Part shown: positions 1 to 35,047 of the stretch, piece after piece
How the letters are laid out: each line of letters begins with the position of its first letter
How positions within the stretch are numbered: the first letter of the stretch is position 1
Source of the DNA: a virus
Reading direction: 5' to 3' (one strand)
IMG/VR virus record: IMGVR_UViG_3300035698_004299
Location: 1-35,047 of that record
DNA length: 35,047 nt
Notes under the pieces: model-generated
The model's database searches: none
What the model saw: the letters and a program-made list of their open reading frames with translations, nothing else
What the model was told of the DNA's origin: nothing
Translations under genes and position numbers: made by a program

Positions 1-263
1 AACTCTGAATGCTTATTAACTACTTTGCGGGCAACTGAGCCCAGTTTTGATTCTACGATAGCGGATGTTTGGCTATCATCTCTGGAACTATCAACTATAG
101 ACCACCCTGCTTGTAGGAACATTTCAATGCGGCCAGGGGCCTCATTTACGTACCTTAGGGTGTATCCTGGACGTGATAGTCCTGATAGTTTCTTTTGTAA
201 ATGGAGAGGTACTCGAGTTTCTCTCTCCGCTCTAGATTTTCCTGTTTCTCTTTTCTTGGTCAT
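1..263 (-). CDS. Phage protein, partial (3' end beyond window)
   Basis: A leftward gene starting at 263 with AGGAG about nine bases upstream. It stays open to the window edge, giving 87 residues of the N-terminal part. The start is very basic (MTKKRETGKSRAERETRV), followed by a segment reading RPGYTLRYVNEAPGRIEMF and a Trp. This resembles small phage proteins that commonly sit next to scaffold and capsid genes, whose role is unknown to me. It follows the scaffold-like gene by one base, so it belongs to the head-gene operon. The major capsid gene is expected further left, outside the window. That it is coding is fairly sure; its function is unknown. Confidence 0.7.
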   Translation of the reverse strand, partial: MTKKRETGKSRAERETRVPLHLQKKLSGLSRPGYTLRYVNEAPGRIEMFLQAGWSIVDSSRDDSQTSAIVESKLGSVARKVVNKHSE

Positions 264-264
264 A

Positions 265-1167
265 CTAAATTTCTCCTTGTTCAACTAGCTGTGCTATGTA
301 GTCTTTGGTCGACATCACCTCAAACTTCTCAAAGAGCCTAGCGCATGACTTTTGCTCTGGATTCAAGTCTTGGAATGTAACATTCTTTTTAGATTTACGT
401 GATTGCAGTGGCACTGAATCTGACTCTACGGTGTGTGGTATGCTATCAGAGTCGTTATTAAATCTATGGGAAAACTTGTTTTGTATGTCTTTCTCGATCT
501 GTAGAATTTGAGCTTCTGCAGATAAATTATATTGTGTAAGTTCTGCATCTCGTTTAGATGCGAATTCTCTCATTTGTTGTGCTTCATAGGATATATCATT
601 AATCCAGTCTTTATGTCGTTCTGCGAACTCAGCTGCTGCTGGGTGAACTTCCTGGGACGCTTCGGGGTGATCTTGGGGAGATACCTTTTGGTAATCTTGT
701 GTCTGTTCTTCCATTTCGTTTTCGATCTGGCCTACAGCAGTAATGTCGCCAAGGGCTATCGCATCATATTTACGCTGTTTCAACTCTTTCATTGCCTTTT
801 CGTAGCCAATGTGCTGTTGTTCTTGCATCATGCGAGAGTGTTCAGCTAGTGTTTGCTTCATCTCTTTCAGCTCTTTCCCTCTTGACTTTAATTCGTCGTA
901 AAGTGGGGCGGCTCTTAGAAACTCTCCCGCGCTCTTGGGGCCTTTGGGTTTCCAGCCGTGCTTAATGGCTTCTCTTTCTTCTTCCGAATGCTCTACCTGA
1001 ACCTTTGAAGTTTCTGGGACCGTAGTTTCTTTGGTCTCTTCGGCGGTTGGTGCTTTGTCTTCGCTGGCTACCTCACCAGCAGCTGCGAATGTTTTTTCAA
1101 AACCCTCTAAACTTGTTGGGGTCTCTACGCTAGTTTCAACTTCGGCGGTTTTTAGTTCATCGCTCAT
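265..1167 (-). CDS. Scaffold-like acidic coiled-coil protein
   Basis: A 300-residue, highly charged protein. The first 70 residues are acidic and low in complexity (many E, T, S, P). Residues about 75-170 are predicted helical and coiled (RAAPLYDELKSRGKELKEMK onward), then comes a helical segment with FAERHKDW, and a basic/acidic C-terminal part. The charge, helicity, lack of cysteine-rich or enzymatic motifs, and position downstream of portal and a co-chaperonin fit a podovirus scaffolding protein that guides procapsid assembly and is absent from mature heads. Its start codon overlaps the stop of the GroES-like gene by one base, implying translational coupling. The function is inferred from position and composition, not from a diagnostic motif. 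Confidence 0.6.
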   Translation of the reverse strand: MSDELKTAEVETSVETPTSLEGFEKTFAAAGEVASEDKAPTAEETKETTVPETSKVQVEHSEEEREAIKHGWKPKGPKSAGEFLRAAPLYDELKSRGKELKEMKQTLAEHSRMMQEQQHIGYEKAMKELKQRKYDAIALGDITAVGQIENEMEEQTQDYQKVSPQDHPEASQEVHPAAAEFAERHKDWINDISYEAQQMREFASKRDAELTQYNLSAEAQILQIEKDIQNKFSHRFNNDSDSIPHTVESDSVPLQSRKSKKNVTFQDLNPEQKSCARLFEKFEVMSTKDYIAQLVEQGEI

Positions 1168-1505
1168 TAATTTTCCTCTTCTATAGTGGCTAATACATCT
1201 TCGTCATTTATAACTCTATATAAGACTTTAGTTTCGTCATCAAATACGTGCCATTTATATTCACCGGCATGTTTGACAAATAAAACTGTGTCTCCTTCTT
1301 TACACCAATCTCCGCCTTCTTCGGCTAGGCCTTTGGCTTTGTAAGCCATTGGGCCTACTTCTAATACTTTTCCTTGTGTCTTTGCTATTGTACGAGCGTC
1401 TCGGTTAGTTGATCCGCCGGTTATAATTCCTCCGGTGGACATAGTCTCTTCTACATCGTGCTCTACCTTTAATAAGATTCTATACCCCTTCGCTACTATC
1501 TTCAT
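1167..1505 (-). CDS. GroES-like co-chaperonin
   Basis: A 112-residue Cpn10 family protein, close to the 97 residues of bacterial GroES. It starts KGYRILLKV as GroES does. It has a mobile-loop segment at about residues 21-33 (MSTGGIITGG), the strand GKVLEVGP at about 45-52, the GDTVLFVKHAG strand at about 71-81, and a C-terminal ...EEDVLA-like end (NDEDVLATIEE). The mobile loop is the part that docks on GroEL. Phage T4 gp31 and others replace host GroES so that the host GroEL can fold the phage capsid protein. No GroEL is seen here, so it would work with host GroEL. Its location between portal and scaffold/capsid genes supports a capsid-folding role. It overlaps the upstream small gene by 26 bases. 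Confidence 0.88.
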   Translation of the reverse strand: MKIVAKGYRILLKVEHDVEETMSTGGIITGGSTNRDARTIAKTQGKVLEVGPMAYKAKGLAEEGGDWCKEGDTVLFVKHAGEYKWHVFDDETKVLYRVINDEDVLATIEEEN

Positions 1506-1719
1506 GAGAATTTATCTCCTCTATCTCAATCGTTAATACATATTCTAAAACTTCTTTCTGGCCTATCCACCTCGCTACTTGTTTTTGGTCTCCCAGTATA
1601 AATGCTGGATCCTGTAGGTCTGAGGTTATCCTCTCAAGCGTTGCCTTCAGGGCATTGGCGATGGCCACAGTGACTGGTTCTTTGGTCCAATTGTGGTAAT
1701 GTTGACTACTTATCGTCAT
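1480..1719 (-). CDS. Small phage protein, unknown function
   Basis: A 79-residue acidic protein (MTISSQHYHNW...). Its reading frame overlaps the end of the portal gene by 14 bases and the start of the GroES-like gene by 26 bases, the compact spacing typical of phage head operons. The central part (about residues 20-65) looks helical and includes a QKQVARWIGQKE segment. It has no membrane segment or recognisable enzymatic motif. Small proteins between portal and capsid are often found in podoviruses, but I do not recognise the family. Confidence 0.65.
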   Translation of the reverse strand: MTISSQHYHNWTKEPVTVAIANALKATLERITSDLQDPAFILGDQKQVARWIGQKEVLEYVLTIEIEEINSHEDSSEGV

Positions 1720-3694
1720 CTTTATCTTTCTCCACTAGCTTAGCTCCGGTTTCTACCGTTTTTAATCCTAATTCAATTTCATCTTTCTGTTCTTGGTGTA
1801 CTTGCTTAACATCGGCTAATACTGCTTGATGCTGCGCTTTATTATCAACGATATCTATTTTCTTACGATTAGTTGCTGCATCTTCTAACATTTTCATGAT
1901 GCGGGCAGCAGATTCGTCTGCGCGGACGGTCGAATCGTCCCTTTGTATATTGATCTTGGCGGTTTCTAAAAGCTGACGTTCTACTAATACCCCAGCCTCT
2001 GCTAATAGGGCTTTTGCTTCCGCATCGAGCTTGTCGATCTCTGCAAGTACCTTCAATTGGTCCGGTGGTGGCGGTGCTTTTGGGTCTGGAGTTGGTAACA
2101 ACTCTTCAATCTGTTTCTGGCTTAGCTGTAGTGCTTCTAGGAAGTACTTAGTAGAAGCGATTGGATCTAGTGTTGGTATTCCCATCAGTACTTGTGCTTT
2201 AGCCAGTCTCTGGGAGTCTGAAGCCATGCTTGGGTTCACTACTGGGAAAACATCTAAATCTTTCGCATTGTAATCTGCTTTTACATTTAATAGTGGGTTA
2301 TCAAATACTTGGGTATAGTCATCGTTTGATAGATATTGCCCATTTAAGTGGAATACCTTAGTAAATTCTTTCCTAAGACTGATATAGAGTCTTTTAGTTA
2401 TCGCATTATAGACTTTCATACCCTGCTCAACCATAGATAACACCGTGGTTGATGATACGTTCTGGGTTTGCCCTTTGCCTTGCATAGCGTCATTAGATGA
2501 TATCAAATCTCGTCCTACGTCTATTAATAGGCCCAATAGTTGAAACAAAGTTGGGGATGGGTCTTTTGTCGGTAGAGGAAATACATTTTGAGCCAGGCTG
2601 GTGCCTGCCGCTGCATCAACTACTTTCCATTCGCCCAGTCGCATCTTAAATTCTCCGTTCTTAAGTCGTAATCCTCTTCCTAAGAAACCACCCTGCATAT
2701 TGTTAAGCGTTCCCGCATCTACTAGTTGATTCAGGATAGTGTTAATGGCAGCATTAAGTGGGTACACTAGGGTCCCCATTCCGATACTATAAAAACCTCC
2801 ATCTGGGGATCTAATAAAGTGGAAATCTGTAAAGTAATGCACTGGTTCAATCCTTTGGACCTGTCCCTTGCGGTTCTTTTTAACTTCTTTAAATCTAGAC
2901 ACTATACGTAAGACTTCTCCAGAAGCCTTATGCGCGATAACGATGTATGGTTCTTTGTATCCATCTTCATCGAGGTCTAAAAAGCAATGTTGTTCGATAA
3001 ACTCTAAAGGAGCATCTTCATCATCTGCGTAATACCCATCGGTCTCTTTTAAGAGCTCAATGTCTACGTCTCTGTATAGCCCTGCTCGTATACGCTCAAC
3101 TACATCATTCTCGTAACAAGTAATGAGGTGGGTAATTCTTCGAGCGGACTCTAAAGAAGTAGTATTATAGTTAACTACTATTTTCTTCGGGTGGCATAGC
3201 TCTGAGATTGGTCGTTTACGGGACGGACAGTAGTACGTCTTCTTAAATGTAATTCCTAACACTGGTAAGATGTGCAACATCTTATCCAGTCCTGCCTCCC
3301 AAGCGTCATCTTGGTATAGCATCTGATAAGACATGTGTTTAGAGACTCGTATGGCTCTAGCGTACTTTGAGTTGTTCTCGTCTTCGCCAATAACAGCGGC
3401 CTTTACGATTCTATCGTTTTGCACTATCTCTGGGTAGAGTCTAGACGCAAAATCAATAGCTGCTTGTGTAATTAGTGGGTATTTAATGTTCGAAGAGTTG
3501 GGAAAAGGATGATCTTTCTTTTCCATGGTCTGTTTAGCTATTTCCATAGCTAAATCTACAACTTCCATCCACTCGGTCCTAGACTCTTCATCAAGTTCGT
3601 ATCCGTGGATGACTTGTCTGCCGATAGTGGCCAGCTCTTCTTCAGAAAGCTCTTCAGCTATGTTATTATGTTTCTTTAATTCTTCAATTTGCAT
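1706..3694 (-). CDS. Portal protein
   Basis: A 662-residue protein immediately downstream of the large terminase, the usual place and size for a podovirus portal (P22 gp1 is about 725). The N-terminal part contains the aromatic/proline segment HPFPNSSNIKYPLI at about residues 62-75, a pattern I associate with portals of marine and P22-like podoviruses. A long central domain is followed by a proline-rich stretch (PDPKAPPPPDQ, about 562-572). The C-terminal 100 residues are long, charged helices, fitting the helical crown/barrel. Portals form a dodecameric ring at one capsid vertex, dock the terminase, and connect head to tail. The spacing from TerL is 19 bases. Function assignment is by position, length and pattern. 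Confidence 0.85.
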   Translation of the reverse strand: MQIEELKKHNNIAEELSEEELATIGRQVIHGYELDEESRTEWMEVVDLAMEIAKQTMEKKDHPFPNSSNIKYPLITQAAIDFASRLYPEIVQNDRIVKAAVIGEDENNSKYARAIRVSKHMSYQMLYQDDAWEAGLDKMLHILPVLGITFKKTYYCPSRKRPISELCHPKKIVVNYNTTSLESARRITHLITCYENDVVERIRAGLYRDVDIELLKETDGYYADDEDAPLEFIEQHCFLDLDEDGYKEPYIVIAHKASGEVLRIVSRFKEVKKNRKGQVQRIEPVHYFTDFHFIRSPDGGFYSIGMGTLVYPLNAAINTILNQLVDAGTLNNMQGGFLGRGLRLKNGEFKMRLGEWKVVDAAAGTSLAQNVFPLPTKDPSPTLFQLLGLLIDVGRDLISSNDAMQGKGQTQNVSSTTVLSMVEQGMKVYNAITKRLYISLRKEFTKVFHLNGQYLSNDDYTQVFDNPLLNVKADYNAKDLDVFPVVNPSMASDSQRLAKAQVLMGIPTLDPIASTKYFLEALQLSQKQIEELLPTPDPKAPPPPDQLKVLAEIDKLDAEAKALLAEAGVLVERQLLETAKINIQRDDSTVRADESAARIMKMLEDAATNRKKIDIVDNKAQHQAVLADVKQVHQEQKDEIELGLKTVETGAKLVEKDKDDDK

Positions 3695-3713
3695 ATAAGC
3701 TTCCTACAATGTA

Positions 3714-5180
3714 TTAATATCCAGTGACCGCAGATCTTCCGGATCCCGATGAATCGGTTCCTCCGTCTTCAAAGTCCGGATCGGGCGGAGTGTTCGCCAT
3801 TTGTAAACCTGACATAACTAGATAACGAGTGGCATCAAGTATATGGTCATTCTTTTTGACTATCTTCCCTCTCTCGTTCCTTCGATAGACTCTATACTCC
3901 TTAAACCAGTTGGGGAGGTTAGAAAATACCTTCAATTGGCCTGATTGTAGCATTTGTCCTACCTTATACAGTCCTGCCTCCACGCTATTATCAGCTGGCA
4001 TGAGGTCTAATCCTTCGTCGTAGTAGAGATCTATCAATCTAAGCCCATCCGTAGATGCTCTAGCATCTGCTCTGGGGTCTACTACTCCTGGGATCCAGGG
4101 ACCGCGCTGCTTAATGGCACTGGCGTGTATAGTGGGGGTCTCTTTGCCTAAATAGTGCTCTGAATACAGATAAACTTGGTTAGATTGTGGGTCAATAGCG
4201 CCCCATACTGCGGCGGTCATGTTCCACCCTACGTCCATTCCGAAAACTCTAGGCCACCAAACGGGTATCTCAAACGGTTCTACTGTTATGCTATCCTCTA
4301 AGTAAGGATATATCGCTCCTGAGCCTAGTGCTGGTATTCCTTTCGAACGTGCATCACGTTCATGTGGGGAATAGCTATCTAATATCTCTTTCTTCTGCTG
4401 CTCATCCATATGTGGGACTTCATCCCAACTTACTTGAGTTACAAATCGATAAGGATTAGCCTCATCGACGCCCCCTTCTGGGAATTTACCATCCGGCAAG
4501 AAGGCCATCACTACATCGGATAAACCGAAAAGTGGGGTGAATGTACAATAAATCATACCAGGATTATCCTTATCCATGGTACGAGTTAAACACTCTGTAA
4601 ATATGTTTTTATCTGTAGGTTCCTCATCAAGCCATATGACCTGCTTCTTGGTGCCCTGGAACGTTTCACGTCCCTGCTCGTATGATTTAAAATCTAACCT
4701 TGAGGTGCCACCAGATATATGCCTTACGTATACTGTCTCCAGCGCATCAGCCACTCCGGGCTTCTTGATAGATTTTACAATATTAGCTTTTGGGACCATC
4801 CCCGAACCTATGTCTATGGGTGGTCCAAATAATTCTTGTTGTAGGATATTCTTTGTCGCTTCATTACTTACCGAAGCGGCCCATGCTGAAATAGCATCTT
4901 TAAATCGTCTACCTTTCCACCACTCCGGGTAATCGCCCGTTAAGTGTAGGGCCATCTCATAGGCGCCGGTAACTGTTTTACCAGTCCTGTTAGCTGCTAC
5001 GAATGCGCGCTGTAAGTACTTAGCTCCGGCGTTCATAAACTCTACATGTTTGGGGTAGAGTTCTCTACGGTATTGTCCTGTACTGGGGAAGAATGTTTCA
5101 ATCTTATGGTAGGTGATTCTCTTTTCTTTCTCAGCTAGGAGTTTCGCTAACTCCCTTTTGGATTCTAAACTACCAGACAT
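3714..5180 (-). CDS. Terminase large subunit (TerL)
   Basis: A 488-residue two-domain DNA packaging motor. The N-terminal ATPase has Walker A AANRTGKT (residues 62-69, K68), Walker B VIWLDEE (181-187, catalytic E186/E187) and a coupling segment CTFTP (212-216). The C-terminal RNase H-like nuclease shows acidic residues D316 (FGMDVGWN), D368 (VDPRAD) and D445/D449 (NDHILDATRY). It binds the portal, translocates DNA into proheads using ATP, and cuts the concatemer. It follows a 112-residue unknown gene by one base and precedes the portal. The end of the protein is Gly/Ser-rich. All key residues appear intact. Confidence 0.95.
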   Translation of the reverse strand: MSGSLESKRELAKLLAEKEKRITYHKIETFFPSTGQYRRELYPKHVEFMNAGAKYLQRAFVAANRTGKTVTGAYEMALHLTGDYPEWWKGRRFKDAISAWAASVSNEATKNILQQELFGPPIDIGSGMVPKANIVKSIKKPGVADALETVYVRHISGGTSRLDFKSYEQGRETFQGTKKQVIWLDEEPTDKNIFTECLTRTMDKDNPGMIYCTFTPLFGLSDVVMAFLPDGKFPEGGVDEANPYRFVTQVSWDEVPHMDEQQKKEILDSYSPHERDARSKGIPALGSGAIYPYLEDSITVEPFEIPVWWPRVFGMDVGWNMTAAVWGAIDPQSNQVYLYSEHYLGKETPTIHASAIKQRGPWIPGVVDPRADARASTDGLRLIDLYYDEGLDLMPADNSVEAGLYKVGQMLQSGQLKVFSNLPNWFKEYRVYRRNERGKIVKKNDHILDATRYLVMSGLQMANTPPDPDFEDGGTDSSGSGRSAVTGY

Positions 5181-5519
5181 CTAGACGAAAGTCGCTCTAT
5201 CGAAAAACATTAGTGCCCTTTTGGAGGTGCTGCCTCTGAAATTCTCATGGATATCCTTAGCTACCTGAACCGCTTCATCTGTACTACCCTGGATCCCTGC
5301 GGTAACTCTGTTTACCTCGGATTTTATCTTTTTTTGCATATCATCGTCAGCAGAAGAGTTAAGCGTAATTAGTATGAACTTTCTTTCATGGTTTGCTACT
5401 ACGTAAACATTCTCTATTGAATCTAATCTATGTCCTAGCCGGCTAAGCCCGCTACGGGCCGAAAGTCCGTATGTGCTGGTTCTTGGCAGTTCGAATGCCA
5501 TCTCAATTACCTTCGTCAT
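5181..5519 (-). CDS. Protein of unknown function between TerS and TerL
   Basis: A 112-residue protein lying between the two terminase subunits, overlapping TerS by 17 bases and abutting TerL. It contains predicted strands around YVVANHERKFILITL (residues about 39-53) and a helical middle (KKIKSEVNRVTAG). No catalytic motif or membrane segment is evident. The position suggests a role in head assembly or packaging, but this is inference only. I do not recognise the family. Confidence 0.65.
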   Translation of the reverse strand: MTKVIEMAFELPRTSTYGLSARSGLSRLGHRLDSIENVYVVANHERKFILITLNSSADDDMQKKIKSEVNRVTAGIQGSTDEAVQVAKDIHENFRGSTSKRALMFFDRATFV

Positions 5520-5997
5520 CTGCTTCCTCCTCAGGTAGTAGTATCGCCGGGCCTAACTTATCTTGTAGCTGGGCTATTTTTTCATCAAGAGCTTTGGAAT
5601 CCATCTTCTCAATGCTATTGATGCTCCCGATATTAATTTCTGTATTTGATCCGGTTGCGGATCTTTTATAATCTTGTGGAAACTTATTATTTAGAATCAT
5701 CGCCATTGCGTTAAAATTAAAATTCTTAATCTTGCCGCAAGCTCCTGCTAAAAGTATCTCCTCATGGACTACCTGTGAACGTAGCCTAGATTCTTCATAG
5801 GCACTCTTGAACTCAGCATACCTATCAAGCCACCTATAGAAGGTGTCCTTTGATATCCCTAAAGCCAGGCACATATTAGCCACATGACCTCCGTCGGTGG
5901 CTATAGCTATAATCTTGTCTCCCATGTCCGTGGTGTATTTAGTCTTCCGTTTCTTCAGAAGAACTTCTCCCTCGACAGGTTTATCCTTTGTTGTCAT
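5503..5997 (-). CDS. Terminase small subunit (TerS)
   Basis: A 164-residue protein with an N-terminal helix-turn-helix at about residues 30-60 (HVANMCLALGISKDTFYRWL). This is the arrangement of phage small terminases that recognise the packaging site. A helical oligomerisation region follows (EESRLRSQVVHEEIL), then NNKFPQDYK, a pattern often seen in TerS of this kind. The C-terminal tail is acidic (EEEADDEGN), suited to contact TerL. It precedes TerL by one small gene and overlaps both neighbours. The HTH and gene order make the call strong. Confidence 0.87.
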   Translation of the reverse strand: MTTKDKPVEGEVLLKKRKTKYTTDMGDKIIAIATDGGHVANMCLALGISKDTFYRWLDRYAEFKSAYEESRLRSQVVHEEILLAGACGKIKNFNFNAMAMILNNKFPQDYKRSATGSNTEINIGSINSIEKMDSKALDEKIAQLQDKLGPAILLPEEEADDEGN

Positions 5998-6283
5998 TAC
6001 TTATCCTGACACATAATCTGATCAGTTGGTCGATCTTTGAGTTAAGCTTCTCATTCTCGTGGTAGATTTCATCCATACGCTTAGATAGAGAGCTATACTC
6101 TATCCTATGTGGCGCCAGCTTGTCTTTAATGATCAGGCGGAGCTCTTCATCGCTAGGTTTGGTATTGATTTTCATTTCGAGTTTATCCATTCGGGTTCTT
6201 AGACTGCTGTGGCTCCAACCGAATAGTCCGATTATAGCTACACCTGAGCCAATGATTGTGGTGATCGTTGTGATTGGGTCCAT
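5981..6283 (-). CDS. Small N-terminally anchored coiled-coil protein, possible lysis accessory (spanin/antiholin-like)
   Basis: A 100-residue protein with one hydrophobic N-terminal segment (about residues 7-22, IIGSGVAIIGLFGW) followed by a charged helical, coiled-coil-like remainder (KLEMKINTK, SKRMDEIYHENEKLNSKIDQL). This single-anchor plus coiled-coil layout is that of inner-membrane spanins and of some antiholins, and the holin is the next gene upstream. No proline-rich outer spanin partner is visible. No good ribosome site precedes the chosen start, so the N-terminus is uncertain. It overlaps TerS by 17 bases. Confidence 0.55.
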   Translation of the reverse strand: MDPITTITTIIGSGVAIIGLFGWSHSSLRTRMDKLEMKINTKPSDEELRLIIKDKLAPHRIEYSSLSKRMDEIYHENEKLNSKIDQLIRLCVRISNDNKG

Positions 6284-6665
6284 TATTCATATTCTTATTC
6301 TTGTAGTGCTGTAAGGGCCGTTGGGAGGCCCTTGGCCAGCTTGTCGACGACAAAACCCCGATAGTATGATAAACCTCGGGGTATTCTTTAAATTTAGAGT
6401 GATGAGTACTCTTTTTAGACACCCTCATCACCGTCTGGTGTCTTTACACAAAGCCCCTTTTCCCGCTTCATGCTTCTAACCCCCTACAGGGTTAATCCCT
6501 CTCCCTCTGACACTTTTAAACGTACTGGGAAGTATTATCGCTCCGCGGAGCACTTTTTGCCGGGTAGACAGGAGTTAGTAATTCCTGCTAAGTTCCGATG
6601 GCCACACTGTCTCAGTGCAATCCGTTAATAAAGTTGTGAATTGGAGGGCCCGAGGGCGTGCCTCC
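6284..6665. other. Non-coding, hairpin-rich spacer between holin and terminase operon
   Basis: About 380 bases without a convincing gene. Inverted repeats include AAGGGCC/GGCCCTT (6313-6319 with 6327-6333), a terminator-like hairpin at 6352-6381, AGACACC/GGTGTCT (6417-6423 with 6437-6443), the 12-base perfect palindrome GCTCCGCGGAGC (6540-6551) and GGAGG/CCTCC near 6640-6660. One 18-codon leftward frame (6415-6471) exists but has little support. The spacer would be the 5' leader of terminase messages if these are read from the promoter upstream of the holin. Confidence 0.6.
6352..6381 (-). terminator. Candidate Rho-independent terminator after the holin gene
   Basis: Read leftward, CCCCGA (6381-6376), a 14-base loop and TCGGGG (6361-6356) form a six-pair GC-rich stem followed by TTTTG. 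It could end transcripts coming from the holin gene. For leftward late transcription to reach terminase, it would have to be leaky or be overcome. The long loop makes it a weak prediction. Confidence 0.45.
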
Positions 6666-7100
6666 CTATAATAGTTTTTTATTCACAAACGCTTTTAATA
6701 TATATCCTACGTTCATCTGTTTAACGATCTTATCTAGTGTTCGGGCTGGATAACCAACCATTACGATAGTCACTAGCGTGTCAAACATACGATCAACGAT
6801 AGGGGGTATTTCTTTAGCTAGTAATGCTTCAGGCGTGTAGCCGAAGGCAAACATGATAAAGAATATAAGGAACACCATTGGTATTAGCGGTCTGTAGGTC
6901 CTGGTAATCCAGGAGTCACTCTTAGACTCTGCTATAGCCATCTGGAATGCTGCGACGTTAGCCTTAGCTTCGTCATCCTTCAAGTCGCCTACTAGCTTAA
7001 CCGCTGAGCCTACAAGCTCGGCTTGTTGTTTCTTCATACCAAAGAGGCCACCAATTACGGAGCTAGCTGCTGATATGATTGCTACAAATGGGAATGCCAT
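6666..7100 (-). CDS. Holin, three-transmembrane family
   Basis: A 144-residue membrane protein with a hydrophobic N-terminal segment (about 4-22, VAIISAASSVIGGLFG), a charged helical stretch, then SDSWITRTYRPLIPMVFLI with a strong membrane segment at about 75-92, and a third near 105-120 (TLVTIVMVGY). The SDSW-TR-RPL pattern before the second segment is typical of the holin 3TM family found in phages and gene transfer agents. Holins perforate the cytoplasmic membrane to release the endolysin, here probably the amidase at 29796-30227. A ribosome site (AAGGA) lies eight bases before the start, and a consensus promoter lies just upstream. Confidence 0.8.
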   Translation of the reverse strand: MAFPFVAIISAASSVIGGLFGMKKQQAELVGSAVKLVGDLKDDEAKANVAAFQMAIAESKSDSWITRTYRPLIPMVFLIFFIMFAFGYTPEALLAKEIPPIVDRMFDTLVTIVMVGYPARTLDKIVKQMNVGYILKAFVNKKLL

Positions 7101-7129
7101 TAAGGGTCCTTTTTTTTATACTATATACC

Positions 7130-7158
7130 ATTATAGCATACTTTTACTTGCTTGTCAA
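7130..7158 (-). promoter_or_regulatory. Consensus sigma70 promoter for leftward late genes
   Basis: On the minus strand, TTGACA (7158-7153), 17 bases, TATAAT (7135-7130), with TGC directly before the -10 box (extended -10). All twelve box positions match consensus. The start site would be near 7123, about 23 bases upstream of the holin start. It is the only strong promoter directly upstream of the leftward structural genes. Confidence 0.85.
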
Positions 7159-7311
7159 GCATTTTATTTAACTTTCTATCAAAATACCTTAAATTAGCTT
7201 CTCCGTTTGGTCTACGAAGCGTTGCAAGCCTCATAATGTCCCTATTAATGGACATCTTATTCCTTTTATACTTTATAAAATCTATAATCATTAGGCATAC
7301 CTGTCTTATTG

Positions 7312-7362
7312 AGACTAAGGGTGAATAAGATAACCTTTATAAGTTATATCATCCTTTAGTCT
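7312..7362 (+). repeat. Long imperfect hairpin
   Basis: AGACTAAGGGTGA (7312-7324) pairs with TCATCCTTTAGTCT (7349-7362) through 13 pairs with one bulged T and one G-T pair, and the interior ATAAC/GTTAT (7330-7334 with 7343-7347) adds five pairs. The G-T pair exists only if the plus strand is the RNA; on the minus strand it would be C-A. No T-run follows on either strand, so it is not a simple terminator. Confidence 0.6.
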
Positions 7363-7736
7363 TCTGTTTATCCCTGGAACCCAGTGGAAGGGTATCAGGC
7401 TATATGTCCCACTTTCGTGGATCCGTACTTCATAGAGATTATCAGGTGCGGGAGGATGGTGAATCCTCTATGCTTCCGCAATTGCTATCTATCACCCTTA
7501 TTAAGAACCTATTTATTACTCTCTACGGTTTGGAGTACCTCCGTCTCAGGAGAGGCCCTATGAAGCTCAGTATACAACTTTCGTCGTTATTATGCTGTTA
7601 GGTATACCTAGTCTCTTCCGATTGTTCTAGGGCCCTGTAGGGGCCTTTAAAGACGTTAAGGATTGAGATAATCATTCGTCTGTGTATTTGTCACCTATTA
7701 GTGGTTAATTAGTGACACTTCTATTCTTATGTAACC

Positions 7737-7766
7737 ATTATACCACACTAGGTGCCCCCTTGTCAA
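7737..7766 (-). promoter_or_regulatory. Consensus sigma70 promoter inside the non-coding region
   Basis: On the minus strand, TTGACA (7766-7761), 18 bases, TATAAT (7742-7737), preceded by TGG (extended -10). It would start RNA near 7730 reading left through about 600 non-coding bases before the next promoter and the holin gene. No coding frame follows it closely, so its product may be a leader or a non-coding RNA. Confidence 0.78.
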
Positions 7767-7997
7767 GTACTTCCTGCGAATTTTTTACAATAAAACCATA
7801 GTACTACCGTACGGGTGGGAACTCCCCGATACTGGCTGATATTCCCCCTAATGCTCCCGTACAGGAGTATCTTTTGCCCCATAAACAGGTTAACGTCCCT
7901 TTTAAGCACCCACTAGGGCTGACTGGGTGCCAATAGTATAACTACTTATAGGTATACCCCCGTATAAATTGGTATAACTCTGGTGTTTCTTACGTCC

Positions 7998-8038
7998 AGC
8001 GAGCCTCGGTGCCCTTACAAGGGTCCTGGAGGCGAGCT
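7998..8038. repeat. Hairpin with symmetric GA/GA internal loop
   Basis: AGC (7998-8000), GA, GCCTC (8003-8007) pair with GAGGC (8029-8033), GA, GCT (8036-8038). The opposed GA/GA step could form tandem sheared G-A pairs in RNA. Inside, CCCTT (8012-8016) pairs with AAGGG (8019-8023). This looks like a folded RNA element rather than a terminator, because no T-run follows. Confidence 0.5.
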
Positions 8039-8372
8039 AATGTATAAATAATAATAGTATTATCCCCCATAGAGGATATCTGGTGTTTTATCCCCTGTAG
8101 GGTATATTTTCCCTGTGGGTGGGAGGTTGGCCCTCCCCCCTAAAAAAAAGAGTGAAGAAGGAATGGTTGGAACCTATAGCCCCTTAATTGCTGTTTTCTC
8201 TCACTTTGTCCACACCCCCCTAGTATAGTATCTACCATGCCCCCCAAGTTACAGTGTCTACACTCAGCACACACAGCAGGTTAGTGTGTTGTTATGTTGT
8301 TTGTTTTTATTTACAGAGTGTGCACCCCCTCCCCCCTGCCCTACCCATACCATCCAGTGTATATGTATACAT

Positions 8373-8718
8373 GTATGTGTAAGCTCCATACATCCACTGT
8401 ATCAAGAGATCATATGTACCTATACTATACCATAGGTAGCGTACTGATCGTACAGTACAGACAACTATGCCGTGAATAATGGGCGGTGGTGACGTACCAC
8501 AGCACACATACCACATACATACACAACACACAATACTATCACATACACACCACATGATACACACATACCGTACATATCCTATTCCTTTTATGGAGTACGA
8601 TTGCCAGTACGATTACGACTGAATATAAACTAATAGTATATCTATGGGATATTATCACCCACACTACACGCTACTATATACTACGCTGCTTTGTGCACAC
8701 GATATTCTATTATCCACA
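8373..8718. other. Candidate replication origin region
   Basis: A perfect DnaA box TTATCCACA lies at 8710-8718. The heptamer CACATAC occurs four times (8505-8511, 8512-8518, 8540-8546, 8562-8568), with an inverted copy GTATGTG at 8373-8379. The stretch 8500-8580 is nearly all C, A and T on the plus strand, and AT-rich sequence follows to 8800. The region lies in the divergent gap between early and late genes, a usual place for a phage origin. There is only one DnaA box, so host DnaA use is uncertain. Confidence 0.4.
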
Positions 8719-8806
8719 GGATGACATACCCCCCTGACAATTAGAGATAAGCTGTAACCTATTGATAGTAAAGGATAATATAAATGTAATTAATTACTGA
8801 TTGTAC

Positions 8807-8835
8807 TTGACAAGATGGTAATAGTGTACTATACT
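8807..8835 (+). promoter_or_regulatory. Consensus sigma70 promoter for the rightward early operon
   Basis: TTGACA (8807-8812), 17 bases, TATACT (8830-8835). The start would be near 8842, about 30 bases before the first early gene at 8871, which has a GGAG ribosome site. The flanking sequence is AT-rich. This is the first rightward promoter after the divergent region. Confidence 0.85.
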
Positions 8836-8870
8836 TACAGTAAGAAATAAGGGAACAGACGGAGATTAAC

Positions 8871-9050
8871 ATGAACACATACAAAATCACGATCATATTT
8901 GGCAACGGAACTAAAGATACACCACATACTGTGACAATAGAAGAAGATAAAATACAGGACTATGTTGATACCTTATCTAGACTAATCCAAGCTACTCACA
9001 AACATTATGGAATAGAAACAACAGTTGCGATACTTACAGATCATGTCTAA
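8871..9050 (+). CDS. Small early protein, unknown function
   Basis: A 59-residue protein (MNTYKITIIFGNGTKDTPHT...) starting ten bases after a GGAG ribosome site and about 30 bases from the predicted transcription start. It is the first gene of the rightward operon. It has a strand-rich N-terminal part and a helical middle (DKIQDYVDTLSRLIQATHKHYG). Its stop overlaps the start of the next gene. First early genes of lytic phages often encode host-takeover proteins, but nothing in the sequence shows this. The family is not recognised. Confidence 0.7.
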   Translation: MNTYKITIIFGNGTKDTPHTVTIEEDKIQDYVDTLSRLIQATHKHYGIETTVAILTDHV

Positions 9051-9312
9051 CCCTAACGATAGGTTTATACCAACAGAGAAAGAGCCAATCGTACATTTAA
9101 TTATGTGCGGTAAAGGCGCAAGACCTCGGCTGTTAAGGGTAAATATTGAGAGAGCGAAGGCTATGAAATTTTGTTCGGATAAGAGGACTAAAGGAAAAAC
9201 CTTCTTTATAGCTTTCAGCGCTGACCCTGATTGTTTAAATCCCAAGATGATTAAAACACTTACAGATAACGGAGCATTTGATGAAGTATTTGAAGAATGT
9301 GGAATAGAATAG
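9043..9312 (+). CDS. Small early protein, unknown function
   Basis: An 89-residue basic protein. I chose the ATG at 9043, which overlaps the stop of the preceding gene (ATGTCTAA), over a TTG at 9025 with no better ribosome site. It contains a patch rich in Arg and Lys (CGKGARPRLLRVNIERAKAMK) and a later DKRTKGKTFFIAFSADPDCLN segment, suggesting a small alpha/beta fold. No catalytic motif is recognised. Its place in the early operon suggests a host-interaction or DNA-metabolism role. Confidence 0.7.
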   Translation: MSNPNDRFIPTEKEPIVHLIMCGKGARPRLLRVNIERAKAMKFCSDKRTKGKTFFIAFSADPDCLNPKMIKTLTDNGAFDEVFEECGIE

Positions 9313-9322
9313 GAGAAGTATA

Positions 9323-9520
9323 ATGGAACGTAGACAACAATTGGATTATATCAACGAAACACTAGATATATTGTATGCAGCAGAAGACGCCATAGCGGTG
9401 GCGTTCACTCCTGATGATGGCATGAAGCCTTCACTGCATAAACGACTGGATGCAATAATAGCAGACCTCCAATGGAGACAATCCCACCTTGAAGGTGAAT
9501 GCGATGTAACAGGAGATTAA
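9323..9520 (+). CDS. Small acidic early protein, unknown function
   Basis: A 65-residue, mostly helical acidic protein (MERRQQLDYINETLDILYAA...) with an AGGAG ribosome site nine bases before its start. It ends before a 212-base untranslated stretch holding a new promoter, so it is the last gene of the first early cluster unless transcription reads through. No known motif is visible. Confidence 0.7.
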   Translation: MERRQQLDYINETLDILYAAEDAIAVAFTPDDGMKPSLHKRLDAIIADLQWRQSHLEGECDVTGD

Positions 9521-9585
9521 CAAGGTTAATTATAAATAGATAACTATTATAGTCAATCTTTAGCTACGAATATATAACTTAATAC

Positions 9586-9613
9586 TTGACAAATGCTGAA
9601 TATGTACTATAAT
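9586..9613 (+). promoter_or_regulatory. Consensus sigma70 promoter for the second early cluster
   Basis: TTGACA (9586-9591), 16 bases, TATAAT (9608-9613), both boxes perfect. Transcription should start near 9620, a few bases before the 5' strand of the outer stem of the candidate structured RNA at 9626. The first downstream gene starts at 9733. Confidence 0.85.
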
Positions 9614-9625
9614 TATAATAACAAA

Positions 9626-9708
9626 GAGAGATGCCTAGCGGATGGGAACCAGTGCTAGGGTAAACGCTGGGGCTTGTAACCTCATCTGGTAATAATACAC
9701 GGTCTCTC
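9626..9708 (+). ncRNA. Candidate structured leader RNA with pseudoknot
   Basis: An 83-base element between a perfect promoter and the gene at 9733. The proposed fold is as follows. P1 is GAGAGAT (9626-9632) with GTCTCTC (9702-9708). P2 is GATGGG (9641-9646) with CC-T-CATC (9680-9686, one bulge). P3 is CCAGTG (9649-9654) with CGCTGG (9665-9670), with a ten-base loop. Loop bases CTAGG (9655-9659) can pair with CCTAG (9634-9638) as a pseudoknot. Two G-T pairs (9632-9702, 9653-966) favour the plus strand. The 83-base size with a seven-pair outer stem recalls a tRNA, but no T-arm or CCA exists. It may be a riboswitch, a ribozyme, a protein-binding leader or an RNA-stabilising 5' structure. Confidence 0.55.
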
Positions 9709-9732
9709 ACTTATTACTACAAGGAGAATGAA

Positions 9733-9915
9733 ATGATCATACCAACAGACTATGAAGTAGAGGACATCGATACTAAAGACTACCCAGACTTCAGTGATGC
9801 ATTCATTAGCAAGGCATACCACACAGATGGTAAAGAGTACAACGAACAAGAGCTTGACGCTCTTAACGATGATGACCTACTAAGATATGTACTAATAATG
9901 GAGGCAATGAAATGA
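9733..9915 (+). CDS. Small acidic phage protein, unknown function
   Basis: A 60-residue acidic protein with an AAGGAG ribosome site seven bases upstream of the start. The sequence has DYPDFSDAFISKAY and EYNEQELDALNDD, a pattern I have seen in small conserved proteins of several phages whose role is unknown. It is the first gene after the structured leader, so if the leader is regulatory this gene and those coupled to it are the direct targets. Its stop overlaps the next start (ATGA). Confidence 0.75.
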   Translation: MIIPTDYEVEDIDTKDYPDFSDAFISKAYHTDGKEYNEQELDALNDDDLLRYVLIMEAMK

Positions 9916-9980
9916 CATATTTAATAGTATTAGTGCTCATTCTAGCACTTATAGCACTAGCAGCGTTAGGGGATAAATAG
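9912..9980 (+). CDS. Tiny single-pass membrane protein (22 aa)
   Basis: The frame MTYLIVLVLILALIALAALG-DK is almost entirely hydrophobic, enough for one membrane segment. It starts at an ATGA overlap with the preceding gene, so translation can be coupled, and ends one base before the next start. The exact packing between two genes supports it being real despite its size. The function is unknown. Confidence 0.55.
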   Translation: MTYLIVLVLILALIALAALGDK

Positions 9981-9981
9981 A

Positions 9982-10344
9982 ATGAGAAGAATTACCGACT
10001 ATCATGAATATATGGCACGCAATGACCGCGTGCAACTAGACCCTAACCTAACTGTACATGAGGACAACCCCAGGTTGTCTATAATTGAATCACAGATTCA
10101 ACAGGAGACGGATATGACTGCTAAAGAGTATAAAAGAATGTGTCGCATCAAGGCTATGAGACTAGCTAAGATAGGAACATTCGCACTAGTTAACATACTA
10201 GTAATCGCATGTTACTCACTGAACGCTGGTACTTATACTACCGTATTAGTAGTTAACACAGTATGGTTCTTTGGTCCTGATATTATAATGTATGCCTTAG
10301 AACATCTATATAGAATCAAGCATGACTTCATGTCATACAAATAA
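9982..10344 (+). CDS. Early membrane protein, two transmembrane segments
   Basis: A 120-residue protein with a charged N-terminal half (MRRITDYHEYMARNDRVQLD...) followed by two hydrophobic segments at about residues 63-77 (IGTFALVNILVIACYS) and 85-102 (TTVLVVNTVWFFGPDIIMY), and a basic end. It starts one base after the tiny membrane gene. Early phage membrane proteins often affect superinfection or host membrane state, but no family is recognised here. Confidence 0.7.
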   Translation: MRRITDYHEYMARNDRVQLDPNLTVHEDNPRLSIIESQIQQETDMTAKEYKRMCRIKAMRLAKIGTFALVNILVIACYSLNAGTYTTVLVVNTVWFFGPDIIMYALEHLYRIKHDFMSYK

Positions 10345-10358
10345 TAGGAGAAAGGATA

Positions 10359-10481
10359 ATGATTACAATACTCACCACAGCAGCCGCTATCGGTATAGCG
10401 GTAAGCTTACTACTACTAGTTAATATAGTGGTTAATAAGTTACTAGGACCAATGACTGAAATAGGAGAGAAAGATGAGTAA
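10359..10481 (+). CDS. Small single-pass membrane protein (40 aa)
   Basis: A frame with AGGAG nine bases upstream of its ATG, encoding MITILTTAAAIGIAVSLLLL and a polar C-terminal part ending GEKDE. One membrane segment covers about residues 4-27. It overlaps the next gene by eight bases. No function can be assigned from sequence. Confidence 0.6.
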   Translation: MITILTTAAAIGIAVSLLLLVNIVVNKLLGPMTEIGEKDE

Positions 10482-10719
10482 ACAAGAACGCATTCAGCGG
10501 TACATGAAAGAACAACAAGAGAAGGAACTAGTTAACCCTAGTACAGAGGTAGCCAAGCTAATAAAAAAATATCAGATGGCCCACTATGAATACTTATCAG
10601 CGAAACTCACACTACAGGAAGCTTTGATACATATCAAGAAAGATATCTCACAAGCAGAGTATGATAGGTTAAATGGTGAGAATAGTGGATATAATGACGT
10701 AGATAAGTGGATAATGTAA
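10474..10719 (+). CDS. Small charged helical protein, unknown function
   Basis: An 81-residue, strongly charged and probably all-helical protein (MSKQERIQRYMKEQQEKELV...). Ribosome site GGAGAG precedes the start, which lies inside the end of the preceding gene. It ends in DVDKWIM and shares one base with the next start. No motif is recognised. Confidence 0.65.
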   Translation: MSKQERIQRYMKEQQEKELVNPSTEVAKLIKKYQMAHYEYLSAKLTLQEALIHIKKDISQAEYDRLNGENSGYNDVDKWIM

Positions 10720-10862
10720 TGATATACGTAATAATATGCCAAGTACTTATCGCAACTCTCTTATGTATAGCGTTTATAGGTTTCTATATCTTCCTAACGT
10801 TAGCTAAATGGAAAGATCAGATTATGGGTAAGAAAATAAAAAGGATATTGAAAGATGAGTAA
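10719..10862 (+). CDS. Small single-pass membrane protein (47 aa)
   Basis: The start shares its A with the stop of the preceding gene (TAATG). The protein MIYVIICQVLIATLLCIAFI has one strong hydrophobic segment at about residues 3-29 and a basic C-terminal tail (KWKDQIMGKKIKRILKDE), an orientation expected to keep the tail in the cytoplasm. It overlaps the next start by eight bases. The function is unknown. Confidence 0.6.
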   Translation: MIYVIICQVLIATLLCIAFIGFYIFLTLAKWKDQIMGKKIKRILKDE

Positions 10863-11076
10863 TATAATACAGTTCCCAAAGAAGAAGAAACAGAAAGAGT
10901 TCATAGTTAGCTCTGATAAGATATCATTCAAGCAAGAAGATAATATACTATACTTTAAACAAACTAAAGATCTTGAGATGATGTATCCGCAAGACATAGA
11001 CCCCGCAGGTTGGTACGCATGGTATGCTGAGTTAGTAGATGCTATGGAGATAGAGGGGGATGATGATGATAAATAG
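10855..11076 (+). CDS. Small early protein, unknown function
   Basis: A 73-residue protein with a basic N-terminal region (FPKKKKQKEF, residues 7-16) and an acidic end (EIEGDDDDK). The middle has DPAGWYAWYAELVDAME, an aromatic-rich helix. It overlaps both neighbours, in line with a translationally coupled early operon. No family is recognised. Confidence 0.65.
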   Translation: MSNIIQFPKKKKQKEFIVSSDKISFKQEDNILYFKQTKDLEMMYPQDIDPAGWYAWYAELVDAMEIEGDDDDK

Positions 11077-11338
11077 TAGTTTAATATTTGGTGTGTTTGA
11101 GTCGTTATACGCCGTAAAAGAGAAGAAAAGTAAACCATTAGTGACTAAAACAGAAACATTAAAGCGATATTACATCTTAGGAGATGTAACACCTAAAGGT
11201 CTACCAACTGTAGACTATGTAATGATAATTAGAGCTAAAGATAAGAAAGCAGCTATTAGGGGCTTTGCTAAAAGCTTACAAGATGTAGTTGAAGCACCAG
11301 CGAAGCTGTTAGTACACCAAATAACAGAAATGGAGTAG
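11060..11338 (+). CDS. Small early protein, unknown function
   Basis: A 92-residue protein, probably alpha/beta, with a basic patch around residues 19-35 and DYVMIIRAKDKKAAIRGFAK near the middle. Three ATG codons in a row (11060, 11063, 11066) overlap the end of the preceding gene, so the exact start is uncertain. No motif is recognised. Confidence 0.65.
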   Translation: MMMINSSLIFGVFESLYAVKEKKSKPLVTKTETLKRYYILGDVTPKGLPTVDYVMIIRAKDKKAAIRGFAKSLQDVVEAPAKLLVHQITEME

Positions 11339-11343
11339 ATAGC

Positions 11344-11577
11344 ATGAAGAAGACACTATCAGAAGTAGCAGAGGAATTATTAGAGGAGATTGAGGAAGTG
11401 GAAATGATAATTGAGAGTAGAACAGCAGAGGAAAAGCTATGGCATGCTGTAATAGCATTAGCCTTCGAAGATGAGGATGTAGCTTACTTTAAATCAGATA
11501 CATTCGAAGAACACTGTAATTTGTTGAAGATGGATGTAGAATATATGAGGGAATCGTTCCTGAGGAGGTTAACATAA
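11344..11577 (+). CDS. Small acidic helical protein, unknown function
   Basis: A 77-residue, Glu-rich helical protein (MKKTLSEVAEELLEEIEEVE...). It begins six bases after the preceding stop and shares its last base with the next start (TAATG). Its acidity could fit a DNA-mimic or protein-binding early product, but that is speculation. Confidence 0.65.
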   Translation: MKKTLSEVAEELLEEIEEVEMIIESRTAEEKLWHAVIALAFEDEDVAYFKSDTFEEHCNLLKMDVEYMRESFLRRLT

Positions 11578-11762
11578 TGCATACAATTAAAATGATGTAT
11601 TTTCACAACCGTAAAGCCTTAAATATCAGGCAGATAGAGTTTATGTTAGAATTGCATGAAATAAAGAACTTGAAACCTATCGAAAAGTGTGATATAATAT
11701 GGTTAGAGTATCTTATTAAGGATATGGAAGCAACAGACAAGAGGATTAATAATGATAAATAA
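11577..11762 (+). CDS. Small basic early protein, unknown function
   Basis: A 61-residue protein (MHTIKMMYFHNRKALNIRQIE...) coupled to the preceding gene by a one-base overlap and to the next by an 11-base overlap. It is rich in Met, Ile and Lys and probably helical. Its DNA also carries a promoter-like sequence at 11670-11698. Confidence 0.6.
   Translation: MHTIKMMYFHNRKALNIRQIEFMLELHEIKNLKPIEKCDIIWLEYLIKDMEATDKRINNDK
11670..11698 (+). promoter_or_regulatory. Candidate internal promoter
   Basis: TTGAAA (11670-11675), 17 bases, TATAAT (11693-11698), preceded by TGA (extended -10). Eleven of twelve box positions match consensus. It lies inside a small gene and would boost the genes from 11752 on. 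Confidence 0.55.
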
Positions 11763-11850
11763 AATAAAGAAGATAGTTACAAGTGCAAGTTTTGACGCTA
11801 TAGTATTAGTTGTATTAGCAATTACAGCAATAGTGGTGCTATCTATATGA
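11752..11850 (+). CDS. Tiny single-pass membrane protein (32 aa)
   Basis: The frame encodes a basic start (MINKIKKIVTSASFD) followed by a hydrophobic segment (AIVLVVLAITAIVVLSI) ending at the C-terminus. It overlaps the preceding gene by 11 bases and the next by four. The positive-inside rule would put its N-terminus in the cytoplasm. No function is known. Confidence 0.55.
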   Translation: MINKIKKIVTSASFDAIVLVVLAITAIVVLSI

Positions 11851-12074
11851 GTAATGAAGAAGATAAACTTGAGTGGAAAGATAGACCATTTGCTAAATGT
11901 GCTAATTGTGGAGATCTTATTAGATCATCCTATCGAGGAGAGTTCGCAACTTGCAGTTGCTACGCCAATGAGAAAGATAACAAAGGTATATTTGTAGACC
12001 AAACAGAGCGGTACATGAGAGCAGGAGGGGGAGGTCTGGCAGACCTCGAGTGGGTGGCGCCAGATGCAGACTAA
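11847..12074 (+). CDS. Small zinc-ribbon-like phage protein (DUF7695-like)
   Basis: A 75-residue protein with cysteines at CANCGD and CSC (about residues 18-21 and 34-36), then a segment with VDQTERYMRAGG. The order CxxCGD, a basic stretch, CxC, then VDxxxxYxRxGG matches what I recall of a small phage family (DUF7695) of unknown function. Zinc binding is likely, but I see only four cysteines. It overlaps neighbours on both sides. Confidence 0.65.
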   Translation: MSNEEDKLEWKDRPFAKCANCGDLIRSSYRGEFATCSCYANEKDNKGIFVDQTERYMRAGGGGLADLEWVAPDAD

Positions 12075-12330
12075 AAGAGAGTCAATGGTAGAGGCATGTT
12101 TAAACGTCCTATCCGGCTACGTAATGGGTATATGTATACAATTAATAGTATACCCCTTATTTGGCCTGAACGTCTCACTACTAGAGAATATGGCCCTATC
12201 AGGTATATTCACCTCTATAAGCTTTGTAAGGACATATTTATGGAGAAGATACTGGAATCGGAGATTCCATAAGAGAATGATAAGAGATTTAAAGAAATAT
12301 TACAAACAGGCTAATAAGGAAATAGAATAA
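12064..12330 (+). CDS. Small membrane protein (DUF7220-like)
   Basis: An 88-residue protein with MVEACLNVLSGYVMGICIQL, then PLFGLNVSL and a second hydrophobic stretch with GIFTSISFVRTYLWRRYWNRR. This two-segment pattern ending in VRTYxxRRxxN is that of DUF7220 proteins, common in phages of proteobacteria and of unknown function. The C-terminal tail is strongly basic and should face the cytoplasm. It is the last gene before the 131-base gap that holds the candidate small RNA. Confidence 0.7.
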   Translation: MQTKRESMVEACLNVLSGYVMGICIQLIVYPLFGLNVSLLENMALSGIFTSISFVRTYLWRRYWNRRFHKRMIRDLKKYYKQANKEIE

Positions 12331-12408
12331 TCAACCAGTGTGTCGGAATCTAACCGACTTACTGGATAATATAATAATAATATTATATACTATAAGGGCT
12401 TCGCCCGT
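12320..12408 (-). ncRNA. Candidate small RNA, opposite to the early operon
   Basis: Leftward from a consensus promoter, the predicted RNA starts near 12408. It opens with the hairpin GGGC-GAA-GCCC (12406-12396), continues through an AT-rich stretch, and ends with CCAGT-AA-GTCGG, a seven-base loop and CCGAC-AC-ACTGG (12365-12335), followed by TTGATTATTCT. The last hairpin with a U-rich tail is terminator-like in this direction only; on the plus strand it is followed by AATATAATAATAA. No frame is visible. The RNA could act on other transcripts or interfere with the convergent early operon, whose last few bases (DUF7220-like gene) it may overlap. Confidence 0.5.
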
Positions 12409-12414
12409 TTTACC

Positions 12415-12443
12415 AGTATAACATACCAAACACACAATGTCAA
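12415..12443 (-). promoter_or_regulatory. Consensus leftward promoter in the early region
   Basis: On the minus strand, TTGACA (12443-12438), 17 bases, TATACT (12420-12415). It faces against the surrounding rightward genes and has no leftward gene to serve, which is why a small RNA is proposed downstream of it. Confidence 0.7.
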
Positions 12444-12461
12444 GGGGCAAAAGGATAAATT

Positions 12462-13127
12462 ATGTATAAATTAATAAATTGTTTAGGAATAATAATCCTA
12501 CTACTATGTACCACTACAGCGCTAGCCAAAGGGGCTAAGGCTGTTATACATGGGGATAAGCCCTATATTGGATGTAAAGGGACAGTAGACGAAGTCTGCC
12601 ATGCGAGATTAACCACAGAAATTGGAAATCCTGAGAAATACAGAGAATTTCTCTATTTACTAGACAGATTGGACGAAACAGACACGGTTTACGTACATTT
12701 AGCAGGCAATGGTGGGCAATATAGGTCTATGTTGCAGATAGTCAACACAATGCAGAGCAGCAAGGCGAAGGTAATCACAGTAGTAGAGGGATACGTATAT
12801 AGCGCTCACGCCGTCATAGCGCTCGCTGGTAAGACAATAGTTATACACCCCAGTACTGTGTTCCTTTTCCATAGATCGTCCCGCTACAGGACAGAGAAGT
12901 CTATTTGTATCGGACAGAGGGGTAAGTTTGACAGAACGGTGAGTGCTTATCTTAAATGTCAGAGATTTCATAAGAAGCTATTAGAGGCCGACGCACATCT
13001 GCTACGCAGAATAGTGGGACGGCTTCTCACAAAGCCAGAGTTTAATGCCATGCTGCAAGGTGCAGATATCATATTACATGGGGATGTAGTACTTAAGAGA
13101 TTAGCTCCCCCACCTAGGGCTAAGTAA
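12462..13127 (+). CDS. ClpP/SppA-like serine peptidase with signal sequence
   Basis: A 221-residue protein. The first 23 residues (basic start, hydrophobic core LGIIILLLC, then ALA) look like a cleavable signal peptide or membrane anchor. The rest shows the ClpP/crotonase-like peptidase fold: VHLAGNGG (78-85) as oxyanion loop, the nucleophile in YVYSAHAV (Ser114) and the histidine in FLFHRSS (His137). A catalytic Asp is not certain. ClpP itself is cytoplasmic, so an exported or anchored version is unusual and closer in idea to SppA or periplasmic ClpP-like proteins. Four cysteines fall outside the signal region. It ends on the start of the primase gene (TAATG). A second, soluble relative lies at 15682-16272. 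Confidence 0.7.
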   Translation: MYKLINCLGIIILLLCTTTALAKGAKAVIHGDKPYIGCKGTVDEVCHARLTTEIGNPEKYREFLYLLDRLDETDTVYVHLAGNGGQYRSMLQIVNTMQSSKAKVITVVEGYVYSAHAVIALAGKTIVIHPSTVFLFHRSSRYRTEKSICIGQRGKFDRTVSAYLKCQRFHKKLLEADAHLLRRIVGRLLTKPEFNAMLQGADIILHGDVVLKRLAPPPRAK

Positions 13128-13888
13128 TGGCTATACTAATACAAAGGGGCCTACCGTGCCCATTCTGTAGCAGCAGCGATGCCTACGCAGAATATGACAC
13201 TAATTTCTATTGTTTTTCGTGCAGAGAGGGTAAAAGCAAGCAGAAGCGGTCTAGAACGCCCGCTAGCCTGGTTAAGCAAGAACCAGGTACGCTACCAAGG
13301 GATTGTACTAAAGACCTACCACTAGGCGCTAGGGCATCCCTGTATCAGTTTCACTTTACCGATGAATTAATAGAAAAAGCTAAGATAATGTATTCAGATA
13401 GTGGTGAGATCTATTCTCAGCGTCTAAGTAAGAACGTAGACACTGGTAATCGACTGATATTACCATATTATCAAGAGGATAAGTTAGTATATTGGGAAGG
13501 TAAAGCAACATCTAAGAACTCATTGAAGTATATAACTATGGGAGGTAAGCAACAAGTGTATAAGACATTCATAGGTAAAGTTGATACCGTAGTTGTAGTA
13601 GAGGACATATTAAGTGCTATCAGAGTAGGCACTACCTTTCCCTGTATCGCTTTAAGAGGAACCTCGTGTAATACCAGCAAGTTAGACCAACTACGTAAGT
13701 CAGCGGATAGCTTCATAGTATGGCTTGATGGCGATAGACCAGGCATTAACGCTGCAAAAAAGTTAGGAAATAAGTTGACATGGGTAGGTAAAGTGTGCTA
13801 TATTAGAACTAAGGAAGATCCAAAAGCGTATTCCAACGAGGAGATACAGGAGATGATTGATGAAGTGCTTATACAGACGAGCAATTAA
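13127..13888 (+). CDS. DNA primase, zinc-ribbon and Toprim domains
   Basis: A 253-residue T7 gp4-type primase without a helicase part. The N-terminal zinc ribbon uses C11, C14 (CPFC) and C29, C32 (CFSC). The Toprim domain has VVVVED (E159, D160) and the metal-binding DGD at D201/D203 (WLDGDRPGINAA). It makes RNA primers for lagging-strand synthesis at the fork. The separate DnaB-like helicase is encoded two genes on, so the T7 fusion is split here. The start shares a base with the upstream peptidase gene and its end overlaps the YopX-like gene by 29 bases. Confidence 0.9.
   Translation: MAILIQRGLPCPFCSSSDAYAEYDTNFYCFSCREGKSKQKRSRTPASLVKQEPGTLPRDCTKDLPLGARASLYQFHFTDELIEKAKIMYSDSGEIYSQRLSKNVDTGNRLILPYYQEDKLVYWEGKATSKNSLKYITMGGKQQVYKTFIGKVDTVVVVEDILSAIRVGTTFPCIALRGTSCNTSKLDQLRKSADSFIVWLDGDRPGINAAKKLGNKLTWVGKVCYIRTKEDPKAYSNEEIQEMIDEVLIQTSN
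13775..13804 (+). promoter_or_regulatory. Candidate internal promoter in the primase gene
   Basis: TTGACA (13775-13780), 18 bases, TATATT (13799-13804), preceded by TGC. It lies 55 bases before the YopX-like gene. Because the bases also encode primase, chance is not excluded. Confidence 0.4.
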
Positions 13889-14285
13889 GTTTAGAGCTTG
13901 GGACACCCAAATAGATGTCCCTAATATGAAATATTCCGACTACTATACCAACCTACAGTATTTCTTTAGTGAGGTGTCGGATGAATACCTAATGCAATAC
14001 ACCGGGCTAAAGGATAAGAATGGAATAGAGATATATGAAGGGGATATTATATCCTATTGGGATGGCTTTTTGGTAGCCGACCCAGATGGAGATATATATT
14101 ACCCGGATACATCACCTTCCCACTACACCCGGAAAAAGAACATTTTAAGAGCAGTGGAATATCATGTATCAAGCTTTAAAGTTCAATCCGGTAATCCACT
14201 AGGTTCCGCAGACCTTCGACAAGAAGATATTGAAGTTGTAGGTAATATATATGAGAATAAGGAGCTATTAGATGGAACAAGTTAA
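13860..14285 (+). CDS. YopX family protein
   Basis: A 141-residue protein with the YopX hallmarks: IKFRAWD near the start (about residues 9-15), then MQYTGLKDKNGIEIYEGDII (about 45-64), and a late VVGNIYENKELL. YopX proteins are widespread in phages and prophages and their role is not established. I chose the ATG at 13860 with GGAG upstream over a TTG one codon earlier. The gene begins inside the end of the primase gene and overlaps the following 52-residue gene by 14 bases. Confidence 0.85.
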   Translation: MKCLYRRAIKFRAWDTQIDVPNMKYSDYYTNLQYFFSEVSDEYLMQYTGLKDKNGIEIYEGDIISYWDGFLVADPDGDIYYPDTSPSHYTRKKNILRAVEYHVSSFKVQSGNPLGSADLRQEDIEVVGNIYENKELLDGTS

Positions 14286-14430
14286 GATAACATACAAAGA
14301 TCAAGAAACTATAGTTTTAGTGTCTGCATTGTATGAACTCTTGAATGAATATGGCATTTTAGCTATTGACGATAAGATCGAGCTAGATACTGTCACTTTA
14401 AATTTAGAGTTTCTAGGAGTAGCAGCTTAG
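14272..14430 (+). CDS. Small acidic protein, unknown function
   Basis: A 52-residue protein (MEQVKITYKDQETIVLVSAL...). It overlaps the YopX-like gene by 14 bases and its stop overlaps the GTG start of the helicase (TAGTG). This close packing and an in-frame AAGGAG eight bases before the start support it. Located between primase and helicase, it could be a replication accessory, but no motif supports that. Confidence 0.6.
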   Translation: MEQVKITYKDQETIVLVSALYELLNEYGILAIDDKIELDTVTLNLEFLGVAA

Positions 14431-15671
14431 TGTATATATCGAATGACTTAGTGCTTCTTAAAGCTTTATCCAATAGGTGTAATTATAGCAGCTATATCGA
14501 TTTAGTGGATTTAAATATCCTAGAAAGCGAAATGCGCAAAGTCTTACTGTCCTTAAAAGATTACTATAAAGAAACAGAGAATGACGTAATAGACCTGGCC
14601 ACATTTAAGACCTGGTTCATACATGGTAAGAACCCCCAGCTTACAGAAGAACAACGAAATATATACGAATTAATTATTAACAGAGCACAAGAGGTGCCAG
14701 CTGAAGACGTAGAGATAGTAGTTCGTTCCTTTTTGGAACGTACTGCTTCACAAAAGCTAATAGAAATTTGTGAATCTAAATTTGACCTTGATAGGTTGCA
14801 ACATGTTATAGAGAAATATGAACATGATGTATCTAGGGTAACGCCAGACGACCAAGGCATGGTCAACAATGACCTTACCACTATTCTAGAATCTACCAGA
14901 AGAGGTGAGGGCCTAGAATGGAGATTGGATTGTCTCAATAGGGCTATCGGCCCACTCAGTAGGGGTAAGTTTATAATAGTAGCTGCCTACGTAGATGTTG
15001 GTAAGACCATGTTTGCTATCAGCGAAGCTGTGCACATGGCTAGGCAGCTGACCACAGGTACAATACTCTGGCTCAATAATGAGGAAGATGATTATCGAGT
15101 ACTTAGGAAGATATGGAAGTCCACCCTAGGCTGTGGAGATAACACACTCTCCGCTAATCCAGCTAAGTGTGAACAAGAGTTTAAGAAGCGCATGCATGGG
15201 GACCTTAATAGAATTAAGATGATCAACATACGAGATAAAAGTTTAAGAGATATAAAGAAACTCTTTGAGAAGTACAAACCGTCACTATGTGTGATAGATC
15301 AAGTAGATAAGATTGCTAATGGTAACTTTAAATCCTTTAGTGATCACGACAGATTGAAGAACTTATATGGAGAGGTGCGGGGATTAGCTAATGAACATTG
15401 CCCGATAATTGCAATATCCCAGGCAGACGTTACAACTGTTAAGTTGGACCGAGATACTGGGGATATTAATTACCAACTGTACCCCCATCATCGACAACTG
15501 GATGGTTCTAAAGTAGGTAAGCCCGGTGAAGCCGACGCAATCATCATGATAGGGAGACGCTCAGAGTCCCCCAACACTAGGGGCTTACACGTTTCTAAGA
15601 ATAAATTTGGTGAAATGATAAAACAAGAAGTCGTATTTAATGGTGCCCAAGCACGATACGAAAACCCATAA
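14430..15671 (+). CDS. Replicative DNA helicase, DnaB/gp4-like
   Basis: A 413-residue RecA-fold hexameric helicase. Motifs: Walker A AYVDVGKT (186-193, K192), E218 in LNNEED (motif H1a), Walker B LCVIDQ (287-291, D290), a sensor Q331 in IAISQAD, and the late basic motif KNKFG (390-394) that supplies the arginine-finger-like contacts. The N-terminal 165 residues are helical, as in DnaB N-domains or linker regions. It unwinds DNA 5' to 3' at the fork and pairs with the separate primase. The GTG start overlaps the previous stop. A GK[ST] loop beginning with Ala rather than Gly is within the known pattern. Confidence 0.9.
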   Translation: MYISNDLVLLKALSNRCNYSSYIDLVDLNILESEMRKVLLSLKDYYKETENDVIDLATFKTWFIHGKNPQLTEEQRNIYELIINRAQEVPAEDVEIVVRSFLERTASQKLIEICESKFDLDRLQHVIEKYEHDVSRVTPDDQGMVNNDLTTILESTRRGEGLEWRLDCLNRAIGPLSRGKFIIVAAYVDVGKTMFAISEAVHMARQLTTGTILWLNNEEDDYRVLRKIWKSTLGCGDNTLSANPAKCEQEFKKRMHGDLNRIKMINIRDKSLRDIKKLFEKYKPSLCVIDQVDKIANGNFKSFSDHDRLKNLYGEVRGLANEHCPIIAISQADVTTVKLDRDTGDINYQLYPHHRQLDGSKVGKPGEADAIIMIGRRSESPNTRGLHVSKNKFGEMIKQEVVFNGAQARYENP

Positions 15672-15681
15672 GGATTAACGC

Positions 15682-16272
15682 ATGAGTACAGAAGAATATG
15701 ACGATATGGCCTCCCCTTACAAGATCTTTTCTAAGACTACAGCAGGGCAGGAGCATGATGTTTACCTATCCGATTCCGTGGAAACAGATAGCGCCGAGTA
15801 CATAGACCTATTAAGGTTTTTTAATAAGGTCCCAGCCAATGACTATGTAACGGTACATTTAGCTAACTTTGGGGGAGCTGTGCATACAGGTCTTCGTGTG
15901 GCACACGCTATGCGGAACTGTGACGGAATAGTTACCGTCAATGTAGATGCACCATGCTACAGCATGGGCGCTATCTTGGCTACCTCAGGGGATATACTTA
16001 TAATGAACCCAGGAACATTCTTAATGTACCATAATTATTCAACCGTTGAGGGCGGAAAAGCTGGGGAACTAAAGACAGCAGTACTACAGTATGAGAAGCA
16101 TTTTCAATATAGTCTTAAATACTTCTGCTCTCCCTTCTTAACCAAGAAAGAGATAAAAGATTTATCTCGCGATACAGATGTGTACATCCATTACAACGAT
16201 GATGATCTGGTGAAGCGGTGTAAACGACACTTCCCAATGGTGAAAGATATGGAGATAACTAAGTATGACTAA
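15682..16272 (+). CDS. ClpP-like serine peptidase
   Basis: A 196-residue ClpP-family protein, the size of bacterial ClpP. It shows VTVHLANFGG (57-66) as the oxyanion region, the nucleophile in CYSMGAIL (Ser94) and the catalytic histidine in LMYHNYS (His117). It has no signal sequence, so it should be cytoplasmic. ClpP needs an AAA+ unfoldase partner to degrade folded proteins, and none of the ClpX/ClpA type is seen here; it could use host ClpX/ClpA or act alone. It lies between helicase and polymerase and overlaps the polymerase start by eight bases. It is similar in motif order to the signal-bearing protein at 12462, suggesting an old duplication. Confidence 0.82.
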   Translation: MSTEEYDDMASPYKIFSKTTAGQEHDVYLSDSVETDSAEYIDLLRFFNKVPANDYVTVHLANFGGAVHTGLRVAHAMRNCDGIVTVNVDAPCYSMGAILATSGDILIMNPGTFLMYHNYSTVEGGKAGELKTAVLQYEKHFQYSLKYFCSPFLTKKEIKDLSRDTDVYIHYNDDDLVKRCKRHFPMVKDMEITKYD

Positions 16273-18397
16273 AAAGTACATGGTTATGGATTTAGAAACC
16301 ACAGGGCATACGACTTATCGTAGGTTCTGTAATCCATTAGATGATAAACATGAGATTACACTTGTCGCCTATAAGATACAAGGAGAGGAAACTACTTGTG
16401 ACTCTAACTATACACTCGGCATACCGAGGGATGAAGTCTTTAAGCATATAAACTTAGATGAGATTAGTTTTATATGTGGCCAGAACTTTAAGTTCGATAT
16501 GTTATGGTTTTGGAGAGACGCCAAGTTTCAACAATGGTTAAAAGACGGAGGTACCATATGGGATACACAGACAGTAGAGTACTTACTAACAGGCCAAAGG
16601 TTTGGTAAGCGTAGCTTAGATGCCTTAGCTAAGAAGTATGGGGCCGAACTTAAGGATGATAGGATTGGTGCCATGTATAAGGCTGGTCTCACATCTAAAG
16701 AGATACCCCACGCGTTACTAGAACCCTATGCCCTAGCAGATGTAGACAATACTAATATAGTATTACAAGGTCAGGCTAAACTAGCCAAGAAGCTAGGCAT
16801 GTTACCGCTGATTAAGGTTTATATGGAACATTACGTTGCCATCGCTGAGATGGAATACAACGGAATGCATATAGATTTAGATCTAGCGCAGCGAAGAACT
16901 AACGAGTTAGAGGTGGACCTGTCTGAAATACGTATACAAATTGGGGACATAGCTAGAACCTACTGGCCTAAACATATGGAATTTAATTGTGGTTCTTTGG
17001 AGCACGTAAGCGCGGTACTATTTGGCGGTGAGATACTAAATGTAGAGGACGTACCGAAATTAGATGAATATGGCGACACCGTACAGTATAAAAGTGGGAA
17101 GAAAGAGGGACAAATAAAGACTCGCAAAGAAAAAGTTGCGCATAAGATTAAAGGTATGGGAGCACGCCCTAAAGTTATTTGGAGAAAGGCTAAAGGACAC
17201 TATGGGACAGATGAAAATGTCCTTAAAGATGTCCTTAAACGGGAAAATGTCCTTAAAGATGTCCCTAAAAAGTCAGAAGATGTCCTATTCTTTACCCAAA
17301 TGCTGCTTGATTATCGTAAAATGAATAAATTACTCACAACCTACTACTATGCCGTTGAGTATTATAAAACTACTGGCAAAGTAAAGAAAGAGACAGGGCT
17401 AATACCACTAATACACCCTGATGGTTGTTTACACACAGAATTTAAGACAGCATACACAAGGACAGGACGTTTATCGTCCCAGAACCCTAACGTACAGAAC
17501 CTCGCACCTGAGATATTAGATATGTTTGATAGTAGGTGGGGCGATGAAGGGGCCATAGTCGAGATCGATTACTCACAGTTAGAGGTTAGAGTGCAGGCTT
17601 GGGTTACCCAATCCAAGCAGATGATCCAAGATATCAAGGACGGGGTGGATTTCCACGTACTACGACTGTCATACGCTGAAGATTTACCATACGATGAAGT
17701 GTTGCAGAAAGTGCAACAGCTCCCAGAATGGAAAGAGAAACGTAAGAAGGCTAAGACTATATCCTTTCAGAAGGCCTACGGTGCCCGCAGTGAGAAGATC
17801 GCAGAGTCTACAGGGCTACCAGTAGGGGTGGTAGAAAAAGTCTTTAAGAAAGAGGATAGACGCTATCCTGAAGTAGAACAGTTCCATAGATTAGTAGAGG
17901 ATTCTATCAAAGAATCCAGAAGAGCTACACCTAACCTACAGAAGATTAGGAATAAGGCTACTGGACTATATACAGAGTCCCCAGGAGAGTATGAAGCCTA
18001 TGGCACATACCAATCCCCAACCACAAAGCTGTATTGCTTTGAGGAAAGGGCAGTATTTACTAAGACTGGGCGTATATTCAGGTACTTGAGTACCCCTGAT
18101 ATACAAAACTACCCAATTCAAGGTACAGCGGCAGACATCGTAGCAAGCCAAGTAGGTGAGGTATTTAAGTTCCTTCAGCACCAAAGAGATAAAGTGTTAA
18201 TGATCAACGAGGTACATGATAGTTTGATTTTAGATGTAAAAAAAGGACATTTACACTTGATTATCCCCCAAGTTTGTGCTATACTGGAAAGAGTAGAAGA
18301 AGACTTTGAAAGAAAATTCGGTATAAAGTTTAATGTCCCTATCAAAGTGGACGTATCCTATGGTAGTACATGGGCAGAGGCTAAAGATAATGAATAA
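16265..18397 (+). CDS. DNA polymerase, family A, with 3'-5' exonuclease
   Basis: A 710-residue T7-type replicative polymerase. The exonuclease has D9/E11 (MDLETTG), D78 (NFKFDML) and Y155/D159 (PYALADVDN). The polymerase has TGRLSSQNPN (400-409), motif A VEIDYSQLE (D435, E440), motif B with R493, K497, F501, Y505 (KTISFQKAYG) and motif C EVHDS (H651, D652). All catalytic residues are present. The residue matching E. coli Pol I 762 is Phe501. There is no 5'-3' exonuclease domain; a separate FEN gene is at 25242. Two copies of a ten-residue repeat (ENVLKDVLKR / ENVLKDVPKK) sit at residues 317-336, between exonuclease and palm. Confidence 0.95.
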   Translation: MTKKYMVMDLETTGHTTYRRFCNPLDDKHEITLVAYKIQGEETTCDSNYTLGIPRDEVFKHINLDEISFICGQNFKFDMLWFWRDAKFQQWLKDGGTIWDTQTVEYLLTGQRFGKRSLDALAKKYGAELKDDRIGAMYKAGLTSKEIPHALLEPYALADVDNTNIVLQGQAKLAKKLGMLPLIKVYMEHYVAIAEMEYNGMHIDLDLAQRRTNELEVDLSEIRIQIGDIARTYWPKHMEFNCGSLEHVSAVLFGGEILNVEDVPKLDEYGDTVQYKSGKKEGQIKTRKEKVAHKIKGMGARPKVIWRKAKGHYGTDENVLKDVLKRENVLKDVPKKSEDVLFFTQMLLDYRKMNKLLTTYYYAVEYYKTTGKVKKETGLIPLIHPDGCLHTEFKTAYTRTGRLSSQNPNVQNLAPEILDMFDSRWGDEGAIVEIDYSQLEVRVQAWVTQSKQMIQDIKDGVDFHVLRLSYAEDLPYDEVLQKVQQLPEWKEKRKKAKTISFQKAYGARSEKIAESTGLPVGVVEKVFKKEDRRYPEVEQFHRLVEDSIKESRRATPNLQKIRNKATGLYTESPGEYEAYGTYQSPTTKLYCFEERAVFTKTGRIFRYLSTPDIQNYPIQGTAADIVASQVGEVFKFLQHQRDKVLMINEVHDSLILDVKKGHLHLIIPQVCAILERVEEDFERKFGIKFNVPIKVDVSYGSTWAEAKDNE
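17213..17272 (+). repeat. In-frame 30-base tandem repeat in the polymerase gene
   Basis: Two copies of a 30-base unit beginning GAAAATGTCCTTAAAGATGT, at 17213-17242 and 17243-17272, nearly identical in the first 27 bases. Each copy also contains a shorter ATGTCC-TAAA repeat, so the unit itself looks duplicated. It encodes ENVLKDV(L/P)K(R/K) twice. A recent in-frame duplication is the likely cause. Confidence 0.7.
18257..18285 (+). promoter_or_regulatory. Candidate internal promoter near the end of the polymerase gene
   Basis: TTGATT (18257-18262), 17 bases, TATACT (18280-18285), preceded by TGC (extended -10). It lies about 100 bases before the 47-residue gene and could serve the diphosphohydrolase/PrkA cluster. 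It is inside coding sequence and may be chance. Confidence 0.35.
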
Positions 18398-18533
18398 TAT
18401 AAAGAAATATCTAAAGAAAAGAAAGAAAGATCTAGATGGGCAGATTGAAGGATTAGCCGCACGACGGATGAGAGATTTAATGTTGGAAGAGGAGCGGAAC
18501 GAAGTGATTGCCCTATTAAAGGATATAAAATGA
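18390..18533 (+). CDS. Small basic helical protein, unknown function
   Basis: A 47-residue protein (MNNIKKYLKKRKKDLDGQIE...), strongly basic at the N-terminus and helical throughout. It overlaps the polymerase end by eight bases and the next gene by four (ATGA). A ribosome site (AGAGG) lies about ten bases upstream. Upstream in-frame codons inside the polymerase gene have no ribosome site. The function is unknown. Confidence 0.6.
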   Translation: MNNIKKYLKKRKKDLDGQIEGLAARRMRDLMLEEERNEVIALLKDIK

Positions 18534-18838
18534 CAGAGAATAAAGTAGACGAATTGATTACATTTATTTGTACCTACCCAGAGTTCGCCGATATCATGCA
18601 TGTCATAGAGTTCGGAGCGAACAAACATGGGGATGATAATTGGATACAACAAGCAGGGAAGAAGAGCAGCCACAAAGATATGCATGCATCTATATTTAGA
18701 CACATTGCAGAATCTTCAGCCGGGGTCCGGGAAGACCACGAGACAGGGCTAGACCCCTTGCTACACGCAGCAGTGAGGTGCTTAATGCTTTACACTAGAA
18801 AAACCAGACACTTAGACCACCCAGAGGATGAGGCTTAA
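18530..18838 (+). CDS. dATP/dGTP diphosphohydrolase-like protein (DUF5664 type)
   Basis: A 102-residue helical protein with IEFGANKHGDDNW (residues about 26-38), an ASIFRHI segment (about 53-59) and DHETGLDPLLHAAVRCLMLY (about 68-87). The pattern FGAxKxxxxNW, then xxxRHI, then DxETGLxxLxHAAxxxLxL is that of the phage dATP/dGTP diphosphohydrolase family (PF18909, relatives called MazZ in phages that use 2-aminoadenine). Members are related to MazG and hydrolyse dNTPs to dNMP. Here no PurZ or DatZ partner is seen, so Z-base synthesis is not implied. It may only adjust nucleotide pools. It overlaps the small gene upstream and precedes prkA. Confidence 0.7.
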   Translation: MTENKVDELITFICTYPEFADIMHVIEFGANKHGDDNWIQQAGKKSSHKDMHASIFRHIAESSAGVREDHETGLDPLLHAAVRCLMLYTRKTRHLDHPEDEA

Positions 18839-18839
18839 T

Positions 18840-20759
18840 ATGAAATTGTTAAAAACTTTACAAAATGAATACCAACAAAAGCAAAATAAAGTGATGACCC
18901 TTGAGGAATACCTTAAGCTGGCCAAGAAAGATAAGAGTATCTTCGCATCGCCAGCAGAAAGGATGCTATCAGCAATAGGAAAGCCTACACTAATAGATAC
19001 GGGAAAAGATCCCCGACTAGGTCGAATCTTCGGCAATAGGGTTATCCGCTCATATAGCACCTTTCAAGATTTCTACGGTATGGAGGAAGTAATCGAACGA
19101 ATCGTTTCATTCTTCACCCATGCAGCGCAGGGATTAGAGGAATCTAGACAGATATTATATTTATTAGGACCGGTAGGGTCCGCTAAATCTTCGATAGCAG
19201 AGCGCTTAAAAGAGTTAATGGAGGAGCAGCCCTTCTTCGTGTTAGCGGATGTGGAGGGCAACCTAAGCCCAGTTAACGAGTCTCCTTTGGGGATCTTCGA
19301 AACACAACAAGCAAAAGAGTTAGGTATACCAGAACGGTACTTAACCATACGCCCATCACCATGGGCGCTTAAGAGGATTGACGAATATGACGGTGATTTA
19401 TCCAAATTCAGAGTGGTACAAGTCTCCCCATCAAGGGACAGACAAATCGGTATCAGTAAAACCGAGCCCGGTGACGAAAATAACCAGGACATTAGCACCC
19501 TTGTCGGTAAGCTCGATATTAGAAAACTTGAGTTCTTTTCCCAAAATGACGCAGATGCCTATAATTATAGTGGGGGATTGTGTTTATCAAATCAAGGGAT
19601 TCTTGAATTCGTCGAGATGTTCAAAGCCCCGATTAAAGTATTGCACCCATTACTCACAGCAACTCAGGAACGGAACTATAAAGGAACTGAAGCTATCAGC
19701 GCCATCCCTTTTGATGGTATTATATTAGCCCATAGTAATGAAAGTGAGTGGGACACCTTCAAGGGAGACCAGAACAATGAGGCATTCCTAGATAGGGTGT
19801 ACATAGTAGAGGTCCCATACTGTTTACGAATCGATGAAGAAGTTACAATTTATAAGAAGCTGTTAGCAAGTAGTGACTTGGCTAAAGCTAAGAGAGCACC
19901 AGGTACTCTACATATGTTAGCGAAGTTCTCTATCCTATCAAGGCTAGATCAACCGGAAAACTCAACGCTTGAAGCTAAGCTATTAACCTATAACGGTGAG
20001 AACATCAAAGATAAAGATGTAAAAGCAAAGGCTTACCATGAATATAAAGAAGCTGCTAGCAGGGAAGAGGGATTTTTCGGAGTATCCACACGACTAGCCT
20101 ACAAGGTTTTATCGGAAGTGTATAACTTCGACCCAGATGAAATAGCTGCTGATCCTGTACATTTATTGTACATCTTAGAGAAAGTTATTAAGAAAGAAAG
20201 ATATTCGGAAGACAAAGAGTTATTATACCTCACCTTCTTGAAAGACTTCCTAGCCCCACGCTACGCACAAGAGGTAGGTAAGGACATACAAACAGCATAT
20301 TTAGATAGTTATAGCGAATATGGGCAAGCATTATTTGATCGATACATCCTATTTGCTGACCATTGGGTACAAGATAATGATTATCGTGACCCAGATACAG
20401 GTAATATGTTCGATAGATCAGCACTTAACAACGAGTTAGAGCGAATTGAGAAGCCAGCTGGCATCGCTAACCCTAAAGATTTTAGGAACGAGATAACCAA
20501 TTTCGCCTTACGCTACCAAGCGAGGCACGATGGTAAGAACCCTAAATGGACTTCTTATGAAAAACTAAGAAGAGTAATCGAGTCAACAATGTTTAGTAAA
20601 ACCGAGGACTTACTGCCTATTATCTCCTTTGGAGGGCATGGATGTAGCGATGATCGGAAAAAACATGACGCATTTGTTGACAGAATGGTAGAAATGGGCT
20701 ATACTAAGAAACAAGTAAAGAGATTAGTGGAATGGCATATCAGAATGCAGAAGAGTTAA
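18840..20759 (+). CDS. prkA: PrkA-type AAA+ serine protein kinase
   Basis: A 639-residue protein, against 644 in E. coli YeaG/PrkA, and alignable over its whole length from memory. Landmarks include AAERxLxAIG-like start (SPAERMLSAIG), FYGMEEVIERIV, P-loop GPVGSAKSS (110-118, K116), KTEPGDENNQDIS, EFVEMFKAPIKVLHPLLTAT, FDGIILAHSNESEW, EYRDPDTG-like region and KKHDAFVDRMVEMGY near the end. PrkA proteins have an AAA+ domain and a C-terminal kinase-like domain and act in starvation responses; ATP-dependent protease activity has been proposed for the Bacillus protein. I chose ATG 18840, preceded by GAGG at the right distance, over ATG 18828. The gene is rare as a phage gene. Confidence 0.95.
   Translation: MKLLKTLQNEYQQKQNKVMTLEEYLKLAKKDKSIFASPAERMLSAIGKPTLIDTGKDPRLGRIFGNRVIRSYSTFQDFYGMEEVIERIVSFFTHAAQGLEESRQILYLLGPVGSAKSSIAERLKELMEEQPFFVLADVEGNLSPVNESPLGIFETQQAKELGIPERYLTIRPSPWALKRIDEYDGDLSKFRVVQVSPSRDRQIGISKTEPGDENNQDISTLVGKLDIRKLEFFSQNDADAYNYSGGLCLSNQGILEFVEMFKAPIKVLHPLLTATQERNYKGTEAISAIPFDGIILAHSNESEWDTFKGDQNNEAFLDRVYIVEVPYCLRIDEEVTIYKKLLASSDLAKAKRAPGTLHMLAKFSILSRLDQPENSTLEAKLLTYNGENIKDKDVKAKAYHEYKEAASREEGFFGVSTRLAYKVLSEVYNFDPDEIAADPVHLLYILEKVIKKERYSEDKELLYLTFLKDFLAPRYAQEVGKDIQTAYLDSYSEYGQALFDRYILFADHWVQDNDYRDPDTGNMFDRSALNNELERIEKPAGIANPKDFRNEITNFALRYQARHDGKNPKWTSYEKLRRVIESTMFSKTEDLLPIISFGGHGCSDDRKKHDAFVDRMVEMGYTKKQVKRLVEWHIRMQKS
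20677..20705 (+). promoter_or_regulatory. Candidate promoter before the YeaH/SpoVR part
   Basis: TTGACA (20677-20682), 17 bases, TATACT (20700-20705), 72 bases before the gene at 20777. Eleven of twelve positions match. The sequence also encodes the conserved PrkA C-terminus (FVDRMVEMGYT), so a chance match through codon choice must be considered. Confidence 0.45.
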
Positions 20760-20776
20760 ACTAAGGAGAAAACAGA

Positions 20777-20968
20777 GTGAAGGTATTATTTGATTTGAGT
20801 ATAGGAACGGCAGAGGGCCCTTCCGGGTCCCAAGAGCCAACCGCTAGGCTGCGATACGGAGACAACCTAGCGGAGGTTATCCTGCTCAATGCTGTAGGTA
20901 TGGGGATGTCTTTAAGTAATTGGGTTGCCTATGTGCAGTCCGCACAATCAGGAGAGAATAATGAGTAA
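20777..20968 (+). CDS. Small protein between PrkA and YeaH genes, unknown function
   Basis: A 63-residue protein starting with GTG, eight bases after a clear AAGGAG site. The N-terminal part MKVLFDLSIGTAEGPSGSQE is followed by ARLRYGDNLAEVILLNAVGM and ends SGENNE. It overlaps the following small membrane gene by eight bases. Bacterial prkA-yeaH pairs that I know do not carry such a gene between them. No family is recognised. Confidence 0.65.
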   Translation: MKVLFDLSIGTAEGPSGSQEPTARLRYGDNLAEVILLNAVGMGMSLSNWVAYVQSAQSGENNE

Positions 20969-21089
20969 AGCATCGGTAAGTATAGTTAAGAGATTTAAGA
21001 ATCTCGCTAAATTCATCCATACAGGGATGAAGACAGGGGATAAAGTTCTCATAATAATGGTAATTATAGCATTGGTGGTACTAATTTAA
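20961..21089 (+). CDS. Small single-pass membrane protein next to YeaH
   Basis: A 42-residue protein with a basic N-terminal part (MSKASVSIVKRFKNLAKFIH) and a C-terminal hydrophobic segment (VLIIMVIIALVVLI) that ends the protein. GGAG lies eight bases upstream. Its stop and the YeaH start share a base (TAATG), so the two may be translationally coupled, which suggests but does not prove a shared function, for example tethering the YeaH/PrkA complex to the membrane. Confidence 0.6.
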   Translation: MSKASVSIVKRFKNLAKFIHTGMKTGDKVLIIMVIIALVVLI

Positions 21090-22246
21090 TGACAATCATC
21101 GACAGACGTAAAAATAGCAAAGGTAAATCGACTACTAATCGTAAGAAGTTTATCGACCGCTATAAACGTCAAATCAAGAACGAAGTGGAGGACCTCGCAA
21201 AGGATCGGAATATCCAAGATATTCTGGATTCTGGTGAGGTTACTATCTCCGGCGATGATATCTCGGAGCCTACATTTGAGCATAACTCGGATACAGGCTC
21301 TAGGGACCACGTGTTACCAGGTAACAAGAAGTATAGACGTGGTGACCACATCAAGAAGGATAAAGGCGGACAAGGACAAGGCCGCGGAGGGTCTAACGAT
21401 GGGGATGGATCAGATGAATTCAGTTTCGTACTGACTAAAGATGAATTCTTAGATTTGTATTTCCATGGGATGGAGTTACCAGACTTCTTAAAAGAAAGCG
21501 CTAAGGATAACGTACGCTTTAAGTATAAGAAAGCTGGATACAGTAAAGACGGGATACCAGCCCGATTAAATGTTAAGAAGACCATGGAGCAGGCCATAGG
21601 CCGTCGCTTCGCTACTAAGGGACAAGGCAAGAAGCCTAGGTACCTAGATGATGAGGATATCCGATACGATTACTTCGCTAAGAAGCCAATACCAGTACGT
21701 ACAGCAGTAATGTTTTGCTTAATGGATTGCTCAGGCAGTATGGGAGAGTTCCATAAAACTATAGCTAAAAAGTTTTACTTACTACTATACTTATTCTTAC
21801 ATAAAGAATATGAATTTATTGAGCTTGTGTTTATAAGACATACACATAGAGCCTCGGAAGTAGATGAACATACCTTCTTCCACGGAAGAGAGACAGGTGG
21901 TACGGTAGTTTCCACAGCATTAGAACTAATGAAAGATATTATGGATACTAGATACGACCACGCAAGTACTAACTTCTATGTAGCGCAGGCCTCAGATGGA
22001 GATAACTGGGCAGATGATGCGCAGGCTACCAAGGACCTATTAAGACAGATTATACCATTAGTACAATACTATGTATATATCGAGATTAACGAAATGGAAT
22101 GGGCCGAACAACGGGCCAACATAGGCCTCGATGCCTTATTGAATACCTTTAAGTCTCTAGAAAGAGAATTTAAGAATACAAAATGTAAGCAAGTATATGA
22201 CGCATCAGATGTATACCCAGCACTACAGGAGTTATTTAAGAAATGA
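21089..22246 (+). CDS. yeaH: YeaH/YhbH family VWA protein (UPF0229)
   Basis: A 385-residue protein matching E. coli YeaH (427). Landmarks: IDRRKNSKGKSTTNRKKFI at the start, the Gly-rich linker (GGQGQGRGGSNDGDGSDEF, 93-111), KDEFLDLYFHGMELP, and a VWA domain with the MIDAS motif DCSGS (D213, S215, S217), the ETGGT threonine (T269 or T272) and ASDGDNWADD (D303). About 43 residues of a helical, coiled-coil-like segment before the VWA domain of YeaH are missing (around residue 175-185 here). VWA proteins pair with AAA+ proteins, and in bacteria yeaH lies next to prkA. Translation is coupled to the membrane gene upstream. Confidence 0.93.
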   Translation: MTIIDRRKNSKGKSTTNRKKFIDRYKRQIKNEVEDLAKDRNIQDILDSGEVTISGDDISEPTFEHNSDTGSRDHVLPGNKKYRRGDHIKKDKGGQGQGRGGSNDGDGSDEFSFVLTKDEFLDLYFHGMELPDFLKESAKDNVRFKYKKAGYSKDGIPARLNVKKTMEQAIGRRFATKGQGKKPRYLDDEDIRYDYFAKKPIPVRTAVMFCLMDCSGSMGEFHKTIAKKFYLLLYLFLHKEYEFIELVFIRHTHRASEVDEHTFFHGRETGGTVVSTALELMKDIMDTRYDHASTNFYVAQASDGDNWADDAQATKDLLRQIIPLVQYYVYIEINEMEWAEQRANIGLDALLNTFKSLEREFKNTKCKQVYDASDVYPALQELFKK

Positions 22247-22277
22247 GTAGGATTAAACGAGCTAAAGAGGACTTATT

Positions 22278-23594
22278 GTGGTAAAAGTAGATGATACTGG
22301 GATTAAACCCTTATTCACATCAGCAGAATGGGATTTCGAGACTATCCAAAAGACTTGGGATGCTATCGATAAGATAGGCAAAGATGTCTTTGGATTAGAC
22401 TATTATGCCCCACAGATTGAAATGATTACAGCAGAGCAAATGCTGGATGCCTATAGCTCGGTAGCTATGCCGGTCATGTACAACCATTGGTCCTTTGGTA
22501 AGTCGTTCATCCAAAATGAAAGAGCATACAATCGGGGACAAATGGGATTGGCCTACGAGGTAGTGATTAACACTAACCCATCTATAGCATACCTTATGGA
22601 AGAGAATACTATGACTATGCAAACATTAGTTATGGCACACGCAGTGTGTGGACATGCCTCATTCTTTAAGAATAACTATCTATTCCAAGAATGGACAGAT
22701 GCCGGGAGCATCTTAGAGTATCTTAAGTTTGCTAAAGAATACATACATAAATGTGAGAGTAAGTACGGCAACACGGCCGTAGAGAAGATACTGGACGCTT
22801 GTCACGCATTACAGTACTACGGTGTGGATAAATACCAACGAGCGAACGTACTGAAAGCTGACCTTAAAGCTGAACGAGTAGAAGTATGGGAACAATACTT
22901 TGATGAGAAGTTTGACCATGTACTCAATACAACAGTAACCGATGCCGTAGGTACTCGTAATAGTGCCAAAGCTAGAGCACTTAAGGGCGCAACTACAGAC
23001 GTTAGGCACGCAGAGAATGAGGAGAATATCCTATATTTCATAGAGAAGAACTCCACAGTATTAGCCCCATGGCAACAAGAGATAGTACGTATCGTGCGTA
23101 AGATAGCACAGTACTTCTATCCCCAAATGCAAACACAGTTAATGAATGAGGGTTGGGCTACATTTACACATTATAATATAATGACAGAATTACATGGCCA
23201 AGGACTGATAACAGACGGTAGCTTTATGGAGTTTTTACAGAGCCATTGCGGAGTTGTTGCACAACCAGACTTTGATAGTGATTACTATTCAGGTATTAAT
23301 GTATATGCACTAGGGTTTGCGATGATGCAAGACATCAAAAGGATATGCCAGAACCCAACAGCTGAGGATAGGAAATGGTTCCCAGACTTGGTAGACCAAG
23401 AGTGGTTACCCACAATGAAGGATATAGTAGAGGACTACAGAGATGAATCGTTTGTTTTACAGTTCTTATCGCCAAAGATTATTAGAGATTTCAAGTTATT
23501 CACGCTACATAATGATGAGTGTACATCAAAGTACACAGTAGCAGCGACCCATTCGGATGAAGATATATTAAAAAATCCGACAATCGCTTTCTAA
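22278..23594 (+). CDS. spoVR: SpoVR/YcgB family protein, N-terminal 438 residues (frameshifted)
   Basis: GTG start with AGAGG seven bases before it. This frame gives 438 residues that match SpoVR/YcgB through FxLFxxxDDE: MPVMYNHWSFGKSF, the MAHAVCGHASFFKNN motif (H121, H126), NEGWATFTHY (290-299) and SPKIIRDFKLFTL. E. coli YcgB has about 510 residues, so the C-terminal 75 are missing here. They are found, in the right order and without gap, in the +1 frame at 23572-23820. The shift falls at an A6 run (23570-23575). SpoVR is needed for spore cortex in Bacillus; YcgB acts with PrkA and YeaH in starvation. The molecular role is not settled. Removing one A would give a 513-residue protein. Confidence 0.93.
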   Translation: MVKVDDTGIKPLFTSAEWDFETIQKTWDAIDKIGKDVFGLDYYAPQIEMITAEQMLDAYSSVAMPVMYNHWSFGKSFIQNERAYNRGQMGLAYEVVINTNPSIAYLMEENTMTMQTLVMAHAVCGHASFFKNNYLFQEWTDAGSILEYLKFAKEYIHKCESKYGNTAVEKILDACHALQYYGVDKYQRANVLKADLKAERVEVWEQYFDEKFDHVLNTTVTDAVGTRNSAKARALKGATTDVRHAENEENILYFIEKNSTVLAPWQQEIVRIVRKIAQYFYPQMQTQLMNEGWATFTHYNIMTELHGQGLITDGSFMEFLQSHCGVVAQPDFDSDYYSGINVYALGFAMMQDIKRICQNPTAEDRKWFPDLVDQEWLPTMKDIVEDYRDESFVLQFLSPKIIRDFKLFTLHNDECTSKYTVAATHSDEDILKNPTIAF

Positions 23595-23820
23595 GCATTA
23601 TAGTTTAACCTATAAACTACCGCAAATGGAAGTATTATCAAACAAGACAACATCATCGTCTAAGAATGTCATGTACTTACAACATAAAGTTATTGATGGT
23701 ACGATATTAGATTATGAGAAAGCGAAGAAGACATTAAGATATATAGACTACCTTTGGGGCAGTCCAGTAGAATTAGAGTATGTAGGCCCAACCGGGCTAC
23801 AAGTAGACAGAGTTCAATAG
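23572..23820 (+). CDS. spoVR: SpoVR C-terminal segment in the +1 frame
   Basis: The +1 frame is open from 23572 and reads IRQSLSKHYSLTYKLPQMEV, then VMYLQHKVIDGTILDYEKAK and IDYLWGSPVELEYVGPTG. This matches the C-terminal domain of SpoVR/YcgB (IRQxLSxxYxL, LTLRHxxxxxxPL, VLxHxxxLWGxxVxLE). It cannot be an independent gene: the first ATG (23626) lacks a ribosome site and the conserved part starts before it. The segment is therefore the end of SpoVR, reached by +1 frameshifting, or lost by a one-base insertion, or an assembly error in the A run. Confidence 0.85.
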   Translation, partial: KIRQSLSKHYSLTYKLPQMEVLSNKTTSSSKNVMYLQHKVIDGTILDYEKAKKTLRYIDYLWGSPVELEYVGPTGLQVDRVQ

Positions 23821-23831
23821 AGGAGAACGTA

Positions 23832-24422
23832 ATGGAAAAAACAGTAACAGTAATCAGTGTAGAGCAGGATTTTGCAGCAGAGAAACGAGATGGTAGTACT
23901 TACCAGGCTACGATGCTGAATTATCAAGATGGACAGTTTGCTAAGCAAAAAGCTTTTGCTAATGCTTTCTTATCCAGCCAACCAGAACTAACAGAGAAGC
24001 TGCATGCACTAAAGCCTGCAGATATTGTAACCCTAGTGATGGAAAAGAACGGTATGTTTACTAACGTACTAGATATCATCTCAGGCGCTACAGAAGAAGG
24101 AACTTCATTCAAAAAGAAGGCTTTCGCGCCAACAGCGCCTACGTCGTCTAAGGCTCCGAATTCATTTCAAAGTAATGCGCATGGTCTACAAGTGGGTAAT
24201 TCGCTAACTAATGCCACAACCTTAATTGCTGCAGGCAAAGCTAAGGGTACCTTAGAAGAAGTAGCAGTAATGGTTATCCAAGTAGGCGAAAGCCTCAAGG
24301 CCAGGTTAGCAGCAGGAGAGTTCGCTGTTCCCGAACAGAAAACAGAAACTAAAGTACCTGTTGTAGAAAAAGTAGCAACTGAGGACATAGTAGTAGATGA
24401 ATGTATCGACTTTGGGAGCTAG
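23832..24422 (+). CDS. Possible single-stranded DNA-binding protein
   Basis: A 196-residue protein started at ATG 23832 (GGAG seven bases upstream), not at the in-frame upstream codon at 23754. The N-terminal 90 residues (MEKTVTVISVEQDF..., DGSTYQATMLNY, DIVTLVMEKNGMFTNVLDII) could form a five-strand OB-fold. The middle is low-complexity Ser/Ala/Thr-rich, and the C-terminal tail is acidic and ends in a hydrophobic residue pair (EDIVVDECIDFGS). This layout resembles phage ssDNA-binding proteins such as T7 gp2.5, and its place before the nucleases fits. Sequence alone cannot confirm it. Confidence 0.45.
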   Translation: MEKTVTVISVEQDFAAEKRDGSTYQATMLNYQDGQFAKQKAFANAFLSSQPELTEKLHALKPADIVTLVMEKNGMFTNVLDIISGATEEGTSFKKKAFAPTAPTSSKAPNSFQSNAHGLQVGNSLTNATTLIAAGKAKGTLEEVAVMVIQVGESLKARLAAGEFAVPEQKTETKVPVVEKVATEDIVVDECIDFGS

Positions 24423-24424
24423 AA

Positions 24425-24661
24425 ATGCCTAAATTAAAAGTAGGAGACGAAATATTATTCAAAACTGGACCACTAGGCGATCCAAGTATTGGGATAGTCC
24501 GATCGATAGACTCCGCATACAGGCTAGTTATGGTGGAGCATCTGGGGTCATCAGAGAAACGATGGTATAATGAAGTAGCACTTAATTGGAAACTTTATGG
24601 CGGACAAGGAACCATTGCCGCGGAAACTAAAGTTAAGAATAACATAATGGGAGATTGGTAA
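24425..24661 (+). CDS. Small strand-rich protein, unknown function
   Basis: A 78-residue protein (MPKLKVGDEILFKTGPLGDP...), predicted mainly beta, in the manner of SH3- or KOW-like small domains (VGDEILFKTG, GIVRSIDSAYRLVMVEHLG). I chose ATG 24425 with GGGAG upstream over ATG 24401. It lies one base before the next gene. No family is recognised. Confidence 0.6.
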   Translation: MPKLKVGDEILFKTGPLGDPSIGIVRSIDSAYRLVMVEHLGSSEKRWYNEVALNWKLYGGQGTIAAETKVKNNIMGDW

Positions 24662-24662
24662 C

Positions 24663-24932
24663 GTGAAGATTGAGATTAGTAAAAACGATCTATTTCTCCT
24701 ACTGAGTAGCTCATTACGCTATTCGGTAGGGAGAAGGAGCTACATAGTGGGGGCCTGCTCGAAATGGCTTAGAGAGTATACACCTAATCTCTCTAAAGTT
24801 GATCAAGCAAAGATAATATACTCATTAGAACAAGAGTATAAAGATAAAAATAAATATATGGAAGAGATGGATAAAAAGGAGTGGACCAGAACGCTACTTG
24901 AGCTTAGGAGGAATTATGAAAGTAACTTTTGA
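24663..24932 (+). CDS. Small basic helical protein, unknown function
   Basis: An 89-residue protein starting with GTG. The N-terminal part MKIEISKNDLFLLLSSSLRY is followed by a basic stretch and two helices (DQAKIIYSLEQEYKDKNK, EEMDKKEWTRTLLELRRN). It overlaps the next gene by 17 bases. No catalytic motif is seen. Confidence 0.6.
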   Translation: MKIEISKNDLFLLLSSSLRYSVGRRSYIVGACSKWLREYTPNLSKVDQAKIIYSLEQEYKDKNKYMEEMDKKEWTRTLLELRRNYESNF

Positions 24933-25245
24933 AGTTGATACGGATGAGGATGCATATGAGTATCACTCTATACTACAGGCAGAGGGGATGCGTAACGCAT
25001 TAACAGACCTAACTGGTCGCTATATGTCTAGCTCAGGTTTGGAAGGATTTAAACACCTCCTTAAATATGATGGAGTGGGGAAGTTAAGAGATAAAGTTTT
25101 AAAAGAAAGTGGAAAAGATTATACAAAATTTAGTACAATTGAAAAAGAATTAATCAACACAGTAGCCTACGGCGTAGCGTCTGAGATAGAGGATCTATTT
25201 TATAGAATAATTGACGCTAATAATGTGGAGTTAGATATCGAATGA
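24916..25245 (+). CDS. Acidic protein upstream of the FEN nuclease, unknown function
   Basis: A 109-residue acidic protein (MKVTFEVDTDEDAYEYHSIL...). The ATG at 24916 is preceded by a perfect AGGAGG four bases away, so it is preferred over the TTG at 24898. Content is mainly helical with an initial strand. It overlaps the FEN gene start by four bases (ATGA), suggesting coupling. The family is not recognised. Confidence 0.65.
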   Translation: MKVTFEVDTDEDAYEYHSILQAEGMRNALTDLTGRYMSSSGLEGFKHLLKYDGVGKLRDKVLKESGKDYTKFSTIEKELINTVAYGVASEIEDLFYRIIDANNVELDIE

Positions 25246-26114
25246 AATGCTTAATTGACGGAGACATACTAATATACCGTGCAGGATATGCAGCGCAAAA
25301 GACGGTATACAAGTTTGCCCATACGGGTGGGCAATTGGAAGAATTCCCAGGTATGTCCAAAAAGGAGGTGATCCAAACCTTAAAAGCGCGGCAAATGACC
25401 AAGGAGAGCGGTAAGCTACAAAAAACGGTCCGTCCCGACCCGATTGAGTTTGCTTGTCATACGCTTAAACTGATGGTTAGGGACATATTAGAGGCTATAG
25501 GTACGGAGGAGTATGATCTCCTCCTAACCTCAAACGATAAAAGTAACTATCGTTTTGATATAGCGAAGACTAAGGTCTATAAAGGAAATAGAACACAGGC
25601 AAAGCCACACCACTATGCGGACTTAAGGAACTACTTAAGTGATGTATGGGGAGCTATAACGGTTACAGGGATAGAAGCTGATGATTCATTAGGAATCAGA
25701 CAGATGAAAGAACAAGATACAGTAATTTGTACAATTGATAAAGATTTACATATGATTCCTGGTAAACATTATAACTTTGTTACCAAGGAACGTAAGGAAG
25801 TAGAGGACCCAGGGGGCCTGGAGCTGAGGAATAGCAACCGAAAGCTAGTAGGTGGGGGAGTTATGTGGTTTTATGCGCAGATGCTTACAGGAGATAGTGC
25901 TGATAATATACCAGGACTTAAAGGTTATGGCCCAGTGAAAGCATACCACATGCTTGCTAAGACAAGAAACGAAAAGCAGATGTGTAAAGTAGTATACGGA
26001 GCCTATAAAAAGATGAAGGTAGAGGATAGATTCTTTGAAGTAGCTGATCTGCTATGGATACAGCGTTTACCAAATGAACGCAAAAGTGAGGAGTTAATGC
26101 AATGGGTCCCATAG
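25242..26114 (+). CDS. 5'-3' exonuclease (FEN/T7 gp6 type)
   Basis: A 290-residue PIN-like flap nuclease. The metal-binding residues are in order: LIDGDIL (D6, D8), GIEADDS (E145, D147, D148), TIDKDLH (D166, D168) and TGDSADNIPG (D218, D221). The last motif begins the helix-hairpin-helix region with GLKGYGPVKA. It would remove RNA primers and degrade host or concatemeric DNA ends, complementing the polymerase, which lacks a 5' nuclease domain. T7 gp6 plays this role. The start overlaps the preceding stop, and the end overlaps the 58-residue gene by 13 bases. Confidence 0.92.
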   Translation: MKCLIDGDILIYRAGYAAQKTVYKFAHTGGQLEEFPGMSKKEVIQTLKARQMTKESGKLQKTVRPDPIEFACHTLKLMVRDILEAIGTEEYDLLLTSNDKSNYRFDIAKTKVYKGNRTQAKPHHYADLRNYLSDVWGAITVTGIEADDSLGIRQMKEQDTVICTIDKDLHMIPGKHYNFVTKERKEVEDPGGLELRNSNRKLVGGGVMWFYAQMLTGDSADNIPGLKGYGPVKAYHMLAKTRNEKQMCKVVYGAYKKMKVEDRFFEVADLLWIQRLPNERKSEELMQWVP

Positions 26115-26278
26115 ACTTTACAAAGATGGCTAAACAGATGAGGGACGATTTAGAGTCCCACAAGAGCCCGCAATATATAGCTGAGGCTTATTTGAAACAA
26201 GCGTTCCACTTAGGAACAGAACACGGATGGTGGAAACATTATGAGGATAGAAAACATGACTCACGAGATAAAGATTAG
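26102..26278 (+). CDS. Small protein, unknown function (58 aa)
   Basis: A 58-residue protein (MGPIDFTKMAKQMRDDLESH...) with HLGTEHGWWKHYEDRKHDSR near the end, rich in His and Trp. It overlaps the FEN gene by 13 bases and the next small gene by 23 bases. The overlap chain supports it as a real gene. No motif is recognised. Confidence 0.55.
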   Translation: MGPIDFTKMAKQMRDDLESHKSPQYIAEAYLKQAFHLGTEHGWWKHYEDRKHDSRDKD

Positions 26279-26408
26279 ATTAAGCAATGGTAAGGTGATG
26301 ATGAAAAGATTGATGTTACCCCACGCAGATGAAGAAACATTAATAGCAGCATTCCAGGAGATGATACCTGATATGGTTAAGGAACTTAAGAATGACGACG
26401 AAGTATAA
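26256..26408 (+). CDS. Small protein, unknown function (50 aa)
   Basis: A 50-residue protein (MTHEIKIRLSNGKVMMKRLM...) with an initial strand pair and a C-terminal acidic helix (DEETLIAAFQEMIPDMVKEL). AGGA lies upstream inside the preceding gene. It overlaps the nuclease start by 17 bases. The function is unknown. Confidence 0.55.
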   Translation: MTHEIKIRLSNGKVMMKRLMLPHADEETLIAAFQEMIPDMVKELKNDDEV

Positions 26409-26781
26409 GAAAAGAACCACAGCAGGCAACAGAGCTGTGCGTAATAAGTCTTTAGGTAGGGAAGGACAAGTAAAGGCACGTGATGTGTTCCTTAAAGCCT
26501 TCCCACAGCTCGAAGAGGATGATATCTATAGTCGTCCTATGGGGTCGCCAGGGGAAGATCTAATGCTCTCTCCTGCGGCTAGAAAGCTACTCCCTTTCGA
26601 TATAGAGGTTAAGTATGGTACGTCATTGAATCTTATCAGAGCTTGCCAACAGGCAGCTGCTGAGTCTAGAAGTGGACACATAGCGCTAGGTATGGGGTGT
26701 TACAGACTAGAGAAACCACAGCAATGGTATGTATGTTTAACAGTAGAAGATCTACTAAGGATATTAAAAAATGAGTATTAA
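26392..26781 (+). CDS. PD-(D/E)XK nuclease, possible junction-resolving enzyme
   Basis: A 129-residue protein, basic at the N-terminus, with GREGQVKARDVFLKAF (22-37), then RPMGSPGEDLMLSPAAR (48-64, E55/D56) and FDIEVKYGTSL (69-79, E72 and K74), followed by a helix with Q86. The order acidic residue, ExK and Gln is that of the PD-(D/E)XK nuclease fold, and small phage resolvases of the T7 gp3 class have this size. It could cut branched replication intermediates or degrade host DNA. The active-site assignment is by pattern only. Confidence 0.7.
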   Translation: MTTKYKKRTTAGNRAVRNKSLGREGQVKARDVFLKAFPQLEEDDIYSRPMGSPGEDLMLSPAARKLLPFDIEVKYGTSLNLIRACQQAAAESRSGHIALGMGCYRLEKPQQWYVCLTVEDLLRILKNEY

Positions 26782-27028
26782 CTGGTATTCCTGCCCTAAC
26801 AGGACCTTATGTGATTGTTTATCAGAGATGAGGAACATACTTAAAGCCTCTGGTGAAAACGTTACTATCTTAGCTGGACTGATTGAAGAAGTACAAGTAT
26901 ATGCTAATCGGATGGAGTCGGCACTAGAGGACTGGTCTGATATCAGAACTATGCATGATACAAAGAAGAAGCTTAAGAAAGAGATAAAGAAACTAGAAAA
27001 GAAGAAAGAGGAGCTAGAAGATGACTAA
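26771..27028 (+). CDS. Small coiled-coil protein, unknown function
   Basis: An 85-residue protein. The N-terminal part carries four cysteines or near-cysteines (WYSCPNRTLCDCLSEM), and the last 30 residues are a highly charged helix (TKKKLKKEIKKLEKKKEELE), probably a coiled coil. It overlaps the nuclease by 11 bases and the next gene by eight. No function is known. Confidence 0.6.
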   Translation: MSINWYSCPNRTLCDCLSEMRNILKASGENVTILAGLIEEVQVYANRMESALEDWSDIRTMHDTKKKLKKEIKKLEKKKEELEDD

Positions 27029-27872
27029 AACACTATTTTACGACATAGAGACCACTCTATTATCGTTATGGGGATTCTCTTTAGGTAAGACGGTGCTAAG
27101 GCATCCTCAACTACTTAAAGGTTATTTCTCAAGGACTCATGTTATATGTATTACCTATAAATGGGAACATGAGAAGAAATCTAAGATACTTACCTGGGGT
27201 AAAGGTATAGCTGGTGAGAAAAAGATGATGCAAGACTTCGATAAGCTCGTTAAACAAGCTGATGTAGTTATTGGCAAGAACAGTAATAGGTTTGATAACA
27301 AACACATGAACACACAAAGGTTATGGTTTGGATTAGACGGTATGCCTGAATGGATCCATAAATGTGATGATTTAGAGTCACAGATGAGAAGACATTTTTA
27401 CTTACCTTCTTATGCGTTAGATTACTTCTCTGAACAACTAGGTTTAGGTGGGAAAAATTCCATGAAGCTTGATGATTGGACTTGTATTAATCAATTACGA
27501 TGTATACAGGTATGTAAACTTAAATCAGGGAATAAGTTCTTTGAGTTCATGTTCAATAAGACTGTAGATCAAGCGAAGAAAGACGGTGAAAAAGCATTGA
27601 AGAAGATGTTTGTATATGGTATCAAAGATACAGATGATACAGCGAGGCTGTGGAATCACTGCAAGAAGCACTTAAAACCTAAGCATAATGAAGCAGCACA
27701 GTATGACTGTCCAGCATGTAAGCATTGTGGTAGTAAGGAAGTTAGAAGAAATGGTGGACCTAAGTTCTCTGGACAAACGCTATTCCAATACTTCTTTTGT
27801 CTAGATTGTCGTACCGGCGGTACTAGGGCATCTGTAAATAGGAAAACTGGTAAGATAGGGAGAATGTCATAA
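27021..27872 (+). CDS. RNase H-like 3'-5' exonuclease with C-terminal zinc ribbon
   Basis: A 283-residue protein. The DnaQ/YprB-like exonuclease has D8/E10 (YDIETT), D92 in NRFDNKH and Y199/D203 (YGIKDTDD). A C-terminal zinc ribbon uses CPACKHC (C230, C233, C236) and CLDC (C260, C263). Predicted single-stranded exonucleases related to family B polymerase proofreading domains occur alone in phages. It is separate from the polymerase's own exonuclease. The added zinc ribbon may bind DNA or RNA. Its substrate cannot be told from sequence. It shares its last base with the next start. Confidence 0.75.
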   Translation: MTKTLFYDIETTLLSLWGFSLGKTVLRHPQLLKGYFSRTHVICITYKWEHEKKSKILTWGKGIAGEKKMMQDFDKLVKQADVVIGKNSNRFDNKHMNTQRLWFGLDGMPEWIHKCDDLESQMRRHFYLPSYALDYFSEQLGLGGKNSMKLDDWTCINQLRCIQVCKLKSGNKFFEFMFNKTVDQAKKDGEKALKKMFVYGIKDTDDTARLWNHCKKHLKPKHNEAAQYDCPACKHCGSKEVRRNGGPKFSGQTLFQYFFCLDCRTGGTRASVNRKTGKIGRMS

Positions 27873-28042
27873 TGGGCATATCAAGTAGGGATACAGACAC
27901 CCAGAAAGAGTTAATCGAGGCGTTAAAAGATCTCACTAAGGTTGTTGATGAGTTAACAACCACTAATGAGATCCTAGCTAATACGTTTGACGATTGGGCT
28001 GACTTTATTAAGCAAGAGTTAGCCGGAGAGATAGACCCGTGA
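27872..28042 (+). CDS. Small acidic helical protein, last gene of the rightward operon
   Basis: A 56-residue acidic helical protein (MGISSRDTDTQKELIEALKD...). The start shares a base with the preceding stop (TAATG). Its stop codon (28040-28042) lies within the loop of the terminator hairpin and touches the stop of the convergent gene at 28043. The function is unknown. Confidence 0.6.
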   Translation: MGISSRDTDTQKELIEALKDLTKVVDELTTTNEILANTFDDWADFIKQELAGEIDP

Positions 28043-28055
28043 TTACGGGTTCTTC
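28035..28055 (+). terminator. Terminator at the convergent operon ends
   Basis: ACCCGT (28035-28040), loop GATT, ACGGGT (28045-28050), then TCTTCTT. The stem is six pairs and the tail is pyrimidine-rich in the rightward direction. The loop and stem contain the stop codons of both converging genes. Leftward, the tail is CTATCTC, so termination there would be weaker. Confidence 0.65.
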
Positions 28056-29794
28056 TTCGTGGCCTGTTGGGCCGCAACCTTACCAAGAAGGGCGGAGAGT
28101 CTCTCTGTCATTTCTGGTAAAGCTTTAGTATTCGCAATAGTCGACACTTCATCTGCCCATTTAGGGCTCATAGCTATATCAAATAGCTCCTTATTATACC
28201 TTCCCCTCACCGTACTAGTTACTTTTTCCCAAGCCTGGCTTGATAGTCCAGATCCAAACTGAAATGATTTAGGTTCTGTGCTTTTCTTAACTAGTTTATC
28301 TAATGGTGACCCATCGATTCTATCTAATATCTTCAAAACATCCTTACCCTGGGCTACATTACCTCCAGCGGTCTCCAAATCTGCAATAAACTCCGCTTTC
28401 TTAGCAGAAGTATCAAATAAGCTATTATGTAACTGCTTAAGTCCTGATTTCTCATCGCCTTTGGCAGTTTTCAGTTTATCAAACTTCTTCATATACTTAT
28501 CACGTAAGAGATATCTTTGGGATATGCTACGTGCTTCGGCATATTCTGGAGCTACTTCGTCGAGTTTCCCTACTAATTTATTCTTAGCACCTATCAAGTT
28601 TCTATTCACTGATCCTGAGGTTTTACCTTTGGATATCTTATTATCTAAAAACTTCTTAAGTTCGTCAAATTGACCAACACTTTGGGGTTCTAAACTATCC
28701 ATCCTATAATCTACATCATCTATAGCTTTCTGATAATTCTTCCTTAAGATGGGATCATCCATGATTTCCTTTACGGCCTTATTAGGCAAAGGCACATCAC
28801 GAACTTTAGCATATAGTTCTTTCGCTTTAAGCTTAGCAGGTGCGGCACCTTCAGGTGTCATGCTCCCAATAGCTTCATCTAGATTCTTACTAATCGCTTC
28901 ATCTCGTTGAATTAACGCTTTTCTAACAACTTTCTGTTCATCTAGCCCAACTGGGATACGTCCCTCACGGGCCCGTATAAGGTCGTCAGCGGTAGCTTCT
29001 CCAGGGGTTAGGGTGCGTACACCTAGTCTCTTAGAAGCTTGTAGAGCTTCGTCAGCAGCCTTTTGGTCAGTACCATCAAGTATATCAGCTAATTGCTTCC
29101 TAGCAACTCCCTTTCCAGGAGCTATTAATCCGCCCATCTTCTTAACTACCCCGGCTAAAGCCGGTATTCCACCACCTAATCCAGCGCCTATGGCTATATT
29201 TTTAGCCCTATCTCCTGGTTTTTCAGCTAATTGTGCAGCGCCAATAACACCACCAGAGGCTGCTCCGGTAAGCATCCTGGTAAGGATACCGCCACCCACA
29301 CCGCCAGGTACTGCCATTGCTGGAGCTACTTGGCCTGCGAGATCTCCAGCGCCTGTTAATAGTTTTCTTTCTGGGAAATCTTCTTTATTCTTAGCTAAAT
29401 CTTTCATACGATTAGCAACGGCTTCTCTAGTAAAATCACGAACTGTTTTAAGATCTACCAAACCTGCCTTCTCTCCGGCTGCTAATCCGGCTTGTCCAAC
29501 TCCTCGGCCTACTTGTTTAACTCCTGCTTTAGCGCCTGCGGATAGGGCGTCCATGTCTTTAAACATAGCATCCGCCCCGCCCATTAGGTCCGGAGCAGGC
29601 ACACCTGGGGGACTTCCTGGCGAGGAGGGGCTAGGTTGTTCCGCTTGCGGTGGTTGCTCCGGTAACTGTGTTTCACCATCCGGATCTCGAAAGTTTGCAG
29701 AGTTAAATCTCATCTTCTTTCTAGACGGTGGTGGTTGTTTATCTTGTTCTGGTCCAGCATCTGGATCTTTAAATTTATTCATACTAAATGGCAT
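28043..29794 (-). CDS. Probable virion ejection (internal) protein
   Basis: A 583-residue protein. The N-terminal 70 residues are Pro/Gln-rich. Residues about 135-215 hold repeated Gly/Ala-rich hydrophobic stretches (AGDLAGQVAPAMAVPGGVGG, GAASGGVIGAAQLA, IAIGAGLGGGIPALAGVV) that could form membrane-active helices. The rest is charged and helical. Glycine/alanine-rich hydrophobic segments are frequent in podovirus proteins injected to build a channel for DNA across the envelope. Lying last in the late operon after other ejection-type genes and muralysins supports this. No enzyme motif is present. Confidence 0.55.
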   Translation of the reverse strand: MPFSMNKFKDPDAGPEQDKQPPPSRKKMRFNSANFRDPDGETQLPEQPPQAEQPSPSSPGSPPGVPAPDLMGGADAMFKDMDALSAGAKAGVKQVGRGVGQAGLAAGEKAGLVDLKTVRDFTREAVANRMKDLAKNKEDFPERKLLTGAGDLAGQVAPAMAVPGGVGGGILTRMLTGAASGGVIGAAQLAEKPGDRAKNIAIGAGLGGGIPALAGVVKKMGGLIAPGKGVARKQLADILDGTDQKAADEALQASKRLGVRTLTPGEATADDLIRAREGRIPVGLDEQKVVRKALIQRDEAISKNLDEAIGSMTPEGAAPAKLKAKELYAKVRDVPLPNKAVKEIMDDPILRKNYQKAIDDVDYRMDSLEPQSVGQFDELKKFLDNKISKGKTSGSVNRNLIGAKNKLVGKLDEVAPEYAEARSISQRYLLRDKYMKKFDKLKTAKGDEKSGLKQLHNSLFDTSAKKAEFIADLETAGGNVAQGKDVLKILDRIDGSPLDKLVKKSTEPKSFQFGSGLSSQAWEKVTSTVRGRYNKELFDIAMSPKWADEVSTIANTKALPEMTERLSALLGKVAAQQATKKNP

Positions 29795-29795
29795 A

Positions 29796-30227
29796 TTAAA
29801 TTCCTAATTCTCCTTGTGGTCCTAACTGTAGAACCGATTTATAATCGAATACTGGACAGGCCTTAGCAGAAACCTCTTTATGTCCATGGAAGGTAACCCT
29901 TTTTCGGTACGCTTCGTTGATAGCAATACATAATTCTTTTAATGTTTTAAATTGCGCTTCTGTGAATTTCTTCTTTTCTAGGCCATGCAAACAAATAGCA
30001 ATAGTTCCTCTATTGTTTCCCCCCTGTGCGGCGGGAGTTCTATTGATTGGTCTTCCTGTTTGTAGAGTTCCATCCTTCTTAATGAAGAAATGATAACCTA
30101 CTCCAGACCATCCCCTGGCTTTGTGCCAGGTGTCCATAACGGACACATCATCGTGTGATTTGTGGTCACTAGCTGAACAATGGACGAATATCCTATTTAC
30201 TGCTCTTCTTGGTTTGTTAAATTTCAT
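29796..30227 (-). CDS. N-acetylmuramoyl-L-alanine amidase (endolysin)
   Basis: A 143-residue single-domain Amidase_2 family enzyme, close in size to T7 lysozyme (151). Zinc ligands are H16 (FVHCSAS), H116 (FHGHKEV) and C124 (KACPVFD), spaced as in T7 (H17, H122, C130), and K122 matches the T7 catalytic lysine. YHFFIKKDG (45-53) and RGTIAICLHG (73-82) are further family markers. It cleaves the bond between MurNAc and L-Ala in peptidoglycan. No signal sequence is present, so export depends on the holin at 6666-7100, far away in this window but in the same leftward direction. It lies one base from the ejection protein gene and two from the GH19 gene. Confidence 0.92.
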   Translation of the reverse strand: MKFNKPRRAVNRIFVHCSASDHKSHDDVSVMDTWHKARGWSGVGYHFFIKKDGTLQTGRPINRTPAAQGGNNRGTIAICLHGLEKKKFTEAQFKTLKELCIAINEAYRKRVTFHGHKEVSAKACPVFDYKSVLQLGPQGELGI

Positions 30228-30229
30228 AA

Positions 30230-31240
30230 TTAATATCCAAAGTTAATCTTCCCTAAACGCTCAAATTGACGTTGTCTGTCTCCGAGGCCATTATACCCCC
30301 CGTTAATTCTTCTAGTAATCCCTCTAAGATTCCCTGAATCCGCCATGTTGTTGAGTCCCTTATCTTTCCAGAACTGTCCCGCTACTTTAACAGCAACGCT
30401 GGGATTAGCAGCAAGTTCTGGGTTGCCTACGAGATCTACCCCGATCTTGTCGCCAAGGGATTTATAGTTACTTCGTCCGGTTAATTGTATAATTCCCCTT
30501 CCTCTGTATTTATACCCATCACCTGGCTTGATATTGCCTAGATCAGTCCTACCCTCGTAGCGGCTAAAGTATTTCTTACCGCCTAATTCTTTTAAATGTT
30601 TGAAACCACCGGATTCATGTGCCATTTGTGAAACAAAATGCCTCATACGTTGGGGATTATTAATCCCCCTATCCGCTAAAAATTGTTTATTATCCTGCAT
30701 AGCTTGGAATACTTCCGGTTGCGCATTAGGATATAACTTCTGTAATCCTTGAGTATAGCCGGGGGCTGCTTGCCCAGCTCCAGGGATATCAGGTAGTGTC
30801 GGAGCAGCGGGCTCTTGGTTTGGTATAGCTACCTGTTGAGGTCCAGCGTCTGGAAGTACGCCCCCCAATGCTCCCTGTTGTGCGGGCTGCTCTGGTTGCG
30901 CAGCTGGCGCCTGTGCAGTAGGTGTCATTTGCTCTGGGGCAGCTGGTGGAGGGCCGTCCATTCCGGGAAGTACTCCCGAACCTGGGGGTGGGCCCTCTGG
31001 GATCACATTTCCTCCTTCTGGGGAGGCGGACATTCCAGGAGCTTGTTCATTGCTCATTCCTGAATCCATTCCAGGAAGTATCTCTTCCCCTGGACCAGGG
31101 CCTTCAGGTATAACATTAGCTGCGCCGTCGCCACCGCCCATGCCGTCGCCACCGCCGAGAATACCGCCGAGAAACCCACCAAGGCCGCCTCCTCCCATCA
31201 TCTTACCTAGCCCACCTAGGAGTCCTCCCAATAGTCCCAT
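30230..31240 (-). CDS. Virion muralysin, GH19 domain with low-complexity N-terminus
   Basis: A 336-residue protein in two parts. Residues 1-160 are Gly-, Pro- and Gln-rich: first a Gly/Leu/Met stretch (MGLLGGLLGGLGKMMGGGGL), then two copies of NVIPEGPxPGxxxLPGMD (42-59 and 78-95). Residues about 165-336 form a GH19 lysozyme/chitinase-like domain, with catalytic Glu in AHESGGF (E209), E229 in YEGRTDLG, and YRGRGIIQLTGRSNY (245-259). It hydrolyses glycosidic bonds in peptidoglycan. The ejection-protein-like N-terminus and position suggest it is carried in the virion to open the cell wall during infection rather than acting in lysis. It overlaps the upstream gene by one base. Confidence 0.85.
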   Translation of the reverse strand: MGLLGGLLGGLGKMMGGGGLGGFLGGILGGGDGMGGGDGAANVIPEGPGPGEEILPGMDSGMSNEQAPGMSASPEGGNVIPEGPPPGSGVLPGMDGPPPAAPEQMTPTAQAPAAQPEQPAQQGALGGVLPDAGPQQVAIPNQEPAAPTLPDIPGAGQAAPGYTQGLQKLYPNAQPEVFQAMQDNKQFLADRGINNPQRMRHFVSQMAHESGGFKHLKELGGKKYFSRYEGRTDLGNIKPGDGYKYRGRGIIQLTGRSNYKSLGDKIGVDLVGNPELAANPSVAVKVAGQFWKDKGLNNMADSGNLRGITRRINGGYNGLGDRQRQFERLGKINFGY

Positions 31241-32424
31241 TAGAATCCTCCTTTTTGGAGTTTATACTGTAAAGCGTCACTATCTGTGGCGCCAGGGTTT
31301 GCCTCTTTAAATCTAGCTGTGTAGGATTCGATAGTTTTATTAATAGTTTTACGTTCTTTCATGAACTTAGACGAGTAGTCGTCTTTAGATAAAGTAACGT
31401 CCGATAAAAATCCCTTCTTCAACATTCTTTGATGGACCATCCTATCTCGGACTATGGACTTCAGAAGTCGATCCCGAGCTGCAACGGCCTGTGCTGGAGT
31501 AAGTTTCATATTCAAAGTGGTTGCTTGGATAGCTTTCATTTCTTTTTCACCACCAGCGACACCAGTGATGTACTTTCTCCAGATTAACATCATTTTATCT
31601 ACATTTTGCTTCTGGTTTAGACGTCTTCCTAACATCTCTCGGTCGCCTTTATTTGAGAGTTTAACATAATCTTTCCACTCTGCTACTCCCTCGGCTACTT
31701 GTCCTTGTAAAGTAAAGCCTTCGGAGTCCCATTGGTCATAGATATCCATTATTTGATTTAAATCAGTTGCTGAAGATGCTAGTTTCTTTTGTATAGAGCT
31801 CCTAACAGTTTTTGTTAGTTGTATATTTCCAACTTTCTCAGGGATGTCGGTTTTTACTTTCTCAGCAGCACCGATATCTATCATTCCTGGCTCTTGTCCA
31901 ACGGGGCTATTGTCTTCTTTTGCAATTGCTCCTACATCTTCCACCACTGGGGCTCCTTCTTTCTCTCCTTCTCCAGATTTCCCTTCAGCATCAATCTGTT
32001 CTTGAAGAGAGGCTACGTCGATCCCTGCCTTTTGTAAAACATAATCCATTTGCTTATCTGAAGGTGGCTTCTTAGGATCTAATGAATTTCCTATCCTAGG
32101 ATCTAATTGTTTTAATTTCTTAACTACGGCAGGATAGGCTTTCTTTCGATCTTCCTTATCCATGCCCTTCAGCATTAATGTAAATTTAACAGTTTCCTGC
32201 ATTGCTGCTGGATCTGGCGGAGCATCTGCGCCGCCTAGCCCTGAACCAGGGGCAGCTGCTGGGGCAGCTGGTGCCTGTTGGGCTCCCTGCTGTTGTCCCA
32301 TTATTTGTTCCATACCCGAACCACCCTGCATAGGTCCTTGTTGAGGAGCTCCTTGCGGCGGTTGTTGTGGGCCTTGTCCAGGTTGTGGTCCAGGCCCTTG
32401 TAGTGTTGATTGTAATAGTCCCAT
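31240..32424 (-). CDS. Probable virion ejection protein, helical
   Basis: A 394-residue protein starting like the GH19 protein (MGLL), then Pro/Gln/Gly-rich for about 70 residues (QGPGPQPGQGPQQPPQGAPQ). The remainder is charged and helical, with an acidic stretch (about 150-180) and a Lys-rich C-terminal domain. It has no transmembrane segment or enzyme motif. In P22-like phages the order gp14, gp7, gp20, gp16 encodes ejection proteins; by order this would be the gp20 counterpart. It shares one base with the downstream gene and sits one base after the upstream gene. Confidence 0.55.
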   Translation of the reverse strand: MGLLQSTLQGPGPQPGQGPQQPPQGAPQQGPMQGGSGMEQIMGQQQGAQQAPAAPAAAPGSGLGGADAPPDPAAMQETVKFTLMLKGMDKEDRKKAYPAVVKKLKQLDPRIGNSLDPKKPPSDKQMDYVLQKAGIDVASLQEQIDAEGKSGEGEKEGAPVVEDVGAIAKEDNSPVGQEPGMIDIGAAEKVKTDIPEKVGNIQLTKTVRSSIQKKLASSATDLNQIMDIYDQWDSEGFTLQGQVAEGVAEWKDYVKLSNKGDREMLGRRLNQKQNVDKMMLIWRKYITGVAGGEKEMKAIQATTLNMKLTPAQAVAARDRLLKSIVRDRMVHQRMLKKGFLSDVTLSKDDYSSKFMKERKTINKTIESYTARFKEANPGATDSDALQYKLQKGGF

Positions 32425-32425
32425 T

Positions 32426-33757
32426 TTAGAATAATCCTTTTAGTAAGCCTGCGCCCATGCTTAGGCCCTGCATTCCGGCTTGTTGGTTAGCCATTTGCGC
32501 TTGTAAATCTGCCTTCTGATTGCCCATAATAGCTTGTAATTGCATCTGTGCGTTCTGTTGTGCAGACTTAAAGATTGTCTGCCCGGAAGTATTAAATGCA
32601 TTAGCTTGTACTTGCGCCGGCATAACGCCTGTATTAAATGCTTGTGTAGCATTAGCTGCTGCCATCCCCGTAGCTTGTTGTTGGACTGGTAATGTCAATC
32701 CAGCTAATCCTGCTTGTCTTTGTAGGTAGTTTCCGTAAACCTCTCCTGCTAAGTTTTGGCCATAGTCTTGTGCTTCTAAGAGCGCCCTACCTGAAGCTAG
32801 TTCGCCTCGTTGTGCTTGTTGTCTCTCTATAGCCTGCATACCAACATCGAATCGTGTGGTGAACTCAGGATTAGAGGTAACTTTTTCTAAGATTTGATCA
32901 CTAGTGAGTGCTTTAGGGGCTTCGTCGTCTACCCTTAAGTTTAGACCGGACTGGAGTTCCCCCAATTGACTACCAATCTCTACCAACTGTGTAGTTTTAT
33001 CCATCACATCAACTTGTGCTGCTGCTTTGGCTACTTCTTCTTTGGTATATGGGGCCTGTTCGTTACGGCCTCCAGGCCTACCAGTCACGACTCCACCCTC
33101 GAAGTCTCCTGCCTGAGAATCTACTCCACCGATAGTGCTATAGCCTACATCCACATTACGTAATAAACTAGCCTTACTGCCTGAGATATTATTAGATACC
33201 TGATCGTATAGACCCGTAATACCTTCATAATTATCCCCAAGACCTTCTTCTAGTGCGGACCTATTCGCCCCCTTTTCTCCGGTAACTACATACTCATTGA
33301 TATTGGAGATATCATGTGTAATACCTTGTCTTAATTTATCAATCTCAGCATTAATCTCGCTTTTAATCTCTCTACGCCTATCAGTATCATCCGATTCCGA
33401 GAGTTCATCCGATAACCCGCCTAAGTATTGTAGGTTTTGATTCATAGACTGTACTAAACGACTACCAGGAGTTGTAAAGAAATCCTCTACCTTCCTAAGT
33501 TGATTAGTAATTGCCTGGGCTTCAAAATCAATAGGAGCCATTCCCATCATTAGGCGCATCTCTGAGATAGCGTCCTTAGATGTTTCTGCAAAGGGTATTG
33601 ACATATTCTGTGCATTTTGTAATTGTTGTCCCAGCTGCAAACTCATTGTTTGTATAGCGGGGTCTAACACTTCAGCTGCTTTGGTAAAATATTCCAAAGC
33701 GACGCTGGGATCGATTTGTGGCGCTGTTACCATTTGCGCATCTACACCTTTACCCAT
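32426..33757 (-). CDS. Probable DNA-transfer/ejection protein (P22 gp7-like position)
   Basis: A 443-residue, largely helical protein rich in Gln, Ala and Met. The C-terminal half contains ASGRALLEAQDYGQNLAGEV and YGNYLQRQAGLAGLTLPVQQ, a pattern I associate with podovirus DNA-transfer proteins (SGRxLxAxxDYGQxLAxxxYGNxxxR). The end is Gln/Met-rich with MGAGLLKGLF. It is expected in the virion and injected with DNA. It overlaps the upstream GNAT-like gene by eight bases. Function is inferred from this pattern and from gene order. Confidence 0.65.
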   Translation of the reverse strand: MGKGVDAQMVTAPQIDPSVALEYFTKAAEVLDPAIQTMSLQLGQQLQNAQNMSIPFAETSKDAISEMRLMMGMAPIDFEAQAITNQLRKVEDFFTTPGSRLVQSMNQNLQYLGGLSDELSESDDTDRRREIKSEINAEIDKLRQGITHDISNINEYVVTGEKGANRSALEEGLGDNYEGITGLYDQVSNNISGSKASLLRNVDVGYSTIGGVDSQAGDFEGGVVTGRPGGRNEQAPYTKEEVAKAAAQVDVMDKTTQLVEIGSQLGELQSGLNLRVDDEAPKALTSDQILEKVTSNPEFTTRFDVGMQAIERQQAQRGELASGRALLEAQDYGQNLAGEVYGNYLQRQAGLAGLTLPVQQQATGMAAANATQAFNTGVMPAQVQANAFNTSGQTIFKSAQQNAQMQLQAIMGNQKADLQAQMANQQAGMQGLSMGAGLLKGLF

Positions 33758-34235
33758 TATTCTTTCCTCTTAACTTTCTAGAGAAGATTATTAAATCTTC
33801 TAATTTATTATTCCATAAGATGCTTTTAGGTAGTATTCCACTAACTTGGAAGCCTCTTCTTTTTAAAAATCCGATCACATGTCTACATGTTTTTGGAGTT
33901 TGTGATACTTGAGTAACTACTGAGGTAGTACTGTGTAACCAGTGTGCAAACTCTGTATCTACTTCTTCTGGTATCTTAGTGCCCCAATGTTCGGAGGCTA
34001 CGAATGAGTGGCACATAACTGCTACATTGGATATAAACTCTATTTGCATATACCCCACTCTTATGTTCTTTTTCATTAGCGTAATAAAGAAGGAACCGTA
34101 GGGTATCCTCCATGTCCCATCTTCAACGCTTTGTATTTCTTTGTCCGTAAGGGCTTCCGAAACCAATGAGCTATCTGCCTGTAAAAACTCTAGTAGAATT
34201 AGGGGGTTTAGTTCGGCCTCGAAGGAGTAATCCAT
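33750..34235 (-). CDS. GNAT-fold-like protein (P22 gp14-like position)
   Basis: A 161-residue protein. The C-terminal part (KTCRHVIGFLKRRGFQVSGI, then KLEDLIIFSRKLRG) has the shape of the last helix and strands of GNAT acetyltransferases, as in DUF2824 phage proteins. In P22, gp14 is such a protein and is encoded just before ejection protein gp7, the same order as here. The classic acetyl-CoA loop (Q/RxxGxG/A) is not evident, so enzyme activity is doubtful. It may help assemble ejection proteins into the virion. Confidence 0.55.
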   Translation of the reverse strand: MDYSFEAELNPLILLEFLQADSSLVSEALTDKEIQSVEDGTWRIPYGSFFITLMKKNIRVGYMQIEFISNVAVMCHSFVASEHWGTKIPEEVDTEFAHWLHSTTSVVTQVSQTPKTCRHVIGFLKRRGFQVSGILPKSILWNNKLEDLIIFSRKLRGKNNG

Positions 34236-34729
34236 TAATCTTTTACTCCGGAATACCTTAGATTCTTTATAATTTCTTTTAGTTCTGCTGTATTGGCCTC
34301 ATCAAGGGATACATGCCATACCTTATCGACTGCAGTGACCGTTTTAGACTTGGCTATCCTCTTCTCTATATCTTTAGGTAAATCCCTAAGTGCTTGTTTC
34401 TTAGCCTCGACTGCTAGCACAGCTACGGGATCAGCTATGTTTTTCATAGTTTCTTTATCCAGATCAGATAAGAGAACGTCCCTCACTCTACGTACCCTCT
34501 TAAGGTGTAAAGACTTAGCCTTTGGTAAATCTATATCTACTTTCTTCGTCCCAAGATTCCAACAATCTCTAAATTTCCTGTCTTTGGGTATGTCTTTTAA
34601 CAAGACTGCTCGGAGGCTATGTGCACCTTTCGGTAATCTGTTTTTAACTTCATCTATAGGTAGATCTTTTACCAAAGTTATAATACTAACTCCGCCGCTC
34701 TCTCTAATATATGCAAATAACTTACTCAT
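34235..34729 (-). CDS. Conserved tail-region phage protein, unknown function
   Basis: A 164-residue protein with DRKFRDCWNL (50-59), then DLPKAKSLHLKRVRRVRD, a LLSDLDKE segment and a late KKQALRDLPKDI. The series DRxFRxxW, DxPKAxxxHxxRxRxxR, LxxLD, KxxLRD is typical of small proteins encoded beside tail fibres in many tailed phages. Their role is not known; a tail assembly chaperone has been suggested for some. It shares one base with the GNAT-like gene start (TAATG). Confidence 0.65.
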   Translation of the reverse strand: MSKLFAYIRESGGVSIITLVKDLPIDEVKNRLPKGAHSLRAVLLKDIPKDRKFRDCWNLGTKKVDIDLPKAKSLHLKRVRRVRDVLLSDLDKETMKNIADPVAVLAVEAKKQALRDLPKDIEKRIAKSKTVTAVDKVWHVSLDEANTAELKEIIKNLRYSGVKD

Positions 34730-34745
34730 TTAGTTCTCCTTAAAC

Positions 34746-35047
34746 CTATTGATCGCCAAAACCGGCAACATTGACTACTGATTGATCAGAAGCCGACGCA
34801 TTAGTACTGCTTGCTCCATTCCATACATAACATTGAATACGATATGTCCCAGCATCTTGGCTAACTATGCCCTGTAGCCCCAGGGCCGTAGTACCGGCTG
34901 AGATTACTCCAGACCAGTTTGTACTTGAGAAATTTGTATCCACATTCACGGTGTAATCCCCGGTACCATTATCGGTTCCTGAGTCTACGTTGTGGCTATC
35001 GCCAACAACTAGAGTCCCTGACCCATTGAAGCTAACCCAGAACTTAG
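34746..35047 (-). CDS. Tail fibre-like protein, C-terminal part (5' end beyond window)
   Basis: The frame is open to the right edge with no start in the window and gives about 100 C-terminal residues. It contains KFWVSFNGSGTLVVGDSHNV, DSGTDNGTGDYTVNVDTNFS and a following TNWSG. The series WVxFNGxGTxxxxDSxNVxSxTDNGxGDYTVNF is a common C-terminal domain of phage tail fibre or fibre-associated proteins, strand-rich and probably trimeric. It is the most upstream late gene seen on this side, placing the missing tail genes to the right of the window. Confidence 0.75.
   Translation of the reverse strand, partial: KFWVSFNGSGTLVVGDSHNVDSGTDNGTGDYTVNVDTNFSSTNWSGVISAGTTALGLQGIVSQDAGTYRIQCYVWNGASSTNASASDQSVVNVAGFGDQ

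Follow-up and report, generated by a model that had tools for sequence, protein, structure and literature searches.

The window analyzed here, 35,047 bases in length, is the entire IMG/VR virus record IMGVR_UViG_3300035698_004299 (linear class), a record that may be incomplete. It is laid out as a leftward block of late genes, then a non-coding divide, then a rightward block. Among the leftward late genes are a terminase 51% identical to that of EBPR podovirus 1 and an SU10-type portal, and the rightward block holds small genes, a primase, a DnaB-like helicase, a DNA polymerase A and nucleases. Reading through the window's ORF list by eye turned up no gene for an RNA polymerase, and host RNA polymerase therefore probably reads the whole phage genome. 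The divide is an apparently non-coding 1.76 kb at 7110-8870 that separates the two blocks, and promoter-like sites within it at 7766 (minus), 7158 (minus) and 8807 (plus) have CTTGACAAG-like -35 regions in common. Two ClpP-family protease-like genes are found in the rightward block (12462-13127 and 15682-16272, plus strand). At 18828-23594, also on the plus strand, genes for a PrkA serine kinase, a DUF444 (YeaH/YhbH-like) protein and SpoVR stand consecutively, a cellular stress or sporulation trio on a 35-kb phage. Phage relatives of this PrkA are few, comprising Enterobacter phage LAU1 and three very large uncultured phages (57-61%) and Thermus phages (25-29%).

The subject of this analysis is an 83-nt leader that lies between a promoter and a small gene near the start of the rightward block (Table 1). 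The promoter directly before it is indeed perfect, as a first-pass annotation had described it, and a further TATAAT at 9614-9619 abuts its -10 box. By the usual promoter spacing the transcript likely starts near 9620, and helix P1 is predicted to begin 6 nt past that start. The ribosome site also stands where it had been placed, AAGGAG starting with the 13th base past the last stem base, ahead of the ATG. The product of the small gene has relatives in 74 viral loci and is without a Pfam family.

Table 1. Elements of the leader region and their positions in the window
Feature	Position	Strand	Remarks
Sigma-70-type promoter, TTGACA-N16-TATAAT	9586-9613	+	12 of 12 consensus positions; 16-bp spacer
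P1	9626-9631/9703-9708	+	Six Watson-Crick pairs; pair probability about 0.57-0.76
Proposed pseudoknot (PK) 5' strand, CCUAG	9634-9638(9)	+	Complementary to 9655(4)-9659
P2	9639-9646/9681-9688	+	Two G-U pairs; pair probability 0.74-0.99
Proposed P3	9649-9654/9665-9670	+	Complementary, one G-U pair; pair probability 0.00 without PK
Proposed PK 3' strand, CUAGG, within P3 loop	9655-9659	+	Minimum free energy (MFE) fold pairs 9655-9658 with 9667-9670 instead
Shine-Dalgarno sequence, AAGGAG	9721-9726	+	Mostly unpaired in predicted ensemble
Small gene of 60 codons, ATG at 9733	9733-9915	+	First gene of transcript

The leader is a GC island, with 52% GC vs 21% and 29% in its flanks, which places it among the 2-3% most GC-rich 83-nt windows. 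It contains no terminator and no ORF longer than 16 codons, and the short ORFs have no good ribosome site ahead of them. A leader peptide or mini-gene could in principle be read from ATG 9631 (MPSGWEPVLG) or ATG 9642 (MGTSARVNAGACNLIW), as neither frame is interrupted and two stop codons close the second. However, neither ATG has a good Shine-Dalgarno sequence, short frames of this kind are expected by chance and no homologue was found, and we give this reading hardly any credence.

Predicted fold of the leader

The plus strand of the 83 nt folds with an MFE of -28.9 kcal/mol and a z score of about -2.5 (range -2.2 to -2.6), a stability equaled by 1-2% of dinucleotide shuffles (19 of 1500 and 37 of 2000). 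The minus strand reaches -19.2 kcal/mol (z -1.2). This bias towards the plus strand had been anticipated from two G-T pairs that favor it, both of which lie in P2, and a third lies in P3. Behind the remaining plus-strand promoter-like sites that were tested, z scores run from -0.7 to +1.0, and two minus-strand stretches, after 7766 and 12443, have z scores of -3.5 and -3.1. Against all phage windows the stability of the leader is modest, with about 2% of 84-nt windows phage-wide equally stable for their GC.

These numbers bear on whether the hairpin arose by chance and has no function in a plainly non-coding leader. Its stability is unexceptional within the phage, shuffles equal it at the rate given above and no conservation was found, all of which are compatible with chance. 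Chance does not account as readily for a sharp GC island exactly between promoter and ribosome site, or for a plus-strand bias alongside z scores between -0.7 and +1.0 for the other plus-strand post-promoter stretches tested, and we regard this explanation as unlikely, though deserving of serious consideration. Given the GC island, the z score, the plus-strand bias, the promoter before it and the open ribosome site after it, a structured leader is plausible, and it is probably real.

The first-pass annotation had drawn the 83 bases as P1, P2 and P3 in one stack with a loop-to-junction pseudoknot. The complementarity of all four helices is present and P1 and P2 are recovered by prediction, but P3 and the pseudoknot are not: the MFE fold retains P1 and P2, and an inner helix at 9655-9658/9667-9670 takes the place of P3 and PK. 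UCUCU (9703-9707) could alternatively pair, weakly, with GGAGA (9723-9727), but this helix is absent from the predicted fold.

Nested P1-P2-P3 without PK comes to -19.4 kcal/mol. With the PK bases held free, the constrained fold reaches -21.9 kcal/mol, and PK stacking is worth -8.8. Under a pseudoknot penalty of 7-9 kcal/mol, which is a general modelling value, the pseudoknotted fold would lie at about -22 to -24 kcal/mol, leaving it less stable than the plain hairpin by about 5-7 kcal/mol. Part of this cost could be offset by Mg2+ or by contacts of the A-rich loop. P3 with PK arises in 13% of shuffles and P2 with both in 0.4%, and all four helices occur together in 0 of 10,000 shuffles under a descriptor that is post hoc and taken from the leader sequence itself. 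In the growing transcript the PK strands are predicted to pair first, as a simple hairpin (-12.4 kcal/mol), and P2 wins once its 3' strand emerges. The modelled pseudoknot thus appears energetically disfavored and is unproven. The proposal of a new structured RNA with a pseudoknot is not supported: the energies prefer the plain hairpin, shuffles often contain P3 with PK, and the searches gave no homologue in which covariation could be followed.

A separate stretch of the divide deserves mention here. At 7160-7730 on the minus strand, 571 nt without a long ORF lie behind a consensus promoter with an extended -10 (7766-7737). This stretch folds to -144.5 kcal/mol (z -3.2, with 0 of 100 shuffles as stable; plus strand z -2.9), matches Rfam only by chance and has no similar phage DNA. 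We suggest it as a candidate large structured phage RNA; its folding signal is stronger and far longer than that of the leader, and it is the better lead.

Searches for relatives and comparison with known RNAs

Rfam 15 yielded no match in the window at the gathering cut-off, and the sole match at E values up to 10 was to a snoRNA, by chance, and begins downstream of the leader. The earlier impression that the leader fits no riboswitch or ribozyme consensus therefore holds at the Rfam level. Homologous leaders, sought for a covariation check, were not found. DNA patterns, exact and gapped, were derived from P3/PK, J3/2 and the 5' half and run against viral contigs and GTDB contigs, and blastn was run with the leader in phages and plasmids; none of the viral contigs, GTDB contigs, phage records or plasmid records gave a leader homologue. 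Five pattern matches in viral contigs were attributed to chance; the two among them to the PK pattern proved to be one sequence without the other helices.

Relatives of the phage were gathered via the downstream protein, the polymerase and the terminase. In 45 of the 74 loci with relatives of the downstream gene, none of the 150-base stretches upstream of it resembles the leader, and a covariance model built on one sequence, with a reach of close relatives only, found no homologue over 124 loci and 18 records. The best local blastn match among 185 loci (L086) sits in an opposite-strand gene, and what looked like another copy of the leader, at 20.8 kb, is a small reading frame. In L077, the nearest relative in which the region is readable (polymerase 45-46% identical), genes begin immediately after the promoter-like sites; the leaders there, as read by eye, span about 15 bases, and none is long. 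Two ORFs of L077 (5892-6539 and 9082-9714) occupy similar places to the ClpP-family pair of our phage and resemble it in sequence. The absence of leader homologues in the searched collections is weak evidence, and with no homologue found, nothing indicates selection on the fold.

In HDV-like ribozymes, P1 and P2 form a pseudoknot, and an obligatory P3 hairpin stands between the P2 5' strand and the P1 3' strand. The leader is similar in that two crossing helices follow in direct succession (CCUAGC then GGAUGGG), but only seven to eight bases (AACCAGU) separate its strands, too few for a P3 hairpin, and it has neither a P4 nor an Rfam match. A riboswitch expression platform is likewise missing from the leader, which has no terminator and in whose predicted fold the ribosome site is mostly open and not sequestered. 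With no terminator, no sequestered ribosome site and no match to a ribozyme family, no feature of the leader speaks for its sensing a metabolite or cleaving itself.

The put RNA of HK022 is a processive antiterminator that consists of two side-by-side stem-loops with a triplex (PMC9378689). Like it, the leader is about 70-80 nt long and follows immediately on a phage promoter, and the phage is seemingly read by host RNA polymerase; unlike it, the leader is predicted to form a single nested stack once fully made. No significant local similarity was detected between the leader and HK022 24-32 kb, an 8-kb stretch in which the put sites are unannotated and which may not hold both. Put-type RNAs are also marked by termination suppression dependent on the beta' zinc-binding domain.

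It is conceivable that the leader belongs to an undescribed family of pseudoknotted RNAs and works either as a sensor or, in the way of put, as an antiterminator through which host RNA polymerase is altered to transcribe the long rightward block. All four helices can be drawn, the full set is absent from the 10,000 shuffles, and the PK strands are the first to pair as the transcript grows. PK also abuts P3 and leaves an A-rich loop (GUAAA), an H-type-like arrangement, and the position of the leader behind a strong promoter, together with its length of about 80 nt, resembles that of HK022 putL (PMC9378689). Against this stand the energetic deficit under usual penalties, the frequency of P3 with PK in shuffles, the lack of homologues and the different, two-stem-loop form of put RNA (PMC9378689). 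Furthermore, since only two weak terminator-like sites occur on the plus strand across 9.7-28 kb, there would be little for an antiterminator to read through. We consider membership in such a family distinctly improbable.

Possible roles of the leader

A stem with internal loops between a promoter and the ribosome site of a small gene could also serve as the binding site of an early phage protein that regulates its own translation or transcription. The sequence CCTAGC-N14-GCTAGG is a dyad in the DNA as well, with half-site starts 20 bp apart, and its sole exact occurrence is in the leader. At up to 3 mismatches, however, the dyad has 14 matches vs 13.5 expected, and no candidate regulator was identified, so that a protein site seems improbable. 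An operator dyad common to the phage's promoters was rejected, since the other promoters carry no repeat of it.

Of the four roles raised in the first-pass annotation (metabolite sensing, protein binding, self-cleavage and stabilization of the early transcript), the last is the least demanding, because the leader lacks a terminator, leaves its ribosome site open and matches no family. The leader is most likely an ordinary protective hairpin, previously unseen. More specifically, we hold it to be about an even proposition that this hairpin both protects the transcript and keeps the ribosome site open. The leader would then be the 5' untranslated region of a transcript from near the start of the rightward block, folding, a few bases in from the 5' end, as one long imperfect hairpin made up of P1, P2 and the local inner helix. 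Such a hairpin would shield the 5' end from decay and would keep the beginning of the message folded on itself, leaving AAGGAG, 13 bases on, accessible and allowing high-level production from the first gene. We infer the start near 9620, the formation of the hairpin in the cell and the protection of the message.

5' stem-loop leaders of the ompA type stabilize bacterial and phage messages. The phage leader shares with them a stem-loop near the 5' end that is untranslated and has an open ribosome site behind it, and differs in having six unpaired bases before the stem and a single long imperfect hairpin. Those six unpaired bases would weaken the protection of the 5' end. In addition, transcripts from the 8807 promoter may run through this region as well, and the leader may therefore not be a 5' end in every transcript.

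A bolder reading makes the leader the first known example of a family of pseudoknotted phage RNAs that, as early transcription begins, either act on host RNA polymerase or sense a signal of infection; we think this very improbable. Should the pseudoknot be demonstrated along with a role that depends on polymerase or on a ligand, the leader would be a protein-free control element in a phage group without a close relative in the searched collections. If it is merely a stabilizing hairpin, it is an ordinary piece of phage gene expression.

Follow-up and report, generated by a model that had tools for sequence, protein, structure and literature searches.

A PrkA-YeaH-SpoVR gene trio among the replication genes of 42-48 kb tailed phages

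Introduction

Why should a tailed phage carry, in the midst of its replication genes, three genes that bacteria keep for hard times? PrkA, YeaH and SpoVR form a widespread conserved set used by bacteria for starvation and stress survival. In E. coli, YeaG (PrkA) and YeaH act jointly in nitrogen starvation (PMC4664914, PMC10954441), where they have been described as a 'metabolic brake' (PMC10954441), and in R. etli the genes prkA, VWA and spoVR form one ppGpp-induced operon (PMC3188799). In the case of B. anthracis PrkA, kinase and protease activities were negligible in vitro (PMC13001217). The phage trio studied here lies in a stretch of viral DNA of 35,047 nucleotides (IMG/VR record IMGVR_UViG_3300035698_004299), hereafter the window. 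A preliminary description, made from its letters, had recognized the three consecutive genes with their P-loop, MIDAS and SpoVR motifs in a replication-gene setting, and knew of no established phage role for them together. Our literature searches agree on the last point, although annotations of individual prkA or spoVR genes in phages already existed; no description of the three as the core genes of any phage family turned up in the literature searched.

Results

Identity of the three proteins

The first gene (18828-20759, + strand) encodes a protein of 643 aa in which both the AAA+ ATPase domain (AAA_PrkA, 8.2e-157, 522 bits against a cut-off of 25) and the PrkA C-terminal domain (1.6e-57, 195 bits against 25) were matched in Pfam. 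It passed the NCBIfam PrkA equivalog model with 1052 bits for a cut-off of 576, and it is 61.8% identical to YeaG of E. coli K-12 over 638 aa. Residues K116 (Walker A), R232 and K426 are required for YeaG function in E. coli (PMC4664914), and their counterparts in the phage protein are K120, R232 and K426. Judged by both domains, the equivalog score and these key residues, the predicted protein belongs to the PrkA/YeaG family, whose only relatives with a solved structure were 9xip, 9xiq and 9xir.

The second gene (21089-22246, +) encodes a 385-aa protein matching DUF444 (1.4e-126, 423 bits against 27, Pfam) and passing the YeaH equivalog model (459 bits against 396, NCBIfam), with 45.5% identity to E. 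coli K-12 YeaH over 374 aa. The MIDAS residues are present (D213-x-S215-x-S217, T272 and D303), and a fold search with the structure model recovered the VWA fold, so that membership of the YeaH/DUF444 family is established by match, residues and fold. Just upstream lies a short frame of 42 aa (20961-21089, +), hydrophobic towards its C-terminus and seen in the sequence of one genome only; its stop codon overlaps the yeaH ATG, an arrangement that might perhaps couple translation.

The third gene requires a correction. Its frame as it stands (22278-23594, +; 438 aa) holds the SpoVR main domain (8.6e-147, 489.5 bits against 27, Pfam) and is 52.8% identical to E. coli K-12 YcgB over 426 aa. The trio had been placed at 18840-23820, and all three proteins described as matching over nearly their whole lengths. 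The latter is true of PrkA and YeaH, but in SpoVR a break had been overlooked: the frame stops at 23594, and the last 80 or so codons run on to the stop at 23820 in another frame (23572-23820, +), which contains most of the SpoVR_C domain (23626-23817, 3e-8, Pfam). The window copy is a split SpoVR gene and not a full-length family member. Its equivalog score of 640 bits falls under the NCBIfam cut-off of 679 because the C-terminus is absent from the ORF; that of its relative L001 reaches 698 and passes. An A6 run at about 23570-23575 precedes the switch. Since SpoVR of the relatives is intact in a single frame, a sequence error or recent mutation at this run is likelier than a programmed frameshift.

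The conserved motifs HAxxGH and NEGWAxF are probable parts of the SpoVR active site. The structure model of SpoVR was good (pLDDT 89), yet the fold search with it returned no solved relative; it supported neither side of the zinc-peptidase idea prompted by the His motifs. Inteins are present in phage SpoVR, at two sites that correspond to these two motifs. Three long bacterial SpoVR ORFs (L113, L094 and L138) were discarded as intein carriers, being start-codon artefacts.

The phage proteins are of the Pseudomonadota type. PrkA shares 29% identity with a Bacillus PrkA as against 59-62% with its Pseudomonadota homologues, and the Firmicute-type YhbH model gave 200 bits on phage YeaH, under its NCBIfam cut-off of 468. 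A Firmicute-type sporulation module (PrkA/YhbH/SpoVR) was rejected on these grounds. Altogether, we hold the identity of the cassette to be nearly certain.

Genomic setting and distribution

The neighbouring genes bear out the replication setting. The trio lies inside one forward run of replication genes, downstream of genes for a primase, DnaB, a ClpP-like protein, the family A DNA polymerase PolA (16265-18397, +; DNA_pol_A 5.9e-47), which is the upstream anchor of the cassette, and a dATP/dGTP diphosphohydrolase N-terminal-like protein (18530-18838, +; PF18909 1.3e-12). The last of these overlaps the prkA start and is often directly upstream of prkA in relatives. On the other side, DNA-polymerase exonuclease genes are found together with a putative 5'-3' exonuclease gene (25242-26114, +), called from gene order and from matches that are both under the Pfam cut-off (5_3_exonuc 9e-07, 5_3_exonuc_N 1.5e-06), which is the downstream anchor in window-type phages. 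Terminase and portal genes lie on the opposite strand from the cassette, and no tRNA was found within the window.

PolA served as the marker gene for finding relatives of the window phage. Among close PolA relatives with enough downstream sequence, the gene order could be compared in 17 contigs of two PolA types, window included, and the trio occupied the same place in all of them (12/12 and 5/5); contigs of distant PolA relatives had none. By this comparison the three are core genes of a tailed-phage family with sizes of 42-48 kb, of which no cultured relative with the cassette was found. In searches from the proteins themselves, the trio was complete and in order in 52 of the 53 viral loci found by PrkA and in all 67 found by SpoVR; the possibility that no other phage carries it had been named as a refutation, and that refutation failed. 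Apart from this family, the trio is present in jumbo phages, in phages of about 640 kb and, remotely, in Thermus phages, and a terminase was detected in a dozen of the large viral contigs that have it. In the jumbo and Thermus phages its neighbours differ from those in the small phages. An apparent PrkA-YeaH fusion in L149 proved to be an out-of-frame ORF artefact.

Lineage and constraint

In the trees of all three genes the 42-48 kb phages fall apart from bacteria, on one side of a branch (figures at the phage branch: PrkA 86, with 98 for a 12-row core; SpoVR 99; YeaH 98), and so form a group of their own. The clade of large viral contigs is not purely viral: it includes alphaproteobacterial sequences, and L176 groups with those. 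The dN/dS values of the trio, 0.01-0.17, indicate purifying selection.

These data bear on whether host and phage DNA were joined in assembly, or whether the genes are a decaying recent pick-up. Such a view could appeal to the bacterial origin of the nearest named proteins, to the broken SpoVR frame and to the public case of Enterobacter phage LAU1, whose 97.7% identity to E. coli YeaG is best read as host flank and which was discarded as a phage-cassette case. However, many independent contigs have the same gene order, the GC, GC3 and codon usage of the trio equal those of the flanking phage genes, and the separate tree groups and the constraint described above speak against it as well. The trio, kept whole, in a fixed place and under purifying selection, is a genuine phage cassette, as had been proposed, rather than a chimera or a recent acquisition. 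We consider the chance of a join or decay negligible, and for the cassette as a whole this explanation is already refuted.

Discussion

The closest known counterparts of the phage trio are bacterial. E. coli YeaG-YeaH (the yeaGH operon) and YcgB represent the same three families, with functional residues kept in the phage, and the prkA-VWA-spoVR operon of R. etli and Mesorhizobium shares the gene order too. In contrast to the E. coli set, the phage proteins, 46-62% identical to it, form their own tree group and are encoded within a run of replication genes; YeaH has 385 aa instead of 427, and the bacterial control regions were not carried over. Among phages, the Thermus phages phiYS40, TMA, phiLo and Lalka8 have VWA, SpoVR and PrkA-like (serine kinase) genes close together, as here, and were annotated as such already in phiYS40, but their PrkA is 25-29% identical, the order is VWA-SpoVR-PrkA, and they belong to another phage group. 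The 343.8-kb Ralstonia jumbo phage RsoM2USA has SpoVR (ORF28) near PrkA (ORF30), a likeness taken from the published annotation rather than from sequence comparison, and the set was not recognized there as a unit (PMC8504454).

PrkA and YeaH also resemble, in the adjacency of their genes, the MoxR-type pairs RavA-ViaA, CbbQ-CbbO and NorQ-NorD, in which the gene for an AAA+ ATPase adjoins that for a MIDAS-containing VWA protein. By analogy, PrkA-YeaH may work like these pairs. Nevertheless, PrkA represents an AAA+ family distinct from these and has a C-terminal domain of its own, and it failed MoxR-type membership (bpMoxR 20.1 bits against 27, Pfam; RavA 24 against 681, NCBIfam).

The preliminary description had suggested a starvation-state switch that might help replication in nutrient-poor hosts, and our results support its interpretation in part, as regards a genuine phage cassette kept as a unit. 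We propose that the trio is a complete, phage-adapted version of the Pseudomonadota YeaG-YeaH-YcgB stress complex, a core unit with replication-linked expression that would keep the infected cell tolerant; the arguments for and against this reading seem to us evenly balanced. The trio would probably be co-expressed with the replication genes, and thus early in infection. PrkA would assemble as an AAA+ ring with YeaH as its VWA/MIDAS adaptor, and the two would remodel or activate a target, SpoVR being an obligatory third partner as substrate or enzyme. Starvation regulators switch on the host copies, and a copy within a phage operon would escape this timing, imposing slowed metabolism and stress tolerance when the phage chooses. 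The benefit would be a host cell that stays intact and productive until phage replication ends. Three points sit uneasily with such a role: in a growing cell, a metabolic brake would seem harmful to any lytic phage, the constant place among replication genes could equally indicate a replication role, and SpoVR is split in the window contig.

The last but one of these leads to a different machine, in which PrkA-YeaH, with SpoVR as partner, acts by remodelling replication proteins, of the phage or of the host, or by feeding a phage ClpP-like protease, and has no function in host starvation. The position between the DNA polymerase region and the exonuclease genes fits it, as do ClpP-like genes near the trio in most 42-48 kb phages and the inteins of phage SpoVR, inteins being frequent in replication proteins. 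We find it unlikely, as in bacteria the set is a module for stress and no Clp gene was seen in the examined stretch of L003; moreover, the different neighbours of the trio in the unrelated large phages favour action on the host over a role in the replisome. Host-directed action need not mean a tolerant host, since phage subunits might mix with or outcompete YeaG-YeaH-YcgB and turn the host programme off. An identity of 62% to the host-type PrkA would permit mixed rings, and lifting a metabolic brake would benefit the phage. Yet PrkA and YeaH keep their functional residues, and the strong constraint on all three proteins exceeds the needs of a poison subunit, which makes an antagonist quite unlikely. 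AAA+ and VWA proteins are also found in several defence systems, and two large viral contigs have NAD-salvage genes next to the trio, observations that would both suit counter-defence or superinfection exclusion. This we regard as very improbable: no PADLOC defence model matched at E 0.01, and the position in the small phages is constant, outside any variable accessory region.

Returning to the trio itself, its fixation in phages of about 45 kb, where each gene costs space, indicates that the three genes work as one unit that is important in infection, and permanent carriage by a family of small phages suggests that these need the trio to control the infected cell. Such a family would also offer a compact genetic system, with infection as read-out, for probing the action of the complex. 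One could imagine a stronger version, which we find rather doubtful, in which the trio is a core machine indispensable to the whole phage family and was independently acquired or kept by unrelated phage groups because a single conserved process under its control is generally required for productive infection, and includes in SpoVR an enzyme with a new fold, the two intein sites marking its active site. If this were true, the phage versions would be the best handle on the biochemical function of the bacterial complex.

Our results finally bear on viral spoVR itself, which was reported as the most abundant sporulation-class auxiliary gene in oxygen-minimum-zone viromes and was read there as inducing sporulation (PMC8940887). 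In the viral contigs studied here, by contrast, spoVR is accompanied by prkA and yeaH, both of the type of the Pseudomonadota, which do not sporulate, and its reading as a 'sporulation' gene should be corrected accordingly.

Results

The window, a linear fragment of 35,047 bases from an IMG/VR virus record, encodes PrkA (18828-20759), DUF444/YeaH (21089-22246) and SpoVR (22278-23594) on the forward strand. All three match their Pfam families with E-values of at most 1e-126, and PrkA and YeaH also exceed the curated NCBIfam cut-offs; chance matches are excluded. Identities to the E. coli K-12 proteins are 62%, 46% and 53%, respectively. Taken as families, PrkA, YeaH and SpoVR are complete and keep their functional residues. 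The preliminary description had the E. coli matches spanning nearly the whole of each protein, which holds for PrkA and YeaH but not for the window SpoVR: its frame stops after 438 codons, against 485-516 aa in intact relatives, and the homologous C-terminal part, including most of the SpoVR_C domain, runs on to 23820 in another frame past an A6 run. A sequencing or assembly error, or a recent mutation, may have caused this break.

The trio does lie among replication genes, as had been proposed. A single forward gene run (12462-27872) also contains primase, DnaB, the DNA polymerase PolA, exonucleases and two ClpP-like proteins, while the reverse strand encodes terminase, portal, a GroES-like protein, an amidase and a GH19-like protein. 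The ClpP-like serine protease genes are located in the replication region (12462-13127 and 15682-16272, both forward), and most relatives have one to three genes akin to them. A 42-aa reading frame (20961-21089), hydrophobic at its end, has a stop that overlaps the yeaH start, and the GroES (Cpn10)-like gene (1167-1505) adjoins the portal gene.

One alternative raised earlier was that the region is host DNA joined to phage genes during assembly. However, the trio matches the adjoining replication genes in GC, GC3 and codon usage (codon distance 0.21, compared with 0.22 among the replication genes themselves and 0.53 to E. coli yeaGH), and the gene order recurs in many contigs; a chimera is therefore ruled out. 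Separately, the Enterobacter phage LAU1 record (MN688132.1, locus L227) opens with yeaG-yeaH (1-3308), which share 97.7% and 93% identity with E. coli and are probably a host flank.

A search of viral sets bore out the proposal of a phage-borne cassette: relatives of PrkA are encoded in at least 195 IMG/VR stretches, and relatives of SpoVR in at least 252. Linkage is strict. YeaH and SpoVR follow in the same order at 52 of the 53 PrkA-found loci with enough downstream sequence, and PrkA and YeaH lie upstream at all 67 SpoVR-found loci with enough upstream sequence, each count taking in some contigs, or near-identical versions of them, more than once. The single exception among the former, L050, has no SpoVR; in E. 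coli, likewise, ycgB is at a separate location. Terminase and trio occur together in large contigs, including those of 342, 363, 323, 238 and 202 kb, where trio neighbours include NAMPT, thymidylate synthase and a protein with weak tail tape-measure matches. Among the ~640-kb phages, two have all three genes near one another, and in a third SpoVR is distant from the PrkA and YeaH genes; Thermus phages have remote versions. In LR756502.1, a ~640-kb phage and a linkage exception, PrkA is at 273828 and SpoVR at 519962. Two large viral contigs have NAD-salvage genes (NAMPT, nicotinate phosphoribosyltransferase) adjacent or close to the trio (L062:7381-8766, L072:16054-17358). In one phage contig (L033:2804-3285), prkA and yeaH are separated by an inserted HNH-endonuclease-like gene, as read by eye. 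In several phages a calcineurin-like phosphoesterase gene separates yeaH and spoVR (L003:11250-12056, L002:14275-15054, L007 and L008); should PrkA be a kinase, its product may be a phosphatase partner.

The trio belongs to the core genes of a phage family, whose near-full-length-looking TerL relatives (40-57%) are contigs of 42-48 kb. In IMGVR_UViG_3300049793_000084 (44,161 bases) the trio spans both ends (loci L010 and L165), from which we infer that this genome is circular. There are two replication-module types, that of the window (with L009, L011, L205 and L241) and that of L001 (L001-L008, L010, L070, L163, L171); L196 has different genes at the place of PolA, and the L207 contig starts just ahead of the trio. 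Wherever a contig includes the upstream side, the trio is slightly downstream of the polymerase region. When contigs were picked by PolA alone, the trio, or its start at the contig end, was present in 12/12 of the L001 type that extend far enough downstream, and in 4/4 of the window type, plus the window. No trio accompanied PolA relatives of at most 31% identity, and none of the records of cultured or named phages nearest by TerL, such as EBPR podovirus 1 (51%), had a PrkA match. The L207 contig (48,471 bases) has a split terminase large subunit (G011:C1:14072-15914), with about 380 bases between the two pieces; one of the Pfam matches crosses a TAA, and an inserted element is perhaps present.

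In trees including alpha-, beta- and gammaproteobacteria, large viral contigs and ~640-kb phages, the 14 family phages fall apart from bacteria, on one side of a branch (support 86 for PrkA, 99 for SpoVR, 98 for YeaH), as the phage-borne reading anticipated; a 12-row core has support 98 in the PrkA tree. The order within the family is broadly alike in the three trees, in keeping with joint inheritance as a unit. L196 and L207 branch deeper in a wider tree with Thermus phages as its root, so that a common origin of the 14 PrkAs is likely rather than proved. The 'large viral' clade also holds alphaproteobacteria, so some of its contigs may be bacterial. The trio is under constraint: dN/dS is 0.01-0.17 (pairwise, unsaturated distances) and, between close relatives, dN is lower for PrkA (0.08-0.10) than for the phage DNA polymerase (0.15-0.23).

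The SpoVR AlphaFold model is confident (pLDDT 89), and a fold search found no solved-structure relative. Viral SpoVRs contain inteins at NEGWA|CF (L001:13020-15434) and HAA|CGH (L194:11275-13695), called from their characteristic ends and insertion within conserved motifs; Pfam and NCBIfam flagged none in these proteins. A betaproteobacterial MAG contig (L149:4406-7186) has a different intein at the NEGWA|CF site. Because inteins are common in active-site motifs of proteins that a genome cannot lose, both motifs are probably parts of the active site.

Discussion

In nitrogen-starved E. coli, YeaG and YeaH jointly form a metabolic brake; YeaG requires its AAA+ and C-terminal residues, and the yeaGH operon is controlled by NtrC and by stress (PMC4664914, PMC10954441). 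In R. etli, prkA, the VWA gene and spoVR form a single operon, and prkA is the strongest ppGpp-induced gene, its mutant being without clear phenotype (PMC3188799). Kinase and protease activities of a Bacillus PrkA were negligible (PMC13001217). We propose that PrkA would act as an AAA+ remodeller, with YeaH as its VWA adaptor, working with or on SpoVR, and that a phage driving the trio from its own operon would keep the host tolerant and productive. The differing trio neighbourhoods among unrelated phages argue for such a host-directed role over one at the replisome, although the fixed place of the trio among the replication genes of the small phages argues the other way. A role in sporulation is unlikely, given a PrkA of the Pseudomonadota type that shares just 29% identity with Bacillus PrkA.

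In phages, prkA and spoVR had already been annotated in phiYS40 and in RsoM2USA (PMC8504454); the open-access literature searched yielded no account of the trio as core genes of a phage family. The spoVR gene had also been annotated, by itself, in oxygen-minimum-zone viromes, where it was reported as the most abundant 'sporulation' gene (PMC8940887), and there it may in fact mark the trio.

Follow-up and report, generated by a model that had tools for sequence, protein, structure and literature searches.

Genes of the SpoVR (YcgB) family are already known from phages. The jumbo phage RsoM2USA carries a SpoVR protein of 506 amino acids (ORF28) and, two ORFs away, a PrkA protein (ORF30); the description of ORF28 in that report gives it as a single ORF and mentions no frame break (PMC8504454). 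The spoVR gene has also been described among viral genes from an oxygen minimum zone (PMC8940887). Genes whose C-terminal part is separated from the rest by a frame change or a stop are the other closest systems. In the Listeria phages PSA, A118 and A500, the C-terminal part of a gene lies in the +1 frame and is reached by +1 frameshifting; these are structural genes, the site is a CCC codon beside a stop codon or a stimulatory pseudoknot, and several phages share the arrangement (PMC5009743). In Citrobacter rodentium tssM1, a stop soon after an A11 run cuts off a C-terminal domain, and slippage of about 20 to 25%, determined by experiment, rescues the prematurely stopped gene (PMC4256274). 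When homology validates a frame transition that occurs in one gene only, the transition has been classed, in the main, as a sequencing error, or else as a recent indel, and cases close to the 3' end lean toward real indels (PMC3711429).

The locus described here lies in a 35-kb virus record (IMGVR_UViG_3300035698_004299; the whole stretch of 35,047 nucleotides is referred to as the window), which also contains terminase, portal, DNA polymerase A, DnaB-like helicase, primase-like and exonuclease genes. Its spoVR gene shares the domain order of the family, PF04293 followed by PF24755, and has PrkA and DUF444 genes upstream, as in the prkA(yeaG)-DUF444(yeaH)-spoVR(ycgB) set, in which YeaG, YeaH and YcgB are presumably the E. 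coli counterparts of the PrkA, DUF444 and SpoVR proteins. The difference from the family is that the domains are split over two frames, in this record only. The likeness to the Listeria phage genes is a C-terminal part in the +1 frame, and the likeness to tssM1 is a stop soon after an A-run that cuts off a C-terminal domain, although here the run has six A's and is known from sequence. In our view (probability roughly 0.87), the break arose from a one-base sequencing or assembly error or by recent mutation, rather than being a programmed frame switch.

Reading frames of the spoVR locus

The features of the locus, in the coordinates of the window, are the following.

18828 to 20759, plus strand: intact PrkA (YeaG-like) kinase gene (PF08298, E 8.2e-157; PF06798, E 1.6e-57)
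21089 to 22246, plus strand: intact DUF444 (YeaH-like) gene, the upstream partner (PF04285, E 1.4e-126)
22278 to 23594, plus strand: SpoVR frame-0 open frame, GTG at 22278 to TAA at 23592-23594, 438 amino acids
23570 to 23575, plus strand: six-A run (A6), site of the frame change, read from the sequence; no such run at the corresponding place in any of the 61 distinct junctions of relatives
23572 to 23820, plus strand: SpoVR C-terminal domain in the +1 frame, open to TAG at 23818-23820, 82 amino acids, viral SpoVR profile positions 422-499
23832 to 24422, plus strand: next gene, its ATG 12 bases past the +1-frame stop with GAGGAG just upstream; no PHROG match

The gene is an ordinary phage copy of spoVR, a stress gene of bacteria, and is third in the prkA-DUF444-spoVR cassette. 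Frame 0 encodes native SpoVR up to codon 431, followed by seven out-of-frame codons and the TAA; the nearest viral relatives are 61% identical to its product, and the core domain PF04293 is matched over profile positions 1 to 390 of 407 (E 8.6e-147). The SpoVR_C domain, PF24755, does not follow the core in the same frame and was found in the +1 frame (E 5e-08). In the viral SpoVR profile, which represents 24 intact viral proteins, the frame-0 piece covers positions 8-421 and the +1 piece 422-499; they abut exactly, and the break falls at 84% of the gene length, close to the 3' end. The codons across the run are TTA AAA AAT CCG. The sequence agrees with the earlier note on the position of the run, the junction TTA AAA AAT, the end of frame 0 at 23594 and the gapless +1 frame from 23572; the 513-residue joined protein that it proposed is likewise recovered, as 431 frame-0 codons plus 82 in the +1 frame. 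The record's spoVR is a broken copy of a SpoVR (YcgB) family gene, and the spacing to the gene at 23832 is tight only when the +1 segment is counted as part of spoVR.

Other ways of accounting for the two frames were rejected. A -1 frameshift on A AAA AAT was dropped because it leads to the wrong frame, the C-terminal part being in +1, and the possibility that the junction holds an intein or intron was dropped because the two profile matches abut (421/422) with no insert between them. A restart at ATG 23626 (64 codons) was dropped as the main reading because no Shine-Dalgarno sequence was seen by eye.

Long in-frame inserts are present in the SpoVR core of some viral relatives (L025, 4905-7337; L030, 4995-8063; L027, 3780-6221; L033, 2990-6061). 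They look like inteins; those of L025, L030 and L033 terminate in GN or HN ahead of C or T, and the inserts occupy two or more different protein sites.

Elsewhere in the window, about 1.7 kb (7110-8870) without an ORF of at least 90 amino acids, and with many C5-C6 runs, separates the minus-strand packaging genes from the plus-strand genes. Its minus strand is more stable than shuffles at 7200-7680 (z -2.95) and 7980-8240 (z -2.1). Rfam gave no match at gathering score across the window, nor within 7050-9800 with E allowed up to 1, and comparison of 7110-8870 with the fetched loci gave no strong DNA match (best E 0.006). The region is possibly a structured noncoding RNA or a control region.

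Comparison with viral and bacterial relatives

Related phages, the comparison proposed by the earlier note, bear directly on the origin of the break. A profile scan covered 95 fetched viral loci with SpoVR (the window counted once), of which 73 are distinct: 66 that span the junction, 6 that do not reach it and the split gene of the window. All 66 spanning genes (88 of 88 loci) run through in one frame; in the first search, of 32 viral loci, 29 reach the junction and every one of these, inspected singly, stays in frame. Among bacteria, the best 80 of at least 589 SpoVR matches are each in one frame, 79 by a strict one-frame rule and the remaining one (L197), which also shows a short stray match, by a single open frame over positions 3-492 of the profile. 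Located by motif, the 61 distinct viral relative junctions yielded no A6 shift site at this place (0/61); in L116, a run of six A's precedes the junction by a few codons, and the frame is intact. Since none of these viral or bacterial relatives is split and the shift site is absent from the 61 viral junctions, the break is private to this record. No conserved frameshift site was found in these sets, whereas a cluster of five or more genes with a conserved site has been required for programmed frameshift genes (PMC3711429).

The neighboring genes of the cassette were broken in none of the same viral loci (PrkA, 0/90 distinct; DUF444, 0/83 distinct), and frame breaks of this kind are therefore rare, single events. 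Taking two same-strand frames that match successive parts of one relative's protein as a broken gene, we saw no second case when the window was compared with the fetched relatives, a check that is shallow beyond PrkA, DUF444 and SpoVR, where relatives are few; the other pairs that came up stemmed from antisense shadows or from two protease-like genes that are paralogues. The record is not indel-rich overall, and a single break in 35 kb counts against a generally error-prone assembly. The two Clp-protease-like genes (12462-13127 and 15682-16272) both match one relative protein and are likely paralogues.

Among 80 fetched viral loci with PrkA, a hand count gave 62 that also have a SpoVR match; some of the others end soon after PrkA. 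In the set L049-L128, the viral contigs with PrkA and a downstream SpoVR have lengths between 10 kb (L116) and 363 kb (L110); the pair is therefore probably spread over phages of widely differing size.

At the protein level, even the nearest relative shares only about 61% identity. No near-identical contig was recovered when viral_contigs was scanned for the exact pattern with a variable A-run, and the C-terminal segment used as a query found no relative in viral_contigs or genome_contigs, collections that may omit very near records. Distant blastn in 'phages' returned only three unannotated huge-phage records (67-69%); five records matched by tblastn stand outside the junction comparison. A solved-structure search for SpoVR gave no match.

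Coding signal and divergence of the +1 segment

The condition of the +1 segment is informative about the age of the break. Scored with a codon table drawn from the 25 other genes of the window (7,881 codons, SpoVR left out), the segment reached 15.0 bits with no stop over 82 codons, and its other two frames, which contain 8 and 7 stops, scored 0.0 and -2.6 bits. Among in-frame 82-codon stretches of the window genes, 18% score as low or lower, and only 0.5% of out-of-frame stretches of that length reach its score, 7 of 1,192 being stop free. Given this codon score and the stop-free frame, the +1 segment is genuinely coding and has undergone no long drift. The further stops, frameshifts and lost coding signal of a decayed pseudogene were not found in these 82 open codons. 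A stop would be created by 55 of the 738 possible single substitutions (7.5%), and the open frame would therefore cap unselected change at a few dozen substitutions at most.

The description of the C-terminal segment as well conserved, in the earlier note, is too strong. Identity to the seven nearest relatives is 28 to 39% in the C-terminal part versus 59 to 62% in the N-terminal part. Across 63 intact distinct proteins the two identities track each other, and the window falls below that trend in its C-terminal part (mean residual -0.96 sd), with 2 of the 63 intact sequences lower. It keeps 9 of 12 C-terminal columns conserved at 90% or more (as few or fewer in 4 of 63 intact sequences) and 114 of 120 conserved N-terminal columns (as few or fewer in 14 of 63). 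The divergence of the C-terminal part is a slight excess inside the range of intact genes, and this extra divergence leans slightly toward a real, relaxed truncation over an error.

Such an excess, like the core Pfam domain that is nearly complete without the C-terminal part, would fit a C-terminal domain shed long ago, with the +1 segment as a decaying remnant and the 438-residue core as the functional protein, a reading to which we assign little probability. Long neutral drift fits poorly with 82 codons that stay open despite the share of stop-making substitutions, the codon usage of the segment is near normal, and in all 66 distinct viral relatives that span the junction the same frame carries on through the C-terminal part. 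Old decay is unlikely, given a frame that remains open and the retention of most conserved C-terminal columns.

The six-A run and the nature of the break

The run itself could act on the ribosome. In programmed +1 frameshifting, the Lys-tRNA on AAA would slip one A forward, and a fraction of full-length SpoVR would be made. The P-site codon would re-pair perfectly (AAA to AAA), the C-terminal part is coding and joined to the core without a gap, and the Listeria phages provide precedent. The A-site codon, however, is a plain AAT with no stop adjacent, no Shine-Dalgarno sequence was seen by eye a few bases 5' of the site, and neither the split nor the site recurs in the relatives described above. 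In rough values from few single-base shuffles, the folding z of 73 stretches across the gene is lowest for those from 23520 (-3.5) and 23540 (-2.8), which counts against our reading, but these two include the run itself and bases upstream of it, and a fold that holds the site is not the usual stimulator. Just 3' of the site, folding is ordinary on the same rough scale (z -1.5 from 23560 and -1.6 from 23580, among the 73 stretches); with dinucleotide shuffles the downstream fold gave -2.27, with 7 of 200 shuffles as good, and the stable hairpin lies about 25 bases from the site. Taken as stimulators, then, a stop or starved A-site codon and an upstream Shine-Dalgarno sequence were not found, and the folds are unremarkable or misplaced. 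Since the site and split are unconserved, the helper elements are missing and six A's lie below the threshold reported for E. coli RNA polymerase, programmed +1 slippage is unsupported, and we regard it as very improbable. A recoding site that had evolved very recently in this lineage alone would look identical, the nearest relative being so distant. That A6 is such a newly acquired, weak +1 site, which would yield core-only SpoVR plus a minority with SpoVR_C and so tune the PrkA-DUF444-SpoVR set, is a speculation that we consider highly unlikely.

The least probable of the readings, in our estimate, is slippage of the polymerase at the A-run, which would give mixed mRNAs, some of them frame restored, as in tssM1. 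Three A's are enough to make T7 RNA polymerase slip, and its slippage on short runs is strong; in the same reporter study, however, E. coli RNA polymerase did not slip on runs of fewer than eight A's, nor did poly(A) give deletion slippage with this enzyme (PMC6260861). Selection against A-runs is evident from nine A's in a large share of genomes (PMC1088944). A T7-type polymerase (PF00940) was not found in the window and 10 relative records, which are possibly fragments, by a search that recovers PF00940 in T7.

A one-base error or recent mutation accounts for the locus without these mechanisms. Every comparable copy examined is unbroken, and the break is therefore most simply taken as an ordinary event of this kind, in which a one-base indel at the A-run of an ordinary phage spoVR would put the C-terminal domain into the +1 frame; recoding is unnecessary for any observation. 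A sequencing or assembly error, or a minor variant chosen by the assembler, would be the cause with about even odds, and a genuine recent slippage mutation in the sampled phage is a tentative but substantial possibility; between these two, error is slightly favored. The earlier note had left error, decay and programmed frameshift side by side. The first of these, widened to include recent mutation, is favored by a break that is private among 66 viral and the best 80 of at least 589 bacterial genes; long decay is disfavored by the open frame and near-normal codon usage, and programmed +1 slippage by the unconserved site and split, the missing helper elements and a run shorter than the reported E. 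coli RNA polymerase threshold.

Were the indel real, the product would be the 438-residue SpoVR core, ending in seven foreign residues and lacking the SpoVR_C domain. The record is better annotated as one broken spoVR than as a 438-amino-acid protein followed by a gap, or as a recoding gene. Recoding, had it been real, would have meant that a phage splits a stress-response protein in a regulated way. Overall, the locus is a worked case in which comparing relatives tells a singleton indel from recoding.
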